Made by a program: the position numbers and the translations under genes. 64,000 nt of DNA from Stenotrophomonas sp. 57 (GTDB lineage: Bacteria > Pseudomonadota > Gammaproteobacteria > Xanthomonadales > Xanthomonadaceae): positions 1,858,001 to 1,922,000 of the forward strand of contig NZ_CP127407.1 of the NCBI RefSeq assembly GCF_030291075.1, in the 5' to 3' direction. The notes under the pieces were generated by a model. The model worked only from the letters and a program-made list of their open reading frames with translations, did no database searches and had not been told where the DNA came from. Positions 1 through 64,000 of this stretch are shown here, in pieces. The number at the start of each line of letters is the position of its first letter. Position 1 is the stretch's first letter.

Positions 1-1025
1 ACCTCGGCAAGGGCGAGCGCCGCATCGGCGTGCGCCAGGGCCCGGCCGTTGCCAATGGCCATGTGTTCGCTGCGGCGATCACCGGTGGCGTGCACGCCAT
101 CGACCTGCAGACCGGCAAGAAGGTCTGGACCTGGGAACCGACCAAGGAAAAGAAGAAGCCGAAGCTGCGCCTGTCCGGTGGCCCGGGTGTGGGTGAGAAC
201 CTGGTCGTGATCGGCACGCTCGATGGCCAGGTCATTGCCCTGGACATCAACGACGGCAGCGAAAAGTGGCGCGCCCGTGTTCCGGGTGAAGTGATTGCCG
301 CGCCGGCCGTGGCCCAGGGCCTGGTGTTCGTGCGCAGCAACGACGGCCGCGTGACCGCTTTCGATGCCGGCAACGGCACCCAGAAGTGGTTCAACCCGAG
401 CGAGCTGCCGGCGCTGACCGTGCGCGGCAACGCGCCGGTGGTGACCGGCCCGGGCGTGCTGTTCATCGGCAAGGACGAAGGCGCGGTTGCCGCGCTCGCC
501 ATGCAGGATGGCCGCACCCTGTGGGAGCAGAACATCGGCAACGGCGAAGGCCGTACCGAGCTGGAGCGCATGGCCGACGTGGACGGCGCCCCCGTGCTGG
601 ACGGCAACACCCTCTTCGTGAGCAGCTTCAAGAACCAGACCATGGCCATCGAGGGCCCGACCGGTCGCCCGCTGTGGGCGCGTGACCATGGCGGTGCAGG
701 TGGCGTGGCGGTGTCGTCGGGCAATGTGTTCGTCACCGACAACAAGGGTGGCGTGTTCGGCCTGGACAAGGCGACCGGCGCTGCCATGTGGTCGCAGACC
801 GAGCTGGCGCGTCGTTCGCTGACCGGTCCGGCGCTGCACGGTGATTACGTGGTCGTTGGCGACTACAAGGGATACGTGCACTGGTTGAAGACCTCCGATG
901 GTGCGATGGCGGCACGGGCGAAGAGCGGCGGTGACGCTCTCCTGGCCCAGCCGGTCGTCGTCGACGGGGTGCTGCTGGTGCAGAACGTGGATGGCAAGCT
1001 GACCGCCTTCCGGTTGGCAAATTAA
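1..1025 (+). CDS. bamB: Outer membrane assembly factor BamB, 3' part
   Basis: The reading frame is open from the first bases, so the N-terminus (with the expected lipoprotein signal) lies upstream. What remains is about 341 residues of PQQ-type beta-propeller repeats, with recurrent patterns such as '[11 protein letters not shown]' and '[11 protein letters not shown]'. In the family BamB is a periplasmic lipoprotein propeller that binds BamA in the beta-barrel assembly machine. The immediate downstream neighbour is der, the usual bamB-der order in gammaproteobacteria, which supports the call. It ends 17 bp before der, so the two are probably co-transcribed. The alternative, a PQQ dehydrogenase fragment, is unlikely given the context. 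Confidence 0.93.
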
Positions 1026-1042
1026 AAATTGGAGTAATCGCG

Positions 1043-2440
1043 ATGCTGCCTTTGGTCGCCCTGGTTGGACGGCCGAATGTCGGCAAGTCGACTATTTTCA
1101 ATGCGCTTACGCGCACCCGCGACGCGCTGGTCCATGACCAGCCCGGCGTTACCCGTGACCGCAACTACGGCGTCTGCCGCCTCGACGAGGACAACCATTT
1201 CCTCGTCGTGGATACCGGCGGTATCGCCGGCGAGGACGAAGGCCTGGCGGGCGCCACCACGCGCCAGGCGCGTGCTGCCGCGGCCGAAGCCGATCTGATC
1301 CTGTTCGTCGTCGACGCCCGCGAGGGCACCTCGGCGCTGGACGACGAGATCCTGGCCTGGCTGCGCAAGTTGTCGCGCCCGACGCTGCTGCTGATCAACA
1401 AGATCGACGGCACCGACGAGGACAGCGTGCGGTCCGAGTTCGCCCGTTACGGCTTCGGCGAAATGCTGACCGTCTCGGCCGCGCATCGCCAGGGCCTGGA
1501 CGATCTGCTGGACGAAGTGATCCAGCGCCTGCCGGAAGAAGGCAGCGGCGAAGAACTGGACAACGATCCGAACCGGATCCGCATTGCCTTCGTCGGCCGC
1601 CCGAACGTGGGCAAGTCGACTCTGGTCAACCGCATCCTCGGCGAGGAGCGCATGATCGCCTCCGACGTGCCGGGCACCACCCGCGACTCGATTGCAGTGG
1701 ACCTCGAGCGCGACGGTCGCGAATACCGCCTGATCGACACCGCCGGCCTGCGCCGCCGTTCGCGCGTGGACGAGGTCGTCGAGAAATTCTCGGTGGTCAA
1801 GACCATGCAGTCGATCGAGCAGTGCCAGGTGGCCGTGCTGATGCTGGATGCCACCGAAGGCGTGACCGACCAGGACGCCACTGTGCTCGGTGCGGTGCTC
1901 GACGCCGGCCGTGCGCTGGTGATCGCCATCAACAAGTGGGATGGCCTGACCGAGTACCAGCGCGAGCAGGCTGAAACCATGCTGTCGCTGAAGCTGGGCT
2001 TCGTGCCGTGGGCCGAATCGGTGCGCATCTCGGCCAAGCACGGCTCGGGCCTGCGCGAGCTGTTCCGTGCGGTGCACCGCGCGCACGAATCGGCGAACAA
2101 GACCTTCACCACCAGCGAAGTGAACAAGGCGCTGGAAGTGGCCTACGAGACCAACCCGCCGCCGACCATCCGCGGCCACGTCTCCAAGCTGCGCTACGTG
2201 CACCCGGCCGGCGCCAACCCGCCGACCTTCATCGTGCACGGCACGCGCCTGAAGGAACTGCAGGAGTCGTACAAGCGCTACCTGGAGAACTTCTTCCGCA
2301 AGCGTTTCAAGCTGATCGGCACGCCGGTGAGCTTCATCTTCCGCGAGGGTACCAACCCGTACGAGGGCAAGAAGAACGTCCTCACCGAGCGGCAGGTCAA
2401 GGCCAAGCGGCGCTTGATGAAGCACGTCAAGGGCAAGTGA
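1043..2440 (+). CDS. der: Ribosome-associated GTPase Der (EngA)
   Basis: This 465-residue protein has the Der hallmark of two tandem GTPase domains. P-loops 'GRPNVGKS' lie near residues 9 and 185, with DTAG-type G3 motifs ('DTGG' and 'DTAG') and NKxD motifs ('NKID', 'NKWD'). A C-terminal KH-like domain of about 110 residues ends in a lysine/arginine-rich tail. Der acts in maturation of the 50S ribosomal subunit. The ATG is preceded by GGAG at a suitable distance and is 17 bp from bamB. A Rho-independent terminator follows immediately. Confidence 0.98.
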
Positions 2441-2448
2441 TTCACGAG

Positions 2449-2473
2449 AAGGCGGCCGCAGGGCCGCCTTTTT
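2449..2473 (+). terminator. Rho-independent terminator after der
   Basis: A 9-bp perfect stem (AAGGCGGCC / GGCCGCCTT) with loop GCAG runs into a T tract. It begins 8 bp past the der stop and closes the bamB-der unit. Confidence 0.85.
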
Positions 2474-2476
2474 CGT

Positions 2477-2545
2477 GTAGCGCCGAGCCCATGCTCGGTT
2501 CCTCGGAGGTCGGCAGAAAGGCAGCCGACCGTGGGCTCGGCTCTA
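2477..2545. repeat. SMAG repeat pair (GAGCCGAGC class)
   Basis: Two head-to-head palindromes begin with GTAG and end with CTAC. Each arm has a GCCGAGCCCATGCTCGG-like stem, here with slight mutations (GTAGCGCC, GCAGCCGACC). This is the S. maltophilia GTAG REP architecture. It lies directly behind the der terminator. Confidence 0.85.
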
Positions 2546-2568
2546 CAATCGGGCCGGACGCTACCCGG

Positions 2569-2613
2569 GTAGAGCCGAGCCTACGCTCGGCTCAGCAGGG
2601 GCTCGGGCTCTAC
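2569..2613. repeat. SMAG repeat pair, shortened
   Basis: A second GTAG...CTAC element with an intact left hairpin (GAGCCGAGCCTACGCTCGGCT) and a truncated right arm. It ends only 9 bp before the moeB start codon, so the repeat occupies the leader and ribosome-entry region of that gene. Confidence 0.8.
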
Positions 2614-2622
2614 AATGGGCGC

Positions 2623-3759
2623 ATGAGCATTCCCGAGCTTTCCCCGCAGCAGGCGCATGAACGCCTCGCCCACGGCGCCGTGCTGATCGATGTGCGCGAG
2701 GCGCACGAACGGGCCGGCGGCATGGCCGAAGGCGCGCGTGGCGTGGCCAAGGCCGAGCTGCAGGCCGACCCGGCCGCGCATCTGCCACGGCAGGACCAGC
2801 ACATCCTGTTGATCTGCCAGAGCGGCAAGCGCTCGGCCGATGCCGCGCAGTTCCTGCTGGAGGCAGGCTACACAAATGTCGCTTCCGTGACCGGCGGCAC
2901 CGTGGCCTGGCGCGAACAGTCGCTGCCGTTGGTGCAGCCGCTGTCCAGCGCCGCCGACCGTGATTTCTTTGATCGTTATTCACGCCACCTGCTGCTGCCG
3001 CAGGTCGGCGAAGCCGGGCAGCGCCGGTTGCAGCAATCACGCGTGCTGGTGCTGGGCGCGGGCGGCCTGGGTGCGCCGGCCGGCTTCTATCTGGCCGCAG
3101 CCGGGGTAGGGCATCTGCGTTTTGCCGACCATGACCGCGTGGAGCGCAGCAACCTGCACCGGCAGATCGTGCATACCGAGGCCAGCGTCGGCCAGCTCAA
3201 GGTCGATTCGGCGCGCGAGCGGTTGCTGGCACTCAACCCGTCGATCGAGGTCGAGGCCGTGCCTGAGCGGGTCACATCCGAGAACGTGGATGTGCTGCTG
3301 TACGGCGTGGACGTGGTGCTGGACGGCTCGGACAACTTCCCGCTGCGCTACCTGCTCAACGATGCCTGCATCAAGCACGCCAAGCCGCTGGTGTATGCCG
3401 CCATCGAGCGCTTTGACGGCCAGGTAAGCGTGTTTGACGCTGGCCGCCAGCGTGGCGTGGCGCCGTGCTACCGCTGCCTGTTCCCCGAACCGCCGCCGCC
3501 GGAGTTTGCGCCGAACTGTTCCGAGGCCGGTGTGCTCGGCGTGTTGCCCGGCCTGGCTGGGGTGCTGCAGGCCACCGAGGTGCTGAAGCTGCTGCTCGGC
3601 ATCGGCGAGCCGCTGGTCGGCCGCCTGCTGCGCTTCGATGCGCTGGGCATGCGCTTCCGCGAGACCGGCATCCGGCCCGACCCGCAGTGCCCGGTGTGCG
3701 CGCCGGGCGTGCCGTTCCCGGGGTATATCGATTACGCCGCCTTCTGCCGGGGCGGGTGA
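2623..3759 (+). CDS. moeB: MoeB-type molybdopterin-synthase adenylyltransferase with N-terminal rhodanese domain
   Basis: This 378-residue protein has two domains. Residues 5-105 form a rhodanese domain with an active-site loop 'CQSGKR' (Cys65), a typical sulfur-carrying cysteine. Residues 115-378 form a ThiF/MoeB E1-like domain with the nucleotide loop 'GAGGLGAP', the 'RSNLHRQ' motif and a zinc site made of CYRC and CPVC pairs. The family adenylates the C-terminus of MoaD or ThiS-like carriers for sulfur transfer. The rhodanese here is at the N-terminus, whereas the eukaryotic MOCS3 order has it at the C-terminus. The frame is open far upstream across der and the repeats, but this ATG is where domain homology starts. 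A role in thiamine or thio-tRNA sulfur relay is possible. Confidence 0.88.
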   Translation: MSIPELSPQQAHERLAHGAVLIDVREAHERAGGMAEGARGVAKAELQADPAAHLPRQDQHILLICQSGKRSADAAQFLLEAGYTNVASVTGGTVAWREQSLPLVQPLSSAADRDFFDRYSRHLLLPQVGEAGQRRLQQSRVLVLGAGGLGAPAGFYLAAAGVGHLRFADHDRVERSNLHRQIVHTEASVGQLKVDSARERLLALNPSIEVEAVPERVTSENVDVLLYGVDVVLDGSDNFPLRYLLNDACIKHAKPLVYAAIERFDGQVSVFDAGRQRGVAPCYRCLFPEPPPPEFAPNCSEAGVLGVLPGLAGVLQATEVLKLLLGIGEPLVGRLLRFDALGMRFRETGIRPDPQCPVCAPGVPFPGYIDYAAFCRGG

Positions 3760-3775
3760 ATCCGACCGGGGATTC

Positions 3776-3798
3776 ATCCACGCATGGCGTGGATCTAC
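3776..3798. repeat. SMAG monomer (GATCCACGC class)
   Basis: On the minus strand this reads GTAGATCCACGCCATGCGTG..., a GTAG-headed hairpin with ATCCACGC/GCGTGGAT arms. It is a different stem family from the GAGCCGAGC elements. Confidence 0.8.
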
Positions 3799-3821
3799 CG
3801 GGGCATGACGGCTGGGCGTCC

Positions 3822-3844
3822 ATCCACGCATGGCGTAGATCTAC
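3822..3844. repeat. SMAG monomer (GATCCACGC class)
   Basis: A second copy of the ATCCACGC hairpin, same orientation, with one arm mutation (GCGTAGAT). It lies 1 bp from the next SMAG dimer. Confidence 0.8.
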
Positions 3845-3845
3845 T

Positions 3846-3917
3846 GTAGAGCCGAGCCCACGCTCGGCTGCTCTTCGTGCCGAGGCCAGAAGCAGCCGAG
3901 CATGGGCTCGGCTCTAC
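3846..3917. repeat. SMAG dimer (GAGCCGAGC class)
   Basis: An inverted pair, GTAGAGCCGAGCCCACGCTC... and its complement ending GGGCTCGGCTCTAC, separated by about 25 bp. Both arms are nearly perfect. Confidence 0.88.
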
Positions 3918-4083
3918 AGGTAATGGCGCCCACCGAAGCATGTGCATGGTTTCGGGATGATGCCGGGGCTCACCCGCTGCATCGTTCCATCGCCAAGACA
4001 ATCCGACGCAACATGCGTGCTATTGCCGTCATCGGCATTGCTCTATTGTTGACCCCGATTCTGGATCTTGGGGAACACACCGC

Positions 4084-5919
4084 ATGGCGGTAGAAGCAGC
4101 GACCAGCGAGCTGGTCAAGGTCGTCGCCCTGTTGGGCGCGGCGGTGGTGATGGTGCCCCTGTTCCGCCGGGCCGGCCTGGGCTCGGTGCTGGGATACTTC
4201 GCCGCTGGCCTGGCGATCGGACCGTTCGGGCTGGGCTGGTTCTCCGACCCGCAGGCGATCCTGCATACCGCCGAGCTCGGCGTGGTGATGTTCCTGTTCG
4301 TGATCGGCCTGGAAATGCGGCCTTCGCACCTGTGGAGCCTGCGCAAGGAAATCTTCGGGCTGGGCACGCTGCAGATCGCCACCTGTGCGCTGGTGCTGAC
4401 CAGCATCGCCAAACTGTTCGGCTTCCCGTGGCAGGTCGCCTTCATCGGCGCCACTGGCTTCGTGCTCACCTCCACCGCGGTGGTGATGCAGTTGCTGGCC
4501 GAGCGCGGTGATATCGCGCTGCCGTCGGGGCAGAAGATCGTTTCGATCCTGCTGTTCGAAGACCTGTTGATCGTGCCGTTGCTGGCCCTGGTGGCGTGGA
4601 TGGCGCCGAGCGCGGGCAGTGCCGATGGCGAGGGTTCGCGCTGGCTGTCGGTGGCGATTGGCGTCGGTGCCATCGTCGGCCTGGTGCTGGTCGGCCGCTT
4701 CCTGCTCAACCCCCTGTTCCGCGTGCTGGCCGAATCGAAGGCGCGCGAGGTGATGACTGCTGCCGCGTTGCTGGTGGTGCTGGGCGCGGCGCTGCTGATG
4801 CAGCTGTCCGGCCTGTCGATGGCGATGGGCGCGTTCCTGGCCGGCGTGCTGCTGAGCGAGTCGACCTTCCGCCACCAGATCGAAGCGGACATCGAGCCGT
4901 TCCGCGGCATCCTGCTCGGCCTGTTCTTCCTCAGCGTGGGCATGGCGCTGGACCTGGGCGTGGTGGCGGGAAACTGGCCGCTGATCCTGGGCCTGGTGCT
5001 GGCGCTGATGGCGGCCAAGGCGCTGTGCATCTACGTGGTCGCGCGCATCATGGGCAGTGATCACGCACAGGCGCTGGATCGCGGTGTCCTGATGGCGCAG
5101 GGCGGCGAGTTCGCCTTCGTACTGTTCTCTGCTGCGGCTTCGGCCGGCGTGATCAACCTGGAGATCAATGCCAACTTCACCGCCGTGGTGGTGCTGTCGA
5201 TGGCGCTGACCCCGCTGGTGGTGCTGGTCTACAAGCGCATCGCGCCGAAGCCGACGGTGAACATGGACGGCGTGGACGAGGCCGATGGCCTTTCCGGCAG
5301 CGTGCTGATGATCGGTTTCGGCCGCTTCGGCCAGGTCGCCAGCCAGTCGCTGCTGGCGCGCGACGTGGACGTGACCATCATCGACAACGATGTGGAGATG
5401 ATCCACAACGCCGAGCGTTTTGGTTTCAAGATCTATTACGGCGATGGCACCCGCCTGGACGTGCTGCATGCTTCCGGCGCCGCTACCGCGCGGGCCATCG
5501 CGGTGTGCGTGAACAACGCCGAGGATGCCGACCGCATCGTTGAACTGGTGGCGCATGAGTTCCCGCAGGCCAAGCTGCTGGTGCGCTCGTTCGACCGCGA
5601 GCACTCGCTGCGGTTGATCCATGCCGGCGTCGATTTCCAGATCCGCGAGACGTTTGAATCGGCGCTGCTGTTCGGCCAGGCCGCGCTGATGGAACTGGGT
5701 GCGGACGAAGATGACGCGCAGGAGATCGCGGAGCAGATCCGCGAGCGCGACGCCGAGCGTTTCGAGCTGGAAATGGCCGGTGGCAGCCTGCGCGCCGGTG
5801 CGCATATGGTGTTTGGCAGCGCGCTGCCAGGCGTGCCCACGCCGACCCCGTTCACCGCGCCAAAGCGCAAGGCGCGCACGTTGAATGCCGACCAGGTGCC
5901 GGAAGAGGAAGAGGATTGA
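4084..5919 (+). CDS. Kef-type monovalent cation:proton antiporter (CPA2 family)
   Basis: This 611-residue membrane protein has about twelve predicted helices in the first 385 residues, followed by a cytosolic RCK/KTN domain starting near residue 400 with the dinucleotide loop 'GFGRFGQ'. The charged tail ends in an acidic cluster. The architecture matches KefB/KefC glutathione-gated potassium efflux systems, which exchange K+ for H+ during electrophile stress. No KefF/KefG ancillary oxidoreductase gene is adjacent, so ligand gating is unproven. The ATG is the first methionine and fits the usual start just before the first helix. Confidence 0.9.
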   Translation: MAVEAATSELVKVVALLGAAVVMVPLFRRAGLGSVLGYFAAGLAIGPFGLGWFSDPQAILHTAELGVVMFLFVIGLEMRPSHLWSLRKEIFGLGTLQIATCALVLTSIAKLFGFPWQVAFIGATGFVLTSTAVVMQLLAERGDIALPSGQKIVSILLFEDLLIVPLLALVAWMAPSAGSADGEGSRWLSVAIGVGAIVGLVLVGRFLLNPLFRVLAESKAREVMTAAALLVVLGAALLMQLSGLSMAMGAFLAGVLLSESTFRHQIEADIEPFRGILLGLFFLSVGMALDLGVVAGNWPLILGLVLALMAAKALCIYVVARIMGSDHAQALDRGVLMAQGGEFAFVLFSAAASAGVINLEINANFTAVVVLSMALTPLVVLVYKRIAPKPTVNMDGVDEADGLSGSVLMIGFGRFGQVASQSLLARDVDVTIIDNDVEMIHNAERFGFKIYYGDGTRLDVLHASGAATARAIAVCVNNAEDADRIVELVAHEFPQAKLLVRSFDREHSLRLIHAGVDFQIRETFESALLFGQAALMELGADEDDAQEIAEQIRERDAERFELEMAGGSLRAGAHMVFGSALPGVPTPTPFTAPKRKARTLNADQVPEEEED

Positions 5920-6000
5920 CCCGTTCTGGTAAGGCCGGTGGGCGAGGGGGCCTGAATCAGGGACAATAGCGTCCCCGCCGCCGCCGTTCCCCCGCTCCCG

Positions 6001-6879
6001 ATGACCGATTCCGCCCCCCAGCATCCTGCCCGCATCCTCGATGGCCGCCGTATCGCCGAGGACCTGCTCGACAGCCTGAAGGTGCGCGTCGACGCCCGCG
6101 TGGCCGCCGGCGGCAGCCGTCCGGGCCTGGCCGTGGTGCTGGTGGGTGGCGACCCGGCCTCGACCGTGTACGTGCGCAACAAGCGCCGCGCCGCCGAGAA
6201 GGTCGGCATCGAAGCGCATGACTACGACCTGCCGGCCGGCACCACCGAGGCCGAGCTGCTCGACCTGATCGACCAGCTCAACGCCGATCCGAAGATCAAC
6301 GGCATCCTGATCCAGCTGCCGCTGCCGGGCATCCCCGACGCGCGCCGGCTGATCCAGCGCATCGACCCGCGCAAGGACGTGGACGGCTTCCACCCGGAAA
6401 ACGTCGGCCACCTGGCCCTGCGCGAGTTCGGCCTGCGCCCGTGCACTCCGCGCGGCATCACCACGCTGCTGGGCCACACCGACCAGCCGGTGCGTGGCCG
6501 CAACGCCACCATCGTCGGCGTGAGCAACCACGTCGGCCGCCCGATGGGCCTGGAGCTGCTGATCGCCGGCTGCACCGTGACAAGCTGCCACAAGTTCACC
6601 CCCAAGGACGTGCTGGAACAGGCCGTGCGCAACGCCGACATCCTGGTGGTGGCGGTGGGCCGCCCGGGCATCGTGCCGGGCGAATGGGTGAAGCCGGGCG
6701 CGGTGGTGATTGACGTCGGCATCAACCGGTTGGACGACGGCCGCCTGGTGGGCGACGTTGGGTTTGAGGCGGCCGCCCAGCGGGCGAGCTGGATCACCCC
6801 GGTGCCGGGTGGCGTGGGCCCGATGACCGTGGCCACGTTGATGCAGAACACCCTGGAGGCGGCGGAAGCGCTGAGCTGA
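6001..6879 (+). CDS. folD: FolD bifunctional methylene-THF dehydrogenase/cyclohydrolase
   Basis: This 292-residue protein of normal family length interconverts 5,10-methylene-THF and 10-formyl-THF in one-carbon metabolism. Visible signatures are the '[14 protein letters not shown]' segment with the catalytic lysine, 'IQLPLP', '[12 protein letters not shown]' and 'PCTPRG', plus the Rossmann region '[11 protein letters not shown]'. It sits alone between the Kef gene and a SMAG element. Location next to the purine genes guaB/guaA fits one-carbon and purine supply, though they are probably separate transcripts. Confidence 0.97.
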
Positions 6880-6926
6880 CCTACTGTTGGCACCTACCAA
6901 GGGCGGCACCGCGCCTCGGGCCTCCT

Positions 6927-6995
6927 GTAGAGCCGAGCCTATGCTCGGCTCATCGCGGTCTGGCGGAAAGCAGCCGAGCATGGGCTCGGCTCTAC
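6927..6995. repeat. SMAG dimer between folD and guaB
   Basis: A GTAGAGCCGAGCCTATGCTC palindrome and its inverted partner ending CTCGGCTCTAC, with a 20-25 bp centre. It lies about 50 bp after the folD stop and could serve as its 3' end. Confidence 0.87.
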
Positions 6996-7053
6996 AGGTG
7001 AGCGGGTGCGACACTGTGTCGCGCGAAGTTCCAATTCTGGCTACCAAAAATGC

Positions 7054-8569
<1,516 letters not shown>

Positions 8570-8570
<1 letters not shown>

Positions 8571-9154
8571 TGCGCTTGCGAACTGCTCTTGCGATTACGG
8601 GCAGCCTGCTGATGGCAGGCTGTTCGTTGTCCGAACCGCCGCCGCGCTCCGGGTCTCCGGGCGCGGCGGTTTCGCAATTGCAGGACGTACAGGCCTGCCA
8701 GAACGCGTTCTCGCTGCCGAAGGGCTGGCAGGTGCAGGCCGCTGGCGAGCAGCGCTGGCTGCTTAAAGGTACCGGCGAGCGCCCGCTGCAGGTCACCCTG
8801 CAATGCATTACCGAGCTGCTGCACGGGCCGGATGATCCGGTGCTGACGCCGGTACTGGGCGCGCTGGAGCCCGCACGGATGAGCGTGCGCTGGGCGTCCT
8901 GGGGCGCTGCGGATGCGGGCGTCTCGATGGCGGCGCTGCAACGGCGCATCGTGCCCGGCACCGAAGTGCAGGAAATCGCCGAGCTGCCGCGCGCCGACCG
9001 CGCCAACCCCAACGCACCGCACGGCCTGCTGATGCTGCGCTGGGACGAGGAAGACCCCTCACATATTCAACAACGCGAGGCGTTCATCGCCACGCTGACG
9101 CAGAGCCTTGAAGCGCCGGGCGCTGCGAAAAACACCACTGGAACGGCACCATGA
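8570..9154 (+). CDS. Predicted lipoprotein between guaB and guaA
   Basis: This 194-residue protein has a signal peptide and lipobox 'LMAGC' (Cys18). A proline-rich linker follows, then a domain with no family I recognise. It overlaps guaB by one base and guaA by four (ATGA), so the three are clearly one operon. It is inferred to be anchored in the inner or outer membrane facing the periplasm. Its function is unknown, and a role in nucleotide metabolism cannot be read from the sequence. Such a gene between guaB and guaA seems to be a xanthomonad-type arrangement. Confidence 0.82.
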
Positions 9155-10716
9155 CCAACATCCATAACGACAAGATCCTCATCCTCGATTTCGGCGCGCA
9201 GTACACGCAGCTGATCGCCCGCCGCATCCGCGAGCTGGGCGTCTACTGCGAAATCTGGGCGTGGGACCACAACCCGGCCGAGATCGCGGCGTTTGGCGCC
9301 AAGGGCATCATCCTGTCCGGTGGTCCGGAATCGACCACGCTGCCGGGTGCGCCGGCCGCGCCGCAGGAAGTGTTCGACAGCGGCCTGCCGATCTTCGGCA
9401 TCTGCTACGGCATGCAGACCCTGGCCGCGCAGCTGGGTGGCGCTACCGAAGCCGCTGACCAGCGCGAGTTCGGCCACGCCGAAGTGAACGTCATCAACCC
9501 CGATGCACTGTTCAAGGGCCTGAGCGACCACGGCGGCGAGCCGAAGCTGAATGTCTGGATGAGCCACGGCGACCACGTCTCCGTTGCGCCGCCGGGCTTC
9601 ACCATCACTGCCACCACCGACCGCATTCCGGTGGCCGCCATGGCCAACGAAGAGAAGCGCTGGTACGGCGTGCAGTTCCACCCGGAAGTGACCCACACCC
9701 TGCAGGGCCAGGCGCTGCTGCGCCGCTTCGTGGTGGACGTGTGCGGCTGCCAGACCCTGTGGACCGCCGCCAACATCATCGACGACCAGATCGCCCGCGT
9801 TCGCGAGCAGGTGGGCGATGACGAAGTGATCCTGGGCCTGTCCGGCGGCGTCGATTCGTCCGTGGTGGCTGCGCTGCTGCACAAGGCCATCGGCGAGAAG
9901 CTGACCTGCGTGTTCGTGGATACCGGCCTGCTGCGCTGGCAGGAAGGCGACCAGGTGATGGCGATGTTCGCCGAGCACATGGGCGTAAAGGTCGTTCGTG
10001 TGAACGCCGCCGACCGTTACTTCGCCGCGCTGGAAGGCGTGAGCGACCCGGAAGCCAAGCGCAAGATCATCGGCAACCTGTTCGTTGAGATCTTCGACGA
10101 AGAGTCGAACAAGCTGAAGAACGCCAAGTGGCTGGCGCAGGGCACCATCTACCCGGACGTGATCGAGTCGGCCGGCAGCAAGACCGGCAAGGCGCATGTG
10201 ATCAAGAGCCACCACAACGTGGGCGGCCTGCCGGAGCACATGAAGCTGGGCCTGGTGGAGCCGCTGCGCGAGCTGTTCAAGGACGAAGTGCGCCGCCTGG
10301 GCGTCGAGCTGGGCCTGCCGCGCACCATGGTCTATCGCCATCCGTTCCCGGGCCCGGGCCTGGGCGTGCGTATCCTGGGCGAAGTGAAGCGCGAATACGC
10401 CGAACTGCTGGCCAAGGCCGATGCCATCTTCATCGACGAGCTGCGCAAGGCCGACCTGTACGACAAGACCAGCCAGGCGTTTGCCGTGTTCCTGCCGGTG
10501 AAGTCGGTGGGCGTGGTGGGTGACGCGCGGGCTTATGAGTGGGTGATTGCGCTGCGGGCTGTGGAGACGATCGACTTCATGACGGCGCATTGGGCGCATC
10601 TGCCGTATGACTTCCTGGGGACGGTGAGCAACCGGATCATCAATGAGTTGCGGGGGGTTTCGCGGGTTGTCTATGACATCTCGGGGAAGCCGCCGGCGAC
10701 TATTGAGTGGGAATGA
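9151..10716 (+). CDS. guaA: GMP synthase (glutamine-hydrolysing)
   Basis: This 521-residue protein converts XMP to GMP using ATP and glutamine. It has an N-terminal class I amidotransferase with nucleophile loop '[10 protein letters not shown]' and '[11 protein letters not shown]', an ATP-pyrophosphatase P-loop '[11 protein letters not shown]' near residue 230, and a C-terminal dimerisation domain ending 'PATIEWE', as is standard. It overlaps the lipoprotein stop by 4 bp. The last 160 bp show somewhat different codon choice (many TTG, CGG, GGG codons), as does the 3' flank where the accessory island begins. Confidence 0.98.
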
Positions 10717-10728
10717 GTTGAAAGAACG

Positions 10729-10757
10729 AGGGCGCCGAGAGGCGCCCTTGTTGTTTA
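10729..10757 (+). terminator. Rho-independent terminator after guaA
   Basis: An 8-bp perfect stem (AGGGCGCC / GGCGCCCT) with loop GAGA is followed by TTGTTGTTT. It closes the guaB-lipoprotein-guaA operon, and the AT-richer island begins right after it. Confidence 0.85.
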
Positions 10758-11328
10758 AGGTGTCCGCTATCCATCAGGCAAATGGCAGGTAGTGGGGCAG
10801 CTGTTCTCCCAATGGTCTCATCGTTCGTGAGGTGGAGTTTGTACACATGCATTGATAACGCATCGAATATGCACTACTCAATGAGTTGACCCTTCTCAGG
10901 GGCACAATCATGACCCGGCACTCTACCAGTTCCTGGCGACACCTCACCGAACGGATAGAAACTACGACTCACCTAGACGGGCTAGCTGATCTGGTACTCA
11001 GTCGATTTCTTGATGGGGTTCTTGGAAGAGGCGCCTACTGGATGAGCGGCGCCTACGCATCGAATCACCAAGATGCTTGGATGCGAGGCCGTGGCCTTCT
11101 TTTGAGCCGAACGGATGTCGTCTGGAGCGTTGCTCGGTGGCCGAGCCTCTCCGGATCCTGTTACATGCCGAGTTGTTAGTCTGACACTAAGGCCCTAAGA
11201 TCAACCCGCGTCAAAGACCGATCCCGCTATGAGGTGCGTTTTGAATGCGGGATATAAATGGGGGATACAGCGGAAACCATGTGACAATGAGGTAGGCGGC
11301 TGGGATCTTTCAACACAGGAGGTGTGAT
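10758..11328. other. Gene-poor left flank of the accessory island
   Basis: Composition drops from the chromosomal GC level here. A possible reading frame begins at an ATG at 10910 and ends at 11179 (about 89 residues), with no recognisable domain, no good ribosome binding site and a cysteine/serine-rich end. I treat it as doubtful. A TATAAA box near 11252 may be the -10 of the small gene downstream. No tRNA or integrase was seen. Confidence 0.4.
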
Positions 11329-11565
11329 ATGGCTCTCTACAAATACGCGAACCGTTTGGCCCAGTCGCAGCATGCTGCGTTCGATGCAACGCATACGCCG
11401 GGTACGAGCGCACCGCACCCAGGAATATACCGCTGCACATCCTGTGGAGATGAGATTGCAATCGCAGGTGGCCACACACTTCCGCCTCAAAACCATCAGC
11501 AGCACGATCCCGCCAACGGTCAGATCAGGTGGCAGCTTCTAGTTTATCCAGTGCAGCAGGGCTAG
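11329..11565 (+). CDS. Small CxxC zinc-ribbon-like protein
   Basis: This 78-residue protein has a very strong ribosome binding site (AGGAGGTG, 4 bp before ATG). The N-terminal segment 'YKYANRLAQSQHAAFD' is followed by 'YRCTSCGDEI' and 'GHTLPPQNHHQH'-like residues (HTLPPQNHQQH), which suggests a Cys2/His metal site. It resembles small proteins found in pseudomonads and xanthomonads that carry only the name 'protein L'. Function is unknown. It stands alone on the plus strand, just before the IS3 remnant. Confidence 0.7.
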   Translation: MALYKYANRLAQSQHAAFDATHTPGTSAPHPGIYRCTSCGDEIAIAGGHTLPPQNHQQHDPANGQIRWQLLVYPVQQG

Positions 11566-11647
11566 CGAAAAACCTGGTGGTAGTGTTCCCTCTCGACCCA
11601 AAGCGGACATCTGTAAGTCTACCGGAGCGAGCTTGCGGTGGGGCCCG

Positions 11648-11860
11648 GTGGCGGAGAGCTTCTTCAGCGCAATGAAGAAGGAGTGACTCTAACGGCTGTG
11701 CAAGCCGACAGGCCACCGGATCAGATGTCTTTGACTACATTGTGGTGCTTTACAACCCAGTCCATCTGCTTAGTTCTGCTTATGCTCTGTCAGTTGTAGA
11801 GTTTGATCTGCGTAACGCGCAAAGCGGTTCCTGAGTGTCTGTGGAACTCTGGCCGGTCGA
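11648..11860 (+). mobile_element. Degenerate 3' end of an IS3-family insertion sequence
   Basis: Conceptual translation gives 'VAESFFSAMKKE' then a stop, and after a frameshift 'DVFDYIVVLYNP' and 'VEFDLRNAQSGS' ending at TGA 11832-11834. These match the conserved tail of IS3-family orfB transposases (VAESFFSxLKKE ... DVFDYIExFYNP ... VEFExRxAQxGS). The bases after the stop, TGTCTGTGGAACTCTGGCCG, resemble an IS3-type terminal inverted repeat. Upstream transposase sequence is missing. This is a dead remnant marking past mobility at the island's left part. Confidence 0.72.
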
Positions 11861-11988
11861 GTCTGCTCAATCGGCATGCCAGTCAACAAGCGGCAACCGA
11901 TACGTCGGGACTAATAAGGAGCACCGGATACCGCGCTTCGGGCGCGTTTAGCGATACACCTCAGACCACAGAACCCTATGGAATCGCA

Positions 11989-13095
11989 ATGCCCGCACTT
12001 CATATCTTCATCGACACCAATGTATTTCTGAACTTCTACTCATTCCCAGAGGACAAATCCTCTGTACTTGAAGCCCTTATCAAGGTCCTCGGGCCGAGCA
12101 AGATCAATCTTCACTTGCCTAAGCAGGTGGAGGATGAATTCTGGAGGAACCGGGAGTCGAAGATTCACGCGGCGGTACTCGAGTTCAGAAATGCCAACCT
12201 TCCCACAGCGGTTCCGAACCATATGCGAGGTGCCGAAACTGCCACTCATTACAAGGACGCAATCGACGCAGCAGAGAGCGCTCGGAAGAAGCTTGTCGCG
12301 CACGTGTTGGGCTTGGCCGTTCTAGGAAAGCTTGAGATCGACACGCAAGTCACGGAAGTGTTCGCACGGGCAGTAAGATACCCTGATTCGGACCAGGTAT
12401 TGGCTAGGGCTGTGGCCAGAATGCATAAAGGAAACCCCCCGGGTAAGGTTGGAAACATCGGGGATCGTTACAACTGGGAGATGTTGCTGGAGCAGGCGCC
12501 TAATGAGGATCTCTATATCATTACGAAAGACGGTGATTTCAGTTCTTTGCTTGGAACTTTGGACAAGAATCCTCGCCCGATGGCGTTCTTGGCCAAGGAG
12601 TGGGCGGAGAAAGCGCCTGGGCGTAATTTGTATGTCCATACTTCTATCCAGGCGCTTTTGAGTCACTACGAGAAGCTTGCAGCCCAACCTCAGGAACCCC
12701 AGGTGCCTGTGGAGACTGCGGTACCCGCTCCAGTTCCAGTGCCGGAGGTGGTGCCTCAGCTTTCTGTCACGCCGGTGCCTAATGCCGCCGATCTGATGGT
12801 CCAGCAGGCCAAGCAAGAGGCGATAAGCGCCCTGGTTAAGAGTGAGAGCTTCGCGCAAACCCATCAGGCGATCGCTACGCTTAGTTCGCTAATGAACTGG
12901 ATCAATGTGGCGGAAGCGAACAAGCTTTTCGAGGCCGCCTTGGAGAACCACCAGATTAAATGGATCCTAACGGATTCGGATGTCAATGGCTTCTACCTCG
13001 ACCTGCTGAACAAGCACTCACTACACGCGGAAGATGAGCTGGTCAACTTGATGATTGAGGAGCTCGGACTCCTGACCGATGACGATCCATTTTGA
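11989..13095 (+). CDS. PIN-like domain protein (DUF4935 type)
   Basis: This 368-residue protein has an N-terminal PIN-like nuclease fold over about 180 residues: 'IFIDTNVFLNF' (Asp9), 'EDEFWRN' (about residue 47), 'GDRYNWEMLL' (about 158) and 'TKDGDF' (about 180) supply the expected acidic cluster. A proline/valine-rich linker (about 230-262) leads to a helical C-terminal domain of unknown type. PIN domains are Mg-dependent RNases, often toxins or defence effectors. The chosen ATG is directly before the first strand; the frame is open further upstream through the IS remnant, but that part is not conserved-looking. The 3' end is partly duplicated just downstream. Confidence 0.75.
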   Translation: MPALHIFIDTNVFLNFYSFPEDKSSVLEALIKVLGPSKINLHLPKQVEDEFWRNRESKIHAAVLEFRNANLPTAVPNHMRGAETATHYKDAIDAAESARKKLVAHVLGLAVLGKLEIDTQVTEVFARAVRYPDSDQVLARAVARMHKGNPPGKVGNIGDRYNWEMLLEQAPNEDLYIITKDGDFSSLLGTLDKNPRPMAFLAKEWAEKAPGRNLYVHTSIQALLSHYEKLAAQPQEPQVPVETAVPAPVPVPEVVPQLSVTPVPNAADLMVQQAKQEAISALVKSESFAQTHQAIATLSSLMNWINVAEANKLFEAALENHQIKWILTDSDVNGFYLDLLNKHSLHAEDELVNLMIEELGLLTDDDPF

Positions 13096-13142
13096 TGATT
13101 GAGGAGTTCGGATTCCTGATCGATGAAGATCCTTGGAGGTGA
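13049..13142 (+). repeat. Imperfect tandem duplication of the PIN gene 3' end
   Basis: The last 14 codons of the PIN gene (TTGATGATTGAGGAG...GATCCATT) are followed at once by a diverged copy (TTGATGATTGAGGAG...GATCCTTGG). The second copy keeps an open frame starting at an ATG that overlaps the PIN stop (TGATG): 15 codons, MIEEFGFLIDEDPWR. It is probably the relic of a neighbouring homologous 3' end or of recombination. Confidence 0.7.
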
Positions 13143-13321
13143 CGTGCCGTGGGGTCGTCTAGACAATGCTCTCGGAGGCTCGGTGTTCACACGCTACGAC
13201 GCCACCAGATGGCGGGAGAAGACCGTCGCACACTGTGCCCGTCACGCGGTAGAGCCGGGTAAGCGCGGAATCGAGATGTGAACTTAGAACTCCCCTCACA
13301 AAAGCGCATCGTGCGGGGTGA

Positions 13322-14050
13322 TCACTTAGTAACGTAGGCCAACATAGGCGCTGACGCTTGCCCGATCGCAACGATTCCTGTCACCACCGTTACTAGGTTC
13401 GCAAGAGTAGCGAGACGATCCATAAAGGACTTTCCCTCAGCAGTGGACATGCTGATCTTGCCACTCTCGCTGAGGTTGGCGTGCGCAACCGAACACAGCA
13501 CTGCATCCAGAATCGGTGCGGCGCCCGTGATGAAGTATGTGTCGATCGTGTTTACTACCACCTTGAGTCGATCCAACAGAACCTTCTTCAGATCGTCAGG
13601 GAATGAGGACTGCAGTACAAAGTCAATCAGTTCGTTGGTACTACTACGAATCTCTTGCAACTGCTCAGAGGTCAGGGCCTTTCCGGGCTGCTTGGACTCA
13701 AAAAGCTCATCCATACTACTGAGGAACTGAATGGTGTGCGTATCGATAGGCGACATGTAGTCAGCCCAGCGGGTTCCAAATATGTTGCGGCTGAATGCAG
13801 AAAAGAAACATCCAACCATATGCTGGTGAGTGTTTCGAGCAAACTGCCGAGGATGATTGGACTCCAGCTGAGCTACAACTTGACCAGGAAGCGCCATCAC
13901 ACGCCCCACCCTGTCCAAGAGCGTAGGTGTGTGATCGCGTTGGACGCCGAGAATTACACACCATGCGTCATGCGCAACGATTGTAGGGTCTATGTCTCTT
14001 CCAGCTTCAACGATTGACAGTAGGCGACCTGCGGGGTTGTCTCCGTACAT
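13322..14050 (-). CDS. Uncharacterised protein with C-terminal membrane helix
   Basis: This 242-residue protein belongs to no family I recognise. It is mostly polar and helical, with one strongly hydrophobic stretch at the C-terminus ('LATLANLVTVVTGIVAIG', about residues 215-235), which suggests a tail-anchored or membrane-associated protein. Its ATG is preceded by AGGAG at good spacing. It is convergent with the PIN gene and lies 117 bp behind the helicase gene on the same strand, so it may be the last gene of the defence-like operon. AT-richer codon use matches the island. A membrane effector role is a guess from context only. Confidence 0.65.
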   Translation of the reverse strand: MYGDNPAGRLLSIVEAGRDIDPTIVAHDAWCVILGVQRDHTPTLLDRVGRVMALPGQVVAQLESNHPRQFARNTHQHMVGCFFSAFSRNIFGTRWADYMSPIDTHTIQFLSSMDELFESKQPGKALTSEQLQEIRSSTNELIDFVLQSSFPDDLKKVLLDRLKVVVNTIDTYFITGAAPILDAVLCSVAHANLSESGKISMSTAEGKSFMDRLATLANLVTVVTGIVAIGQASAPMLAYVTK

Positions 14051-14167
14051 CCACTTCTCCTGCTAAAGGCGGCTATGCACTGGCTTCACTGCCGTGACGA
14101 TTGAGATATCGCCGGCTAGGCGGAGCTTAACTCGGTCAATCTCAAGAATATCTGATTGCAACGAAGC

Positions 14168-16075
14168 TTAGGCTGACATGTCAACCACCCTCCACCCATT
14201 AGATTGCAGTGCAGCCAACTGTGGAGCAGTCACGCGATCTTTGTGAGTTGCGATAGCTAACAGCTCAGTGGGACGGGACATGCCAACGTAGAGACCTCGA
14301 TATGCCCCCTTGATCGATTTAGGACCGCTGGGCATCGGGGATCCATTGGCAATGCTCTCCATGGCCGCCCCAATGTCATGCCGTTTCAGGTGATGAACTA
14401 TTCCATCAAGAACTAAAGTGGCTAGGTGCGTCTCCCCCTTTACGGATGCAGTGGTTCCAACCTCAACTGACACCGTTCTTCCGCTATGAGAGACAACGAC
14501 TGAGTTGTTCAATAGGCAGGAATCGGAGCTGGCATCATCATCCGTCTCCAGCGCCGCTGCGAATTCACTCTCATCGATCTCATCTTTCAGAAGAGGTTTC
14601 AGTACATCAAATATCTGAGAGATCGTCTGTGGCCAGGTGCTCGTCCCAATCAAATCTCCAGTTACCGCTAGCCTGTATCGAAGGCTACGGATCGGCGCAA
14701 CGTCAATACCCTTTCCCTCAAGCGCTCGTAGAAGCCCGCTCGCGTCTCGCACGTCACGAACGATTTTGCTCCCTCCTGCTCGCAAACAGAGCAGGAGGGC
14801 GCGGGAGATGTCGCGAGTGCGCTTGGACAGGTCGACGGGAGCGACCCCCCATCCCGGAGGGGCTGCCAGAAGTGATCTGACAGACTCCTTTCCGCTTGCG
14901 CCAGATGCAGTCATCGAGAACAGAGGGTAGTAGTCAACGACATGGCGGCCGAGTCCCAATTTTGATGAGCCGGTCTTTCTTGAGCAGATCGCCTTGATGG
15001 GCAGCCCAGCACGATCCTGGTCACTCAAAGTATCGATGACTATTTGACCGAATCGACCGATAACGTCACCAACGTTTCCGTCGTCATACAGAATCACTAC
15101 CGGCGCGTGCTCGCCCTGTCGCTCGGATACAACTTGCGCAGGATAGTCTTGAACAGAGGAAACGATTGCCGCAATGTCCTTTGGAAAACGTTTAGTAGAA
15201 CTTACGGTGAGAGCCCCTTCTTTCGGAAAGGTGAGTTGCCCTTCATCCTTTCCATTGTTGAGTATCCTCTGGTTGCGGTCGCCGAATCTCTGCATAGTCA
15301 CTGAGTCTCCGAAGATTGAGTTCAGAAGATGTTCTTGCTCAGAGTCGGTATCCTGCATTTCATCAATGAGAACCAGTGGATATCTCCATGACGCCGCGCG
15401 GGTTACAGAGGGTTGCCTCTTCAGTAGGTGACTCGCGAAAGCAAGCATATCCGCGTGGCGGAAAATTCCTTCGGAAGTCAGTTGATGTTTGATCTCTTCG
15501 GCTTGCTTCCATGTAGGTGAGCTCTCGCCAGGAAGACTTCCGATCTCCGTGCCGAGCTTGAGGTCTTCGCCGACGTGGATGAGCGTCCCGACGACATCGT
15601 CGCCATTAGGCTGCCTTTTCGCCCAACCCCTGAGAGTCCACTTCCTTTGCATTAAGTAGAGAGCATTTCTTTCAAACACGTCATTGTCGATGGAGTCGAT
15701 CTCAATACCCTCAGACCGAAGCAGGGGCAGAGCAAGATGCGTGTTGATAAATGAGTGAATAGTTCCTATGAAGTGTGGATACGACAGTAGTGATGCGCCA
15801 TGAGCATTCGATGCCAGGCGCTTCGAAATCTCCGTGGCTGCTACGTTTGTGTGGCTTATTACACAGATACCTCTGTTAGCGTGCTTCCACTTAGACGACA
15901 GCAGTATCAGTTTGGCAGCAAGGAGCGTAGTTTTCCCGCTTCCCGGAGCGGCCTGTACGTCACAGGAAGTCATCGCTTGAAGAACTGTGGCTCGTTCAGG
16001 GTCAGTGAAGTCCAAGCCAGGCATCAGATCAGCTAGTAGCGCCAAGTCTTCATCAGTGATTGTAGGCAGGGTCAT
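14168..16075 (-). CDS. UvrD-like superfamily 1 helicase (GajB-like)
   Basis: This 635-residue protein has SF1A motifs: motif I 'AAPGSGKTT' (about 42-50), Ia 'ISHTNVAATEI', motif II 'LIDEMQDTD' (about 234), motif III 'FGDRNQRI', motif V near 'KGETHLATLVLD' and motif VI 'YVGMSRPTELL' (about 595). It starts inside the stop of the OLD-family gene (ATGA overlap), so the two are translationally coupled. An OLD ATPase/TOPRIM nuclease coupled to a UvrD-like helicase is the Gabija arrangement (GajA-GajB), in which the helicase-like partner senses nucleotide or DNA ends. It is longer than the characterised GajB (about 500 residues), so subtype is uncertain. Confidence 0.85.
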   Translation of the reverse strand: MTLPTITDEDLALLADLMPGLDFTDPERATVLQAMTSCDVQAAPGSGKTTLLAAKLILLSSKWKHANRGICVISHTNVAATEISKRLASNAHGASLLSYPHFIGTIHSFINTHLALPLLRSEGIEIDSIDNDVFERNALYLMQRKWTLRGWAKRQPNGDDVVGTLIHVGEDLKLGTEIGSLPGESSPTWKQAEEIKHQLTSEGIFRHADMLAFASHLLKRQPSVTRAASWRYPLVLIDEMQDTDSEQEHLLNSIFGDSVTMQRFGDRNQRILNNGKDEGQLTFPKEGALTVSSTKRFPKDIAAIVSSVQDYPAQVVSERQGEHAPVVILYDDGNVGDVIGRFGQIVIDTLSDQDRAGLPIKAICSRKTGSSKLGLGRHVVDYYPLFSMTASGASGKESVRSLLAAPPGWGVAPVDLSKRTRDISRALLLCLRAGGSKIVRDVRDASGLLRALEGKGIDVAPIRSLRYRLAVTGDLIGTSTWPQTISQIFDVLKPLLKDEIDESEFAAALETDDDASSDSCLLNNSVVVSHSGRTVSVEVGTTASVKGETHLATLVLDGIVHHLKRHDIGAAMESIANGSPMPSGPKSIKGAYRGLYVGMSRPTELLAIATHKDRVTAPQLAALQSNGWRVVDMSA

Positions 16076-18057
16076 GCGATCTCCTCTTGCGCGGGCTCAG
16101 CGTCATCATTCCCCGCTGAGGCGCATGCCCTTGGTGCACCAGTGGTAACGTGAAGCAGAGCTTCGCGAAGATAGCGGGGCAGCATGTCCAAGAGATCCTG
16201 TCCACCGCCATAGTTTCCACTGGCGAGAAGTCGAGCCGCGAACTGCGCGGCGACTGCCTTGGAGGCATCGCCTTCGTAGAGTGGCTTATAGATCTCACAT
16301 GCCATAGCAACTTTGTCGCCGGCATGTTTGCCTTGGAGGATCGCCCACGTTGCAGCCGCCTCGACCTCCAGATCGGGAATTTTGGATTCGTCGAACTTAA
16401 GCCCCTGAGACTTCTTAGCGCAAGCTAGGCTTACTGCGATGAAGATAAGTTGGGAGCAGCCGCTCAGTGCGAGATCATACTCAAGCGTCCATTGATCTGA
16501 GACAAAGACACGGACAGACTTTTCATCCTCCACCTCGACCCTGTCCTTCTTCCTCTGTACCACTGCAGCAACCTCCGCTGTGGTGTAGTCCTTTTCAAAT
16601 CGCTTCTGGCCCTTCTTCTTTGGCGGATCGACGTAAGTCGCCTGCGTTGGAACGATATCTCTGTCAGTAACGCAACCTACTGGGATGCCAACCGAATCGG
16701 ACCCGCCCGCGCGTTGGAAGATTCGTGCGTAGTGGTACAGCCCGACATCACCGACGTTGACGATCGACACGCCGTGGGCTGAAAGAGACAGCCCGGCTGC
16801 CTCAGCGAGCGCCGGAAGTAGCAAGGCTTCACCTGGTGCTTCTACTACCAAGATGCCTCGCGCGAAGAACAGGTTCGCCTTTGTTGCATCAAGAAAGCGC
16901 TCCAGGTACTCGAAATCAAGCTTATCCAGACGGGTGTCCGCCTGCCGGAGCGGGTATGTCCTAGATTTCCTGACCAGGATAAGTGACTGCAAAGGAGCGG
17001 TGGTCGCAAGGGAAGGGCTATGAGTTGAAAGGATCACCTGCACTGGGGATTGATCGTCCGCGCTCTTGCTCTCCATCAGTCGGAGCACTCGGTCCTGAAG
17101 CTGAGGATGCAAGTGCGCCTCGGGTTCTTCAATGAGTAGCAGCGGAAGTCCCTCTTCGTCACCACTCAACAGAACCAATTCAGTTGCCATGAACAGTGCG
17201 TTGTTGTATCCAAGCCCGCGAGCGCATTTCGCATCCTGATCAACGGCTTCCGGTGGAGTTAGCGACAGCTCGAATCTTTCAAGAATCTGAGTAAGACTAC
17301 TGGACCCAGCGATGCGGATCCGGGAGGAGAGTGCCTCCCCTTCGAACGACATTCGGGAAAGGTAGTTGTTATTGATTTCATCTTGGACTGTGCCGATGGT
17401 CTCATGGCGCTGAATGTCATACTGCGCGCGACTCATCATCCCCACAAGCGTCGCCGGCGGAGTGCCGCCTTCAGGATCGAAGTCATTTTTGTCTTGAGAG
17501 ACCATTGACTTGTGAGCGCCGAGTATCTGCGAAAGTCGCGACAGCCTGCCGGGCCGAAGCTCAGCCTCTGCATCTCGCAGAGGGCGTAGATAAGTCGCCC
17601 TGACCAGTTCTCGCACAGCAGCACCGACCTCGGGGCCTGAGCCATCCGCCCCACATCGGGTAACCGAGAACACTCTTGACCGCCTGCCTGGAGTGGCCGG
17701 TAGGCGTGTCGCTTGCAGATGAAGGATCAGCGATCTAGTGCCGTCCTTCTCGTAGGTAAGCCATTCCAGAACAGCTGCCTCTTGGGAGACGGACAGTTCC
17801 TTCAAGCATGCCTGGATTGTCAGTGTCTCAGCCTGCGCTGCACCATGCACATGAAAGTCCGACTCTTGGATTCGAACGCTCTCATAGCTCGTGGTCCAAA
17901 GGAGGAGCCGGATGGCATCGATGATAGTCGTCTTGCCGGCGTCGTTCTCCCCGATAAGGACGTTCAAGCCGTTGTTGAGCGTGAGGTCCAACTTCGGTGA
18001 TGACTTTGTGTCTCCAAAGCCTCTGAAACCGCTCGCTTTGATGCTATGCAGGTACAT
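16072..18057 (-). CDS. OLD-family ATPase with TOPRIM nuclease domain (GajA-like)
   Basis: This 661-residue protein has an N-terminal ABC-type ATPase with Walker A 'GENDAGKT' (36-43), Walker B 'LLLIEEPEAHLHP' (about 304) and H-loop 'LSTHSPS'. The C-terminal TOPRIM domain shows 'VVEAPGEALLLP' (about 402), 'VTDRD' (about 462) and 'EYDLAL' (about 524), which supply the metal-binding acidic residues. This is the overcoming-lysogenization-defect nuclease architecture; with the coupled UvrD helicase it points to class 2 OLD/Gabija anti-phage defence. The start is set at MYLHSIKASGFRGFG; a TTG start 13 codons upstream is possible. A 12-bp palindrome lies just upstream. Confidence 0.86.
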   Translation of the reverse strand: MYLHSIKASGFRGFGDTKSSPKLDLTLNNGLNVLIGENDAGKTTIIDAIRLLLWTTSYESVRIQESDFHVHGAAQAETLTIQACLKELSVSQEAAVLEWLTYEKDGTRSLILHLQATRLPATPGRRSRVFSVTRCGADGSGPEVGAAVRELVRATYLRPLRDAEAELRPGRLSRLSQILGAHKSMVSQDKNDFDPEGGTPPATLVGMMSRAQYDIQRHETIGTVQDEINNNYLSRMSFEGEALSSRIRIAGSSSLTQILERFELSLTPPEAVDQDAKCARGLGYNNALFMATELVLLSGDEEGLPLLLIEEPEAHLHPQLQDRVLRLMESKSADDQSPVQVILSTHSPSLATTAPLQSLILVRKSRTYPLRQADTRLDKLDFEYLERFLDATKANLFFARGILVVEAPGEALLLPALAEAAGLSLSAHGVSIVNVGDVGLYHYARIFQRAGGSDSVGIPVGCVTDRDIVPTQATYVDPPKKKGQKRFEKDYTTAEVAAVVQRKKDRVEVEDEKSVRVFVSDQWTLEYDLALSGCSQLIFIAVSLACAKKSQGLKFDESKIPDLEVEAAATWAILQGKHAGDKVAMACEIYKPLYEGDASKAVAAQFAARLLASGNYGGGQDLLDMLPRYLREALLHVTTGAPRACASAGNDDAEPAQEEIA

Positions 18058-18080
18058 GATCCATTTCCCTATTGGCTCTA

Positions 18081-18092
18081 AGTTACGTAACT
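18081..18092. promoter_or_regulatory. Perfect palindrome upstream of the OLD gene
   Basis: AGTTACGTAACT is a perfect 12-bp palindrome located between the stop of the zinc-ribbon-like gene and the OLD-family start, 23 bp before that ATG. It could be an operator or a regulator-binding site inside the operon. No dedicated regulator gene was identified in the island. Confidence 0.4.
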
Positions 18093-18109
18093 GCAATACC
18101 GACTAATCC

Positions 18110-18775
18110 CTACGGTAGGTGAGGTGGCGGAGCGTGCCCAAGTCGCTCTGCAATTTTCCGCTGCTGAGACGTCAGCGCCGGCCAGATGAGGTGCACTCGA
18201 CTGGCGGGCATGGCTTTGAGGTCGTCCCTATGTTTATCATTTGATAGGGATACCTTGAAGAAGCTGGGGTTGTGATCGATCTGGTGCTTCTTGAGGCGCC
18301 AAAGCACAACGAACGCGTACTTCGGCGTCAGCTTTCCGTTCTTTCTGTAGTAGGCGAGCGCATTAGGCAGGATGTCTCCCTTTCCGGTTCCCTCCCTTGC
18401 CTCGGCGTCACTAACTCTCTGCAGCCGTTCGATGCAGCTGTCTTGGCGCATCCTTTCCGTAAGCCTAGAGAGCTTAGCGCGCGCGTCGACCTCGCTTAGC
18501 TTCCGGCCATCTTCATAGACGGCGACCTTGAATCTAAGTATGCAGGTCGAGCCGACGAGCATCGTGTTCTGGGTCAGCTGATTCGCAATCTCGAACTGGT
18601 ACCGAAGCTGCTCTTGCTCACACAACTCGCAGCAAACTGTCGGCTGCTCGTGATCGATCGTTGTCTCGGTGAACCTCCACTCAGAGAAAGCTTCTGGAAG
18701 AGTATTCGCTACAGAAAGCGGGACGATGTTGTCCCTCACGCGTTCAATGAACTGCTGCACTTGATGCTCCCTCAT
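18110..18775 (-). CDS. Uncharacterised protein with zinc-ribbon-like N-terminus
   Basis: This 221-residue protein has, near residue 48, 'CCELCEQEQLRYQFEIAN' followed by 'LVGSTCI' about 20 residues later. This is a Cys-x2-Cys ... Gly-Ser-x-Cys pattern typical of a small treble-clef or zinc-ribbon domain seen in many unnamed phage and bacterial proteins. The rest is basic and helical. It is the first gene of the minus-strand operon, 52 bp before the OLD-family ATG, so it is a candidate accessory subunit of the defence module. I cannot assign a function. Confidence 0.68.
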   Translation of the reverse strand: MREHQVQQFIERVRDNIVPLSVANTLPEAFSEWRFTETTIDHEQPTVCCELCEQEQLRYQFEIANQLTQNTMLVGSTCILRFKVAVYEDGRKLSEVDARAKLSRLTERMRQDSCIERLQRVSDAEAREGTGKGDILPNALAYYRKNGKLTPKYAFVVLWRLKKHQIDHNPSFFKVSLSNDKHRDDLKAMPASRVHLIWPALTSQQRKIAERLGHAPPPHLP

Positions 18776-19180
18776 CTGCGCAATCTGGCTTCGTATCGCC
18801 GAACTAAGTCTAAAGCGCTATGCTTTTCCATGCCCCTTGCGTCGTGTGGAAAGATGCGCTCAGATCAAGCGTCTTCAACACTCAGCTTGCAGGAGCTATA
18901 TCTTGGGCCGACCTTAGAAGGTCGAGTGTGGTAGTGCGCAATTGCTTTTCGCCCATGCAAGGGCTCATAGTTCGCCATCGATACCGTGACCCAGTTCACA
19001 TGCCTGTTCAATACTAAGCTCAGCCAGAATGTCGAACAAGCCCTTGGCAATCCAAGGGTGGACCGCCGAGGGAACTGTAGACACGTACTGTCCATCTAGT
19101 TATCCGCTTATGGTCGGAAGTGGGGTTAGCTAATACCCGACTCGATCAAATCTGCTGAACGTGTTCTCGCTCAGCCTCAC
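18776..19180. other. Right flank of the island, intergenic
   Basis: This 405-bp stretch is AT-richer and shows no convincing gene; the short open frames lack ribosome binding sites and domain signals. It should hold the promoter of the three- or four-gene minus-strand defence-like operon. Composition returns to chromosomal GC from about 19,160 on, so the island's right edge lies here. No direct repeat of the guaA 3' end was found by eye. Confidence 0.5.
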
Positions 19181-19537
19181 TCACTCCGGCCTAACCTCCC
19201 GACAGGCCCACTCAACCAGTCCCCGGCAAGCCAGAAACAACCCATCAACCACCCCCTCATCCAAATGCCGTTCCGGGTCCGCTGCTACCCGGCAGCGGTC
19301 TGCCGCGTGCAGTAGCTCCAGCACCGTCAGCGCCCCCACCAACGCGCGCTCGGTCCTCGCCAAGCTCACGCGGCGGCCGGGTGACACGTCGGTTTCTGGC
19401 CAGGGGTGCCCATCAGCACCCTCGCAGCCGCGCATGCGTTTGAGGATGCCGAGCAGGGAGTTCAGATCGGGCAGGGGAGTGTCGTCGTTGATGGGTTCAA
19501 CAACGGTGTACGAGGAGAAGGTGTCGGATTCGTTCAT
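19181..19537 (-). CDS. Uncharacterised small acidic protein
   Basis: This 118-residue soluble protein starts at MNESDTFSSYTVVEP. The reading frame extends further upstream, but the added part has no protein-like character and overlaps a strongly structured leader. The body contains 'SLARTERALVGALTVLELL' and 'HLDEGVVDGLFLACRGL', regular helices reminiscent of short orphan proteins that occur in many copies in pseudomonads and xanthomonads. Function is unknown. The first gene outside the island on this side, it has chromosomal GC content. Confidence 0.6.
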   Translation of the reverse strand: MNESDTFSSYTVVEPINDDTPLPDLNSLLGILKRMRGCEGADGHPWPETDVSPGRRVSLARTERALVGALTVLELLHAADRCRVAADPERHLDEGVVDGLFLACRGLVEWACREVRPE

Positions 19538-19679
19538 GGCGTCGGCTTCCGTGGCTGTGCTTAACAGCGCCACCGCGAAGAGGTGGCGGACGATGCGTGG
19601 CTGCAAACCGGAAGAAGCAATGTCATAAACCGGTGGGCCCGAAAGCCCCCACGCACCGCCCGCCAGAAAGGCCGACGGA

Positions 19680-19719
19680 TTGCCCGCCGGCACCGGTTAA
19701 GGACGGTGCCGACGGGCAA
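19680..19719 (-). ncRNA. Candidate structured leader hairpin (16-bp stem)
   Basis: TTGCCCGCCGGCACCG and CGGTGCCGACGGGCAA pair over 16 bp with one mismatch around an 8-nt loop. It lies about 145 nt upstream of the small acidic gene's ATG, on its transcript. No poly-T tract follows, so it is not a simple terminator. Confidence 0.45.
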
Positions 19720-19744
19720 GCGCAAACTACAGACATCGCTTTCT

Positions 19745-19762
19745 TCGGGTTTGCAGACCCGA
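19745..19762 (-). ncRNA. Second hairpin in the leader
   Basis: TCGGGT and ACCCGA form a 6-bp stem around TTGCAG, 25 bp from the larger hairpin. Together they suggest a folded leader RNA or a cis-regulatory element. Confidence 0.35.
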
Positions 19763-20086
19763 GCCATCCGTTTTCGGTGGCGCGCCATGGTGTTAACGCC
19801 GTAGCTTCGAATGCCAATAGAAATTCGTGAAGGAATCGCGGAATCCGAGAGCGAAGAACTATTGTTGCACGCACCATTCGTGCAGCGCGCGACACCGCCG
19901 GACGCATTCGCGCAGCTGTTCTGCTGATAGCGAATCAACGTGGCGCAATCGCCCACGCCACATGGGAATAGCGCGACAGCCTGCTTTGCAACAGTTCTTA
20001 ATCCGGCTCTCCAAGTAACGGCGTCGAATCAGCCACATATCCCGAAAAGCGGTTCAAACCCGACACCACCAGCGAGCCTCGCGGCT

Positions 20087-21004
20087 TCAACCAACGCCAG
20101 CCTCAGCCGCATTCCCCACCAGCAACTCAATCATCGCCCGTGCCGCGGCCGACTGCCGCCGATGCGGCGCATAGATCACCGAGAACGGCCGCGACCGCCC
20201 ACGCAGCTGCGGCAATACCTCCACCAGCTCCCCCCGCTGCAACCGCTCGCGCACGATGAACGCATAGCTCTGGCAGATGCCGATGCCCTGTTCGGCCAGC
20301 GACACCACGCCCAGTACATCGTCGGAGGTCTCGATGGACGAACGCGGCAGCCAGTCCACGTCGCGCCCGCCGTCGCGGAAGATCCACGGCGCCAGCCGCC
20401 CAGTGCGCGGCATCACAAACGGCAGGCACAGATGCTGCTGCAGGTCGTTCAACGTCTGCGGCATGCCACGGCGTTTCAGATAGTCGGGCGCGGCCACCAG
20501 CAGCAGCGGGGCGTCTTCCAGCTTTCGCCCCACCAGCCCGCTGTCCGGCAGCTGGCCCAGGCGGATGGCCAGGTCGAAGCCTTCGGCCACCAGGTCCACG
20601 TTGCGGTTGGTGATGTTCAGTTCCACCTGCACCTGCGGGTACTGCTGCGCAAAGCGCGCCAGCACGGGCGGCAGCCGGTAGTGGCCATAGGTGGTGGGCA
20701 CGCTCAGGCGCACGCGGCCGGCCAGCGCACCGTCCTGAGCCAGTACATCTCGCTCGGCATCGTCCAGCAGGCCGAAGGCGGTGCGCACCTGTTCCAGATA
20801 GAGCCGCCCGGCGTCGGTCAGGCCCACGCGGCGGGTGGTCCGCTGCAGCAGCTGCCGGCCCAGCCGCGCTTCCAGGCGGGTCACCGCGCGGCTCAGCACC
20901 GAGGGCGTGGTGGACAGCGCCACCGCGCCAGCCGTGAACGAGCCGTGCTCGACCACCGCCAGGAACACCTCTACATCGCCCAGGTAGTCGAACTTGCGGC
21001 TCAT
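20087..21004 (-). CDS. LysR-family transcriptional regulator
   Basis: This 305-residue protein has an N-terminal winged HTH (about 5-65, 'FLAVVEHGSFTAGAVALSTT' region) and a C-terminal effector-binding domain starting near residue 90 ('GRVRLSVPTTYGHYRLPP'), the AaeR/DsdC-like subgroup that acts on neighbouring genes. The start at MSRKFDYLGD has GGAGAG upstream. The frame runs on past it, but that part is antisense to the next gene. It is divergently transcribed from the DJ-1/PfpI gene with 96 bp between starts, so it most likely controls that gene and itself. Confidence 0.92.
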   Translation of the reverse strand: MSRKFDYLGDVEVFLAVVEHGSFTAGAVALSTTPSVLSRAVTRLEARLGRQLLQRTTRRVGLTDAGRLYLEQVRTAFGLLDDAERDVLAQDGALAGRVRLSVPTTYGHYRLPPVLARFAQQYPQVQVELNITNRNVDLVAEGFDLAIRLGQLPDSGLVGRKLEDAPLLLVAAPDYLKRRGMPQTLNDLQQHLCLPFVMPRTGRLAPWIFRDGGRDVDWLPRSSIETSDDVLGVVSLAEQGIGICQSYAFIVRERLQRGELVEVLPQLRGRSRPFSVIYAPHRRQSAAARAMIELLVGNAAEAGVG

Positions 21005-21046
21005 TTGGCTCTCCGGGGAACAGATGTTTTGCGATGGGGCCAATTT

Positions 21047-21063
21047 ATCGCCGCTGGAGCGAT
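21047..21063. promoter_or_regulatory. Candidate LysR-type binding site
   Basis: ATCGCCGCTGGAGCGAT, with 5-bp inverted arms around a 7-bp centre, lies midway between the divergent LysR and DJ-1/PfpI starts. Its position suits a LysR recognition site, but the motif is short. Confidence 0.3.
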
Positions 21064-21069
21064 GAATAA

Positions 21070-21940
<871 letters not shown>

Positions 21941-22036
21941 GGCGGGGTCTGCACAGCAGGCTGCCAGCCTTGTGGGCCGAGGGGCCAGCACCTCGGCCTG
22001 TCTGTGGAAGTGCCAGCGTGGTCGGCAGAGAGGGCA

Positions 22037-22612
22037 TCAGCCCTTCGCGAGCGCTGCTCCTGACAGATCTTCAATCTGGGAAAGGGCGTGACGCGTCGCG
22101 GTCCAATCGCCGGCGTGCCTGATCGCCACGCCTCCGGCCGCTGTCCAGGCATCACAGTTCGCTTCGAAATCGTCGATCAGAACATCGCCCGGCTGGTGCA
22201 TGAAGAGAGGCTTGTGCCTGCCGCCGAGCACAGGCAACACCAGGCAGGTTGCTGACAGGTGCTCGCGGACCCACTGCCGCTTCTGCATGGCAGCGAGTGG
22301 ATAGTTCGATTTCGGGCAGGCCGTGAGAATCACCGGGTTCAAGTGGTGGATGCTGTGGAAGAACTCCACTGCACCGTGCATCGGCGGAAGGTCGCGGAAG
22401 AATGACGGGTGGTTGTTGATGTGCGTCCACATCTCGTCGTCGGCAAGCACGCGGTGGTCCAGGCCAAACAGGGCGGGAAATGCCGCGTCGAAGTCGGCCA
22501 TTACGCCATCAAGATCTACGTAGATGGTGCGTCTGGATGCACTCGATCCACCGGTGTGCTGGTTCGCGAGCGGGTCCATCATCGGTACTGACTTCACATC
22601 ATCAGCGTTCAT
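22037..22612 (-). CDS. HAD-superfamily 5'(3')-deoxyribonucleotidase-like protein
   Basis: This 191-residue protein has the HAD nucleophile motif 'YVDLDGVMADFD' (about residue 31), a 'ILTACPK' motif II and 'DVLIDDFEANCDAW' motif IV, with the layout of the NT5C group of nucleotidases. These dephosphorylate (deoxy)nucleoside monophosphates. The first 26 residues are variable, so the true start may be slightly downstream. It is a lone gene on the minus strand. Confidence 0.82.
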   Translation of the reverse strand: MNADDVKSVPMMDPLANQHTGGSSASRRTIYVDLDGVMADFDAAFPALFGLDHRVLADDEMWTHINNHPSFFRDLPPMHGAVEFFHSIHHLNPVILTACPKSNYPLAAMQKRQWVREHLSATCLVLPVLGGRHKPLFMHQPGDVLIDDFEANCDAWTAAGGVAIRHAGDWTATRHALSQIEDLSGAALAKG

Positions 22613-22989
22613 TTACGCGCTCTCCTTTCAAGAGTGGGCTTTCTTCTTCATCGGTTCCCCAGTAGCGGGGCAAAGTGTTTGGCGATTGCGACAGATATGG
22701 CAGCAATCGCGATGCCGACTGCGCCGGCACGGCTGAAGGGGCCGGCGACCCACGGATGCCGCAATCGGCATGCTGGAAATGCGGCTTATGTCGCGGCGCT
22801 TCTTCAAAGGCCTGCCGGGTGGCTGACCTGGCCCTTGACCAAGACGCACGGCCCGCAGCGGCTGGCTCATTTCGCCAACCAACACGCAGTCTGGCGCGCT
22901 GGTGAGTGGATCATCGCCGGGCGCTACTGGCAGACCGGGTGGTGATATACCTGTGGTGCTCGATCCAGACTCAAAAGGACGTCATCGAA
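22613..22989. other. Intergenic region with a possible gene relic
   Basis: The 377-bp gap has no well-supported gene. On the minus strand, 22,648-22,785 encodes a 46-codon frame without a start codon whose end, 'AIAAISVAIAKHFAPLLGNR', looks like the C-terminal helix of a small membrane protein. A different frame continues the sequence upstream, suggesting a frameshifted relic. The plus-strand open frame across the gap lacks any support. Confidence 0.35.
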
Positions 22990-24363
22990 ATGGATGCTCA
23001 GGCAGATTCAATGTACCACGCCGACCAGCGCGACCACCATGCTGAAGCCGTGCTTGAGGCCTTCTTCGCCAAGCACCGCACCCCGGCCCTGGTGCTGCAG
23101 CGTTTCTACCCGCCGGCGGCATTCCCCAGGGTTCGCAGCCGTCTAGGCGGTCTGCCGCAATTGCCCGATGGGATGGATTGGCCGGTTGGCGAGAGTTACG
23201 GCAAAGTGGCGCCGATGCACTTCCTGGCGCAGATCGATTGCGCCGAGCTGCCACGCGTGGATCCCGATATGCCCTCGCAAGGCATGCTGTTCTTCTTCGC
23301 CATGAACGACGAAGAGCAGATATGGGACACGGACGAACCGCAGCAACGCGTGCGTGTGCTGTACGCGCCCGAGGTCGCGGTCGATCAGCACGTGCGTGCG
23401 CTGCCGGACGGCGTGCGCCCGATTCTGGAGGAGGGTCCTTCGGACCATGCGCACCGCAATCCTGCATGGCTGCTGCCTGACGAAGATGGCCCATGCGTGC
23501 ATGTTCAATGGCCCTTGGTGGCGCGGCACATGGATACTTGGCCGGACGAGCTGGAGCTGCCGCCGGGTGAGGAGGATCGGCCGTACTACGAGATCTACCC
23601 CTCGCGACTGCACGAAATGCGGCTGGGCGCGGTGGTGGCAGCGACGGGCCTGTTTCCGCGCGCGGACGCCGCCACGGAATGGGAGCGCCCGCAGTCACCT
23701 GCGTGGACCTTTCCGGTGCAATGGTTGCGTTACCAGACCGATTTTCCCCAAGTAGGCATCATCATTGACCGCCTTTCACGGGTGATCGGCAATGAACGGC
23801 GTGCAGGCAAGCGCGGGAAAATCGATTACGCCGACGTACGCGCGTGGGTGAAGCGCGCCGCCGCCATTGGTCTGGATGAAGCCCCGGATGATGCAACGCG
23901 GGAGGCATTCCGTGAATGGATTATCGGACAGATCAGCGACGACTTCGAGCGTATGACGCTGACCGACCTGGGCATGGGCCGGGCGTTCACCAAGGGACTG
24001 CTGGCGGCGGTTGCCTACGCGGCAGGGTCACCCGTTGCGGCCGCACGCATTCCTGCACTGATGTACCGCCACTTGCAGGACGAACATCTACCGTTTGATG
24101 AAAGCCTGGGCATGTTGCCTGATGGCCGCAAGCGCTGCGCCGAGGCGCGCGTGCACCAGATGCTGGGGCACGTGCCGCGCTTGCACGGCATCGTGCCCGA
24201 CGTGGAAGGCGAGGGCGACGCGGTCTGCCTGCTGCAGTTGGCGTGTGACCCGGCGATTGATCTGGTCTTTGGTGACTGTGGCCAGGCCACGTTCTGGTTG
24301 AGTCGTGAGGATCTGCGCAACTGCAGGTTTGACCGCGTCGTGGGTGTGGTGGAGTCGCACTGA
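22990..24363 (+). CDS. DUF1963 (YwqG-like) family protein
   Basis: This 457-residue cytosolic protein has DUF1963 features in the N-terminal half: 'RLGGLPQLPDGMDWP', 'FLAQIDCAEL' and 'GMLFFFA'. The C-terminal half has no domain I recognise. The start MDAQADSM has AAAGGACG upstream; the longer frame above it lacks support. The family is widespread and its function unknown; members often sit beside contact-dependent toxin or immunity genes, but no such gene is visible here. Confidence 0.8.
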   Translation: MDAQADSMYHADQRDHHAEAVLEAFFAKHRTPALVLQRFYPPAAFPRVRSRLGGLPQLPDGMDWPVGESYGKVAPMHFLAQIDCAELPRVDPDMPSQGMLFFFAMNDEEQIWDTDEPQQRVRVLYAPEVAVDQHVRALPDGVRPILEEGPSDHAHRNPAWLLPDEDGPCVHVQWPLVARHMDTWPDELELPPGEEDRPYYEIYPSRLHEMRLGAVVAATGLFPRADAATEWERPQSPAWTFPVQWLRYQTDFPQVGIIIDRLSRVIGNERRAGKRGKIDYADVRAWVKRAAAIGLDEAPDDATREAFREWIIGQISDDFERMTLTDLGMGRAFTKGLLAAVAYAAGSPVAAARIPALMYRHLQDEHLPFDESLGMLPDGRKRCAEARVHQMLGHVPRLHGIVPDVEGEGDAVCLLQLACDPAIDLVFGDCGQATFWLSREDLRNCRFDRVVGVVESH

Positions 24364-24454
24364 TTGGGCATGGCAAGGCCGGCATGGCACCATGGCGGGC
24401 TTGCCTCGTCCCTTCGGGAGGGGCCGTTTTCCCAGGGAAGCCCTCGAACACGAC

Positions 24455-25186
24455 ATGCCAACGTCTTTTTTCATTCTCTCCGCCCTGTGCCTTGGCCTGC
24501 TGTCCGGCTGTGCCAGTGGCCCGGAAGAGCACGCCTCAAGCCGCGAGATCACCAGTGCGTTCGTCGCCGACGACGGCCAGCTGTACCTGTTGCCGCGCTA
24601 TGACGAGCCGATGCGCTTCAATGCCGCACCGTTCCGCGAGTACCGGGCGCTGATGGACAGCCCGCTGCGCGAAGCGGTGGCCTGCGCGCAGATGTACTTC
24701 CACGAGGACTGGCGCGACCCGGCCAACAAGGCCAAGGTGCATGGCAGCTATGCGCTGCTGCTGCGGCAGGAGCAGGTAACGGCGGAGCAGGCCGCGCAGT
24801 TCAAGCTGGAGCGGATTGAGGTCGCCCCGCGTGAGGCCAAGGCCGTGGAGGAGCGGGCGCGCTACTACCTGCCGATGGACCGGACCCGCTACGCGCTGGC
24901 GTTTGACCGGGCCTGCAATCTTTCAAGGAAGGGCGGCAGCTATTACAGCGTGCTGTTCGAGGGCGACGGCGAGCAGGTGCAGTTGCCGGATGCTGCGGCG
25001 CTGGTAGAGAAGGGGAAGCTGGCACAGCCGATCAGTGCGCGGGCGCAGCGGATCCTGCCGGAGAGGGAGGACAAGCCGGGTGTGGGTTCGGCGGCTGGCA
25101 AGGTGCTCGGCGCGGCGTTGATCCCTGTGGCGGTGCCGGTGTTTGTGTTGAGCCTGCCGTTCCTGGGGCCGGATCATTGGAAGTGA
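24455..25186 (+). CDS. Predicted lipoprotein
   Basis: This 243-residue protein has a signal peptide ending in lipobox 'LLSGC' (Cys19), which fixes the start. The body is polar with no recognised domain, and the last 30 residues contain a hydrophobic run ('VLGAALIPVAVPVFVLSLPFLG') that may insert into the membrane. It is a single gene with no close partner. Localisation to the cell envelope is inferred and its function is unknown. Confidence 0.75.
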   Translation: MPTSFFILSALCLGLLSGCASGPEEHASSREITSAFVADDGQLYLLPRYDEPMRFNAAPFREYRALMDSPLREAVACAQMYFHEDWRDPANKAKVHGSYALLLRQEQVTAEQAAQFKLERIEVAPREAKAVEERARYYLPMDRTRYALAFDRACNLSRKGGSYYSVLFEGDGEQVQLPDAAALVEKGKLAQPISARAQRILPEREDKPGVGSAAGKVLGAALIPVAVPVFVLSLPFLGPDHWK

Positions 25187-25206
25187 TGGGGCGTTGAAGC
25201 CAGAGC

Positions 25207-25229
25207 ATCCACGCGTGCCGTGGATCTAG
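25207..25229. repeat. Degenerate SMAG monomer (GATCCACGC class)
   Basis: ATCCACGCGTGCCGTGGATC followed by TAG has the ATCCACGC arms but a mutated head (CTAG in place of CTAC). It lies 20 bp after the lipoprotein stop. Confidence 0.6.
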
Positions 25230-25271
25230 TCGGGCCTTGCAAGTGCCTGAACGTTCATCCTGGAGATCTGT

Positions 25272-25751
25272 GTGCCCAGCACGCTGGAAACTGCTTTGAA
25301 GACCGTAGGTTTCATTGTCCTTGCGGCGCTTCCATTGGTGATCCTCTGGTTTACCCTTCGGCGAATGTCGGCAACTGCTCGCTCGTCCGTGAAATCGGGG
25401 CTGCGTTTGGATCCTCCTCGTCGGATCTCCGGAACATCCATGACCTTGGTGATGGTGGATGGCAAAGAGGATCGCGAGCACTACTTCTTTGATGCGGAGT
25501 CCTTCTACCTGCGACGTGGGCCGGTGCCTACGGCGGTTCCGCTCTCGCAGATCACCTCAGTCACACGAACGTCCGACGTCATCTATTCACGCTATGTCTG
25601 GCAGGTGTGCTTCAGCAGAGCATCGGGTAGAAAGTGCGTGACGTTCACCAACAACCTGACGCTGTTCAACCGGGATTTCCTGCTGTTCCTGGAGGCGGTG
25701 CGGAAGGCCAATCCGCTGGCGACCGTTGATCGGGCGGGCATCCTCTTCTAG
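25272..25751 (+). CDS. Uncharacterised membrane-anchored protein
   Basis: This 159-residue protein has one N-terminal membrane helix (about 11-28) and a soluble domain of predicted beta strands ('REHYFFDAESFYLRRGPVP', 'YVWQVCFSRASG') reminiscent of PH-like or small beta-sandwich domains. The start is GTG with TGGAG at good spacing. No family recognised. It is followed by two further small membrane proteins on the same strand. Confidence 0.62.
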   Translation: MPSTLETALKTVGFIVLAALPLVILWFTLRRMSATARSSVKSGLRLDPPRRISGTSMTLVMVDGKEDREHYFFDAESFYLRRGPVPTAVPLSQITSVTRTSDVIYSRYVWQVCFSRASGRKCVTFTNNLTLFNRDFLLFLEAVRKANPLATVDRAGILF

Positions 25752-25972
25752 AGCGTGTTTGAACTTCGGTATGAACAGTGTCACTGCAATGGCATCACAG
25801 GGCGCAGCCACTGTTTGACCGATGTGATCGATGAGAAATGGGCGTTGTCCGCTCGTTCCTGCGCGCGACGCAAAGCGTGGGCCTTGGTACCTGTGACGAA
25901 GACGCATTTGAGATAATTGTCGAGACGACTTACGTTTATGGCATGCGGCCAATCTCTGCGGAGTAGTTCCTG

Positions 25973-26515
25973 ATGATGTGCCGATCGACGCTGGACGTAT
26001 CCCTGATTCACGCCTATGCGCTTCCTCTCGGCATATGCGTGGCAGCAGCCGTGGTTCTGATCGCAATATGGCTTGCATCCCGCTCTGGCGGGGTGCCAGC
26101 CAGGAATATTGCGCTCGGCTCGGCGCTGGCCGTTGTTGTCGTAGTTGCCTTTGGCCTCGTATATCAAGCGCGGACAGCGTACATCGCCATTACAGATGGC
26201 CAGCTGATTGGGTCAGCAGCGTTTGTCCGACTGCAGCTCCCGCTTTCCAGTGTCGCGTGGCAGGACGCTTCCGATGCTTCAAGGATCACGCTGCCTCACC
26301 GGCAACGTGGGACCAGCACCGGGGGCGTTGAACTTGGCAAGTTCGGCATGCAGAACGGTCGCAACGTCTTCGTGCTGCGCACGGATCGTATCTCTGTTCT
26401 CGTCACAGCCAGAGGGGATATTGACTTGATTCTGGACCGGCGTCTTTACGAACAGCTCAAAGCATGCTTGGATCAGGTGAGTGAGACCGGCGGCCATCGA
26501 GGAACACTGCAATGA
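25973..26515 (+). CDS. Uncharacterised two-helix membrane protein
   Basis: This 180-residue protein has two N-terminal membrane helices (about 11-33 and 45-63), then a soluble domain with 'YIAITDGQLIGSAAFVRLQL' and 'VFVLRTDRISVLVTARGD', resembling a bacterial PH-like (YdbT/YcxB) domain. Start choice is between two adjacent ATGs. Its last four bases overlap the start of the next gene (ATGA), so the pair is coupled. Function is unknown. Confidence 0.65.
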   Translation: MMCRSTLDVSLIHAYALPLGICVAAAVVLIAIWLASRSGGVPARNIALGSALAVVVVVAFGLVYQARTAYIAITDGQLIGSAAFVRLQLPLSSVAWQDASDASRITLPHRQRGTSTGGVELGKFGMQNGRNVFVLRTDRISVLVTARGDIDLILDRRLYEQLKACLDQVSETGGHRGTLQ

Positions 26516-26754
26516 TCAGCAGGAAGTACTGGTTTACCAGGAAGAAGTACGGATGGGGCTGGGGGATGCCGTGCGCGTGGCAAGGCTGGCTTGTGTACGC
26601 AGTCGCATTCGGCCTGCTACTGTCGGGTCCGTTTCTGTTCTCTCCATTTCGCGAGCCCATCGCGTTTCAGCTCTACACGTGGGCCGTGGTGTTGGTGCTT
26701 GTCCTTATCTGCTGGATGAAAGGCGCCCCGCCCGGTTGGCGGTGGGGGGAGTAG
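26512..26754 (+). CDS. Small two-helix membrane protein
   Basis: This 80-residue protein has the N-terminal pattern 'YWFTRKKYGWGWGMPCAWQG', which recurs in many short xanthomonad membrane proteins of unknown role, then two hydrophobic helices (about 26-46 and 54-70). It overlaps the preceding membrane gene by 4 bp (ATGA), indicating one transcript. Confidence 0.65.
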   Translation: MISRKYWFTRKKYGWGWGMPCAWQGWLVYAVAFGLLLSGPFLFSPFREPIAFQLYTWAVVLVLVLICWMKGAPPGWRWGE

Positions 26755-27016
26755 AACGGCCGCAGAAGCTATTTTCGGACGTGTTCGATCCGCCGGGCAA
26801 AGCATGGATGCATTGCCCTTGTGGGAGTCGGACAGCATCGCCAGCGGGCCACGGATGCGTCCCCTCTGAGGCGTACCGTCCGTTTTGAAAGAACGCTGGA
26901 CACTTCCCTCGGCGGCTACCCAACGCGTTCTGACCGTTAATTGACCAATGTAGCGTCGCTGAAGCGGGGCGCCGGCAAAGCTACACTGACCACCTACGCC
27001 CAATGGAAGCTCACCC

Positions 27017-27799
27017 ATGTTCAGTGGAAAGGTTGCGGTGGTTACCGGCTCCACCAGTGGTATCGGTCTTGGCATTGCCTCCGCGCTGGCCGGGCAAGGG
27101 GCCGACATCGTGTTGAATGGCTTCGGCGATGCGGCGGCGATCGAACGCACCAGTGCCCGCCTGGAAGCCGAGTTCGGCGTACGGGTGGTGCATGACGGTG
27201 CCGACCTGTCCAAGGGCGAGGCGGTGCGAGGGATGATCGACCACGCCGTCGCGACGATGGGGCGCATCGACATTCTGGTGAACAATGCTGGCATCCAGCA
27301 CACCGCATCGATCGAGGAGTTTCCTGTTGAGAAGTGGGATGCGATCCTGGCGCTGAACCTGTCGGCGGTGTTCCATGCAACGGCGGCGGCCTTGCCGCAC
27401 ATGAAGCAGCAGGGCGCCGGCCGCATCATCAACATCGCGTCGGTTCACGGCCTGGTGGGCTCGGTGAACAAGTCCGCCTATGTGGCGGCCAAGCATGGCG
27501 TGGTGGGGTTCACCAAGGTGACCGCGCTGGAGAATGCGGGCAGCGGCATCACCGCCAACGCCATCTGCCCGGGCTGGGTGCGAACGGCGCTGGTCGAGCA
27601 GCAGATCACTGCGCTGGCCGACCGCGAGGGCACAGATCAGGAGACCGCCGCCCGCGCGCTGCTGGCCGAGAAGCAGCCCTCGTTGCAGTTCGTGACGCCC
27701 GAGCAGCTGGGCGAGATGGTGGTGTTCCTGGCCTCGGACGCAGCAGCGCAGATCACCGGCACGGCACTGCCCGTGGATGGGGGCTGGACGGCGCGCTAG
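27017..27799 (+). CDS. bdhA: 3-hydroxybutyrate dehydrogenase
   Basis: This 260-residue short-chain dehydrogenase has the NAD loop 'TGSTSGIGLGIA', 'NNAGIQH' and catalytic Ser142, Tyr155 and Lys159 ('SAYVAAKHG'). The 'AICPGWVRTALVEQQI' segment and length match D-3-hydroxybutyrate dehydrogenases, which oxidise 3-hydroxybutyrate to acetoacetate with NAD+, typically in use of polyhydroxybutyrate or ketone bodies. It stands alone and meets the next gene tail to tail with a 4-bp CTAG overlap of stop codons. Confidence 0.9.
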   Translation: MFSGKVAVVTGSTSGIGLGIASALAGQGADIVLNGFGDAAAIERTSARLEAEFGVRVVHDGADLSKGEAVRGMIDHAVATMGRIDILVNNAGIQHTASIEEFPVEKWDAILALNLSAVFHATAAALPHMKQQGAGRIINIASVHGLVGSVNKSAYVAAKHGVVGFTKVTALENAGSGITANAICPGWVRTALVEQQITALADREGTDQETAARALLAEKQPSLQFVTPEQLGEMVVFLASDAAAQITGTALPVDGGWTAR

Positions 27800-28167
27800 C
27801 TGGCCGACACGGGAAGACGTGCCAGCAGGGCATCCCAGTCGGACACGAAGCAGCCGTTGTGGCCGCGGTTGCATTCGGTGATCCACGCGTCCAGTGATTC
27901 GCTCTGTGCGCGGTAGGCGCTGACATCGCCCAGCACGGCGAAACGCAGGCGGTAGTTCACCAGCATCTGCAGCCATTGCCCGGCCATGCCGGAGCGAAGC
28001 TCGAAGAAGTCTGCCGAAAGGCGCTGCACCGGCACGGCAATCCACTCGGCCTGATGCCCAAGGGCGTCGCCGACCAGATGGCGCAGGCCGTTGGCATGGA
28101 GTGCGGGGCCCTGCGGCGCGATGCGCAGGAGGCGGGTGGTGCCGAAGTGTTCAATGGAATCATTCAT
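27796..28167 (-). CDS. DUF4180 family protein
   Basis: This 123-residue protein shows the DUF4180 pattern: 'FFELRSGMAGQWLQ', 'NYRLRFAVLGD' and 'ECNRGHNGCFVSD'. The family is small, cytosolic and of unknown function. It overlaps the hydrolase gene upstream by 8 bp and so is the last gene of an HTH-hydrolase-DUF4180 operon. Confidence 0.78.
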   Translation of the reverse strand: MNDSIEHFGTTRLLRIAPQGPALHANGLRHLVGDALGHQAEWIAVPVQRLSADFFELRSGMAGQWLQMLVNYRLRFAVLGDVSAYRAQSESLDAWITECNRGHNGCFVSDWDALLARLPVSAS

Positions 28168-29026
28168 GCTGGAGGTTCTGCAGTTGACGCAGCCGGGCGA
28201 GGATGTCTTCGCGCAGGCCGGGGATGTAGTGATAGGCGTCTGCGAGCAGGGTGACGTCCGCCGTCGGGACGAGCCGCTTCATGCGTTCGGCGGCGGCAGG
28301 GGTGTCGATGAGGGCATCACGCGCGCCCATGACAAGGGCTACCGGCGGATGCAACGCAGCCAGGCGCTCGTCGCTGATGCGGGGAATGCGCAGCGGACGT
28401 GGCCGAACCTCGGCACGGATCAATGCCAACAGGTCGAGCAGCGGCTGCGCACGTGCAGGTGCATGCAGTGGCGCGGGACCCATGACCGCGCGGCGCAGGC
28501 GCTCGCGTCCCCATCGGCCAAGCAGCAACAGTGGCAGCGCCTTGAGCAGGAATGCACGCTGGCGCCCGATACCCGAGGGGCTGACCAGGACCAGTGCGTT
28601 GACCCGGGCAGGCCTTCGCAGCGCGTAGTCCAGTGCCAGGAAGCCGCCGAACGACAGGCCCACGAATGCTGCACTTTCCATGCCGAGTGCGTCGAGAACA
28701 TCATCCAGCCATTGCGCATGCGCATCGCTGTCCAGCGCAGGTTGCGTGCCTTCGCTGAGGCCCGGTTCGCCAATGATGTCGACGGCATGCACGCGGTAGT
28801 ACTCGCTCCAACGTTCGGCATCGAACATCCAGCTGGCGGCATTGCTGAGGGTGCCATGCAGCAGCACCAGGGCAGGGCCGTGTTCCGGGCCGCAGCTGAC
28901 CACGAATGTCGAGCCGGCGCGGGTGGCGAGATGGTGCGATTCGTGGGGTCCCGGCCAGTCCGAAAGCACCTGGCGGTAGGCGGCAAGTACGTGCTGCGTG
29001 GGAATGCCGGGGCGCTGCCGCTTCAT
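28160..29026 (-). CDS. Alpha/beta hydrolase
   Basis: This 288-residue protein has the alpha/beta-hydrolase fold with oxyanion motif 'LLHGTLSN' and nucleophile elbow 'GLSFGG' (serine about 130). The acid ('VMGARDALID') and histidine ('ADAYHYIPG') positions are present. The substrate is unknown; the family includes esterases and C-C hydrolases. It is the middle gene of an overlapping three-gene operon with an HTH regulator upstream. Confidence 0.86.
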   Translation of the reverse strand: MKRQRPGIPTQHVLAAYRQVLSDWPGPHESHHLATRAGSTFVVSCGPEHGPALVLLHGTLSNAASWMFDAERWSEYYRVHAVDIIGEPGLSEGTQPALDSDAHAQWLDDVLDALGMESAAFVGLSFGGFLALDYALRRPARVNALVLVSPSGIGRQRAFLLKALPLLLLGRWGRERLRRAVMGPAPLHAPARAQPLLDLLALIRAEVRPRPLRIPRISDERLAALHPPVALVMGARDALIDTPAAAERMKRLVPTADVTLLADAYHYIPGLREDILARLRQLQNLQHE

Positions 29027-29442
29027 GCGCTGCGGTCCTGCAGCAGACGCTGCAGGCTGACCAGCAGCGCCGTGGAACCCGCCAGGCCACCGATCACGAT
29101 CAGCTTGAGCACATCGTGCTCAGGCGAATAGATCGTCTCCATGCGCAGCGGCTCATCGTCGGCCTCGCGGCCGGTGACGCGCGCATGCAGGGCACGGACC
29201 AGGTCGGCGGCACGTGCCGCACCGCATCCGGGAATATCCACCACCGTGGTCAGCTGTGGGCGCGCAGCGGAGGGCTCACGCACGGTGCCGGTGAACACGT
29301 CGAGGTCTTCAGCGGTGATGCGATAGGACTTGCCGATGCGGGTCGCGCGCAGTTGGCCGCTACGGATATGCCGCAGGACGGTTTTGGGGTGCAGGCTGAG
29401 CTGCTGGGCAGCCTGATCGACGGTCAGCAACGCGGGGGACAT
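29023..29442 (-). CDS. Excisionase-type HTH regulator
   Basis: This 139-residue protein has at its N-terminus 'LLTVDQAAQQLSLHPKTVLR' followed by 'IRSGQLRATRIGKSYRI', a MerR/excisionase-type HTH_17 domain. The C-terminal part is not a known domain, though a short hydrophobic run ('VLKLIVIGGLAGSTALLVSL') lies near the end. The start MSPALLTV was chosen because the HTH begins there. It overlaps the hydrolase by 4 bp, and likely autoregulates the operon. Confidence 0.78.
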   Translation of the reverse strand: MSPALLTVDQAAQQLSLHPKTVLRHIRSGQLRATRIGKSYRITAEDLDVFTGTVREPSAARPQLTTVVDIPGCGAARAADLVRALHARVTGREADDEPLRMETIYSPEHDVLKLIVIGGLAGSTALLVSLQRLLQDRSA

Positions 29443-29575
29443 ATCGGAACTCGAGAACCATGTGCTCCCTATTGTTACATGAAGTGTAGTTTTAGAGAGC
29501 AATTGGGGATTGCGCGGCGGCGGCGACAGGGGCCATCTGCCCGGTGCCGCTCGCGCGGGCCAACCATCCCGATGA

Positions 29576-30040
29576 CTACGCCGGCTTGGCAAACACATCC
29601 AACCCCTTGCCCGTTTCCAGCAGCGACTTCAGGCTCGACAGCACGATCGGCCAGCCCTGGCGGATGCCGGTATCCATGCCGCTGCCGGGTTCAAGCTCGT
29701 CGTGGGTAACCGTCAGCCGCACCATGTCCTGGTAGGGCACGATCTCGAAGGTCACCCGGCTGTAGGCAGCGGGATTGTCGGCCTGCGAGGCGGCGGCCCA
29801 GGTGATGACCAGCCGCGAGGGCGGGGTGCTTTCCACCACCTCGCCGACCAGTTCGACCGAGCGCGTTTCGTTGGCGCGCACGTGCTGCCAGCGCGAGCCG
29901 GGTTTCCAGTCCGAGACGTTCTCGTGGCCCCAGTAGCGGCGGGCGATCTCGGGGCGGGTGATGGCCTCGAACACCTTCTGTGGCGTGGAGGCGATGTAGA
30001 TCACGTGGATGAAGCGGGTCGATTCAACGGACATCGTCAT
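29576..30040 (-). CDS. SRPBCC (AHSA1-like) domain protein
   Basis: This 154-residue protein is a START-like ligand-binding fold: 'IHVIYIASTPQKVFEAITRP', 'RYWGHENVSDWKPGS', and a C-terminal helix ending 'LKSLLETGKGL'. Such AHSA1-like proteins commonly pair with an ArsR-type repressor. It overlaps the ArsR gene upstream by 4 bp (ATGA) and is the last gene of an SRPBCC-ArsR-SRPBCC operon. The ligand is unknown. Confidence 0.85.
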   Translation of the reverse strand: MTMSVESTRFIHVIYIASTPQKVFEAITRPEIARRYWGHENVSDWKPGSRWQHVRANETRSVELVGEVVESTPPSRLVITWAAASQADNPAAYSRVTFEIVPYQDMVRLTVTHDELEPGSGMDTGIRQGWPIVLSSLKSLLETGKGLDVFAKPA

Positions 30041-30351
30041 TCTCCTTCCAGCTCGCGTTTCAGGTCATGCAGCAGGCTCAGGCGCTGCTGCTCGAACTTG
30101 CGTACCCACCGCTCATAGACTTCATGCAGCGGCACCGGGTTGATGAAGTGCAGCTTCTCGCGGCCACGGCGCACGGTGCTGATCAGGTTCGCGTCTTCCA
30201 GCAGGCCCAGGTGCTGGGTGACCGATTGCCGGGCCATGTCCAGGTGTTCGCACAGCTGGCCCAGGGTCTGGCCGTTGGTTTCGCAGAGTAGGTCCAGCAG
30301 CGTTCTGCGCGTGGGGTCGGCCAGTGCCTTGAACACCTTGTCTGCATTCAT
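30037..30351 (-). CDS. ArsR-family transcriptional regulator
   Basis: This 104-residue winged-HTH protein has the core 'ALADPTRRTLLDLL' and recognition region 'MARQSVTQHLGLLEDANLI'. There are no CxC metal-binding cysteines, so it is likely a non-metal ArsR paired with the two SRPBCC proteins that flank it. The start MNADKVFKALADP is where the domain begins. Coupled to the downstream gene by ATGA overlap, 11 bp after the upstream one. Confidence 0.9.
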   Translation of the reverse strand: MNADKVFKALADPTRRTLLDLLCETNGQTLGQLCEHLDMARQSVTQHLGLLEDANLISTVRRGREKLHFINPVPLHEVYERWVRKFEQQRLSLLHDLKRELEGE

Positions 30352-30362
30352 GCGGGGCGTCT

Positions 30363-30818
30363 TCAGTTCCAGTTGTCGATCCTGATGTCGTGTGGGTTGG
30401 GCTGGCCCTTGCCGGTTTCCAGCAGGGCTTTGAGGCTCATCAGGAACACCGCCCACTTGGTGCTGCAGTGGGAGGTGAACTCGACGCGTTCCTTCCAGCC
30501 TTCGTGGCTGAACAGCACGATGCAGTAGTCGCCTTCCTGTTTCAGTGCAAAACGCGCATGCGTGCCGATCCATTCGGCGGGGCCCGCCAGGAACTTCCAG
30601 AGCACCAGCTCGCCGGGAATGAGCTGTTCGAGCTGCATTTCCATGGCGCCGATTTCCTGGCCGTTGTTGGTGAAACGGACCTTGACCGTGCCACCGGTCT
30701 CGCGTTCGCCGTGGGTGTCTTCGGCCCACCAGGCGGCGACGCCTTCGGGGGTGGCGAGGGCTTGGTACACCTGGCTTGCAGGGGCCTTGATGCCGACCCT
30801 GTGTGCGATATCCACCAT
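30363..30818 (-). CDS. SRPBCC (AHSA1-like) domain protein
   Basis: This 151-residue START-like protein starts 'VDIAHRVGIKAPASQVYQAL' and ends with the same 'LKALLETGKG' helix as its downstream relative, so the two are paralogues flanking an ArsR repressor. It heads the operon. Function is unknown; the arrangement suggests a ligand-responsive unit with the regulator in the middle. Confidence 0.85.
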   Translation of the reverse strand: MVDIAHRVGIKAPASQVYQALATPEGVAAWWAEDTHGERETGGTVKVRFTNNGQEIGAMEMQLEQLIPGELVLWKFLAGPAEWIGTHARFALKQEGDYCIVLFSHEGWKERVEFTSHCSTKWAVFLMSLKALLETGKGQPNPHDIRIDNWN

Positions 30819-30919
30819 TGCAGGTTCCTCGCGATGGGCAGGCGGGCGCCGCCCTTGGGATGAACTATATGCAGGTAAATGCCTGCATGTAAAATCCGGC
30901 CCATGGAGCTACGGCCGTG

Positions 30920-30990
30920 GTAGTGCCGGCCGCTGGCCGGCATACCCATGGCGCTGGGTGACTGCAGTTGCCGGCCAGCGGCGGCACTAC
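30920..30990. repeat. SMAG dimer (GTGCCGGCC class)
   Basis: GTAGTGCCGGCCGCTGGCCG and its inverted partner ending GCGGCACTAC. This is a third stem family of the GTAG-headed repeats, not seen elsewhere in the window. It separates the SRPBCC operon from the MarR gene. Confidence 0.85.
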
Positions 30991-31002
30991 CCGGGTGATG
31001 CG

Positions 31003-31458
31003 TCAGTTTTCCGCGTCCTGCAGTGCTGCATGCAGTTTGTCGGTGATCCGCTGCAGAGCGGCCAGGTCATCGGCAGAGAGATGGTCGAGGAAATACTGGC
31101 GGATGCCGGCTATGTGTAGCGGCCGTGCTGCGCTCAGCTGCGCGTGACCTTCTGCGGTCATGCGGATCACTACGACCTTGTCGCTGTTGGTATCGCGCTC
31201 GATCAGCCCACGGGCGGCCATGCGCGTCAGCTGATGCGAGAGCCGCGTCTTGTCCCATTCCAGGTAGTCCAGCAGCTCGCGCTGGCGGCGACAACGATCC
31301 TCGGCCTGGCTCAGCTCCATCAGCACGATGAAGTCGGCTTTGGACAGCCCGGTACTGCGGGTGATGTCCTGAACGATGCGGCCGGAGGTGATCTCGGCCA
31401 TGCGCCGGAAGCCGCGCCAAGCGGCCCATTCGTCGGGTGTGATGCTGGGGGAGGTCAT
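31003..31458 (-). CDS. MarR-family transcriptional regulator
   Basis: This 151-residue winged-HTH protein has 'DITRSTGLSKADFIVLMELS' and wing 'RMAARGLIERDTNSDKVVV'. Start codons further upstream (31,479 and 31,488) exist, but the last would place the start inside a palindromic operator, so MTSPSITPDEW is preferred. It is divergent from a TetX-like monooxygenase gene. Two TTGACATxTCAA palindromes between the genes are its probable binding sites, making this an autoregulated, ligand-inducible pair. Confidence 0.9.
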   Translation of the reverse strand: MTSPSITPDEWAAWRGFRRMAEITSGRIVQDITRSTGLSKADFIVLMELSQAEDRCRRQRELLDYLEWDKTRLSHQLTRMAARGLIERDTNSDKVVVIRMTAEGHAQLSAARPLHIAGIRQYFLDHLSADDLAALQRITDKLHAALQDAEN

Positions 31459-31480
31459 GGCTGCACGTTGCCGGGACATG

Positions 31481-31494
31481 GTTGACATGTCAAC
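31481..31494. promoter_or_regulatory. MarR-type operator 1
   Basis: GTTGACATGTCAAC is a perfect 14-bp palindrome between the divergent MarR and monooxygenase genes. A near copy lies 28 bp away, centre to centre. Confidence 0.7.
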
Positions 31495-31508
31495 TTGCTC
31501 GTTCTACG

Positions 31509-31522
31509 GTTGACATATCAAC
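31509..31522. promoter_or_regulatory. MarR-type operator 2
   Basis: GTTGACATATCAAC is a second perfect palindrome differing from the first by one central base. It ends 16 bp before the monooxygenase ATG, so bound repressor would block that gene. Confidence 0.7.
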
Positions 31523-31538
31523 TCACGTGGATCGCGCC

Positions 31539-32636
31539 ATGCAGCACCCTCCCCGCATCGCCGTCATCGGCGCAGGCCCCGCTGGCCTGACCGCTGCGCT
31601 GATCCTCCATCGCGGTGGCTACCGCTTGAGCGTGTACGAGGGTGAATCGTCCGGGCAGCAGCGCACACAGGGAGGAACCCTGGATCTGCACGACGATTCC
31701 GGCCAGGTGGCGCTGCAACGCGCGGGCCTGCTTGAGGCCTTCCGTGCGATCGCACGGCATGAGGGGCAGGAGGCGCGGATGGGCGACCCGTGGTCAGGGG
31801 AGATCACCCCCGGTGGGTTCGGGCCGGAGGGGAGCAAGGACAAGCCGGAGATCGACCGCGGCGATCTGCGCCAGTTGCTGTTGGACGCGCTGCCGGCGGA
31901 CACGGTGCAGTGGGGCCACCGCCTGGCCGAACTGGTCCCTGCACAGACGGGCGGCCACCGCCTGCGCTTCGCCAACGGCGTGCAGCGGGAGGCTGACATC
32001 GTGATCGGTGCCGATGGTGCATGGTCGAAAGTGCGCGCGGCTTTGAGTGCCAGCCAGCCGCTGCCAACCGGCATTACGTTTTTCGAGGGCTGGATCGAGC
32101 GGCCAGCAGCGGACATCGCAGCGATGGTCGGGCAGGGCAGCCTGTTCTGCTTTGGCGGCGAGGAAGCCCTGTTCGTGCAACGCAACAGCGGCGATCGGCT
32201 CTGCGTGTATGCGGCGCTGAAGCGCTCCTCCGAGTGGCTCGATGCACGGATTGCACAGCACGGCATGCGGACGCTGGTGGCAGGCAGCTTTGCCGGGTGG
32301 GCCCCGAACCTTCGGCGCGTGCTGGTGGCCTGCACGGACTTCGTGCGGCGGCCGATCTACAGCCTGCCGGCGGATTTCCGCTGGACCCCGCGCGATGGCG
32401 TGACCCTGATCGGCGATGCGGCGCATCTGATGCCGCCGGTGGGCGTGGGCGTGAACCTGGCGATGCTGGACGCGTCGGATGTGGCGATGGCGTTGTGCGC
32501 GCAGCCGGATGCGATCAGCGCCATCCACGAAGCCGAAGCGCTGGTGTGCGAACGCGCCCGCGCGCTGATGCCGGATGCGATCGAGGGGTTCCAGCGCTGG
32601 TTCATTACGGAAGGCGCTGCTGACGGTGGTCGATGA
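31539..32636 (+). CDS. TetX-like FAD-dependent monooxygenase
   Basis: This 365-residue group A flavoprotein monooxygenase has the FAD loop 'VIGAGPAGLTAALI' at the N-terminus, 'GADGAWSKVR' and the C-terminal ribose-binding 'GDAAHLMPPVGVG'. The layout and length are those of TetX-type and related hydroxylases that act on tetracyclines or other aromatic compounds. The substrate cannot be read from sequence. The ATG is preceded by operator 2, and regulation by the divergent MarR is very likely. Confidence 0.87.
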   Translation: MQHPPRIAVIGAGPAGLTAALILHRGGYRLSVYEGESSGQQRTQGGTLDLHDDSGQVALQRAGLLEAFRAIARHEGQEARMGDPWSGEITPGGFGPEGSKDKPEIDRGDLRQLLLDALPADTVQWGHRLAELVPAQTGGHRLRFANGVQREADIVIGADGAWSKVRAALSASQPLPTGITFFEGWIERPAADIAAMVGQGSLFCFGGEEALFVQRNSGDRLCVYAALKRSSEWLDARIAQHGMRTLVAGSFAGWAPNLRRVLVACTDFVRRPIYSLPADFRWTPRDGVTLIGDAAHLMPPVGVGVNLAMLDASDVAMALCAQPDAISAIHEAEALVCERARALMPDAIEGFQRWFITEGAADGGR

Positions 32637-32755
32637 TCGCTCGCCTGGCAATCGACCGGTTGCCCGACGCCGTGCGGGGGCGACGCCCGGCGCCGAAGTC
32701 GAGCGGTTGCAGCGTCGGTCTTTCCGCGTAAGCTTCCGGGGGTTGACGGGCGAGT

Positions 32756-32777
32756 CTACCGACTAGTAGATTGGTAG
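32756..32777. promoter_or_regulatory. TetR-type operator near the TetR gene start
   Basis: CTACCGACTAGTAGATTGGTAG is an imperfect palindrome sharing the ACTAGTAG core with the site upstream of the membrane gene at 33,459. It ends directly before the regulator ATG, suggesting autorepression. Confidence 0.55.
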
Positions 32778-32778
32778 C

Positions 32779-33366
32779 ATGAAGGAATCGTTGTCCCCCA
32801 AGGCCCAGGAGATCCTGGCCCACGCCCGTTCGCTGCTGGAGGCCGGCGGCTACAACGGCTTCAGCTACGCCGACGTGTCGGCGCGGGTGAACATCAGCAA
32901 GGCCAGCATCCATCACCACTTCCCCAGCAAGGCGGATCTGGTGCGCACGGTGGTTGAGCTGTACCGGGCCGAGGCGCGCGAAGGCTTGGCGCTGCTGGAC
33001 CGGCAGCTGGCCGACCCGCTGCAGGAGCTCAACGCCTATGTGGACTACTGGTCCAGCTGTATTGCCGGCGGCACGTCCTCGTTCTGCATCTGCGCGATGC
33101 TGGCGGCAGAGGCACCGATGATTCCTGCCGAGATTGCCGAAGAAGTGCGCGGGCATTTCGAGGATCTGAGCGGCTGGCTGACCGTGACGCTGGAGAAGGG
33201 CGCAGCGCAGGGCCAGTTGCGACTGCAGGGTTCGGCTGCGGACGAAGCCAGGGCGTTCATGTCATCGGTGCATGGCGCGATGTTGGCCGCGCGCGGATTC
33301 GGCGATGCGGCGACCTTCGCTGCACTGGCGCGGTTGGCCATCGCGCGGGTGAGCGCGACTGCCTGA
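32779..33366 (+). CDS. TetR-family transcriptional regulator
   Basis: This 195-residue protein has a TetR HTH at 10-60 ('GFSYADVSARVNISKASIHHH') and a helical ligand domain with 'SSFCICAMLAAEAP', typical of the small-molecule-responsive group near AcuR/NemR-like regulators. Paired cysteines in that segment could be redox- or electrophile-sensitive, which is inference. Operators with an ACTAGTAG core precede both this gene and the next membrane gene, so both are probably its targets. A strong terminator follows. Confidence 0.9.
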   Translation: MKESLSPKAQEILAHARSLLEAGGYNGFSYADVSARVNISKASIHHHFPSKADLVRTVVELYRAEAREGLALLDRQLADPLQELNAYVDYWSSCIAGGTSSFCICAMLAAEAPMIPAEIAEEVRGHFEDLSGWLTVTLEKGAAQGQLRLQGSAADEARAFMSSVHGAMLAARGFGDAATFAALARLAIARVSATA

Positions 33367-33378
33367 GCGGCGTGTGGT

Positions 33379-33405
33379 GGGCCTGCGGCAACGCAGGCCC
33401 TTTTT
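33379..33405 (+). terminator. Rho-independent terminator after the TetR gene
   Basis: A 9-bp perfect stem (GGGCCTGCG / CGCAGGCCC) with GCAA loop and TTTTT. It separates the regulator from its likely target gene, which therefore has its own promoter. Confidence 0.88.
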
Positions 33406-33419
33406 CTGAACTCGACACC

Positions 33420-33433
33420 TACCTACTAGTAGG
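33420..33433. promoter_or_regulatory. TetR-type operator before the membrane gene
   Basis: ACCTACTAGTAGGT is a perfect 14-bp palindrome within the 50 bp upstream of the membrane gene. It matches the site in front of the TetR gene in its ACTAGTA core. Confidence 0.65.
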
Positions 33434-33458
33434 TTCAATCACTCCCTGGAGATGTTTC

Positions 33459-33959
33459 ATGTCGCATCCTCTATCCACGCTTGGTGTGTTCCATACCGTT
33501 GTCAGCCTGATCCCGGTTCTCAGCGGTCTGTATGCCTTCATTCGCCATCGCGCCATCGACCCTGCCACACGCTCGGGCAAGGTGTACCTGACGGGACTGG
33601 TGCTGTCGGTGGCGACGTCATTCACCGTCTCCAGCACGGGTGGCCTCAATCCAGGCCACGCGTTCGGCGTGATCGTGCTGCTGGTGGCGTTCGGCGGCGT
33701 GCTGGCCGCGCGGCTGCGCTGGCTGGGTCGCGCAGCGCGCTACGTGTCGCCATTTGCACTGTCTTTCAGCTTCCTGCTGTCGCTGGTGCCAGGCGTGAAT
33801 GAAACGCTGACGCGGTTGCCGGCTGCGCACCCGATTGCCGCGGCGCCGATGGCACCGGTGGTGCTGCACACGCTGCTGGCCTGCCTGGTGGTATTCGTGA
33901 TCGGCTTTGCCGCGCAGTGCTGGAGGCTGCGAAACCATGCCTTGGCAGGACGATCCTGA
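33459..33959 (+). CDS. Four-helix inner membrane protein
   Basis: This 166-residue protein has about four predicted membrane helices ('FHTVVSLIPVLSGLYAFI', 'FGVIVLLVAFGGVLAARL' and others). It has no named domain that I can assign with confidence. The ATG has TGGAG upstream. The ACTAGTAG palindrome in its promoter region ties it to the adjacent TetR regulator, so it may be an export or envelope function induced by the same ligand. Confidence 0.72.
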   Translation: MSHPLSTLGVFHTVVSLIPVLSGLYAFIRHRAIDPATRSGKVYLTGLVLSVATSFTVSSTGGLNPGHAFGVIVLLVAFGGVLAARLRWLGRAARYVSPFALSFSFLLSLVPGVNETLTRLPAAHPIAAAPMAPVVLHTLLACLVVFVIGFAAQCWRLRNHALAGRS

Positions 33960-33970
33960 GACGCCGCCAG

Positions 33971-34438
33971 TCACCCCCGCGTCGCAAGTGCGCCCAGCAG
34001 TGCCAGCGGTTCGATCAGTGCAGCCGAGCGCGCCGGGTCAAGTTGAATGTGCCGGCTGCAGAAGCCGAACGATCGGCCTGTGGCACGCTCGGGGACGCGT
34101 GTGGTCGCGTCCGGTGTCTCAATCTCCAGCACTTCATCCACGCCCAGCGCCAAGGTTGCAGTACCGGCGTTGATCAACAGCATGGCCGGGCTGCCGCCAT
34201 CGAATGCCGGTTGACCGCTCAGCTTGCGCAGGTCGGCCACCGGCAACGGCTGCCCACGTACCTCCAGGGTCCGCCGGCCCTGATGATCTGCGGGGCCGAA
34301 GGTCTCGGGGCCGCGTATTTCCAGGGCGGTCTGGACATCGATCGCGAACAGGGCCGTGCCTGCGCGCATGACGACGACCTCGAACAGCTCGGCGGGCGAG
34401 GTGCGTGTTTCCGTTGAAGGTTGAGCAGGTACAGGCAT
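33971..34438 (-). CDS. CheW-like domain protein
   Basis: This 155-residue protein has the CheW fold signature 'VVVMRAGTALFAIDVQTALE', 'RGQPLPVADLRKLSG' and 'LALGVDEVLEIETP'. CheW proteins couple receptors to the CheA kinase in chemotaxis-type arrays. No CheA, receptor or CheY gene is near. Instead the gene lies 97 bp downstream of a BLUF photoreceptor gene on the same strand, which suggests a light input to a chemosensory system. The start at MPVPAQPST is the only reasonable one. Confidence 0.8.
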   Translation of the reverse strand: MPVPAQPSTETRTSPAELFEVVVMRAGTALFAIDVQTALEIRGPETFGPADHQGRRTLEVRGQPLPVADLRKLSGQPAFDGGSPAMLLINAGTATLALGVDEVLEIETPDATTRVPERATGRSFGFCSRHIQLDPARSAALIEPLALLGALATRG

Positions 34439-34535
34439 GCGGTGTAGGTGGCAAAGACGATGGACTGCGCGGCTTGAATGATGACGCGTGCAGGGAAGAC
34501 GCGGTTGCGCGGGCGCGCGCGCGCAAGGCGGTGGT

Positions 34536-34979
34536 TCAGCTGTATCCAGCGCACGCACGTTGAGCGCCGACGGTGCCGATGCGCGGGAAGTGCGGACGCA
34601 GCAGGCCGACGAGCTGATCCATGCCCGGAACGGAATGGCCAAATTCGTCCCATCGCGCATTGACCAGGCCGGACACCATGATCTGCCCGGTCTCGATGCG
34701 GGTCATGGCCCAATAGGGGACAGCACGCGTGCTGATCGCCATGTCCAGGACCGGCACGATGGCAGCATGTGCTCGGCTGTCATGGATGCGTCGCTTGACC
34801 GCCTCCAGCCCGTCGGGAGGACCTTCGACGTACTGGAAAAACCGCTGCCCATCAACGAGCAATGCACCGGTCACGTCCACCCGGCGGTTGAACGCGGCAG
34901 ATCGGGAAACGATCTGCTGGAGGAATTCATCGGAAAGCCCAGCCGACATATGGCTGGCGTAAGCAAATGCGTGGAGCAT
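34536..34979 (-). CDS. BLUF-domain blue-light photoreceptor
   Basis: This 147-residue protein is almost entirely a BLUF domain. Tyr7 ('AYAS'), Asn31, Gln49 ('FFQYVEG'), Trp90 and Met92 ('PYWAM') occupy exactly the spacing of AppA Tyr21, Asn45, Gln63, Trp104 and Met106. That conserves the whole flavin photocycle set. The domain binds FAD and shifts a Tyr-Gln hydrogen-bond network on blue light. There is no fused output domain, so it must act through a partner; the CheW-like protein encoded just downstream is the obvious candidate. Confidence 0.9.
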   Translation of the reverse strand: MLHAFAYASHMSAGLSDEFLQQIVSRSAAFNRRVDVTGALLVDGQRFFQYVEGPPDGLEAVKRRIHDSRAHAAIVPVLDMAISTRAVPYWAMTRIETGQIMVSGLVNARWDEFGHSVPGMDQLVGLLRPHFPRIGTVGAQRACAGYS

Positions 34980-35074
34980 GGAAGGGGCTTCTTGTGACGC
35001 TCATCACTATACGTGCGGCGCCGCAGCCCGCCGTGAGCCTTTCCTCACGTGGTGCTGGCAAGCAGTGCGTTGGC

Positions 35075-36076
35075 TCAGCAGCCCAGCAACCGATCCGCGC
35101 CGACACCGCCGCGGTGCTGGTTGCGGTACGCGGTCGGGCTGGCGTCGGCCTGGCTGCGGAAATGGCGGCGGAACGACTCCTGCGAGCCGAAGCCGGCCTG
35201 TTCGGCGATCCACTGCAGCGGCCGGTCCGTGGTTTCCAGCAGCTCGCGCGCAAACGCCACGCGCTCGCGGATCAGCCAGTCGATGGGTGACAGGCCGGTG
35301 GCTTCCAGGAACTGCCGTTGCAGGGTGCGTTGGCTGAGTGCAGCCTGCTCGGCGAGACTACCGAGCGAGTGCGGTTCACGCAGATTGCGGCGCATCCACT
35401 CCATCAACTTCGCCAACCGCGTGGGCTCGCCGTTGGGAATGGCCCGGCTGACGCGCTGGCTGCGCCCGGCATCGCGCCACGGCGCCAGCACCAGCCGTTC
35501 GGCGACGAGGTTGGCTACCCGTGCGCCGTAATCCTTGCGCACCATGTGCAGCATCATGTCCATGCCGGTGGCCGAACCTGCGGAGGTGATGATGCTGCCG
35601 GTGTCCACGTACAGCACATCCTCGCGTACGTCGATGCGCGGGAAGTCGCGTGCCAGCGCTTCGGTGAGGCGCCAGTGGGTGGTGGCCTGGCGCCCATCGA
35701 GCAGCCCGGCCCACGCCAGCACGAACGCACCGGAGCAGATCGAAGCGATGCGTGCGCCGCGGCCGTGCGCGCGGATAAGCGTATCGAGCAGCGCCTGCGG
35801 TGGACGCTCGCTGGGTTCGCGCCAGCCGGGAATGACGATGATGTCGGCGTCGTCGACGGTATCCAGCGCGTAGGGCAGTTGTACCTGCGTGCCACCCAGC
35901 ATGCGTAGCGCACCCGGTTCGCCCGCACACAGTTGGGTGCGGTACCAGGCCACGCCGAGTTCCGGCCGCACAGGCGCGAACAGGCCGACCGCACAGCCGA
36001 ACTCGAACAGCCCCTGGCCGTGGCAGGCGACGATGGCGACGAGCGGCGCGGTGGGATCGGCAGGTGGGCTGGGCAT
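35075..36076 (-). CDS. ftrA: FtrA/GlxA-type AraC regulator with DJ-1/PfpI domain
   Basis: This 333-residue protein has an N-terminal DJ-1/PfpI-like sensor domain (about 12-190, 'SICSGAF' with Cys114) and a C-terminal AraC DNA-binding domain (about 225-315, 'LSQRTLQRQFLEATGLSP' and 'AGFGSQESFRRHFR'). This is the GlxA/FtrA architecture, which senses small metabolites. FtrA-type regulators are often next to rhodanese-like genes; none is adjacent here. It is transcribed away from the SMAG element and the TonB receptor gene. Confidence 0.88.
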   Translation of the reverse strand: MPSPPADPTAPLVAIVACHGQGLFEFGCAVGLFAPVRPELGVAWYRTQLCAGEPGALRMLGGTQVQLPYALDTVDDADIIVIPGWREPSERPPQALLDTLIRAHGRGARIASICSGAFVLAWAGLLDGRQATTHWRLTEALARDFPRIDVREDVLYVDTGSIITSAGSATGMDMMLHMVRKDYGARVANLVAERLVLAPWRDAGRSQRVSRAIPNGEPTRLAKLMEWMRRNLREPHSLGSLAEQAALSQRTLQRQFLEATGLSPIDWLIRERVAFARELLETTDRPLQWIAEQAGFGSQESFRRHFRSQADASPTAYRNQHRGGVGADRLLGC

Positions 36077-36422
36077 GGCGTGATGCTACGGGCGGTGATG
36101 CGCGGTGCGGAGAGGTGCGCGGGCATGAGGTGATGCCTGTGGAGCATGTGCGGCCCCGGCGGCGGATCCCTTCCTGTAGAGCCGAGCCCACGCTCGGCTC
36201 AAAACTGGCAGAAGTGGATGCATCTGACGCCGTCGCGAAGAGCAGCCGAGCGTGGGCTCGGCTCTACAGACAGCAGTGCACCGGCGCGGGCTGCCTAACC
36301 TCATTACCAGCAGTCATGTGGGTGGCCGGATGTTACGCCTGGGTGACGCGATCGCGCCTGTCGCGGTGGGTGAACAGGCCCTTGAATGGAAGCGTGTCTC
36401 CGGCCCACCCCCACGAGCCCCC
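36077..36422. other. Divergent intergenic region with SMAG dimer
   Basis: The 346-bp gap holds one SMAG dimer (listed separately) and about 155 bp of unique sequence before the TonB receptor gene, presumably with its promoter. A frame open upstream of the receptor crosses the repeat and is not coding. No other gene was seen. Confidence 0.55.
36176..36267. repeat. SMAG dimer (GAGCCGAGC class)
   Basis: GTAGAGCCGAGCCCACGCTC and its inverted partner ending GCTCGGCTCTAC, with a longer centre of about 45 bp. Confidence 0.87.
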
Positions 36423-38999
36423 ATGCCTGCCGCCCATACTCCTGTCCTGAGCTCTCTTGCTGTCCTGATCGCGGCCACCCTGGCCCCGTCGCCCAGCCAT
36501 GCCGCTGAAGCCGATGCGGATCCTGCCACCACGGCGGCAACCGCCAATGTGGCGGCATCCACGCTGGATGCGGTGGTGGTGACGGGCTCGCGTACCAGCA
36601 CGCGTACAGTGAAGAACAGCTCCACGCCGATCGATGTGATCTCCGCCGAAGACCTCACCGCCACCGGCCAGGCCAACCTGCTCGAAGCACTGCAACGCGC
36701 GCTGCCGTCGCTCAGCCAGATCGGTGGCTACCAGAGCGACCAGGAGAGCCTGATCCGCGGTTACCAGCTGCGTAACCTGTCGCCGGGCTACACGCTGGTG
36801 CTGGTGAACGGCAAGCGCCGCAATGCCAGCGCCTACGTCAGTGGCGCAAACGGTGGCGGCTTTCCGGGCCATGCCTGGGCCGACCTGGCGCTGATTCCGG
36901 TCTCGGCCATCGACCATGTGGAGGTGCTGCGCGACGGTGCATCGGCCATCTATGGTTCGGACGCGATCACCGGCGTGGTCAACGTGATCCTGAAGTCCCA
37001 GGCGCACGGTGGCGAGTTCGCCGTGGAAAGCGGGCAGAGCATCGATGGCGATGGTTCACGCACCAGCGTGCGCGCGAATGTGGGTCTGCCGTGGGGCGCC
37101 GATGGCTTCGTCAACCTCTCCGGTGAGACCACGCGCCAGCACCACGCGATCCGCACCCGGCGCTATATCGATGGCTACCTGAGTTATCCAGCGGTGGATG
37201 CCAGCGGCAATCGGGTGGCGCTGCGGCCGAACAACCGGCTGCCTGCCGGTGCGTCGCCGAGCCCGGCCGAGGCCACGCGTGATCCTGAGGCCAACACCAT
37301 CCTCAGCTCGCCGTCGTATGCGTTGAAGGCGTTCGCGGTGAACGTGGGCCATGGCCTGGGCGAGAGCGCACAGTTCTACGCCAATGCCACCGCCAGCGAC
37401 CGCACTGCGCAGGCAATCCAGAACTTCCGCCTGCCGGCGACCATCTTCACCACCTACAAGGCACCCGGCGTGCTGAGTGTGTTTCCCGATGGGTTCCTGC
37501 CGGTGCTGGAAACCAAGGAGAAGCAGTACACCGGCACCGCGGGCGTGAAAGGCCAGGTCGCGGGATGGGACTACGACGCCAGCCTGACCGGCAACCGCAG
37601 TACAGTGCGCACCTACACCCGCAACTCGGTGAACTATTCGCTGCCTTACCCGGGATCGCCCACTGACTTCTACGACGGCAAGCTGGACTACCAGCAGGGC
37701 ATCGCCAACCTGGACCTGCGCCGAGGTTTCGAGGTGGCGGCGTTCGCTTCGCCGCTGGAAGTGAGCGCGGGCGCGGAGTATCAGCACGAACAGTACGAAC
37801 GCGGGGCAGGGCAGTGGGAGTCGTATACCGGCTTCGGCGCGGCCGCCTTCGTGGGCTACTCCACCGCCGATGCGGTCAAGGCCACCCGCAACAGCAAGGC
37901 GGTCTATGTGGGCGCCGCCACCAACATCACCTCGCGCTGGTACCTGGATGCCGCCGCGCGCTGGGAAGACCATTCCGACTTTGGCAGCGTGTCCACCGGG
38001 CGCTTGACCACGCGCTTCGACGTCACCGATGCGCTGGGCGTGCGGGCCACAGTCAGCAACGGCTTCCATGCGCCCAGCCTGGGCGCGCAGTTCTACCAGG
38101 CCACCGGCAGCTGCCCCTGCGGCACCACGCTGGTGGCACAGGTGTCGTCGCCGGCGGCGATCGCACTGGGTGCCACGCCGCTGAAGCCTGAGAAAGCCAC
38201 CAATTACAGCCTCGGCGTGACCTGGGACCCGAGCCCGGCCTTCCACCTGGCCGTGGATGCGTACCAGATCGATATCCGTGGCCAGCTCGGCCAGTCCAGC
38301 CAGATCGGCTACAACGCGCAGGACCCGGCGCGCATCACCGACAACAGCGGCACGGTGCTGAGTGCGGCGCAGAAGAACACCATCGATGCACTGCTGGGAT
38401 CGGCGGGTATCAGCATCCTGCCGGGTGATGCCTTCTATGCCAGCTACTTCACCAACGTGGGCAACACGCGTACGCGCGGTGTCGAGTTGACCCTGGAGGC
38501 CAACCAGGAAACCGCGTGGGGCAAGCTGCGCTGGAGCTACGCGGCCAACGTGGGCCGCACCACCATCCAGAAGGTCAGCGACATTCCGGCGGCGCTGCAG
38601 GGGTTGCCGAACATCAACCTGCTGACCAGGAGCAGCGAGTACGCGCTGCGCTTCCGCACGCCCAGCTACACGCAGGTGGCCGGACTGGGCTGGCAGAACG
38701 GGCGCTGGCGCTCGAACGTCGATTTCACCTATTACGGCCAGATCAAGCGCTTGAACAATGGCGTGGAGTACAGGCAGCCGCCGGTACTGGTGACCAACCT
38801 GTCCGGTGGGGTGGAACTGGGTGCGGGCTGGAGTGCGGCACTGGGTATCAACAACGTGTTCGACAAGCGCACGCGCAAGGTGCTGGACTACGCGCGCAGT
38901 GCCACCGATGTGGCCAGCATCGAGACGACGTGGGATTCGGGCGACGTGCTGAGCCGGATCGGAGCGTTCTGGTACGGGCGGATCAATTACCGGTTCTGA
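36423..38999 (+). CDS. TonB-dependent outer membrane receptor
   Basis: This 858-residue protein has a signal peptide (cleavage after 'SHA', about 27), a plug domain (about 48-165, 'VVVTGSRTSTRTVKNSSTPI' and 'VLRDGASAIYGSDAITGVVN') and a 22-stranded beta-barrel ending in the aromatic 'INYRF'. It imports large or scarce solutes with TonB energy. The downstream genes on the same strand form a sulfur-scavenging cluster, so the likely cargo is an organosulfur compound or its conjugate, not iron; this is inference. The ATG is the first one giving a signal peptide. Confidence 0.9.
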   Translation: MPAAHTPVLSSLAVLIAATLAPSPSHAAEADADPATTAATANVAASTLDAVVVTGSRTSTRTVKNSSTPIDVISAEDLTATGQANLLEALQRALPSLSQIGGYQSDQESLIRGYQLRNLSPGYTLVLVNGKRRNASAYVSGANGGGFPGHAWADLALIPVSAIDHVEVLRDGASAIYGSDAITGVVNVILKSQAHGGEFAVESGQSIDGDGSRTSVRANVGLPWGADGFVNLSGETTRQHHAIRTRRYIDGYLSYPAVDASGNRVALRPNNRLPAGASPSPAEATRDPEANTILSSPSYALKAFAVNVGHGLGESAQFYANATASDRTAQAIQNFRLPATIFTTYKAPGVLSVFPDGFLPVLETKEKQYTGTAGVKGQVAGWDYDASLTGNRSTVRTYTRNSVNYSLPYPGSPTDFYDGKLDYQQGIANLDLRRGFEVAAFASPLEVSAGAEYQHEQYERGAGQWESYTGFGAAAFVGYSTADAVKATRNSKAVYVGAATNITSRWYLDAAARWEDHSDFGSVSTGRLTTRFDVTDALGVRATVSNGFHAPSLGAQFYQATGSCPCGTTLVAQVSSPAAIALGATPLKPEKATNYSLGVTWDPSPAFHLAVDAYQIDIRGQLGQSSQIGYNAQDPARITDNSGTVLSAAQKNTIDALLGSAGISILPGDAFYASYFTNVGNTRTRGVELTLEANQETAWGKLRWSYAANVGRTTIQKVSDIPAALQGLPNINLLTRSSEYALRFRTPSYTQVAGLGWQNGRWRSNVDFTYYGQIKRLNNGVEYRQPPVLVTNLSGGVELGAGWSAALGINNVFDKRTRKVLDYARSATDVASIETTWDSGDVLSRIGAFWYGRINYRF

Positions 39000-39004
39000 T
39001 CTGG

Positions 39005-39065
39005 AGCAGTCGAGCATGGCTCGACTCTGCAAAGGCGAAAGCAGCCGAGCATGGCTCGGCTCTAC
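39005..39065. repeat. SMAG dimer, partly decayed
   Basis: The right arm AGCCGAGCATGGCTCGGCTC followed by TAC is intact, while the left arm (AGTCGAGCATGGCTCGACT) has compensating changes and a lost GTAG head. It sits between the TonB receptor gene and the FMN reductase gene. Confidence 0.75.
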
Positions 39066-39115
39066 ACAAGGCGAAAGGCGGCCGGCGGTAGTTCGGCATC
39101 ATCGAGGAGCATTTC

Positions 39116-39697
39116 ATGTCTTCTGCATTGAAGGTGGTTGCAGTGGTGGGGTCGCCGACCAGTTCGGCGACGTCGCGCACATTGCTGCTGGTACGGCACC
39201 TGCTGGCGTCGTTGCAGCAGCGGGTGCATGCCAGTGTGGACCTGGTGGAGCTGGCGCCGATCGCGCGCTTGCTGGGGCAGGCGTTGTCGCGCGATGAAGC
39301 GGAGCCCGCCGTGGAGCAGGCGCTGCGGACGATCGAGGCGGCCGGGCTGCTGGTAGTGGCTGCGCCCGTCTATCGGGGATCGTATCCGGGGCTGTTCAAG
39401 CATCTGGTCGACTTCATCGGGCTTGAAGCGCTGGTGGATACGCCGGTACTGCTGGCGGCAACCGGCGGCAGCGAGCGCCACGCGCTGGTGATCGACCACC
39501 AGCTGCGGCCATTGTTCAGTTTCCTGCAGGCGCACACGCTGCCAATCGGGGTGTACGCCACGCCGGCCGACTTCGAGGGCGAGCACATCACCAGTGTGGC
39601 CTTGCAGGCGCGGATCGCGCTGGCGACCGAGCGTGCGGCCGCGCATCTGACCGCACGGACGCTGGCGGTACCGGCGCCGCTGCGCCGCATCGCCTGA
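39116..39697 (+). CDS. msuE: NAD(P)H-dependent FMN reductase (SsuE/MsuE-like)
   Basis: This 193-residue flavodoxin-like protein has 'VAVVGSPTSSATSRTLLL' at the N-terminus and 'VVAAPVYRGSYPGLFKHLVDF', the SsuE/MsuE signature. It supplies reduced FMN to two-component monooxygenases. Two LLM-class monooxygenase genes follow on the same strand, so it is very probably their reductase. It starts about 50 bp after the SMAG dimer that follows the TonB receptor. Confidence 0.88.
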   Translation: MSSALKVVAVVGSPTSSATSRTLLLVRHLLASLQQRVHASVDLVELAPIARLLGQALSRDEAEPAVEQALRTIEAAGLLVVAAPVYRGSYPGLFKHLVDFIGLEALVDTPVLLAATGGSERHALVIDHQLRPLFSFLQAHTLPIGVYATPADFEGEHITSVALQARIALATERAAAHLTARTLAVPAPLRRIA

Positions 39698-39854
39698 CGG
39701 CATAACCGGCGGCGCTTTGCTTATGGCCAAGGCGCATCTGCGTGGCCGGATCTGACCGTCGATTGTCGCCTGGCATCGCTGTCGCGGTCGCGGTCATCTC
39801 TAGCATCGATATCGAAGCGGCATCGCATTGCCGCCCCCCGATGAGGACGACCCC

Positions 39855-40217
39855 GTGAGTCTGGACGCAACCGATAAGCCCATCCTGTTCCTGCTCGATC
39901 GTGAGTTCGAGGATGGACAGATTCCCGGCCAGCGCTTCTTCTGCCGGCACAGCCTGCTGCTGGAAGGGGCGCTGTCGAGCATCGACGGCCTGGATGCGCA
40001 GCTGGACGTGCGCCGCATCGGCTTCGCGCGGCCGCGCCGCGAGGTGATCGCCGAGATCGGCGAGCAGGACCAGTCGTTGCCGAAGCTGGTGCTGCCGCAG
40101 GGCGTGCGCAGCGAACTGGCCAGCGGCGCGCACCGGGACCGCCAGTACGTTTCCGGTGCCGAACCGATCCTGGCCGCGCTGAACGGGTTGCTCGGCATCC
40201 CCGTGGCCCACCCCTGA
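39855..40217 (+). CDS. DUF3088 family protein
   Basis: This 120-residue protein matches the DUF3088 pattern 'KPILFLLDREFEDGQIPGQR' and 'FFCRHSLLLEGAL'; the residues PGxRFFC could suit a thioredoxin-like fold with a cysteine. The GTG start has GAGGA upstream; a TTG nine codons earlier is less likely. It sits 14 bp before an LLM monooxygenase gene. In the parallel B. subtilis operon a glutaredoxin-like gene (ytnI) holds a comparable place, so a redox helper role is plausible. Confidence 0.75.
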   Translation: MSLDATDKPILFLLDREFEDGQIPGQRFFCRHSLLLEGALSSIDGLDAQLDVRRIGFARPRREVIAEIGEQDQSLPKLVLPQGVRSELASGAHRDRQYVSGAEPILAALNGLLGIPVAHP

Positions 40218-40231
40218 GCGAGGACGCGAGG

Positions 40232-41209
40232 ATGAGCTATCAGATCAGCGTATTGGACAAGAGCCCGGTAGCCGAGGGCGCGTCGCCGGAACAGGCGCTG
40301 CGCAACAGCCTGCAGCTGGCGCAGCGCGCCGAACAGCTGGGCTATCACCGCTACTGGTTTGCCGAGCACCATGCCGCGCCGACGCTGGCCAGCCCGGCGC
40401 CGGAAGTGCTGGCGGCCTGGGTGCTGGCACAGACCCGCCGCATCCGCATCGGAAGCGGCGGAGTGATGCTGCGCCACTACGCGCCGTACAAGGTGGCGGA
40501 GAACTTCAACCTGCTGGCCGCGCTGGCGCCGGGGCGCGTGGATCTGGGCGTGGGCAAGGCGCCCGGTGGCCTGCCGGCCTCTACGGCGGCATTGGCAGCG
40601 GGGCGACCGGCGTTTGCCGATTTCGACCAGCAACTGCGCGACCTGGAGGACTATCTTTCCAGCACCGACACCGAGGCGGTGGCACGCCCGATCCCGCGGC
40701 AGGCACCGGAGCGCTTCCTGCTCGGTGCCAGCCCGCAGAGCGCGCGGCAGGCAGCCGAACTGGGCTGGCGCTTCGTCTACGCCGCGCACTTTGATGGCGA
40801 CCCGAAACACATCGAGGCGGCGTTCGACGCCTACCGCGATGTCTCCACGCAGCTACCGCTGTTGGCGACGGTAGCCTTCGCAGCTCCGACCGCCGAAGCG
40901 GCTGCCCGCCATATCGGCGCATTGCGGGTCTACAAGCTGCACCTCGGCCCCGGCCAGGCGGTGAACCTGCCCAGCCCCGAGGCGGCCGCCGAATATGCGC
41001 GCCAGGTGGGCGTGGCCGACTTCCGCATCGAGGAAACGCGCCCGAGCGTGCTGTCGGGTGATGCGCAGCATGTGCGTGACGAACTGGATGTGCTGCACCG
41101 GCGCTTCGGCGTGGGCGAATTCATCCTCGACGCGCCGGTGGCCGACCTCGACGCACGCCTGACTTCCCTTGAGCTGCTGTCGCCCGCGCCGCGCGCGGCG
41201 GTGGCCTGA
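40232..41209 (+). CDS. LLM-class flavin-dependent oxidoreductase (MsnO8/YtmO-like)
   Basis: This 325-residue TIM-barrel protein belongs to the bacterial luciferase-like superfamily, with 'GYHRYWFAEHHAAPTLASPAP' region and 'GSGGVMLRHYAPYKVAE', characteristic of the MsnO8 subgroup. It uses reduced FMN and oxygen or reduces a substrate with flavin. The B. subtilis counterpart would be YtmO. It is tightly linked to the second monooxygenase gene (19 bp). The substrate is inferred, from context, to be an S-modified cysteine derivative. Confidence 0.87.
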   Translation: MSYQISVLDKSPVAEGASPEQALRNSLQLAQRAEQLGYHRYWFAEHHAAPTLASPAPEVLAAWVLAQTRRIRIGSGGVMLRHYAPYKVAENFNLLAALAPGRVDLGVGKAPGGLPASTAALAAGRPAFADFDQQLRDLEDYLSSTDTEAVARPIPRQAPERFLLGASPQSARQAAELGWRFVYAAHFDGDPKHIEAAFDAYRDVSTQLPLLATVAFAAPTAEAAARHIGALRVYKLHLGPGQAVNLPSPEAAAEYARQVGVADFRIEETRPSVLSGDAQHVRDELDVLHRRFGVGEFILDAPVADLDARLTSLELLSPAPRAAVA

Positions 41210-41228
41210 CCAGCAGGAGCGATTCCCA

Positions 41229-42572
41229 ATGAGCACCACCCCGCGCCACATTCCGTTCGGCATCATGCTGCAGGGTCCTGGCAGCCACATGCATGCCTGG
41301 AAACATCCGTCCAATCCGGCTGACGCCAGCGTCAACCTGCAGTTCTACATCGACATCGCGCGCACCGCCGAGGACAACGGCATCGCCTTCGGCTTCGTGG
41401 CCGATGGCCTGTACATCAACGAGAAGTCGATCCCGCACTTCCTCAACCGCTTCGAGCCGATCTCGCTGCTGTCGGCGCTGGCCACGGCAACGAAGAAGAT
41501 CGGCCTGGCGGGCACGCTGTCGACGTCCTACAGCGATCCGTTCACCGTGGCACGGCAGTTCGCTTCGCTGGATCTACTCAGCGGCGGCCGCGCCGGCTGG
41601 AACGTGGTGACCTCGCCACTGGAAGGTTCGGGCCGCAACTACGGCCGGCCGCACCCGGAGCACGCGCTGCGCTACCAGATCGCCGATGAGTATCTGGATG
41701 TCGTGCAGGGGCTGTGGGATTCGTGGGATGACGATGCCTTCGTGCGCGAGCGTAACAGTGGCACCTTCTTCGCACCGGAGAAGTTCCGCCGCCTCGATCA
41801 CAAGGGCCGCTTCTTCCAGGTGGAAGGGCCACTCAACATCCAGCGCTCGCCGCAGGGACAGCCGGTGATCTTCCAGGCCGGTTCTTCCGACGATGGCATC
41901 GCGCTGGCCGGCAAGTATGCCGATGCGGTGTTCACCCATTCGCCGTCGCTGGAGGAGACCCGCGCGTTCACCCAGAAGGTGAAGAATTCGGCGATCGCGC
42001 ATGGCCGCAGCGGCAACGACGTGAAGATCTTCCCGGGCATCGGCCCCATCGTCGGCCGCACCGTCGAGGAGGCCGAGGCCAAGTACCAGGCGATTGCCGC
42101 GCTGGCCACGCTGGAAGATGCGCTGGCCTACCTCGGGCGCTTCTTCGATCACCACGATTTCAGCCAGTACGACCCGGACGCACCGTTCCCGGAGCTGGGT
42201 GACATCGGCAGCAATTCGTTCCGTTCCACCACCGACCGCATCAAGCAGGATGCGCGAGAGAAGGGCCTGAGCCTGCGCCGGGTGGCACTGGAAGCGGTGA
42301 GCCTGCGGCCGAACTTCATCGGCACACCGGAGCATGTGGCCGATGAGCTGATCCGCTGGTTCGATGCCGGTGCCAGCGATGGCTTCATCCTCGGCTTCGC
42401 CGCGCAGCGCGAGGGCCTGGACGATTTCGTGACCCAGGTGTTGCCGATCCTGCAGGCGCGTGGCTACCACCAGCGTGAACTGGAAGGGCAGACCCTGCGC
42501 GAGCACCTTGGCCTGCCGTACAAGGCCAGCCGCCATGCGACCGACGCCGAACCGGCGCGAAAGGCGGGATAA
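41229..42572 (+). CDS. NtaA/DmoA-type FMN-dependent monooxygenase (YtnJ-like)
   Basis: This 447-residue luciferase-like protein is in the NtaA/SnaA/SoxA/DszA group: 'SGGRAGWNVVTSPLEGSGRN' and 'QAGSSDDGIALAGKYADAVF' are diagnostic. These use FMNH2 and O2 to break C-S or C-N bonds. The B. subtilis YtnJ homologue acts on N-acetylated S-substituted cysteine. It starts with AGGAG upstream and is followed by the M20 gene after 4 bp. Confidence 0.88.
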   Translation: MSTTPRHIPFGIMLQGPGSHMHAWKHPSNPADASVNLQFYIDIARTAEDNGIAFGFVADGLYINEKSIPHFLNRFEPISLLSALATATKKIGLAGTLSTSYSDPFTVARQFASLDLLSGGRAGWNVVTSPLEGSGRNYGRPHPEHALRYQIADEYLDVVQGLWDSWDDDAFVRERNSGTFFAPEKFRRLDHKGRFFQVEGPLNIQRSPQGQPVIFQAGSSDDGIALAGKYADAVFTHSPSLEETRAFTQKVKNSAIAHGRSGNDVKIFPGIGPIVGRTVEEAEAKYQAIAALATLEDALAYLGRFFDHHDFSQYDPDAPFPELGDIGSNSFRSTTDRIKQDAREKGLSLRRVALEAVSLRPNFIGTPEHVADELIRWFDAGASDGFILGFAAQREGLDDFVTQVLPILQARGYHQRELEGQTLREHLGLPYKASRHATDAEPARKAG

Positions 42573-42576
42573 GACG

Positions 42577-43797
42577 ATGAGCGGAGAGAACTCGGTCGCG
42601 CCGGGCCATGCCCGGCGGGATCCCGCGTCCATCGGCGTGCTGCCGGAAATTGCAGCACGCGCCGAGGCCGCCATCGCGATCCGCCATGACCTGCACCGGC
42701 ACCCGGAGCTGGCCTTCGAGGAGCATCGCACCAGTGCCCGCGTGGCCGAGCTGCTGCAGCACTGGGGTTATGAGGTGACCACCGGGCTCGGCGGCACCGG
42801 CGTGGTCGGCACGCTGCAGCGCGGGCGGGGCAGCCGTCGCCTCGGCCTGCGTGCCGACATCGACGCACTGCCGATCCATGAGGACTCCGGCCTGGCCTAT
42901 GCCAGCCAGACCGAGGGCCTGATGCATGCCTGCGGCCACGATGGTCATACCGCCATCCTTCTGTCCGCGGCGCACTATCTGGCCCATCACGGCGATATCG
43001 ATGGCACCTTGCAGCTGGTGTTCCAGCCGGCCGAAGAAACCGGCTCGGGGGCGTCGAAGATGATGGCCGACGGCCTGTTCGAGCGCTTCCCGGTGGATGC
43101 GATCTATGGCCTGCACAACTGGCCGGGCGTGCCGGTGGGCCATTTCGGCTTCGTCGATGGCCCAGCAATGGCCTCGGTGGACTGGGCGCGTTTGAAGGTG
43201 ATCGGCAAGGGCGGCCACGGCGCCGAGCCACAGGGCAGCGTCGATCCAATCCTGGTCGCCGCGCACATCATCACTGCGCTGCAGAGCGTGGTGTCGCGCA
43301 ATGTCGACCCGCGGCAGATGGGCGTGGTTACCGTGGGCTCGATCCATGGCGGGCAGGCGGCCAATGTGATTCCGGACGTGGTCGAGCTGAAGCTGACCGT
43401 GCGCGCCTACCTGCCGGAAGTGCGCGACACCCTGCGGCGCCGGGTCACCGAGCTTGCCGAGCAGACCGCTGCGGCGTTCGGGGCGCGCGCCGAGATCGAG
43501 TTCCCACGTGGCTTCCCCAGCGTGATCAACCACCCGCAGCAGACCGCCTACATCCGCGAGGTGGCGGTGCAGGGCTTCGGAGCCGAACAGGTCGTTCCCG
43601 AATTTGCGCCGCGCACCGCCAGCGAGGATTTCGCCTTCCTGCTGCAGGCGCGGCCCGGCACCTTCGTGTTCGTCGGCAACGGCGACAGTGCACCACTGCA
43701 CAGCCCGCGCTATGTGTTCAACGATGCCGCCATCGCACCCGCTGCCAGCCTGTGGGCGCGGCTGGCCGAGGACTATCTGGTGAAGGACGCAGCATGA
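42577..43797 (+). CDS. M20-family amidohydrolase (N-acetyl-cysteine-type deacylase)
   Basis: This 406-residue peptidase family M20 protein has metal ligands in 'RADIDALPI', 'ACGHDGHTAILL' and 'PAEETGSG', typical of hippurate/N-acyl-amino-acid hydrolases. Within this operon it matches B. subtilis HipO/SndA (YtnL), which deacetylates the cysteine product after oxidation. It overlaps the next gene by 4 bp (ATGA), and the spacing from the monooxygenase gene is 4 bp. Confidence 0.88.
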   Translation: MSGENSVAPGHARRDPASIGVLPEIAARAEAAIAIRHDLHRHPELAFEEHRTSARVAELLQHWGYEVTTGLGGTGVVGTLQRGRGSRRLGLRADIDALPIHEDSGLAYASQTEGLMHACGHDGHTAILLSAAHYLAHHGDIDGTLQLVFQPAEETGSGASKMMADGLFERFPVDAIYGLHNWPGVPVGHFGFVDGPAMASVDWARLKVIGKGGHGAEPQGSVDPILVAAHIITALQSVVSRNVDPRQMGVVTVGSIHGGQAANVIPDVVELKLTVRAYLPEVRDTLRRRVTELAEQTAAAFGARAEIEFPRGFPSVINHPQQTAYIREVAVQGFGAEQVVPEFAPRTASEDFAFLLQARPGTFVFVGNGDSAPLHSPRYVFNDAAIAPAASLWARLAEDYLVKDAA

Positions 43798-44345
43798 GCA
43801 GCAACGAACGCTTCCTCTATACCTCGGTGGATGACGCGCTGGCGCGGCCTTTGTTCGATGGCCTGGAGCAGGAGTACGACAGCCGCTACGCGGACGTGCG
43901 CCGCCGCATCGGCGGTAGCGCCCGCGAGGAGCTGCAGCGCTACCCGGCGCAGGCCTTCGCCGCGCCGGTAGGGGCGTTCGTGCTGCTGCTGCGTGATGGC
44001 AGTGCCGTCTCGGGTGGCGCCTTCATGCCGCACCGCGATCCGGATACCGCCGAATTCAAGCGCATCTGGACGTTGCCGGGCCTGCGCCGGCAGGGCATCG
44101 CGCGGCGCGTGTTGCAGGAGCTGGAAGACCAGGCGGCACGCCAGGGCTATCGGCGGGTGTTCCTGACCACCGGCTTCCGCCAGCCCGAGGCGGTCGGCCT
44201 GTACCTCAGCCATGGCTACACCGCGCTGTTCGACCTGGACGCGGATCCGGAGACCATCGCGCATCTGCCCTTCGAGAAGCATCTTGGACAACCGGCGGCG
44301 GTACTTTCGCCGTCGCAGGCCGTGCTGCACGGAGCCCACGCATGA
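43794..44345 (+). CDS. GNAT-family N-acetyltransferase
   Basis: This 183-residue GNAT protein has acetyl-CoA binding region 'RIWTLPGLRRQGIARRVLQ' (motif A RRxGxA) and 'LYLSHGYTALF'. Coupled by ATGA overlaps to both neighbours, it is the likely counterpart of B. subtilis YtmI (SnaA), which acetylates S-modified cysteines to start their breakdown. Nothing in the sequence itself proves the substrate. Confidence 0.85.
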   Translation: MSSNERFLYTSVDDALARPLFDGLEQEYDSRYADVRRRIGGSAREELQRYPAQAFAAPVGAFVLLLRDGSAVSGGAFMPHRDPDTAEFKRIWTLPGLRRQGIARRVLQELEDQAARQGYRRVFLTTGFRQPEAVGLYLSHGYTALFDLDADPETIAHLPFEKHLGQPAAVLSPSQAVLHGAHA

Positions 44346-46087
44346 GTACGCCTTCGTCCGCGCTTGAGGGAATCACTGCGCGTCCTTCACCGACGACGGC
44401 GCTGAAGATCGTGCCGGCGCGCCATCCGTTGCAGGTGGTCGGAACGGTCCTGGCGCTCGCGCTGATCCTGATCGGCCTTCAATCGGTATTGGGCAATCCG
44501 CGTTGGGGCTGGGGCACCTTTGCCGAATGGTTCTTCGCACGCCCGGTGCTCGAGGGCCTGGGCCGCACGTTGCTGCTGACCGCGCTTGGTACCGGCCTCG
44601 GTTTCGCATTGGGTACCTTGCTGGCGCTGGCCCGGGTGTCCGGTTCGCCGCTGCTGTCGGCGGTGTCGTGGGGCTATGTGTGGTTGTTCCGTTCGATTCC
44701 GCTGCTGGTGCTGTTGCTGCTGCTGAACAACCTGGGCTACCTGTACAGCACCATCGAGCTGGGCCTTCCGTTCACCGGCATCAGCTTGTTCTCGTACCCG
44801 ACCACGCAGCTGATCGGCGTGTTCACGGCAGCTGTATTGGGTCTGACTCTGAACCAGGCGGCGTTCTCGGCCGAGGTGATTCGTGGCGGCATTCTCTCGG
44901 TCGACCATGGGCAGTACGAGGCGGCCGCCGCGCTTGGCTTGCCGCGTGGCCGCCAGGTGCGGCGCATCATCCTGCCGCAGGCGATGCGCTCGATCCTGCC
45001 GGCTGCGTTCAACGATGTGATCGGCCTGGCCAAGAGCACGTCGGTGGTCTACGTGCTGGCGCTGCCGGAACTGTTCTACACCGTGCAGGTGATCTACCGC
45101 CGCAATCTGGAGGTGGTGCCGCTGCTGATGGTGGCCACGGTCTGGTACCTGGTGATCCTGACCGTGCTGTCGCTGCTGCAGCGGCGCGTGGAGCAGCGCT
45201 TCGCGCGCGGCCAGCTGCAGCGTGAGCGCTCGGTGTCGCGGGTGTCATCGCCGGTGCGTACATCCAGCGATGCTCCGCCGCGGATGGCCAACCGCCCGCG
45301 CATCGCCACCCAGGTCGAAGCGGGCGAGGGTGCTGCGGTATCGCTGCAGGGCGTGGGCAAGGCGTTCGGCGAGCAGCCGGTACTGGAAGACGTGAACCTG
45401 GACCTGCGCGCCGGCAGCGTGACCGTGCTGATCGGTCCATCCGGTGCAGGGAAGTCCACGCTGCTGCGGCTGATCAACCACCTGGAACGTGCCGACAGCG
45501 GCTACGTGACCGTCGGCGGGCAGCTGATCGGCTACCGCCGCGACGGTGACACCCTGTACGAACTGCCGGAGCGAGAAATCCGTCGCCGTCGTGCCGAGGT
45601 GGGCATGGTGTTCCAGGGCTTCAATCTGTTTCCGCACCTGACCGCACTGGAGAACATCATCGAGGCGCCGATCGCCGTGCGTGGCGTACCACGTGCGCAG
45701 GCCGAGGAGCAGGCACGCACACTACTGGAGCGGGTCGGCCTGGCCGACAGGGCGGATGCGTTCCCGCGCCAGTTGTCCGGTGGCCAGCAACAGCGCATCG
45801 CGATCGCGCGCGCGCTGGCGCTGCAGCCGAAGGTACTGCTGTTCGATGAGCCGACCTCGGCGCTGGACCCGGAACTGGTGGCCGAGGTGCTGAGCGTGAT
45901 CGAGGAACTGGCCCGTTCCGGCACCACGCTGGTGATCGTCACCCATGAGCTGGGCTTCGCCCGCCGCGTGGCCGACCACGTGGTGATGATGGACCAGGGG
46001 CGGGTGATCGAGCAGGGTACGCCGGAGGTCCTGTTCGAGCGCCCGCGCCAGCAGCGCACGGCCGATTTCCTGGCCAAGACCCTATAG
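44342..46087 (+). CDS. Fused amino-acid ABC transporter permease and ATPase
   Basis: This 581-residue protein fuses two subunits usually made separately. Residues about 25-300 form a HisM/GlnP-type permease with five to six helices and an EAA loop 'EAAAALGLPRGRQ'. Residues about 335-580 form a polar amino-acid ABC ATPase with Walker A 'GPSGAGKST' (about 366), signature 'LSGGQQQRIAIARAL' and Walker B 'LLFDEPTSALDP'. A homodimer would provide the whole translocator. It overlaps the GNAT gene (ATGA) and precedes its binding protein by 16 bp. The TcyJKLMN analogue, likely importing S-modified cysteines or sulfur amino acids. Confidence 0.9.
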   Translation: MSTPSSALEGITARPSPTTALKIVPARHPLQVVGTVLALALILIGLQSVLGNPRWGWGTFAEWFFARPVLEGLGRTLLLTALGTGLGFALGTLLALARVSGSPLLSAVSWGYVWLFRSIPLLVLLLLLNNLGYLYSTIELGLPFTGISLFSYPTTQLIGVFTAAVLGLTLNQAAFSAEVIRGGILSVDHGQYEAAAALGLPRGRQVRRIILPQAMRSILPAAFNDVIGLAKSTSVVYVLALPELFYTVQVIYRRNLEVVPLLMVATVWYLVILTVLSLLQRRVEQRFARGQLQRERSVSRVSSPVRTSSDAPPRMANRPRIATQVEAGEGAAVSLQGVGKAFGEQPVLEDVNLDLRAGSVTVLIGPSGAGKSTLLRLINHLERADSGYVTVGGQLIGYRRDGDTLYELPEREIRRRRAEVGMVFQGFNLFPHLTALENIIEAPIAVRGVPRAQAEEQARTLLERVGLADRADAFPRQLSGGQQQRIAIARALALQPKVLLFDEPTSALDPELVAEVLSVIEELARSGTTLVIVTHELGFARRVADHVVMMDQGRVIEQGTPEVLFERPRQQRTADFLAKTL

Positions 46088-46103
46088 CCCTGAAAGGAAC
46101 ACC

Positions 46104-47081
46104 ATGAGCCCTGCAGCACCGCGTCGCCCCTCGCGCAGCACCCTGTTGATCGTGGGCGTGCTGGTCATCGGCATCGCCGGCATCGTCTACTCGCGCGTGC
46201 GCCAGGCCCCGGAGGCTGCGGGGGTGACCGCGACCAGCCTGGCGGGAGCGAACAGCCCAGTGCTGAAGGGAACGCTCGATCCCAAGGCGCAGGCCTTGAT
46301 TCCCGCGGGCTACCGCTTCGTCACGCCGGGGGCGTTCACGGTGGCGACCCATCCGGGACAGTTGCCATTGGCCGACCACGGCGCCGACAGCAAGGACGTG
46401 GTCGGCATCGAGCCCGACATCGCGCGCCTGATCGCCGATGCGCTGGGCCTGAAGCTGGTGATCGTGCCGGTGGCCTGGGCCGACTGGCCGCTGGGGCTGG
46501 AATCGGGCAAGTATGATGCGGTGCTGTCGAACGTGACGGTCACTGAAGAGCGCAAGAAGAAGTTCGATTTCTCCAGCTATCGTTACGACCTGCTGGGCAT
46601 CTACACGCGCACGGATGGACCGATCCAGAAGATCGAGAGGCCGGCGGATGTGGCGGGCCTGAAGGTGGTGGTGGGCGCCAGTACCAACCAGGACCAGATC
46701 CTGCGCCAGTGGGACCAGCAGAACATCGCCGCTGGCCTGAAGCCGGTGGAGTACCAGTACTTCGACGACGCGGTGGTCGGCCGTTTGGCGGTGATCACCG
46801 GCCGCGCCGATGTCTCGTTCGAGCCCAATGCCACCGGCGCGTACTCAGCGCGCGATGGCAAGGTGCGGCGTGTGGGCCTGTTCCCTGGCGGCTGGCCGAA
46901 CGCCGCGGCGATCTCGGTGACCACACGGAAGGGCAGTGGCCTGGCCGACGCGGTGACGCAGGCGCTGAACACGCAGATTGGCAGTGGTACCTATGCGCAG
47001 GCGCTGAAACGCTGGAACGTGGCCGAGGAAGCGGTGCCGCAGTCGCAGACCAATCCGCCGGGATTGCCGACGCTGCAATGA
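46104..47081 (+). CDS. Amino-acid ABC transporter substrate-binding protein
   Basis: This 325-residue family 3 solute-binding protein has an N-terminal hydrophobic segment ('TLLIVGVLVIGIAGIVYS', 13-31) with no lipobox, so it is either exported or held by an uncleaved anchor. The fold region contains 'VGIEPDIARLIADALGLKLV' and 'SNVTVTEERKKKFDFS', the PBPb signature for polar amino acids. It is the partner of the fused ABC protein and closes the sulfur-scavenging operon. SMAG repeats follow. Confidence 0.9.
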   Translation: MSPAAPRRPSRSTLLIVGVLVIGIAGIVYSRVRQAPEAAGVTATSLAGANSPVLKGTLDPKAQALIPAGYRFVTPGAFTVATHPGQLPLADHGADSKDVVGIEPDIARLIADALGLKLVIVPVAWADWPLGLESGKYDAVLSNVTVTEERKKKFDFSSYRYDLLGIYTRTDGPIQKIERPADVAGLKVVVGASTNQDQILRQWDQQNIAAGLKPVEYQYFDDAVVGRLAVITGRADVSFEPNATGAYSARDGKVRRVGLFPGGWPNAAAISVTTRKGSGLADAVTQALNTQIGSGTYAQALKRWNVAEEAVPQSQTNPPGLPTLQ

Positions 47082-47113
47082 AGCCGGGCGTGGCCCGCGC
47101 TACCTCCGTCTTT

Positions 47114-47136
47114 GTAGAGCCGAGCCATGCTCGGCT
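47114..47136. repeat. SMAG monomer (GAGCCGAGC class)
   Basis: GTAGAGCCGAGCCATGCTCG plus GCT, a single GTAG-headed hairpin about 30 bp after the binding-protein stop. Confidence 0.82.
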
Positions 47137-47163
47137 GCGGTTCGCGCGGTTCGCGGCAGAAGC

Positions 47164-47186
47164 ATCCACGCATGGCGTGGATCTAC
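47164..47186. repeat. SMAG monomer (GATCCACGC class)
   Basis: ATCCACGCATGGCGTGGATC plus TAC, a perfect hairpin in the opposite orientation, the same class as the copies at 3.8 kb. Confidence 0.83.
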
Positions 47187-47204
47187 TCGCGGAATCTGCC
47201 TTCT

Positions 47205-47227
47205 GTAGAGCCGGGCCATGCTCGGCT
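47205..47227. repeat. SMAG monomer (GAGCCGAGC class)
   Basis: GTAGAGCCGGGCCATGCTCG plus GCT, in the same direction as the first monomer. It ends 3 bp before the stop of the convergent large gene. Two element classes alternate in this 115-bp block. Confidence 0.82.
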
Positions 47228-47230
47228 GCT

Positions 47231-50200
47231 CTACCAACGCGCCTCCAGCGTCTTGAAGGGCTTTGCCAGGCGCACACTCTCGGCATCGAACGCGGTAACC
47301 GCGCGCCCATCCACCCGCACGCTCTTCGGCGCCGTCCGCTGTGGCCACCAGACCTTCACCACTGTCCCGCTGCGCAGCCCCTCGCCAAGCGCCACCGTCA
47401 GCACGCCGTCGCGCTGTCGCGCCTGCATCTGCAACGCGCCATACGCCGTCGGCAGGCGCTCCACCGCCAATCCATCTCCCGCCACCCACGACGGCGGCGT
47501 GCCTGGCAGCAGCGACAGCGCATCGTCGTCTTCGCGCATCAGCATGCCGAACAGCGTGCGGCCGTACTCCGCACCGATCCACGTATGCGGCATGTCACCC
47601 AGATAGCGCGGGAAGCGCAGCCGTGAATGCACCACTTCGGCCAGCACCTGCCACTCAAGCGGGCGCCGATCATGCAGAAGCCCCTGCAGCAGCTCATCGG
47701 CCACCTGTGGCTGGCCGAGGTGCACATAGCTCAGTACGTTGCGGATCTCGTACGGCGTGTAGGCGTACAGCGCGCCGGGCTGGCTGCGCTTGCGCACGTC
47801 ATCGAGATAGCGGGCGAAGGTGGTACGCAAGGCTTCTGCGGGCAGTGCGCTCTGCGTCCCGGTGGGGTCCAGCGCGATCGATACCCCGGTAGGATCACCA
47901 TCGCCAAGATCGGCCGAGGACGGAATGAAGTCGATGCCCTTCCACGCCATCGTCGCCCGGATCGAGGCGTGCAGCGCATCGTAGAGCAGCGTGTACTGTT
48001 CGCGTGCCCACACGGCGGTCTCGTGGTCGCCCAGCGATTCAGCCAGCCACGCGCCGTCGTGCCAGCCCTTCAAGCCCCAGTAGTCATCCCAGTAGCTGTG
48101 GGTGGGCGAGGGGTAGCCCTCGTGGCTGATCGACGGCGCAAGAATGCCCGCGAAGCGCTCCGGCGCCGGCTGGTCGGCCTTGTAGCCAGGCACCAGCGTG
48201 CGCTCGCGCAGTTCCTGCAGGAAGCGCAGCGCTGCCTTCACTTTCGGCAGATAGGCACGCACCGATTCCGGTCCACCATCGAGGCGCGCGACATCGGCCA
48301 CCAGCGCGACGTACTGGCCCTGGCTGTCGTACTCGATGTCTGAGCCGAAGCCAGTGTTGACACTGCCATCGTCGTTGAGGATCGGTGAGACCAGGCCGTT
48401 GGCATGCACGCCGTGTTCGCTGTACCAGGCGAGGTAGTCGCGCGCGACCTTGGCTTCGCCCATGCGCAGCAGCACTGCCGAGGTGGCCATACCGTCACGG
48501 ATGAAGGAACGGTTGTAGTTGCGCGGGCCGGGCTGCATGGCTGGGCCGGTCTGGTTGATCAGCATGTAGGCGGCCTGCGCGCGCAACATGTCCACCAGTG
48601 AGGGATCGGGCAGGCGCAGGCCAACCTGGCCCAGTCGTGCCTGCCAGTCCGCAGAGGCCTGTGTGGCCAACGCATCGAACGCGGTGCTGGCATCGCGGGG
48701 AAGCGTGGCCAGATCAAGCGCGCGTGCTTCGGGCAGCGCGCCGTTGGCATCTGCGGCGGCAGTACCCAGCGGGAAGGCAACCACGACGGCATCACTGGCA
48801 CCCGGATCCAGCGACACGCGGTAGTCGAGAGCGGCGGCTGCAAGGCCCTGCTCATCGCGTGCCTGCTGGGTGGAAGGCAGCTTCCCAACGGCGAGGGCCG
48901 CGGTGATTTCCGTGGCTCCGTCCTTGCCGAAGGGCGCCGCACCAGACGCTGCTACTGGCGTGAGCGAATACAACAATGTGCGGCCATTGATGCGCACGGC
49001 CTGACGGTCTACAGCAACGTCGCGGATCGGCGACAGGCCACCGTTCTGCCATGGCGGATTCATCTGCATCGGGCGCACTACGAGGCTGAGGGTGCCCTCG
49101 ATCCGGGTGCCCCCGGTGTTGTGCAGGCGATGGCGCAGGAACGTCACCGGCTGGCCATCACGTTCGATGGCGAACACTTCGCTGCGCAGTTCCAGCCCGG
49201 GCTGTGGCGACCACGTAGCGGACGGCATCGGCTTCCAGCCATCGCGCAATGCATGCTGCACGTTCTGCCCGGCGGCACCTGCAGTGCTTCCATTGGCGCT
49301 GCGCCAGATCGGCTGCACCAGCGGCGCGCCCTTGAAGGCTTCCAGGTTGCCGTACTCGTCGAAGATTGATTTCTGTCGTCCGCCATGCACGCCGACCGCA
49401 GTCCAGTAGGTCTGCTGCATCTGCAGCGAGGCCGGGAACAACGCGCGCTGCGCACCGCTGGCGGCAATCTGGTACTGCTTCATCGGTGTCATCACGGCTT
49501 TCGGGCCAAGCAGGCGCAGGCGTGCCACCGTGGGTGCAGAACCATCCACGCTCAGGCGGAATGCACGCACGGACTGTGCGGTATTGGCCGCGAGCCAGCT
49601 CTGCCTGTGATCGGCCGCCTGCGCATCGTGGGCCAGTTCCTGCCAGCGGCCTTGGGCGTCCTGCGCCTGCAGGCGGGCCGCACCGCGTGCGCCATCGGCC
49701 CATTCCACCAACAGGCCGGCGGTGGACAGCGCACGTGGCAGGGTGACTTCGAGCATGTGGCTGCCGCCTTTCCCGGTCGGCAGGGCGACCGCACGGCCGC
49801 CTTGCCAGAGTGCGGCTGCCTGCGTTGCATCAATACCGGCGACGCGTGCGCTGAGTGTGCTGTCCAGCGGCTCCATCTCGAAGATCGACACGCCCCAGTC
49901 GGAGGTGCGCTGCGGGCTGGCCAGCCGCAGGTAGCGCGCCTCGCGCGGCGCGAAATACAGCGTTTCCACGTCGCCCAGCGAATCGGCCATGGTGTACGCG
50001 GTCTGCCACTGCTGGCCGTCGAGCGAGGTCTGCAGCGAATAGCCTTCCGGGTTGGAGACATCCCAGGTGAGGCGGACGCCGGCCATCATCGCGGGGGCCC
50101 CCAGATCGATCTGGAACCAGTGGCCAGGGCTGAAGGCACCACCGGTGACGGTCTTCGGGTCGCCGTCGATCAGGTGGCTGATCGCCATCGCCGGCACCTG

Positions 50201-50350
50201 CTGAGAGGAACTGCTGGCCTGCCATTGGCTGCGCGCGGGAAGCGTCTGTGCCTGTGCCGAGGACGCCAGAGCGGCGAGCAGGAGGTTGGCGGCAGATCGC
50301 CACGGAATGGCTGAACGGGAGACCTTGGGGCGTACGGCGCGCAACGTCAT
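47231..50350 (-). CDS. Secreted discoidin-domain protein with glycosidase-like (six-hairpin) region
   Basis: This 1039-residue protein has a signal peptide ending 'SSAQAQ' (about 34), an F5/8 type C (discoidin) carbohydrate-binding domain (about 38-160, 'VRLTWDVSNPEGYSLQTS'), and a long middle beta-rich region. A helical region (about 570-960) has the alternating pattern of alpha/alpha-barrel six-hairpin glycosidases ('GPRNYNRSFIRDGMATSAVL', 'WDDYWGLKGWHDGAWLAESL'). It likely degrades an extracellular or periplasmic polysaccharide; the substrate is unknown. A LacI-type operator lies about 55 bp upstream. Confidence 0.78.
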   Translation of the reverse strand: MTLRAVRPKVSRSAIPWRSAANLLLAALASSAQAQTLPARSQWQASSSSQQVPAMAISHLIDGDPKTVTGGAFSPGHWFQIDLGAPAMMAGVRLTWDVSNPEGYSLQTSLDGQQWQTAYTMADSLGDVETLYFAPREARYLRLASPQRTSDWGVSIFEMEPLDSTLSARVAGIDATQAAALWQGGRAVALPTGKGGSHMLEVTLPRALSTAGLLVEWADGARGAARLQAQDAQGRWQELAHDAQAADHRQSWLAANTAQSVRAFRLSVDGSAPTVARLRLLGPKAVMTPMKQYQIAASGAQRALFPASLQMQQTYWTAVGVHGGRQKSIFDEYGNLEAFKGAPLVQPIWRSANGSTAGAAGQNVQHALRDGWKPMPSATWSPQPGLELRSEVFAIERDGQPVTFLRHRLHNTGGTRIEGTLSLVVRPMQMNPPWQNGGLSPIRDVAVDRQAVRINGRTLLYSLTPVAASGAAPFGKDGATEITAALAVGKLPSTQQARDEQGLAAAALDYRVSLDPGASDAVVVAFPLGTAAADANGALPEARALDLATLPRDASTAFDALATQASADWQARLGQVGLRLPDPSLVDMLRAQAAYMLINQTGPAMQPGPRNYNRSFIRDGMATSAVLLRMGEAKVARDYLAWYSEHGVHANGLVSPILNDDGSVNTGFGSDIEYDSQGQYVALVADVARLDGGPESVRAYLPKVKAALRFLQELRERTLVPGYKADQPAPERFAGILAPSISHEGYPSPTHSYWDDYWGLKGWHDGAWLAESLGDHETAVWAREQYTLLYDALHASIRATMAWKGIDFIPSSADLGDGDPTGVSIALDPTGTQSALPAEALRTTFARYLDDVRKRSQPGALYAYTPYEIRNVLSYVHLGQPQVADELLQGLLHDRRPLEWQVLAEVVHSRLRFPRYLGDMPHTWIGAEYGRTLFGMLMREDDDALSLLPGTPPSWVAGDGLAVERLPTAYGALQMQARQRDGVLTVALGEGLRSGTVVKVWWPQRTAPKSVRVDGRAVTAFDAESVRLAKPFKTLEARW

Positions 50351-50405
50351 TACGGACAGCCTCGCAGGTTCGACCGGTATCGGGCGAGCGCTACGCTAGC
50401 AAGGG

Positions 50406-50421
50406 ATGTAATCGGTTACAT
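50406..50421. promoter_or_regulatory. LacI-family operator-like palindrome
   Basis: ATGTAATCGGTTACAT has the TGTAA-N-CG-N-TTACA form with a central CG that is typical of LacI/PurR-family operators. It lies about 56 bp upstream of the discoidin-glycosidase start. No LacI-family gene is in the window. Confidence 0.6.
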
Positions 50422-50451
50422 GACGCACTGCAGCGCCGCGGGCATTTTTGT

Positions 50452-50515
50452 GTAGAGCCGAGCCTGCGCTCGGCTGCCGTTCGGGTAGACGCAGCCGAGC
50501 ATGGCTCGGCTCTAC
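50452..50515. repeat. SMAG dimer (GAGCCGAGC class)
   Basis: GTAGAGCCGAGCCTGCGCTC and its inverted partner ending GGCTCGGCTCTAC with a short centre. It lies between the two minus-strand genes. Confidence 0.87.
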
Positions 50516-50545
50516 AGGGTTCGCGGCAGGTCAAGGGGTACCCCG

Positions 50546-51622
50546 TTACAACTCCACCTGCTCCCACCAGCGCGTACCCGCCTCCGGCGCCTGCATGTCC
50601 AGCGCTTCACCCATCATCGGCGTGGCCACCGGCACGTTCTTCGCCGCGGCCAAGGCGGTGATGCGTTCGAACGGCTGCTGCCACGCGTGCAGCGCCAGGT
50701 CGAAGGTGCCGTTGTGGATCGGCAGCAGCCACTTGCCACGCAGGTCCAGGTGCGCCTGCAGGGTCTGCTCCGGCTGCATGTGCACGAACGCCCAGCGCGG
50801 GTCGTAGGCGCCGGTTTCGATCATGGTCATGTCGAAAGGACCGTACTTCTCGCCGATGGCCTTGAAACCATCGAAGTAGCCGGTGTCGCCGCTGAAGTAG
50901 ATGCGGAAGTCGCCATCCTGGATCACCCATGACGCCCACAGGCTGCGGTCGCTGTCACCCAGCCCGCGACCGGAAAAATGCTGGCCCGGGGTGGCGGTCA
51001 GGTGCAGGCCGCTGGCCTCGGTCGATTGCCACCAGTCCAGCTGCTCGACCTTGCTGGCATCCACGCCCCAGGCGATCAACTGGTCGCCCACGCCGAGCGG
51101 GGCAATGAAGCGCGCGGTCTTGCCGGCCAACTGCATCACTGCGGCGTGGTCGAGGTGGTCGTAGTGGTTGTGCGAGAGGATCACGCCGGCAATCGGTGGC
51201 AGCTCGTCGATGCTGATCGGCGGCGCATGGAAGCGGGCCGGGCCCATCCACTGCACCGGCGAGGCGCGCTCGGAAAACACCGGGTCGGTCAGCCAGTACT
51301 GGCCGCGCAGCTTCAGCAGGATCGTGGAGTGGCCGATGCGGAACAGGCTGCGGTCAGGCGCGGCATCCAGCGTGGCGCGGTCCAGAGGCTGCACGGGAAT
51401 CGGGCGATTGGGTACGGTGCCCTTGGGCTTGTTGAACAGGAAGGTCCACCAGATCTCCAGGCCGTCGCGCAGGCCCATGGCCGGCTTCGGCAGGGCGTTG
51501 CGGAACCTGCCGTCGCGGTACTGCGGCGAGTCGGGGAAGTCGGGGAGGGACCAGGACTTGCAGAAGGTGTAGGCGGTCACGGCGAGGATTCCGAGCAGGA
51601 GGACAAGGAGCAGGCGCTTCAT
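50546..51622 (-). CDS. MBL-fold metallo-hydrolase (NAPE-PLD/UlaG-like)
   Basis: This 358-residue protein has an N-terminal membrane helix or signal anchor ('RLLLVLLLGILAVTAYTF') and a metallo-beta-lactamase fold with 'LSHNHYDHLDH' (about 147) and 'YFSGDTGYFDGF'. The layout is that of the NAPE-PLD-like/UlaG group that hydrolyses phosphodiesters or lactones, and it lacks serine-beta-lactamase features. The start MKRLLLV is preferred; the upstream frame is not credible. It is divergent from a TetR gene with two operators between. Confidence 0.87.
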   Translation of the reverse strand: MKRLLLVLLLGILAVTAYTFCKSWSLPDFPDSPQYRDGRFRNALPKPAMGLRDGLEIWWTFLFNKPKGTVPNRPIPVQPLDRATLDAAPDRSLFRIGHSTILLKLRGQYWLTDPVFSERASPVQWMGPARFHAPPISIDELPPIAGVILSHNHYDHLDHAAVMQLAGKTARFIAPLGVGDQLIAWGVDASKVEQLDWWQSTEASGLHLTATPGQHFSGRGLGDSDRSLWASWVIQDGDFRIYFSGDTGYFDGFKAIGEKYGPFDMTMIETGAYDPRWAFVHMQPEQTLQAHLDLRGKWLLPIHNGTFDLALHAWQQPFERITALAAAKNVPVATPMMGEALDMQAPEAGTRWWEQVEL

Positions 51623-51639
51623 GGGTGACGTCCGCTCGG

Positions 51640-51655
51640 TACACTGCACAGTGTA
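51640..51655. promoter_or_regulatory. TetR-type operator 1
   Basis: TACACTGCACAGTGTA has perfect 7-bp inverted arms around CA. It lies between the divergent MBL hydrolase and TetR genes, close to the hydrolase start. Confidence 0.72.
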
Positions 51656-51674
51656 GTTTCCGTTTTTTGAAAAG

Positions 51675-51690
51675 TACACTGGCAAGTGTA
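51675..51690. promoter_or_regulatory. TetR-type operator 2
   Basis: TACACTGGCAAGTGTA has perfect 6-bp arms (TACACT/AGTGTA), 35 bp from the first site and 36 bp before the TetR ATG. Two copies of one motif strongly suggest regulator binding. Confidence 0.72.
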
Positions 51691-51726
51691 AAATGGGCGC
51701 ATCCGTTCAGCTATCCGGTTTCCGCC

Positions 51727-52338
51727 ATGTCCCGTGTCCCGCAACGCCTGACCGACCGCAAACGCGAAGCCATCGTGCGCGCGGCGGTGGAGGAGTTCCG
51801 CGCCTCGGGCTACGAGGCGACCAGCATGGACCGCATCGCTGAGGTTGCCGGGGTCTCCAAGCGCACCGTCTACAACCACTTCCCGAGCAAGGAAGCGTTG
51901 TTCTCGATGATCCTGGAGGAGCTGTGGGAGCGCAGCGTGGCCAGCGATACGTTGCCGTACCGGCCTGACCAGACCCTGCAGGCGCAGTTGCTGCAGCTGG
52001 TAGGGCAGAAGCTTGAACTGCTCAGCGATGCCAATTTCATTGATCTGGCGCGGGTGGCGATGGCCGAGATCATCCATTCGCCGGAACGCGCGCAGGCCAT
52101 CGTCTGCCGCATGGGCGAGAAGGAAAGCGGCGAGAGTGCCTGGATCCGCGCGGCCATCGCCGATGGCCGGCTGCGCGAGGTCGACCCGGAATTTGCCGGC
52201 CACCAGCTGCACGGCCTGGTGAAGAGCTTCGCGTTCTGGCCGCAGGTAACGATGGGGCAGGCGCCGTTGACTGTGCAGGAACGTGCACGCGTGGCCGAGT
52301 CGGCGGTTGCGATGTTCCTGGGCTTCTACGCAGTCTAG
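51727..52338 (+). CDS. TetR-family transcriptional regulator
   Basis: This 203-residue protein has a TetR HTH (10-55, 'SMDRIAEVAGVSKRTVYNHF') and a C-terminal helical domain with 'FIDLARVAMAEIIHSPERAQ', the AefR-like C-terminal type. The start MSRVPQRL puts the two TACACT palindromes upstream. It very probably represses itself and the divergent MBL hydrolase. Its 3' end overlaps the convergent EAL gene by 4 bp. Confidence 0.92.
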   Translation: MSRVPQRLTDRKREAIVRAAVEEFRASGYEATSMDRIAEVAGVSKRTVYNHFPSKEALFSMILEELWERSVASDTLPYRPDQTLQAQLLQLVGQKLELLSDANFIDLARVAMAEIIHSPERAQAIVCRMGEKESGESAWIRAAIADGRLREVDPEFAGHQLHGLVKSFAFWPQVTMGQAPLTVQERARVAESAVAMFLGFYAV

Positions 52339-54281
52339 TTGGCGGCGAAACGACGGAACTCGTCGGCCGGCAGCGCTGCCGAGTACAGATAGCCCTGGCC
52401 GACATCCACGCCCAGTGCACGCAGTTGTTGTTCCTGCGCCAGGGTCTCGGTGCCCTCGGCCACGACAACCGCACCGCAGCGGTGCGCGACTTCGACGATG
52501 AAGCGCACGATCGACTGCGACTTGGCGTCGGACAGCGTGGCGATCAGCGCCTGCTCGATCTTGACCTCGGCAATGGCCAGCTGCGAAAGCAGGATCAGGG
52601 TTGAATAGCCGGCACCGAAATCATCCAGCGACAGGCTGACCTCGGCCGCCAGCAACTGTGCGATGTTGGCATCGACCACGTCGCGCTCGACGATCTCGGT
52701 CCATTCGACAATCTCCAGGCGCAGCATCGCGCCAGGCACATCGTGCAGCTGCAGCAGTTCCTGCAGGCGCTGGCCAAAGCCAGGCTGGCGCAGGGACTCG
52801 GCGGAAACGTTGACGGCAATGGTCAATGCTGTGGCATCAGGCCGGCACTCCTGCATGAAATGGATGGCCGACTGCAGCGTTGCCCATTCCAGCTCGGCCA
52901 GCCGCCCATGACGGCGCAACAGCGAGATCACCCGCATCGGCGCGATCAGCCGGCCCTCGCCGTCGCGCATGCGCAGCAGGGCCTCGGCGCCGACCAGCCT
53001 GCGATCCTGCAGGCGATGCTTGGGCTGGTAGCACAGCGGCGCATCCCCCTGCCGCAACCAGCGTTCGAGTGAGTGCTCGATCAGCGCGTCGATCTCGCTG
53101 TCGCGCTGGATCGGGTCATCGAAGAACACCACGCCCGATTCGACCGCGCTGAGCGCCAGGGTGATCGCGCGGAACGGCAAGTGGCCGTCGTCTGCAGCGG
53201 TGGGGGGCTTGAGTTCCACCACCGCGCAGCGGAACACCGGGCGGAAACCGGGCCAGTCACGGCCGACCCGATCGGCCAGGTTGCTGGCCAGCTCGGTGAT
53301 CTGCGGCTGCATGCGCAGTTCGGACAAGCTCAGATCGCGTACCAGGATCGCCAGCGCGGCGTCGCCGAACTGATGGATCTCCAGCTGTCCGGTCGGCAGT
53401 GCGGGCAGCAACCGGTGCACCTCGTCGGTGGTGTCGCGCTGCCACAGGCCGTTGTCCTGCAGAGGACCGTAGCGCAGGCGCAGATCGCGCAGGTTGCCCA
53501 TCTCGGCCACGATCAGGCAGGCCTTGCCGATGCCGTCGTTGTCGCGCCAGAAGTGCTGCAGGCGTTCGCCGAGCGCGCGCATGTTGGGCAGGCCACTGAT
53601 CGGATCGATACGCAGCCAGGCCTGTTCGCGTTGGCGCTGCACGTCGATCTGCGCATCGTTGTAGACCAGTGCGAACACCGCGCCCAGCATCAACAACGAC
53701 AGCGGCAGCGCCAGCAGCCGCTGGATCGCCAGCGCTTCCACCGGCAGCAGATCGGCGCCGATGATCGCCACGCCCAGCGCCAGGCCGAACGCGGTGACAG
53801 CGATACGTACGCCCCAGGCCTGCAGGATCATGCGCAACGAAAGTTCGTTGAGCATGCGTGGGTGCAGGTGCCTGCGCAGCCAGACACCTGCCATCATCTG
53901 CAGTGCGGCCTCCAGGCCAGCAGGCAGGAAGTACAGCGTGCCGGCGAACTGGTAGCGGGCCAGCAGGCTGGCGCCGAGGCAGGTCAGGCCGCCGCGCCAG
54001 CCGCCAAGCAGGCCACTGACCAGCAGGATGTCGAAGCCCAGATGGAGCTTGACCACGCCTTGCGTATAGCGGGCCACGAACCAGGAATTGAACAGGTAGA
54101 TCAGGCCCAGCGCTACGCCTACGTACAGCCGGCGGCCTTCAATGGCGTGGCCGGCGCGACGGGTGGCGATCAGCAGCACGCCGATCATGCCGATCACCGC
54201 CGTGGCCTGCAGCAGGTACAGCGGCAGGCTGGGCAGGGCGCCGTCCAGGACCTGGGCCGCAACCCGTGAAAGCGCATCCAT
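52335..54281 (-). CDS. Membrane EAL-domain c-di-GMP phosphodiesterase
   Basis: This 648-residue protein has five to six N-terminal helices (about 15-210) resembling a 5TM-type sensor, a degenerate GGDEF-like linker (about 225-375, no GGDEF motif), and an EAL domain (about 395-648). Catalytic landmarks are kept: 'GAEALLRM', 'NVSAESL', 'LDDFGAGYST', 'KIEQALI' (Lys retained) and 'VVAEGTET', plus 'GQGYLYS'. It should hydrolyse c-di-GMP and control biofilm or motility in response to a membrane signal. Convergent with the TetR gene. Confidence 0.87.
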   Translation of the reverse strand: MDALSRVAAQVLDGALPSLPLYLLQATAVIGMIGVLLIATRRAGHAIEGRRLYVGVALGLIYLFNSWFVARYTQGVVKLHLGFDILLVSGLLGGWRGGLTCLGASLLARYQFAGTLYFLPAGLEAALQMMAGVWLRRHLHPRMLNELSLRMILQAWGVRIAVTAFGLALGVAIIGADLLPVEALAIQRLLALPLSLLMLGAVFALVYNDAQIDVQRQREQAWLRIDPISGLPNMRALGERLQHFWRDNDGIGKACLIVAEMGNLRDLRLRYGPLQDNGLWQRDTTDEVHRLLPALPTGQLEIHQFGDAALAILVRDLSLSELRMQPQITELASNLADRVGRDWPGFRPVFRCAVVELKPPTAADDGHLPFRAITLALSAVESGVVFFDDPIQRDSEIDALIEHSLERWLRQGDAPLCYQPKHRLQDRRLVGAEALLRMRDGEGRLIAPMRVISLLRRHGRLAELEWATLQSAIHFMQECRPDATALTIAVNVSAESLRQPGFGQRLQELLQLHDVPGAMLRLEIVEWTEIVERDVVDANIAQLLAAEVSLSLDDFGAGYSTLILLSQLAIAEVKIEQALIATLSDAKSQSIVRFIVEVAHRCGAVVVAEGTETLAQEQQLRALGVDVGQGYLYSAALPADEFRRFAAN

Positions 54282-54376
54282 AGCAGGTTCCCGCCTGTGA
54301 CCGACGGCCAGTGAGGAGCAGGGTAAACCACGGCCGCCTGTGCGGCCACCGCGGGTACCCTGTGCTGCCCATGGGG

Positions 54377-55093
54377 TCAGTAGCGCGGGTCGGCGATGGC
54401 GGGCAGTACCAGTTCACGTACGAAGCCGGACGGCGACAGCTGCAGCAGCGCACGCACCATGGTCACCACGTCGTGTACCGGCACAAGTTCGCCATCGCCG
54501 CGTGCTGCGGCCTCCGCTACGGGAACCGACAGTACGTCGTCGGTGTTGAGGTAACCCAGCTGCAGGCTGGTCACGGCCAGGCGGCGGTCACGGAAGCACT
54601 CGCGCAATGCATCGGCAATGCCGCTGAGTGCGAACTTCGAGGCACCAAAGGCGACTTCCGGGCGACCGCTGCGTGGCAACGCCGAGGTCGAACCGGTCAA
54701 CACCAGTTGCGGGCGCGGTGCGCCCAGGACGCGCGGCAGCAGGCGGCGCAGCAGCATCAGGGTCGCGGTGATGTTGACGTCGATCAGCTGTGCGAGGGCA
54801 CTATCGGATTCATCGAGGAAGGCGTAATCGTCGCTGAAGGCGTTCGCTTCCCAGATGCCCAGGTTGTGGATCAGCACGTCGATATCGACCGGTGCCTGCG
54901 CCGCGATATGGTCGGCGGCCAGGGTTGGTTGGGCCAGGTCGGCCTCGATCCACTGCAGGGTGACGCCCGCGGGGCATTGGATGTCGCGCGGGCGACTGCG
55001 GGAGACGCCGACAACGGTATCGCCGGGTTGGCACAGGCCTTCAATGAATGCCCGACCCAGGCCCCTGCTGGCGCCGATGACCATCAACTTCAT
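54377..55093 (-). CDS. Short-chain dehydrogenase/reductase
   Basis: This 238-residue SDR has the NAD(P) loop 'VIGASRGLGRAF' and 'HNLGIWE' (a variant NAG), but in place of the usual YxxxK there is 'FGASKFAL' with Phe where Tyr is expected. Ser and Lys are present, Tyr is not obvious. Activity may therefore differ from standard SDRs. The substrate is unknown. The longer frame upstream is antisense to the kinase gene and is not used. The gene stands alone, divergent from the aminoglycoside kinase gene. Confidence 0.8.
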   Translation of the reverse strand: MKLMVIGASRGLGRAFIEGLCQPGDTVVGVSRSRPRDIQCPAGVTLQWIEADLAQPTLAADHIAAQAPVDIDVLIHNLGIWEANAFSDDYAFLDESDSALAQLIDVNITATLMLLRRLLPRVLGAPRPQLVLTGSTSALPRSGRPEVAFGASKFALSGIADALRECFRDRRLAVTSLQLGYLNTDDVLSVPVAEAAARGDGELVPVHDVVTMVRALLQLSPSGFVRELVLPAIADPRY

Positions 55094-55307
55094 GTTGCTT
55101 CCTTGTCGTTGGGACTTGCAGCGGCTGCTGCTGCCTGTACGGGGCCGGCTACTGTGGACGGCGCGCGGCGATTCGTCCATTGCGTGCGCGTCGGCGTACT
55201 CATTCCGTTCAGCGCGGTGCCACGCCAGCCGCACCTTTGCAGGGAGGGACGCGGACCGGCAGGGTGCGCGACAATCGGCAGTGCTATCCACTGGCTTGGG
55301 GCGTTGA

Positions 55308-56117
55308 ATGCACATGGACGAAAACGAAGCGGTCCCCTGCGGGATGCAGCTGCCGCAGGCATGGCAGGAAATGCTGACCGACGCCTGCATCGAACGGCAG
55401 TCGATCGGTGTGTCGCGCGCGGATGTCGCCCGCGTGCATCGACCGGGCCAGGCGGATGCGTTCCTCAAATCGGAAGTGATCGATGCCTTCAGTGAACTGG
55501 GCGATGAGATCGACCGCCTGCGCTGGCTGCAGGCGCAGGGACTACCGGCGCCGACCGTGATCGCCACGATCGAGGAGGGCGGACGGCGCTGGTTGATGAT
55601 GAGCGCGCTGCCCGGCCGCGACCTGGCCTCGTCACCGGAGCTGGCGCCGAGGCAGGTGGCAGATCTGCTGGCTGACGCACTGCGCGGCCTGCATGCCGTG
55701 CCTGTAGCCAACTGCCCGTTCGACCAGCGGTTGGCATCGCGGCTGCAGGCCGCACAGGCACGCGTCGAGGCGGGGCTGGTCGATGCCGATGACTTTGATG
55801 AAGAGCGGCTGGGCCAGAGCCCGCAGCAGGTTTTCGCCGAGCTGCGCGCTACCCAGCCCGCTCATGAAGATCTGGTGGTCAGTCATGGTGACGCCTGCCT
55901 GCCCAACCTGATAGTGGCCGATGGGCGGTTCACCGGCTTCATCGATTGTGGCCGGTTGGGCGTGGCCGACCGCTGTCAGGACCTGGCCCTGGCCGCGCGC
56001 AGCCTGGTCCACAATTTCGGAGATACCCGCTGGGTAGTGCCGCTGTTCCAGCGCTATGGCTCGATTCCTGACGAGCGGCGCTTGGCGTTCTATCGATTGC
56101 TCGATGAGTTCTTCTGA
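55308..56117 (+). CDS. aph(3')-IIc: Aminoglycoside 3'-phosphotransferase, APH(3')-II type
   Basis: This 269-residue kinase closely resembles the APH(3')-IIc enzyme known from S. maltophilia: N-terminus MHMDENEAVPCGMQLPQ, Brenner-type motif 'VSHGDACLPN' with the catalytic Asp, and 'GFIDCGRLGVADR' metal-binding segment. Such enzymes phosphorylate the 3'-OH of kanamycin, neomycin and related compounds in the cytosol. Chromosomal codon use and no mobile element nearby indicate an intrinsic resistance gene. A start two codons downstream is equally possible. Confidence 0.88.
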   Translation: MHMDENEAVPCGMQLPQAWQEMLTDACIERQSIGVSRADVARVHRPGQADAFLKSEVIDAFSELGDEIDRLRWLQAQGLPAPTVIATIEEGGRRWLMMSALPGRDLASSPELAPRQVADLLADALRGLHAVPVANCPFDQRLASRLQAAQARVEAGLVDADDFDEERLGQSPQQVFAELRATQPAHEDLVVSHGDACLPNLIVADGRFTGFIDCGRLGVADRCQDLALAARSLVHNFGDTRWVVPLFQRYGSIPDERRLAFYRLLDEFF

Positions 56118-56174
56118 GGCTGCAGACGGGCTGAACGCTTGCCTGCCGGTGTGTGGATGCGTCCTTCAAAATGC

Positions 56175-56186
56175 ACGAACGTTCGT
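56175..56186. promoter_or_regulatory. TetR-type operator
   Basis: ACGAACGTTCGT is a perfect 12-bp palindrome that ends 14 bp before the TetR ATG. The motif resembles sites of AcrR-like TetR regulators and would support autoregulation of the TetR-DUF418 pair. Confidence 0.62.
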
Positions 56187-56200
56187 TCACTATTTACGCC

Positions 56201-56791
56201 ATGAGCCGAACCGACCGCAACGAGCGACGCATCGCGCAGATCCTGCAGGCCGCCCTGCAGTGCTTCCTCGTCAAGGGATTCCACCAGACCAGCATGCGTG
56301 ACATCGCGCAGGCGGCCGGTGTCAGCCTGGGCAATCTCTACAACCACTTCCCGGGCAAGGAAGCGATCATCCTTGCAGTGGCGGTGGCCGAGAGCGAAGA
56401 ACTGGCACCGTTGCTGCAGCGACTGGCCGCGTCCGATGGCGAGCGTGCACAGGTACTGGTTTTCCTTCAGGACTTCCACGCACTGTGCCGCCAGCCGGAA
56501 TGGGCGACGCTTGCCGTCGAAGTGCTGGCCGAGAGCGCACGCAATCCGGCCGTGGCCGAGGCATTTGCGGCCAATCGCAGGCAATTGCAGGCGACGCTGG
56601 CCGAAGCCCTGCAGCAGGTGGCACAGCGCGAACGTCGGCGCCCCGTGCTTGCAGCGCCACTGCAGGCGCAGGTGCTGCTGGATGCCATCGAAAGCGACGC
56701 GCTGCGTCGGGGGCTGGGCGAAGCCGGTGGCACCGATGAGGCATCGCTGGATCTTGGCCTGCTCGCGCTGCTGCTCGGGGCACGCGCATGA
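56201..56791 (+). CDS. TetR-family transcriptional regulator
   Basis: This 196-residue protein has the HTH at about 10-55 ('SMRDIAQAAGVSLGNLYNHF') and an AcrR-like C-terminal domain. The ATG follows a palindromic operator by 14 bp. Its stop overlaps the start of the DUF418 membrane gene (ATGA), so the two are one unit and the regulator very probably controls that transporter-like protein. Confidence 0.9.
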   Translation: MSRTDRNERRIAQILQAALQCFLVKGFHQTSMRDIAQAAGVSLGNLYNHFPGKEAIILAVAVAESEELAPLLQRLAASDGERAQVLVFLQDFHALCRQPEWATLAVEVLAESARNPAVAEAFAANRRQLQATLAEALQQVAQRERRRPVLAAPLQAQVLLDAIESDALRRGLGEAGGTDEASLDLGLLALLLGARA

Positions 56792-57822
56792 GCGCTGTTG
56801 ATCGGCGGTTGCACGGGCTGGACCTGGCGCGCTATCTGGCGCTGGCCGGCATGGTGCTGGTCAACTTCCGCCTGGCGATGGCCGTGCCGGCAGAGGGTGA
56901 GGGCTGGTTGGCAGGGTTCTTCCATCTGCTGGAAGGCAAAGCCTCGGCGACATTCGTCACCCTGGCCGGTCTTGGCCTGGTGCTGGCCACGCAGCGGCAG
57001 GGTTGGTGGCCAGCCAGTGTGCAGACCTGGCGGCGCGCACTGTTTCTGATGATCCTAGGCCTGCTCAACCTGACTCTGTTCCCGGCCGATATCCTGCACT
57101 ACTACGCGGTGTATTTCGCGTTGGCCGTGGTGTGGCTGCGTGCGTCGCCGCGGGTGTTGCTGGCCAGCATCGTGGGCCTGGCGGCCTGTTCGTTCTGGGC
57201 GTTGCTGCACTGGGACTACAGCCAGAGATGGAACTGGCAGACGCTGGAGTATGCCGGCCTGTGGCAATGGCCGGGCGCGGCCCGCAACCTGCTGTTCAAC
57301 GGTTTCCATCCGCTGCTGCCGTGGCTGTGCTTCTTCCTGCTGGGGATGCTGCTGGCACGCCTGCAGCTGTCACAACCGCGGGTGCAGCGTGCACTGCTGG
57401 TGCTGGGCGTGCTGTTGATCGGTGCCGGCCAGGGCGTGCAGCATCTTGCGCAGGGAACGCCATGGCAGGCATGGCTGGGCACGCAACCGATGCCGCCAGG
57501 CCCCGCCTACGTGCTGACCGGAGCGGGCGCGGCCTGCAGTGTCATCGCGGCCTGCCTGTGGCTGACACGGGTACATCCGGGCGACTGGCTGGAGCCGTTC
57601 ACCGCGGCCGGGCGCATGACCCTGACCCTGTACGTCGGCCACATCCTGCTGGGCATGGGCACGCTGGAAAGCCTGGGCCTGCTCGATGGCAGTGCATCGC
57701 TGGCGTCGGTGCTGCTGTGGGCACTGCTGTTCCTGATGCTGGCGACGGGTGCGGCATGGCTGTGGTCGTGGCAGTTCGCGCGCGGCCCGCTGGAGGCGGT
57801 GATGCGGCGCATCGCAGGCTAG
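56788..57822 (+). CDS. DUF418-family membrane protein
   Basis: This 344-residue protein has about eight to nine predicted helices and starts 'VDRRLHGLDLARYLALAGM', the pattern of the DUF418/heparan-alpha-glucosaminide acetyltransferase-like group. These inner membrane proteins are thought to act as acyltransferases or transporters, but no function is proven. Translational coupling to the TetR gene suggests induction by a small molecule. Gene order APH-TetR-DUF418-APH-like hints at a resistance-linked unit, without proof. Confidence 0.83.
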   Translation: MSAVDRRLHGLDLARYLALAGMVLVNFRLAMAVPAEGEGWLAGFFHLLEGKASATFVTLAGLGLVLATQRQGWWPASVQTWRRALFLMILGLLNLTLFPADILHYYAVYFALAVVWLRASPRVLLASIVGLAACSFWALLHWDYSQRWNWQTLEYAGLWQWPGAARNLLFNGFHPLLPWLCFFLLGMLLARLQLSQPRVQRALLVLGVLLIGAGQGVQHLAQGTPWQAWLGTQPMPPGPAYVLTGAGAACSVIAACLWLTRVHPGDWLEPFTAAGRMTLTLYVGHILLGMGTLESLGLLDGSASLASVLLWALLFLMLATGAAWLWSWQFARGPLEAVMRRIAG

Positions 57823-57921
57823 TTCTCTGCTCGTGCCGAGGCGATGTTGTGACGGACATGTCTGTGTCGTGGCGATTGCATCTGCGATAGTGGCGGCAGG
57901 TAACACTTTCCGCTTGCATCC

Positions 57922-58929
57922 ATGTCATTCGCTTCGGCGCAGCATCTCGGCGAAGTCCTGCAACAATCCTATGGCATTACCGCCACCGCTGTGGTGCCGC
58001 GCCCGGTGGGCGCCGACGCCAATGCCAGCGTGTATCGCGTCGACGCGCGCCACGGGCAGTGGTGGCTGAAATGCCGCACGTACCAGGTTGCTCCGGCGGT
58101 ATGGGACAGCCTGCACTGGCTGCGCGGTACGCTGGACATCGAAGAAATCGTTGCACCTTGGCCGGCACTGACCGGCGGCGCCTCGGTGCAGCGTTGGGGA
58201 CTGCAGTTCACGCTGTTTCCTTACATCGAAGGCCAGTCCGGGTTCGAGGCGGCGTTGAGCCATAGGCAGTGGCGACGCCTGGGCGAGGTGCTGCGGCGCC
58301 TGCACGCGGCGCAGCTGCCGACCGAACTGCAGCGAGCGCTACCGACCGCGCGGCTGGAAACTGCTGCACTTGAGACCGTTGGGCAGTGGCTGGCTGGCGA
58401 GGGCCTTGCGGCTGCAAAGGATGGGCTGGGCCGTGCATTCGTTTCCGTATGGGACCGGCAGCATGCGCGTATCACGGCGCTGCACGCGCAGGCACTGCAG
58501 CTGCACGCGGCATTGCAGGAGGTTCCGGTTGACCTGCACCTGTGCCATACCGACCTGCATGCCGGCAATCTGCTGATGGGCAATGACGGCGGCCTGCACC
58601 TGATCGATTGGGATGGCCTGTCGCTGGCCCCGCGTGAGCGCGACCTGATGTTCATCGGTGCCGCGGTTGGCGGGCGCTGGGGACGTGAGAATCCGCTGGG
58701 CTTCGAGGAGGGCTATGGCAGCGACCGCGGCGACCCGCGCTGGATCGCGTGGTACCGGCACTGTCGCATTCTGCAGGACCTGATCGAGTTCCAGCAGGTG
58801 CTGCTGGGCAGCGACGGTGAGGAGCGTTCGCCGCAACTGCGCAGGCAGTCGCTGCACTACCTGGGCGAGCAGTTCGCACCGGGCAATGTGTTCGATGCGG
58901 CGGAGCGGGTGTATCGCGCGCTGGGTTAG
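57922..58929 (+). CDS. APH(9)-like aminoglycoside/choline kinase-family phosphotransferase
   Basis: This 335-residue protein is a kinase of the APH superfamily: 'LCHTDLHAGNLLM' (catalytic loop with Asp and Asn) and 'LIDWDGLSLAPRERDLMFIG' (metal-binding Asp and an extension) match the APH(9) spectinomycin phosphotransferases in this signature. Length fits. Substrate is therefore probably spectinomycin, but a housekeeping kinase is possible. It is separated from the DUF418 gene by 99 bp and followed by a tandem repeat and a SMAG. Confidence 0.72.
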   Translation: MSFASAQHLGEVLQQSYGITATAVVPRPVGADANASVYRVDARHGQWWLKCRTYQVAPAVWDSLHWLRGTLDIEEIVAPWPALTGGASVQRWGLQFTLFPYIEGQSGFEAALSHRQWRRLGEVLRRLHAAQLPTELQRALPTARLETAALETVGQWLAGEGLAAAKDGLGRAFVSVWDRQHARITALHAQALQLHAALQEVPVDLHLCHTDLHAGNLLMGNDGGLHLIDWDGLSLAPRERDLMFIGAAVGGRWGRENPLGFEEGYGSDRGDPRWIAWYRHCRILQDLIEFQQVLLGSDGEERSPQLRRQSLHYLGEQFAPGNVFDAAERVYRALG

Positions 58930-58939
58930 TTCCCGGGCC

Positions 58940-58975
58940 GTTGCCAGGATCGCCCGGGTTGCCAGGATCGCCCGG
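58940..58975 (+). repeat. 18-bp tandem duplication
   Basis: GTTGCCAGGATCGCCCGG is present twice in direct tandem between the APH(9)-like stop and the SMAG. Origin by slippage is likely; no function is evident. Confidence 0.85.
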
Positions 58976-58976
58976 G

Positions 58977-59063
58977 GTAGAGTCGACTGTTAGTCGACTG
59001 CTTTTCGATTGGACCAGGCAATGCCCGCACTGCGCGCGATAGTCGACTAACAGTCGACTCTAC
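58977..59063. repeat. SMAG dimer (GAGTCGACT class)
   Basis: GTAGAGTCGACTGTTAGTCG plus ACT and its inverted partner ending CAGTCGACTCTAC. It is a fourth stem family of the GTAG repeats in the window. It lies between the convergent ends of the APH(9)-like and EamA genes. Confidence 0.87.
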
Positions 59064-59111
59064 CCGCAGCCTGTCCGTGCACGACCCATGGGTTGTCCAT
59101 GCAGGTGGTTT

Positions 59112-60035
59112 TCATTCTGCGGGCTTGACCGCTGCCGAGGCTGCGGCGCTGGCGGCACGCCGCGACAGTACGGCTTCGCGGTGGGCGATGTAGGCGTTCG
59201 CGGCGAGGATGATGCCGGCGCCGATGAGCGTCCAGCGATCCACGCTTTCGTTGAACAGCAGCCAGCCGAGCAGCGTTACCAGCGGCAGCTGCAGGAAGCT
59301 GATCGGGGTTAGCGCCGAGACTTCGCCGAGGCGCAGCGCCCGCGTCCACAGCAGCTGGCCTACAGTACCGAGCACACCCGTGGCCAGCAGCCACAGCCAG
59401 GCGATGCCGGTCGGCCAGACCCAGACGAACAGCGCTGGCACCAGCGACAGCGGCACCCAGAACACGTAGGTGTACAGCACCACGGTGTCGGCGCTGTCGA
59501 CGCGGGTCAGCTGCTTGATCTGGATCGCCACCAGTGAACTGAGCACGGCGGCCGCCACCGCCACCAGGCTGCCCGCGGTGAAGCCGGCGGTACCGGGTCG
59601 CACGATCACCAGCACGCCGATGAAGCCGACCACCACTGCGGCCCAGCGCCGCACGCGCACGGTCTCGCCCAGCCACAGCACGGCGGCAATCGTGACGAAC
59701 AGCGGCGTGGAATAGGACAGCGAAACCGCCTGCGCCAAAGGCAGGTGGCCCAGCGCCCAGAACGCGCACAGCATCGAGCCCAGGCCAATCGCACTGCGCA
59801 CGAAATAGCGTGGCGCCTGCTGGGTCTTGAGCGGCGCGTGGCCCGGGCGCAACAGCATCGGCAGCAGGGCCAGCAGGCCAAAGGCGTTGCGGAAGAACGC
59901 CACTTCCTGGGTCGGAACGTAGCGCGTGGCATAGCGGATCGCCACCGCCATCAGGCCGAAGGCCATCGTGCTGCCGAGCATCAGCAGCGCCGCCCGCATC
60001 GGGGTGGCGCCTGTGGAAAGGGCAGGGGTGTTCAC
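59112..60035 (-). CDS. EamA/DMT-family transporter
   Basis: This 307-residue protein (GTG start; an ATG 12 codons downstream is possible) has ten predicted helices in two EamA repeats ('[19 protein letters not shown]', '[16 protein letters not shown]', and '[19 protein letters not shown]'). The family exports metabolites such as amino acids and nucleobases. The GTG overlaps the murB stop (GTGA), supporting coupling and this start. The third gene of a pyrD-murB-eamA minus-strand run. No substrate can be named. Confidence 0.85.
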
Positions 60036-61093
60036 CACTGGGCGCCGAGCAGGCGGGGCTCCGGTTCGATCGGTACGCCAAACTTCTCCAGCACCGAGGC
60101 CGAGATGCGGCGTGCCAGTGCCAACAACTCCGCACCGCTGGCATTGCCATGGTTGACCAGCACCAGCGCGTGGCTGGCGGCCACGCCGGCATCGCCTTCG
60201 CGGAAGCCCTTCCAGCCACAGGATTCGATCATCCACGCCGCCGAGACCTTGCGCTTGTCATCCTGCTCGGCCGGGAACACCGGCAGGTCGGGGAAGTGCT
60301 GCAGCAGCACGTCGACCTGTTCCAGCGGCAGCACCGGGTTCTTGAAGAAGCTGCCGGCGTTGCCCAGTACATCCGGGTCGGGCAGCTTGCGGCGGCGGAT
60401 CGCGATCACGGCATTGGCCACGTCGACTGCGCTCGGCAGCTCCACGCCCTGTGCCTGCAGTTCCTCGCGGATGCCGGCGTAGTCCATGCGCAGATCGTGC
60501 AGCAGTGGCAGCTTCAGTTCGATGGCGGTGATCAGGTAGCGATCGGGTTGCTGCTTGAACACGCTGTCGCGGTAGGCAAAGCCACACTGTTCATTGTCCA
60601 GCCGTACCCAGGCCTGTTCCTGGCAGTCCCAAGCTTCAACAGCCTGGATGAACTCGCCGACCTGCGCGCCATACGCACCGATGTTCTGGATCGGCGCGGC
60701 ACCGGCCGTACCGGGAATCAGCGCCAGGTTCTCCAGGCCGGACAGGCCTTCCTGCAGCGACCACATCACCAAGCCATGCCAGGACACGCCAGCACCGGCA
60801 CGGATCACCGCATGGTCGGCGCGGTGTTCAAGGAAGCTGATGTCACGGTTGCCGAACACCAGCAAGGTGCCGGGCAGGTCCTCGGCGATCAGTACGTTGC
60901 TGCCGCTGCCCAGCACCAGCAGTGGGCCGTTGGCCACTTCCGGCAACGCCAGCACTTCCGGCAGCAGGGCCGCGTCGTGCAGTTCCAGCAGCTGGGCTGC
61001 ACTGGCCTGCACGTGGAAGGTGTTCAGTGCCTGCAGCGGTGCATTGCGGGTGAGCGACCAGCGCAGCGGCGCGGCGTTGTCGGTGGTATCCAT
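60032..61093 (-). CDS. murB: UDP-N-acetylenolpyruvoylglucosamine reductase
   Basis: This 353-residue FAD enzyme makes UDP-N-acetylmuramate for peptidoglycan. The FAD site '[13 protein letters not shown]', '[16 protein letters not shown]' and the catalytic '[10 protein letters not shown]' segment (Ser) are present. This is the type I E. coli-like form. A GTG four codons upstream overlaps the pyrD stop (GTGA), so the start may be there (357 residues). Essential gene, coupled with its neighbours. Confidence 0.96.
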
Positions 61094-61101
61094 GGGCGCG
61101 C

Positions 61102-62157
61102 TCACAGCGGGGCCACCGCGCCGCGGCTCGGCGCTTCGCGACGGCGACGGATCGCCTCCACGCATTCGGAGACCAGGGCAGGGCCACGGAAGATCAGGCC
61201 GCTGTAGCACTGCACCAGTGCTGCACCTGCGGCCATCTTGGCCACGGCGTCTGCACCGGAGAGGATGCCGCCGACGCCGACCAGCGGCACCGATTCGGGC
61301 AGGCGCGCGCGCAGTCGGCGCAGCACCAGCGTCGACTGCTCCAGCACCGGCGCACCGGACAGGCCGCCAGCCTCGTTGGCCAGCGGATCGCCGGCCACCT
61401 TGCTGTGGTCGATGGTGGTGTTGGTGGCGATCACGCCGTCCACCTGCAGTTCGCCCAGCACGCGTGCGGCGGCATCGATGTCGCGCTCGCTCAGGTCCGG
61501 CGCCACCTTCACCAGCATCGGCACACGGCGACCGTGCTGCGCCGCCAGGGTTTCCTGGCGGTCACGCAGCTGGCTGACCAGATGGCGCAGTGCGGTCTCT
61601 TCCTGCAGCTCACGCAGGCCGGCGGTATTGGGCGAGGAGATGTTGACGGTGATGTAGTCGGCCAGCGGATACACCTTGTCCAGGCAGGCGATGTAATCGT
61701 CCACGGCCTGTTCGTTGGGGGTGTCCTTGTTCTTGCCGATGTTGATGCCGAGCAGGCCGCGACGGTTGCGCGCGCGTTCGACATTGCGCACCAGCGCATC
61801 CACACCCGCGTTGTTGAAGCCCATGCGGTTGATGATCGCGTTGTGTTCCGGCAGCCGGAACAGGCGCGGCTGCGGATTGCCGGCCTGCGGGCGCGGGGTG
61901 ATGGTGCCGATCTCGACGAAGCCGAAGCCCAGCGCGAACAGGGCATCGATGTGCTCGCCGTTCTTGTCCAGGCCGGCAGCCAGGCCGACCGGATTGGGGA
62001 ACGTCAGCCCGAACACGGTGCTCGGCATCGGCGCGATGCGGGCGGCCAGCAGCGGCGTGGTGCCGGTGCGGTAGGCCAGGTCCAGTGCGGACAGGCCGAG
62101 GCCGTGGGCGCGCTCGGCGTCGAGCGAGAACAGGAAGGGGCGGGCAAGCGAATACAT
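61102..62157 (-). CDS. pyrD: Dihydroorotate dehydrogenase (quinone), class 2
   Basis: This 351-residue enzyme oxidises dihydroorotate to orotate, passing electrons to quinone at the inner membrane. The N-terminal amphipathic helix ('[20 protein letters not shown]'), '[14 protein letters not shown]' with the catalytic serine and '[10 protein letters not shown]' identify class 2. Standard length. First gene of the pyrD-murB-eamA run and 8 bp after the methyltransferase stop, so the latter may be co-transcribed. Confidence 0.97.
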
Positions 62158-62165
62158 GCGTCGGT

Positions 62166-62936
62166 TCAGTCCAGCGTGCCGAGGAAGGCTCGGGTTCGAT
62201 ATTCAAAGGCGACCTGGCCGTCGACCGCGTGGGCGGCGAACAGGTCCTGCAGGGCGGCGATCATCGGCGCATGGCGCGGGTGACCGGGTTGCGGGGCATA
62301 GGAGGAGGACAGCAGGCGCCCGCGCAGGGCGTCGAAATCCAGATGCTGCACATTCGGCAGCTCCACCCTGCCGCGCAGGCCGGAGCCGAACCAGGCCTGC
62401 ATGGTGGCGTCGTCCTGGTAGCGCTCGGCCACGGCGGTGTAGTCGGTGCCGTAGTCCAGCAGCAGCTGCTCGTAGCCGACCAGGAACGGGCTGGCGTCGA
62501 GCAGGCGCGAGTTCCAGTAGATCAGTGCCATGCCGCCCGGGCGCAGGATGCGCCGCCACTCGGCGCGCACCGCCACGGTATCGAACCAGTGGAACGCCTG
62601 CGCCACGCTGACCAGGTCAACGCTGGCATCGTCCAGCCCGGTGGCCTCGGCGCGGCCATCGACTGCGCTGAAACGTGGATACTGCGGCGCGAGCCATTCC
62701 TCGGCGGCGCCGCGCATGGCCGCATTCGGTTCAACGGCAACCACCGGATGGCCGCTGGCCAGGAACAGGCGGCTGGAGATGCCGGTGCCGGCGCCGATGT
62801 CGGCGACCACGGCCTCGTGGCTGACGCCCATCGGGCCATGCAGCCACTCCAACAGAGCGTGCGGGTAATCGGGCCGGTAGCGGACGTAATCGGCGACGCG
62901 GCTGCTGAAGCGTTCAGTGCTGTCGGAGGCGGTCAT
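62166..62936 (-). CDS. Class I SAM-dependent methyltransferase
   Basis: This 256-residue methyltransferase has motif I '[15 protein letters not shown]', '[12 protein letters not shown]' and post-motif 'AFHWFD', the Methyltransf_11 pattern. The start [10 protein letters not shown] is preferred. The substrate is unknown. It lies 5 bp behind the small membrane protein gene and 8 bp ahead of pyrD on the same strand, so may be part of a longer operon. Confidence 0.87.
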
Positions 62937-62941
62937 GGCGA

Positions 62942-63226
62942 TCAGTTCGACATCGCGGCGAGCCAGGCCAGGCCGCCGAAGAACAGGATGAAGACCAGGA
63001 TGGCGGCGATCACGGCACCGACCATCACCCAGCCCAGCACCAGGCCGGTGACGGCAAGGCCATCGCCTTCCAGTTCCTGCGGGCGACGGCGGATCTCGGC
63101 GCGGGCCATGTGGCCGGTGACGATGGCCACGATGCTGGCCACGAAGGGCAGGACGGTCCAGCTGGCGATGCCCATGACCAGGCTGACCACGGCCAGGGCG
63201 CTTGTCTGTCGGGGTGCCACGCTCAT
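62942..63226 (-). CDS. Small DUF4190-like membrane protein
   Basis: This 94-residue protein has two hydrophobic helices separated by a basic loop ('ALAVVSLVMGIASWTVLPFV' and 'VTGLVLGWVMVGAVIAAILV'), the DUF4190 pattern. An AAGGAGG ribosome binding site 6 bp before the ATG fixes the start. It is 5 bp upstream of the methyltransferase gene. Function is unknown. Confidence 0.78.
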   Translation of the reverse strand: MSVAPRQTSALAVVSLVMGIASWTVLPFVASIVAIVTGHMARAEIRRRPQELEGDGLAVTGLVLGWVMVGAVIAAILVFILFFGGLAWLAAMSN

Positions 63227-63293
63227 CGGGGTCCTCCTTGGCAGTGTGCACATGATAGTGCCTCTGCCCGGGCAATCCCATGGGCAGTGCCCG

Positions 63294-63381
63294 GTAGAGC
63301 CAAGCCCATGCTCGGCTGGACCCTGGACAATGCGGTGTCGACCGCGCCTCGCGCGCTAGCCGAGCGTGGGCTCGGCTCTAC
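63294..63381. repeat. SMAG dimer near the window end
   Basis: GTAGAGCCAAGCCCATGCTC and its inverted partner ending GCTCGGCTCTAC, with one arm mutation. It lies 5 bp from the stop of the last SDR gene. Confidence 0.85.
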
Positions 63382-63385
63382 AGGG

Positions 63386-64000
63386 TCAGCCCATCAATAC
63401 TTGGCCACCGTCCACATTGAGCACATGGCCGGTGATCCAGCGTGCCATCGGCGAGCACAGGAACAGGGCGGCGTCGGCAATCTCGCGCGGGTGGCCGAAG
63501 CGGCCGAACGGGATCTTCGCCAGGGTGCCGTGGTAGAGCGCGGGGTCTTCGGTGCGGCGGCGGTCCCACAGGCCGTCGTCGAATTCGATGGAGCCGGGTG
63601 CGATGGCGTTGACCCGGATCCGGTCCTTGGCCAGCGCCAGTGCCTGCGAGGTGGTGTAGTGCGACAGCGCGGCCTTGGCGGCAGCGTAGGGTGCGCCACC
63701 TGGGCGTGGCTGCTGTGCGGCGATCGAGGACAGGTTGAGGATGCAGGCATCGCGGGATGCCCGCAGCCACGGCAGTGCCAGGCGCGAGGCCCGTACCGCC
63801 GCCATCAGGTCGATCTGCAGGCTGGCGGCCCAGCCATCCTCGTCATCGGCCATGCCGTAGCCAGTGGCGTTGTTGACCAGCACATCGATGCCGCCAAGTG
63901 CATCGGCAGCGGCCTGCAGCCAAGCCTGGATCTGGCCGACGTCGGCCAGATCGGCGGAGACGGTATGCAGCGGAGTGCCCTGGGCTTGCGCGTCGGTACG
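63386..64000 (-). CDS. Short-chain dehydrogenase/reductase, 3' part
   Basis: About 204 residues are present; the N-terminus with the NAD loop is cut off by the window edge. Visible are 'VLVNNATGYG', the Ser ('NLSSIAAQ'), 'YAAAKAALSHY' (YxxxK) and 'NAIAPGSIEFDDG', with a C-terminus 'GHVLNVDGGQVLMG'. This is the pattern of a FabG-like or dihydropteridine-type SDR with intact catalytic residues. The length missing is about 45-50 residues. The substrate is unknown. Confidence 0.88.
   Translation of the reverse strand, partial: RTDAQAQGTPLHTVSADLADVGQIQAWLQAAADALGGIDVLVNNATGYGMADDEDGWAASLQIDLMAAVRASRLALPWLRASRDACILNLSSIAAQQPRPGGAPYAAAKAALSHYTTSQALALAKDRIRVNAIAPGSIEFDDGLWDRRRTEDPALYHGTLAKIPFGRFGHPREIADAALFLCSPMARWITGHVLNVDGGQVLMG

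Follow-up and report, generated by a model that had tools for sequence, protein, structure and literature searches.

The Gabija system of Bacillus cereus VD045 (PDB 8sm3, 8jq9 and 8u7i) consists of an OLD ATPase-TOPRIM nuclease, GajA, followed by a UvrD-like helicase, GajB. In the characterised system the two proteins are reported to form an octameric ring (PMC10822852), and a preprint describes the target as linear DNA that is not handled by RecBCD (PMC12407980). E379, D432 and D434 are named among the TOPRIM active-site residues of B. cereus GajA in PMC10781630, which also describes the DEXQD box of GajB. A survey of Stenotrophomonas maltophilia (PMC11680222) reports Gabija in 45% of the strains, mostly in island #16; the most diverse island in that survey is #13, which lies between guaA and pgrR. 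P2-like phages of E. coli are described as having an antiviral hotspot in the interval between gpA and the portal gene (PMC9122126).

The window, a stretch of 64,000 nucleotides from Stenotrophomonas sp. 57, has three tandem open reading frames on the minus strand between 14168 and 18775. The sequence-only reading had proposed that these might represent a three-gene variant of Gabija with unusually long proteins, in which a gene for a zinc-ribbon-like protein precedes the OLD/UvrD pair. The best explanation, to which we assign a probability of about 0.85, is that the locus is a canonical two-gene Gabija of a long subgroup, one of the cargoes of a known defence slot that guaA and a LysR gene delimit, and that the gene beside it is separate mobile cargo. 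The features are collected in Table 1.

Table 1. Features of the Gabija locus and its surroundings (positions of the window)
Feature	Position	Strand	Description
guaA (GMP synthase)	9151..10716	+	Left flank of the island; ORF translation, named by eye and from PMC11680222
Variable AT-rich defence island	10758..19182	.	Between guaA and the LysR gene; conserved flanks end here in congeners
PIN-domain cargo protein	11803..13095	+	Pfam PIN_12, E 6e-16
242-aa cargo protein	13322..14050	-	phrog_15904, E 1e-16; 117 bp downstream of gajB
gajB	14168..16075	-	UvrD-like SF1 helicase, 635 aa
gajA	16072..18057	-	Class 2 OLD nuclease, ABC-type ATPase and TOPRIM domains, 661 aa
First gene	18110..18760	-	216-aa protein (GTG start), uncharacterised, with a C-x2-C...C module

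The assignment of the OLD ATPase/TOPRIM protein and the UvrD-like helicase to the Gabija pair was confirmed by near-full matches to one PADLOC subgroup. GajA matched PDLC00099 (626 positions) with an E-value of 7.7e-210 over model positions 1-620, while GajB matched PDLC00147 (637 positions) with an E-value of 1.9e-186 over model positions 1-636 (residues 1-633). Pfam found AAA_15 and OLD-like_TOPRIM in GajA, and UvrD-helicase in GajB. The PDB sequences matched by GajA included the OLD nuclease 6p74, the C-terminal domains of the Xcc and other class 2 OLD proteins, and GajA itself. The Walker A (GENDAGKT, residue 36) and Walker B (LLLIEEPEAH, residue 306) motifs and the TOPRIM acidic residues (E406; D465-R466-D467) of GajA were intact, as had been claimed from the letters. 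E406, D465 and D467 were invariant in an alignment of 13 rows, the window's own included, and a profile alignment placed them on E379, D432 and D434 of the B. cereus protein. GajB has a Walker A motif (APGSGKTT, residue 43) and the sequence DEMQD (residues 238-242) at the DEXQD box, so that both the catalytic E/D/D of the nuclease and the helicase box of the VD045 pair are conserved. The single-sequence match to B. cereus GajA, however, was weak (E 4e-9, residues 301-446) and the relationship was clear by profile alone. The reported 4-bp overlap of the two genes was also correct; the gajB start lies inside the gajA stop (ATGA), and AGGGA precedes the gajA ATG. Judged by these sequence comparisons, the identification is strong: the two genes make up an ordinary Gabija, with GajA as the OLD nuclease and GajB as the UvrD-like helicase.

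From the characterised Gabija we infer the activity of the pair and its formation of a complex. GajA and GajB would form a ring of four copies of each (GajA4-GajB4) directed against invading DNA, in which GajB would handle the DNA and may help to license the GajA ATPase, while the TOPRIM site of GajA would nick or cut the DNA. The susceptible substrates would be linear ends that escape RecBCD handling.

The protein lengths had been taken as a mark of a variant. The values themselves, 661 and 635 residues, were correct, and the window GajA is 83 residues longer than the 578-residue B. cereus chain. These lengths are not unusual, however, since the PADLOC models of the subgroup have 626 and 637 positions and the relatives are similarly long, the GajA/GajB pairs having, for example, 670/636 (L030), 730/639 (L031), 650/645 (L037) and 738/640 (L080) residues. 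The argument that the proteins are longer and hence a variant was rejected, because the known GajA and GajB models of the subgroup share such lengths, and the pair is, by its sequence, a member of an ordinary subgroup of long Gabija systems. The gajA-gajB layout is the same in relatives on plasmids of Aeromonas, Comamonas and Serratia, and within this subgroup the pair itself shows no visible difference; it is the upstream gene that differs. Overlapping gajA and gajB recur without the first gene in Aeromonas, Comamonas, Serratia and Rhodococcus, and in Rhizobium (L034) the two genes are 2 bp apart, again without it. The Rhizobium sp. L51/94 plasmid at that locus has a hypothetical 618-bp gene (3766-4383, plus strand) that shares the orientation of gajA and lies 117 bp upstream of it; this small gene gave no match to the first-gene HMMs.

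In contrast to the B. cereus VD045 pair, that of the window has an unrelated gene 52 bp upstream of gajA. The existence of this gene was correctly reported, but the length of 221 residues assigned to it counts from an ATG at 18775. The start is probably the GTG at 18760, the sixth codon of that open reading frame, which gives 216 residues, because GAGGGAG lies directly upstream of it and five homologues (L004, L005, L052, L055 and L056) start at the same codon; the rows for L053 and L060-L062 in this comparison were trimmed by hand to the inner start. The description as zinc-ribbon-like held in part. In a 13-row alignment every row had C52 and C78, and almost every row C49; a fourth conserved Cys or His was lacking there, and the protein matched no Pfam domain. 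It likewise had no PADLOC match, and the NCBIfam and PHROG matches were weak (E 0.017-0.045). Orthologues with 49-61% identity were found on plasmids, in genomes and in viral contigs. The gene probably encodes a small, putative metal- and nucleic-acid-binding protein that acts as an accessory or as a stand-alone factor. Cotranscription with gajA, as in the claim of a common operon, is plausible because the two genes are on the same strand and 52 bp apart. A sigma-70 scan of 13000-19200 gave 0 promoter-like sites compared to 3.4 in shuffled sequences, and is uninformative on the operon either way.

The island in which the three genes lie is, as the sequence-only reading had observed, richer in AT than its surroundings, with a GC content of 0.54 (10758-19182) as compared to 0.67 (1-9000). 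All 41 genomes sampled from the genus, the window's own among them, gave a match to the 3' end of guaA. In each of the 16 congeners in which both flanks were on one contig and the interval could be measured (L226-L241), the guaA-LysR interval contained other cargo, 2.3-14.2 kb long with a GC content of 0.46-0.57, the difference in cargo being judged by lengths and open reading frames and not by an all-against-all comparison. None of the 16 had a member of the first-gene family in the interval, and the only GajA-like match there had an E-value of 1.5e-7. Ten long cargo proteins were picked by hand from 7 of the 16 congeners; eight of these matched PADLOC models at E <= 1e-5, the matches being to type I and type III restriction, partly PtuA-like, and to PDC-S06, LmuB and SIR2. 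Throughout the genus the guaA-LysR interval is thus a defence slot whose cargo turns over rapidly. Its position matches that of S. maltophilia defense island #13 in PMC11680222, with guaA as the left flank, a LysR gene on the right and variable defence cargo between them, although most of the Gabija systems in that survey are reported from island #16 while that of the window is in the #13 position. PMC13310844, in which guaA is mentioned as a typing gene, was set aside.

Two other cargo genes of the window's island are listed in Table 1. The C-terminal stretch of the PIN_12 protein resembles PADLOC PDC-S34 (E 3e-14, model positions 300-380 of 384), and it is possible that this is a second defence gene of the island. 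A direct repeat of 41 bp, 90% identical, surrounds the stop of the PIN_12 gene (13048-13088 and 13092-13132). No relatives of the 242-residue phrog_15904 protein were reported in the other loci searched (E <= 1e-5).

Linkage of the first gene to Gabija was assessed from both directions. Of the 104 loci given by a search that began with GajA, 91, none of them the window's own, had both GajA and GajB; the 11 loci that had GajA alone and the 2 that had neither protein were excluded. A confident first-gene relative was present at one of these 91 loci (L039, from genome G223), and one further locus (L030) gave an 18-bit match that was counted as absent; the set apparently includes near-identical contigs and its flanks are uneven, so the 91 loci are not 91 independent events. 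The Aeromonas plasmid L030 encodes, divergently to gajA (3759-4268, minus strand), a 169-residue C-x2-C...VGCVC protein whose cysteine stretch is similar but which belongs to another family; it scored 17.7-18.1 bits. Six fetched relatives with a GajA identity of 53-60%, from Aeromonas (L030), Comamonas (L031), Serratia (L032) and the loci L036, L080 and L086, have the same overlapping gajA-gajB layout, and no first-gene orthologue was present in their fetched flanks; equally close plasmid records, such as further Aeromonas plasmids and E. coli CP042646, were left out, and 6 of the 83 plasmid records with GajA were fetched. Two loci outside the 91 (L247 and L248) had a relative of GajB and none of the first gene.

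The genome samples pointed the same way for the most part. In the genus sample, 4 of 91 genomes had a GajA match (E <= 1e-20) and 2 of 91 a match to the first-gene family (E <= 1e-3). In the class sample GajA was matched in 4 of 369 genomes (E <= 1e-60) and the family in 6 of 369 (E <= 1e-5); in both samples the window's genome was the only one with the two together. The family sample had GajA in 12 of 297 genomes (E <= 1e-30) and the first-gene family in 3 of 297, one of which was spurious (G109, 26% identity inside a long open reading frame, E 5e-4), and here two genomes, the window's own and G223, had both. This overlap is more than expected by chance, opposite to the other samples, and the numbers are tiny. 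Among the matches listed, no plasmid record was shared between the 48 with a first-gene relative and 60 of the 83 with GajA; the plasmid search for GajA had a limit of E 1e-20 and may have left out the Roseomonas GajA, which was not among the matches listed.

In the other direction, 30 further loci with a member of the first-gene family were examined, and in 28 of them the fetched flanks lacked the GajA-GajB pair; two of these loci (L058 and L060) end at contig edges, and two more (L048 and L050) begin about 400 bp before the first-gene relative. The 30 loci comprised 12 of the 48 plasmid records, G223, five class-level genomes, eight genome contigs, three viral contigs and the congener G1021; among the plasmid neighbourhoods, L007 and L008 were near-duplicates, as were L012 and L013. 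The two exceptions were G223 and Roseomonas pOT10-1 (L014). In G223 a first-gene relative of 157 residues lies 143 bp downstream of the gajB of a distant pair, whereas in Roseomonas the relative is divergent to a Fic-gajA-gajB cluster in which gajB is short and adjoins an IS5 element. Both pairs belong to other Gabija subgroups by PADLOC. The E-values of these two relatives (L039 and L014) are inflated because both were in the training alignment of one HMM; the single-sequence E-values were 2e-7 and 2e-22. At a further locus (L059) a lone OLD-like ATPase match (E 1e-7), with no GajB match, lies 7 kb from an interrupted copy of the first gene. The two exceptions leave a loose, facultative association of the first gene with Gabija possible. 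No three-gene Gabija and no zinc-ribbon partner appeared among the papers listed by searches of the open-licence PMC literature, nor did a phage assay of this operon come to light; PMC8136825 was rejected as a zinc-ribbon source, its sole "zinc ribbon" being in the title of a reference.

The surroundings of the family elsewhere were varied. In Herminiimonas (L052) a first-gene relative lies 27 bp downstream of a gene for a CapP-like peptidase, in Paenibacillus (L009) one is beside a DNA adenine methylase, and at L057 an HsdR-like gene is about 3 kb away. Plasmid partition genes (L011) and a DNA polymerase III alpha gene (L047) were also among the neighbours. In Pandoraea (L054) a RES-domain gene, itself preceded by two uncharacterised genes, is followed after 63 bp by the orthologue (4044-7693 for the whole); the cassette resembles a toxin or defence operon that carries a member of the first-gene family as an add-on. 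The three viral contigs (L060-L062) have an orthologue with about 60% identity after a gpA-type replication gene. In one of the three (L062), the orthologue (61% identity) lies between gpA and the portal/terminase genes, the same interval as the hotspot described for the E. coli P2 locus in PMC9122126. A gene for 130 residues with no Pfam match lies between gpA and the orthologue in L062 (7489-7881, plus strand) and also in L060. Given these varied neighbours across loci, plasmids and viral contigs, the family behaves as independent mobile cargo, and in the window it would be mobile cargo that happens to sit upstream of gajA.

Other roles for the first gene have been weighed against this one. 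It might be a dispensable accessory or regulator that modulates Gabija or other adjoining defence operons, a reading that is unlikely but draws on the occurrence of the family near Gabija in three divergent lineages, the window included, and near the RES, CapP-like, methylase and HsdR-like genes. No single partner recurs, however, and several annotated loci, for example the Rhizobium plasmids L007 and L008 and Halomonas L011, have no evident defence gene adjoining the first-gene relative; the PADLOC comparison covered ten chosen neighbours. That the first gene has an anti-restriction or anti-defence function, and protects a mobile element rather than the host, is decidedly unlikely. The relatives on 48 plasmid records, including an IncF plasmid (L012) with ardA and ssb about 5-7 kb away, and those in P2-like phage contigs would fit such a role, but the first gene also occurs in a chromosomal defence island beside an intact Gabija, and family and structure searches, which included no dedicated inhibitor library, found no likeness to a known inhibitor. 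The three-gene variant suggested by the sequence-only reading, in which the first gene would be indispensable as a third component of Gabija, for example an adaptor for DNA ends or substrates, is very improbable: the common strand, the short gap, an AT-rich composition like that of gajAB and the relatives beside the two very different Gabija loci of G223 and Roseomonas are outweighed by co-occurrence at 1 of 91, 0 of 6 and 2 of 30 loci and by a place near Gabija that varies each time (upstream, downstream or divergent). This is largely the lack of co-occurrence with OLD/UvrD pairs in other genomes that the sequence-only reading had itself named as refuting it.

The locus is therefore best described as a two-gene Gabija with an unrelated gene as its neighbour, and the false lead of a long, three-gene Gabija is removed; the pair belongs to an ordinary subgroup and lies in an island already described. 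What remains new is the family of the first gene, which is conserved and nameless, with no confident Pfam, PADLOC, NCBIfam or PHROG assignment, and recurs in mobile elements and published defence hotspots. One tentative suggestion is that the family is stand-alone cargo that moves among anti-phage hotspots (the P2-like gpA-gpQ and the guaA-LysR intervals), plasmids and Gabija, RES, CapP and methylase cassettes, where it may act as an independent antiviral or anti-mobile-element factor, or as a promiscuous accessory to several DNA-targeting systems, perhaps by binding DNA ends.
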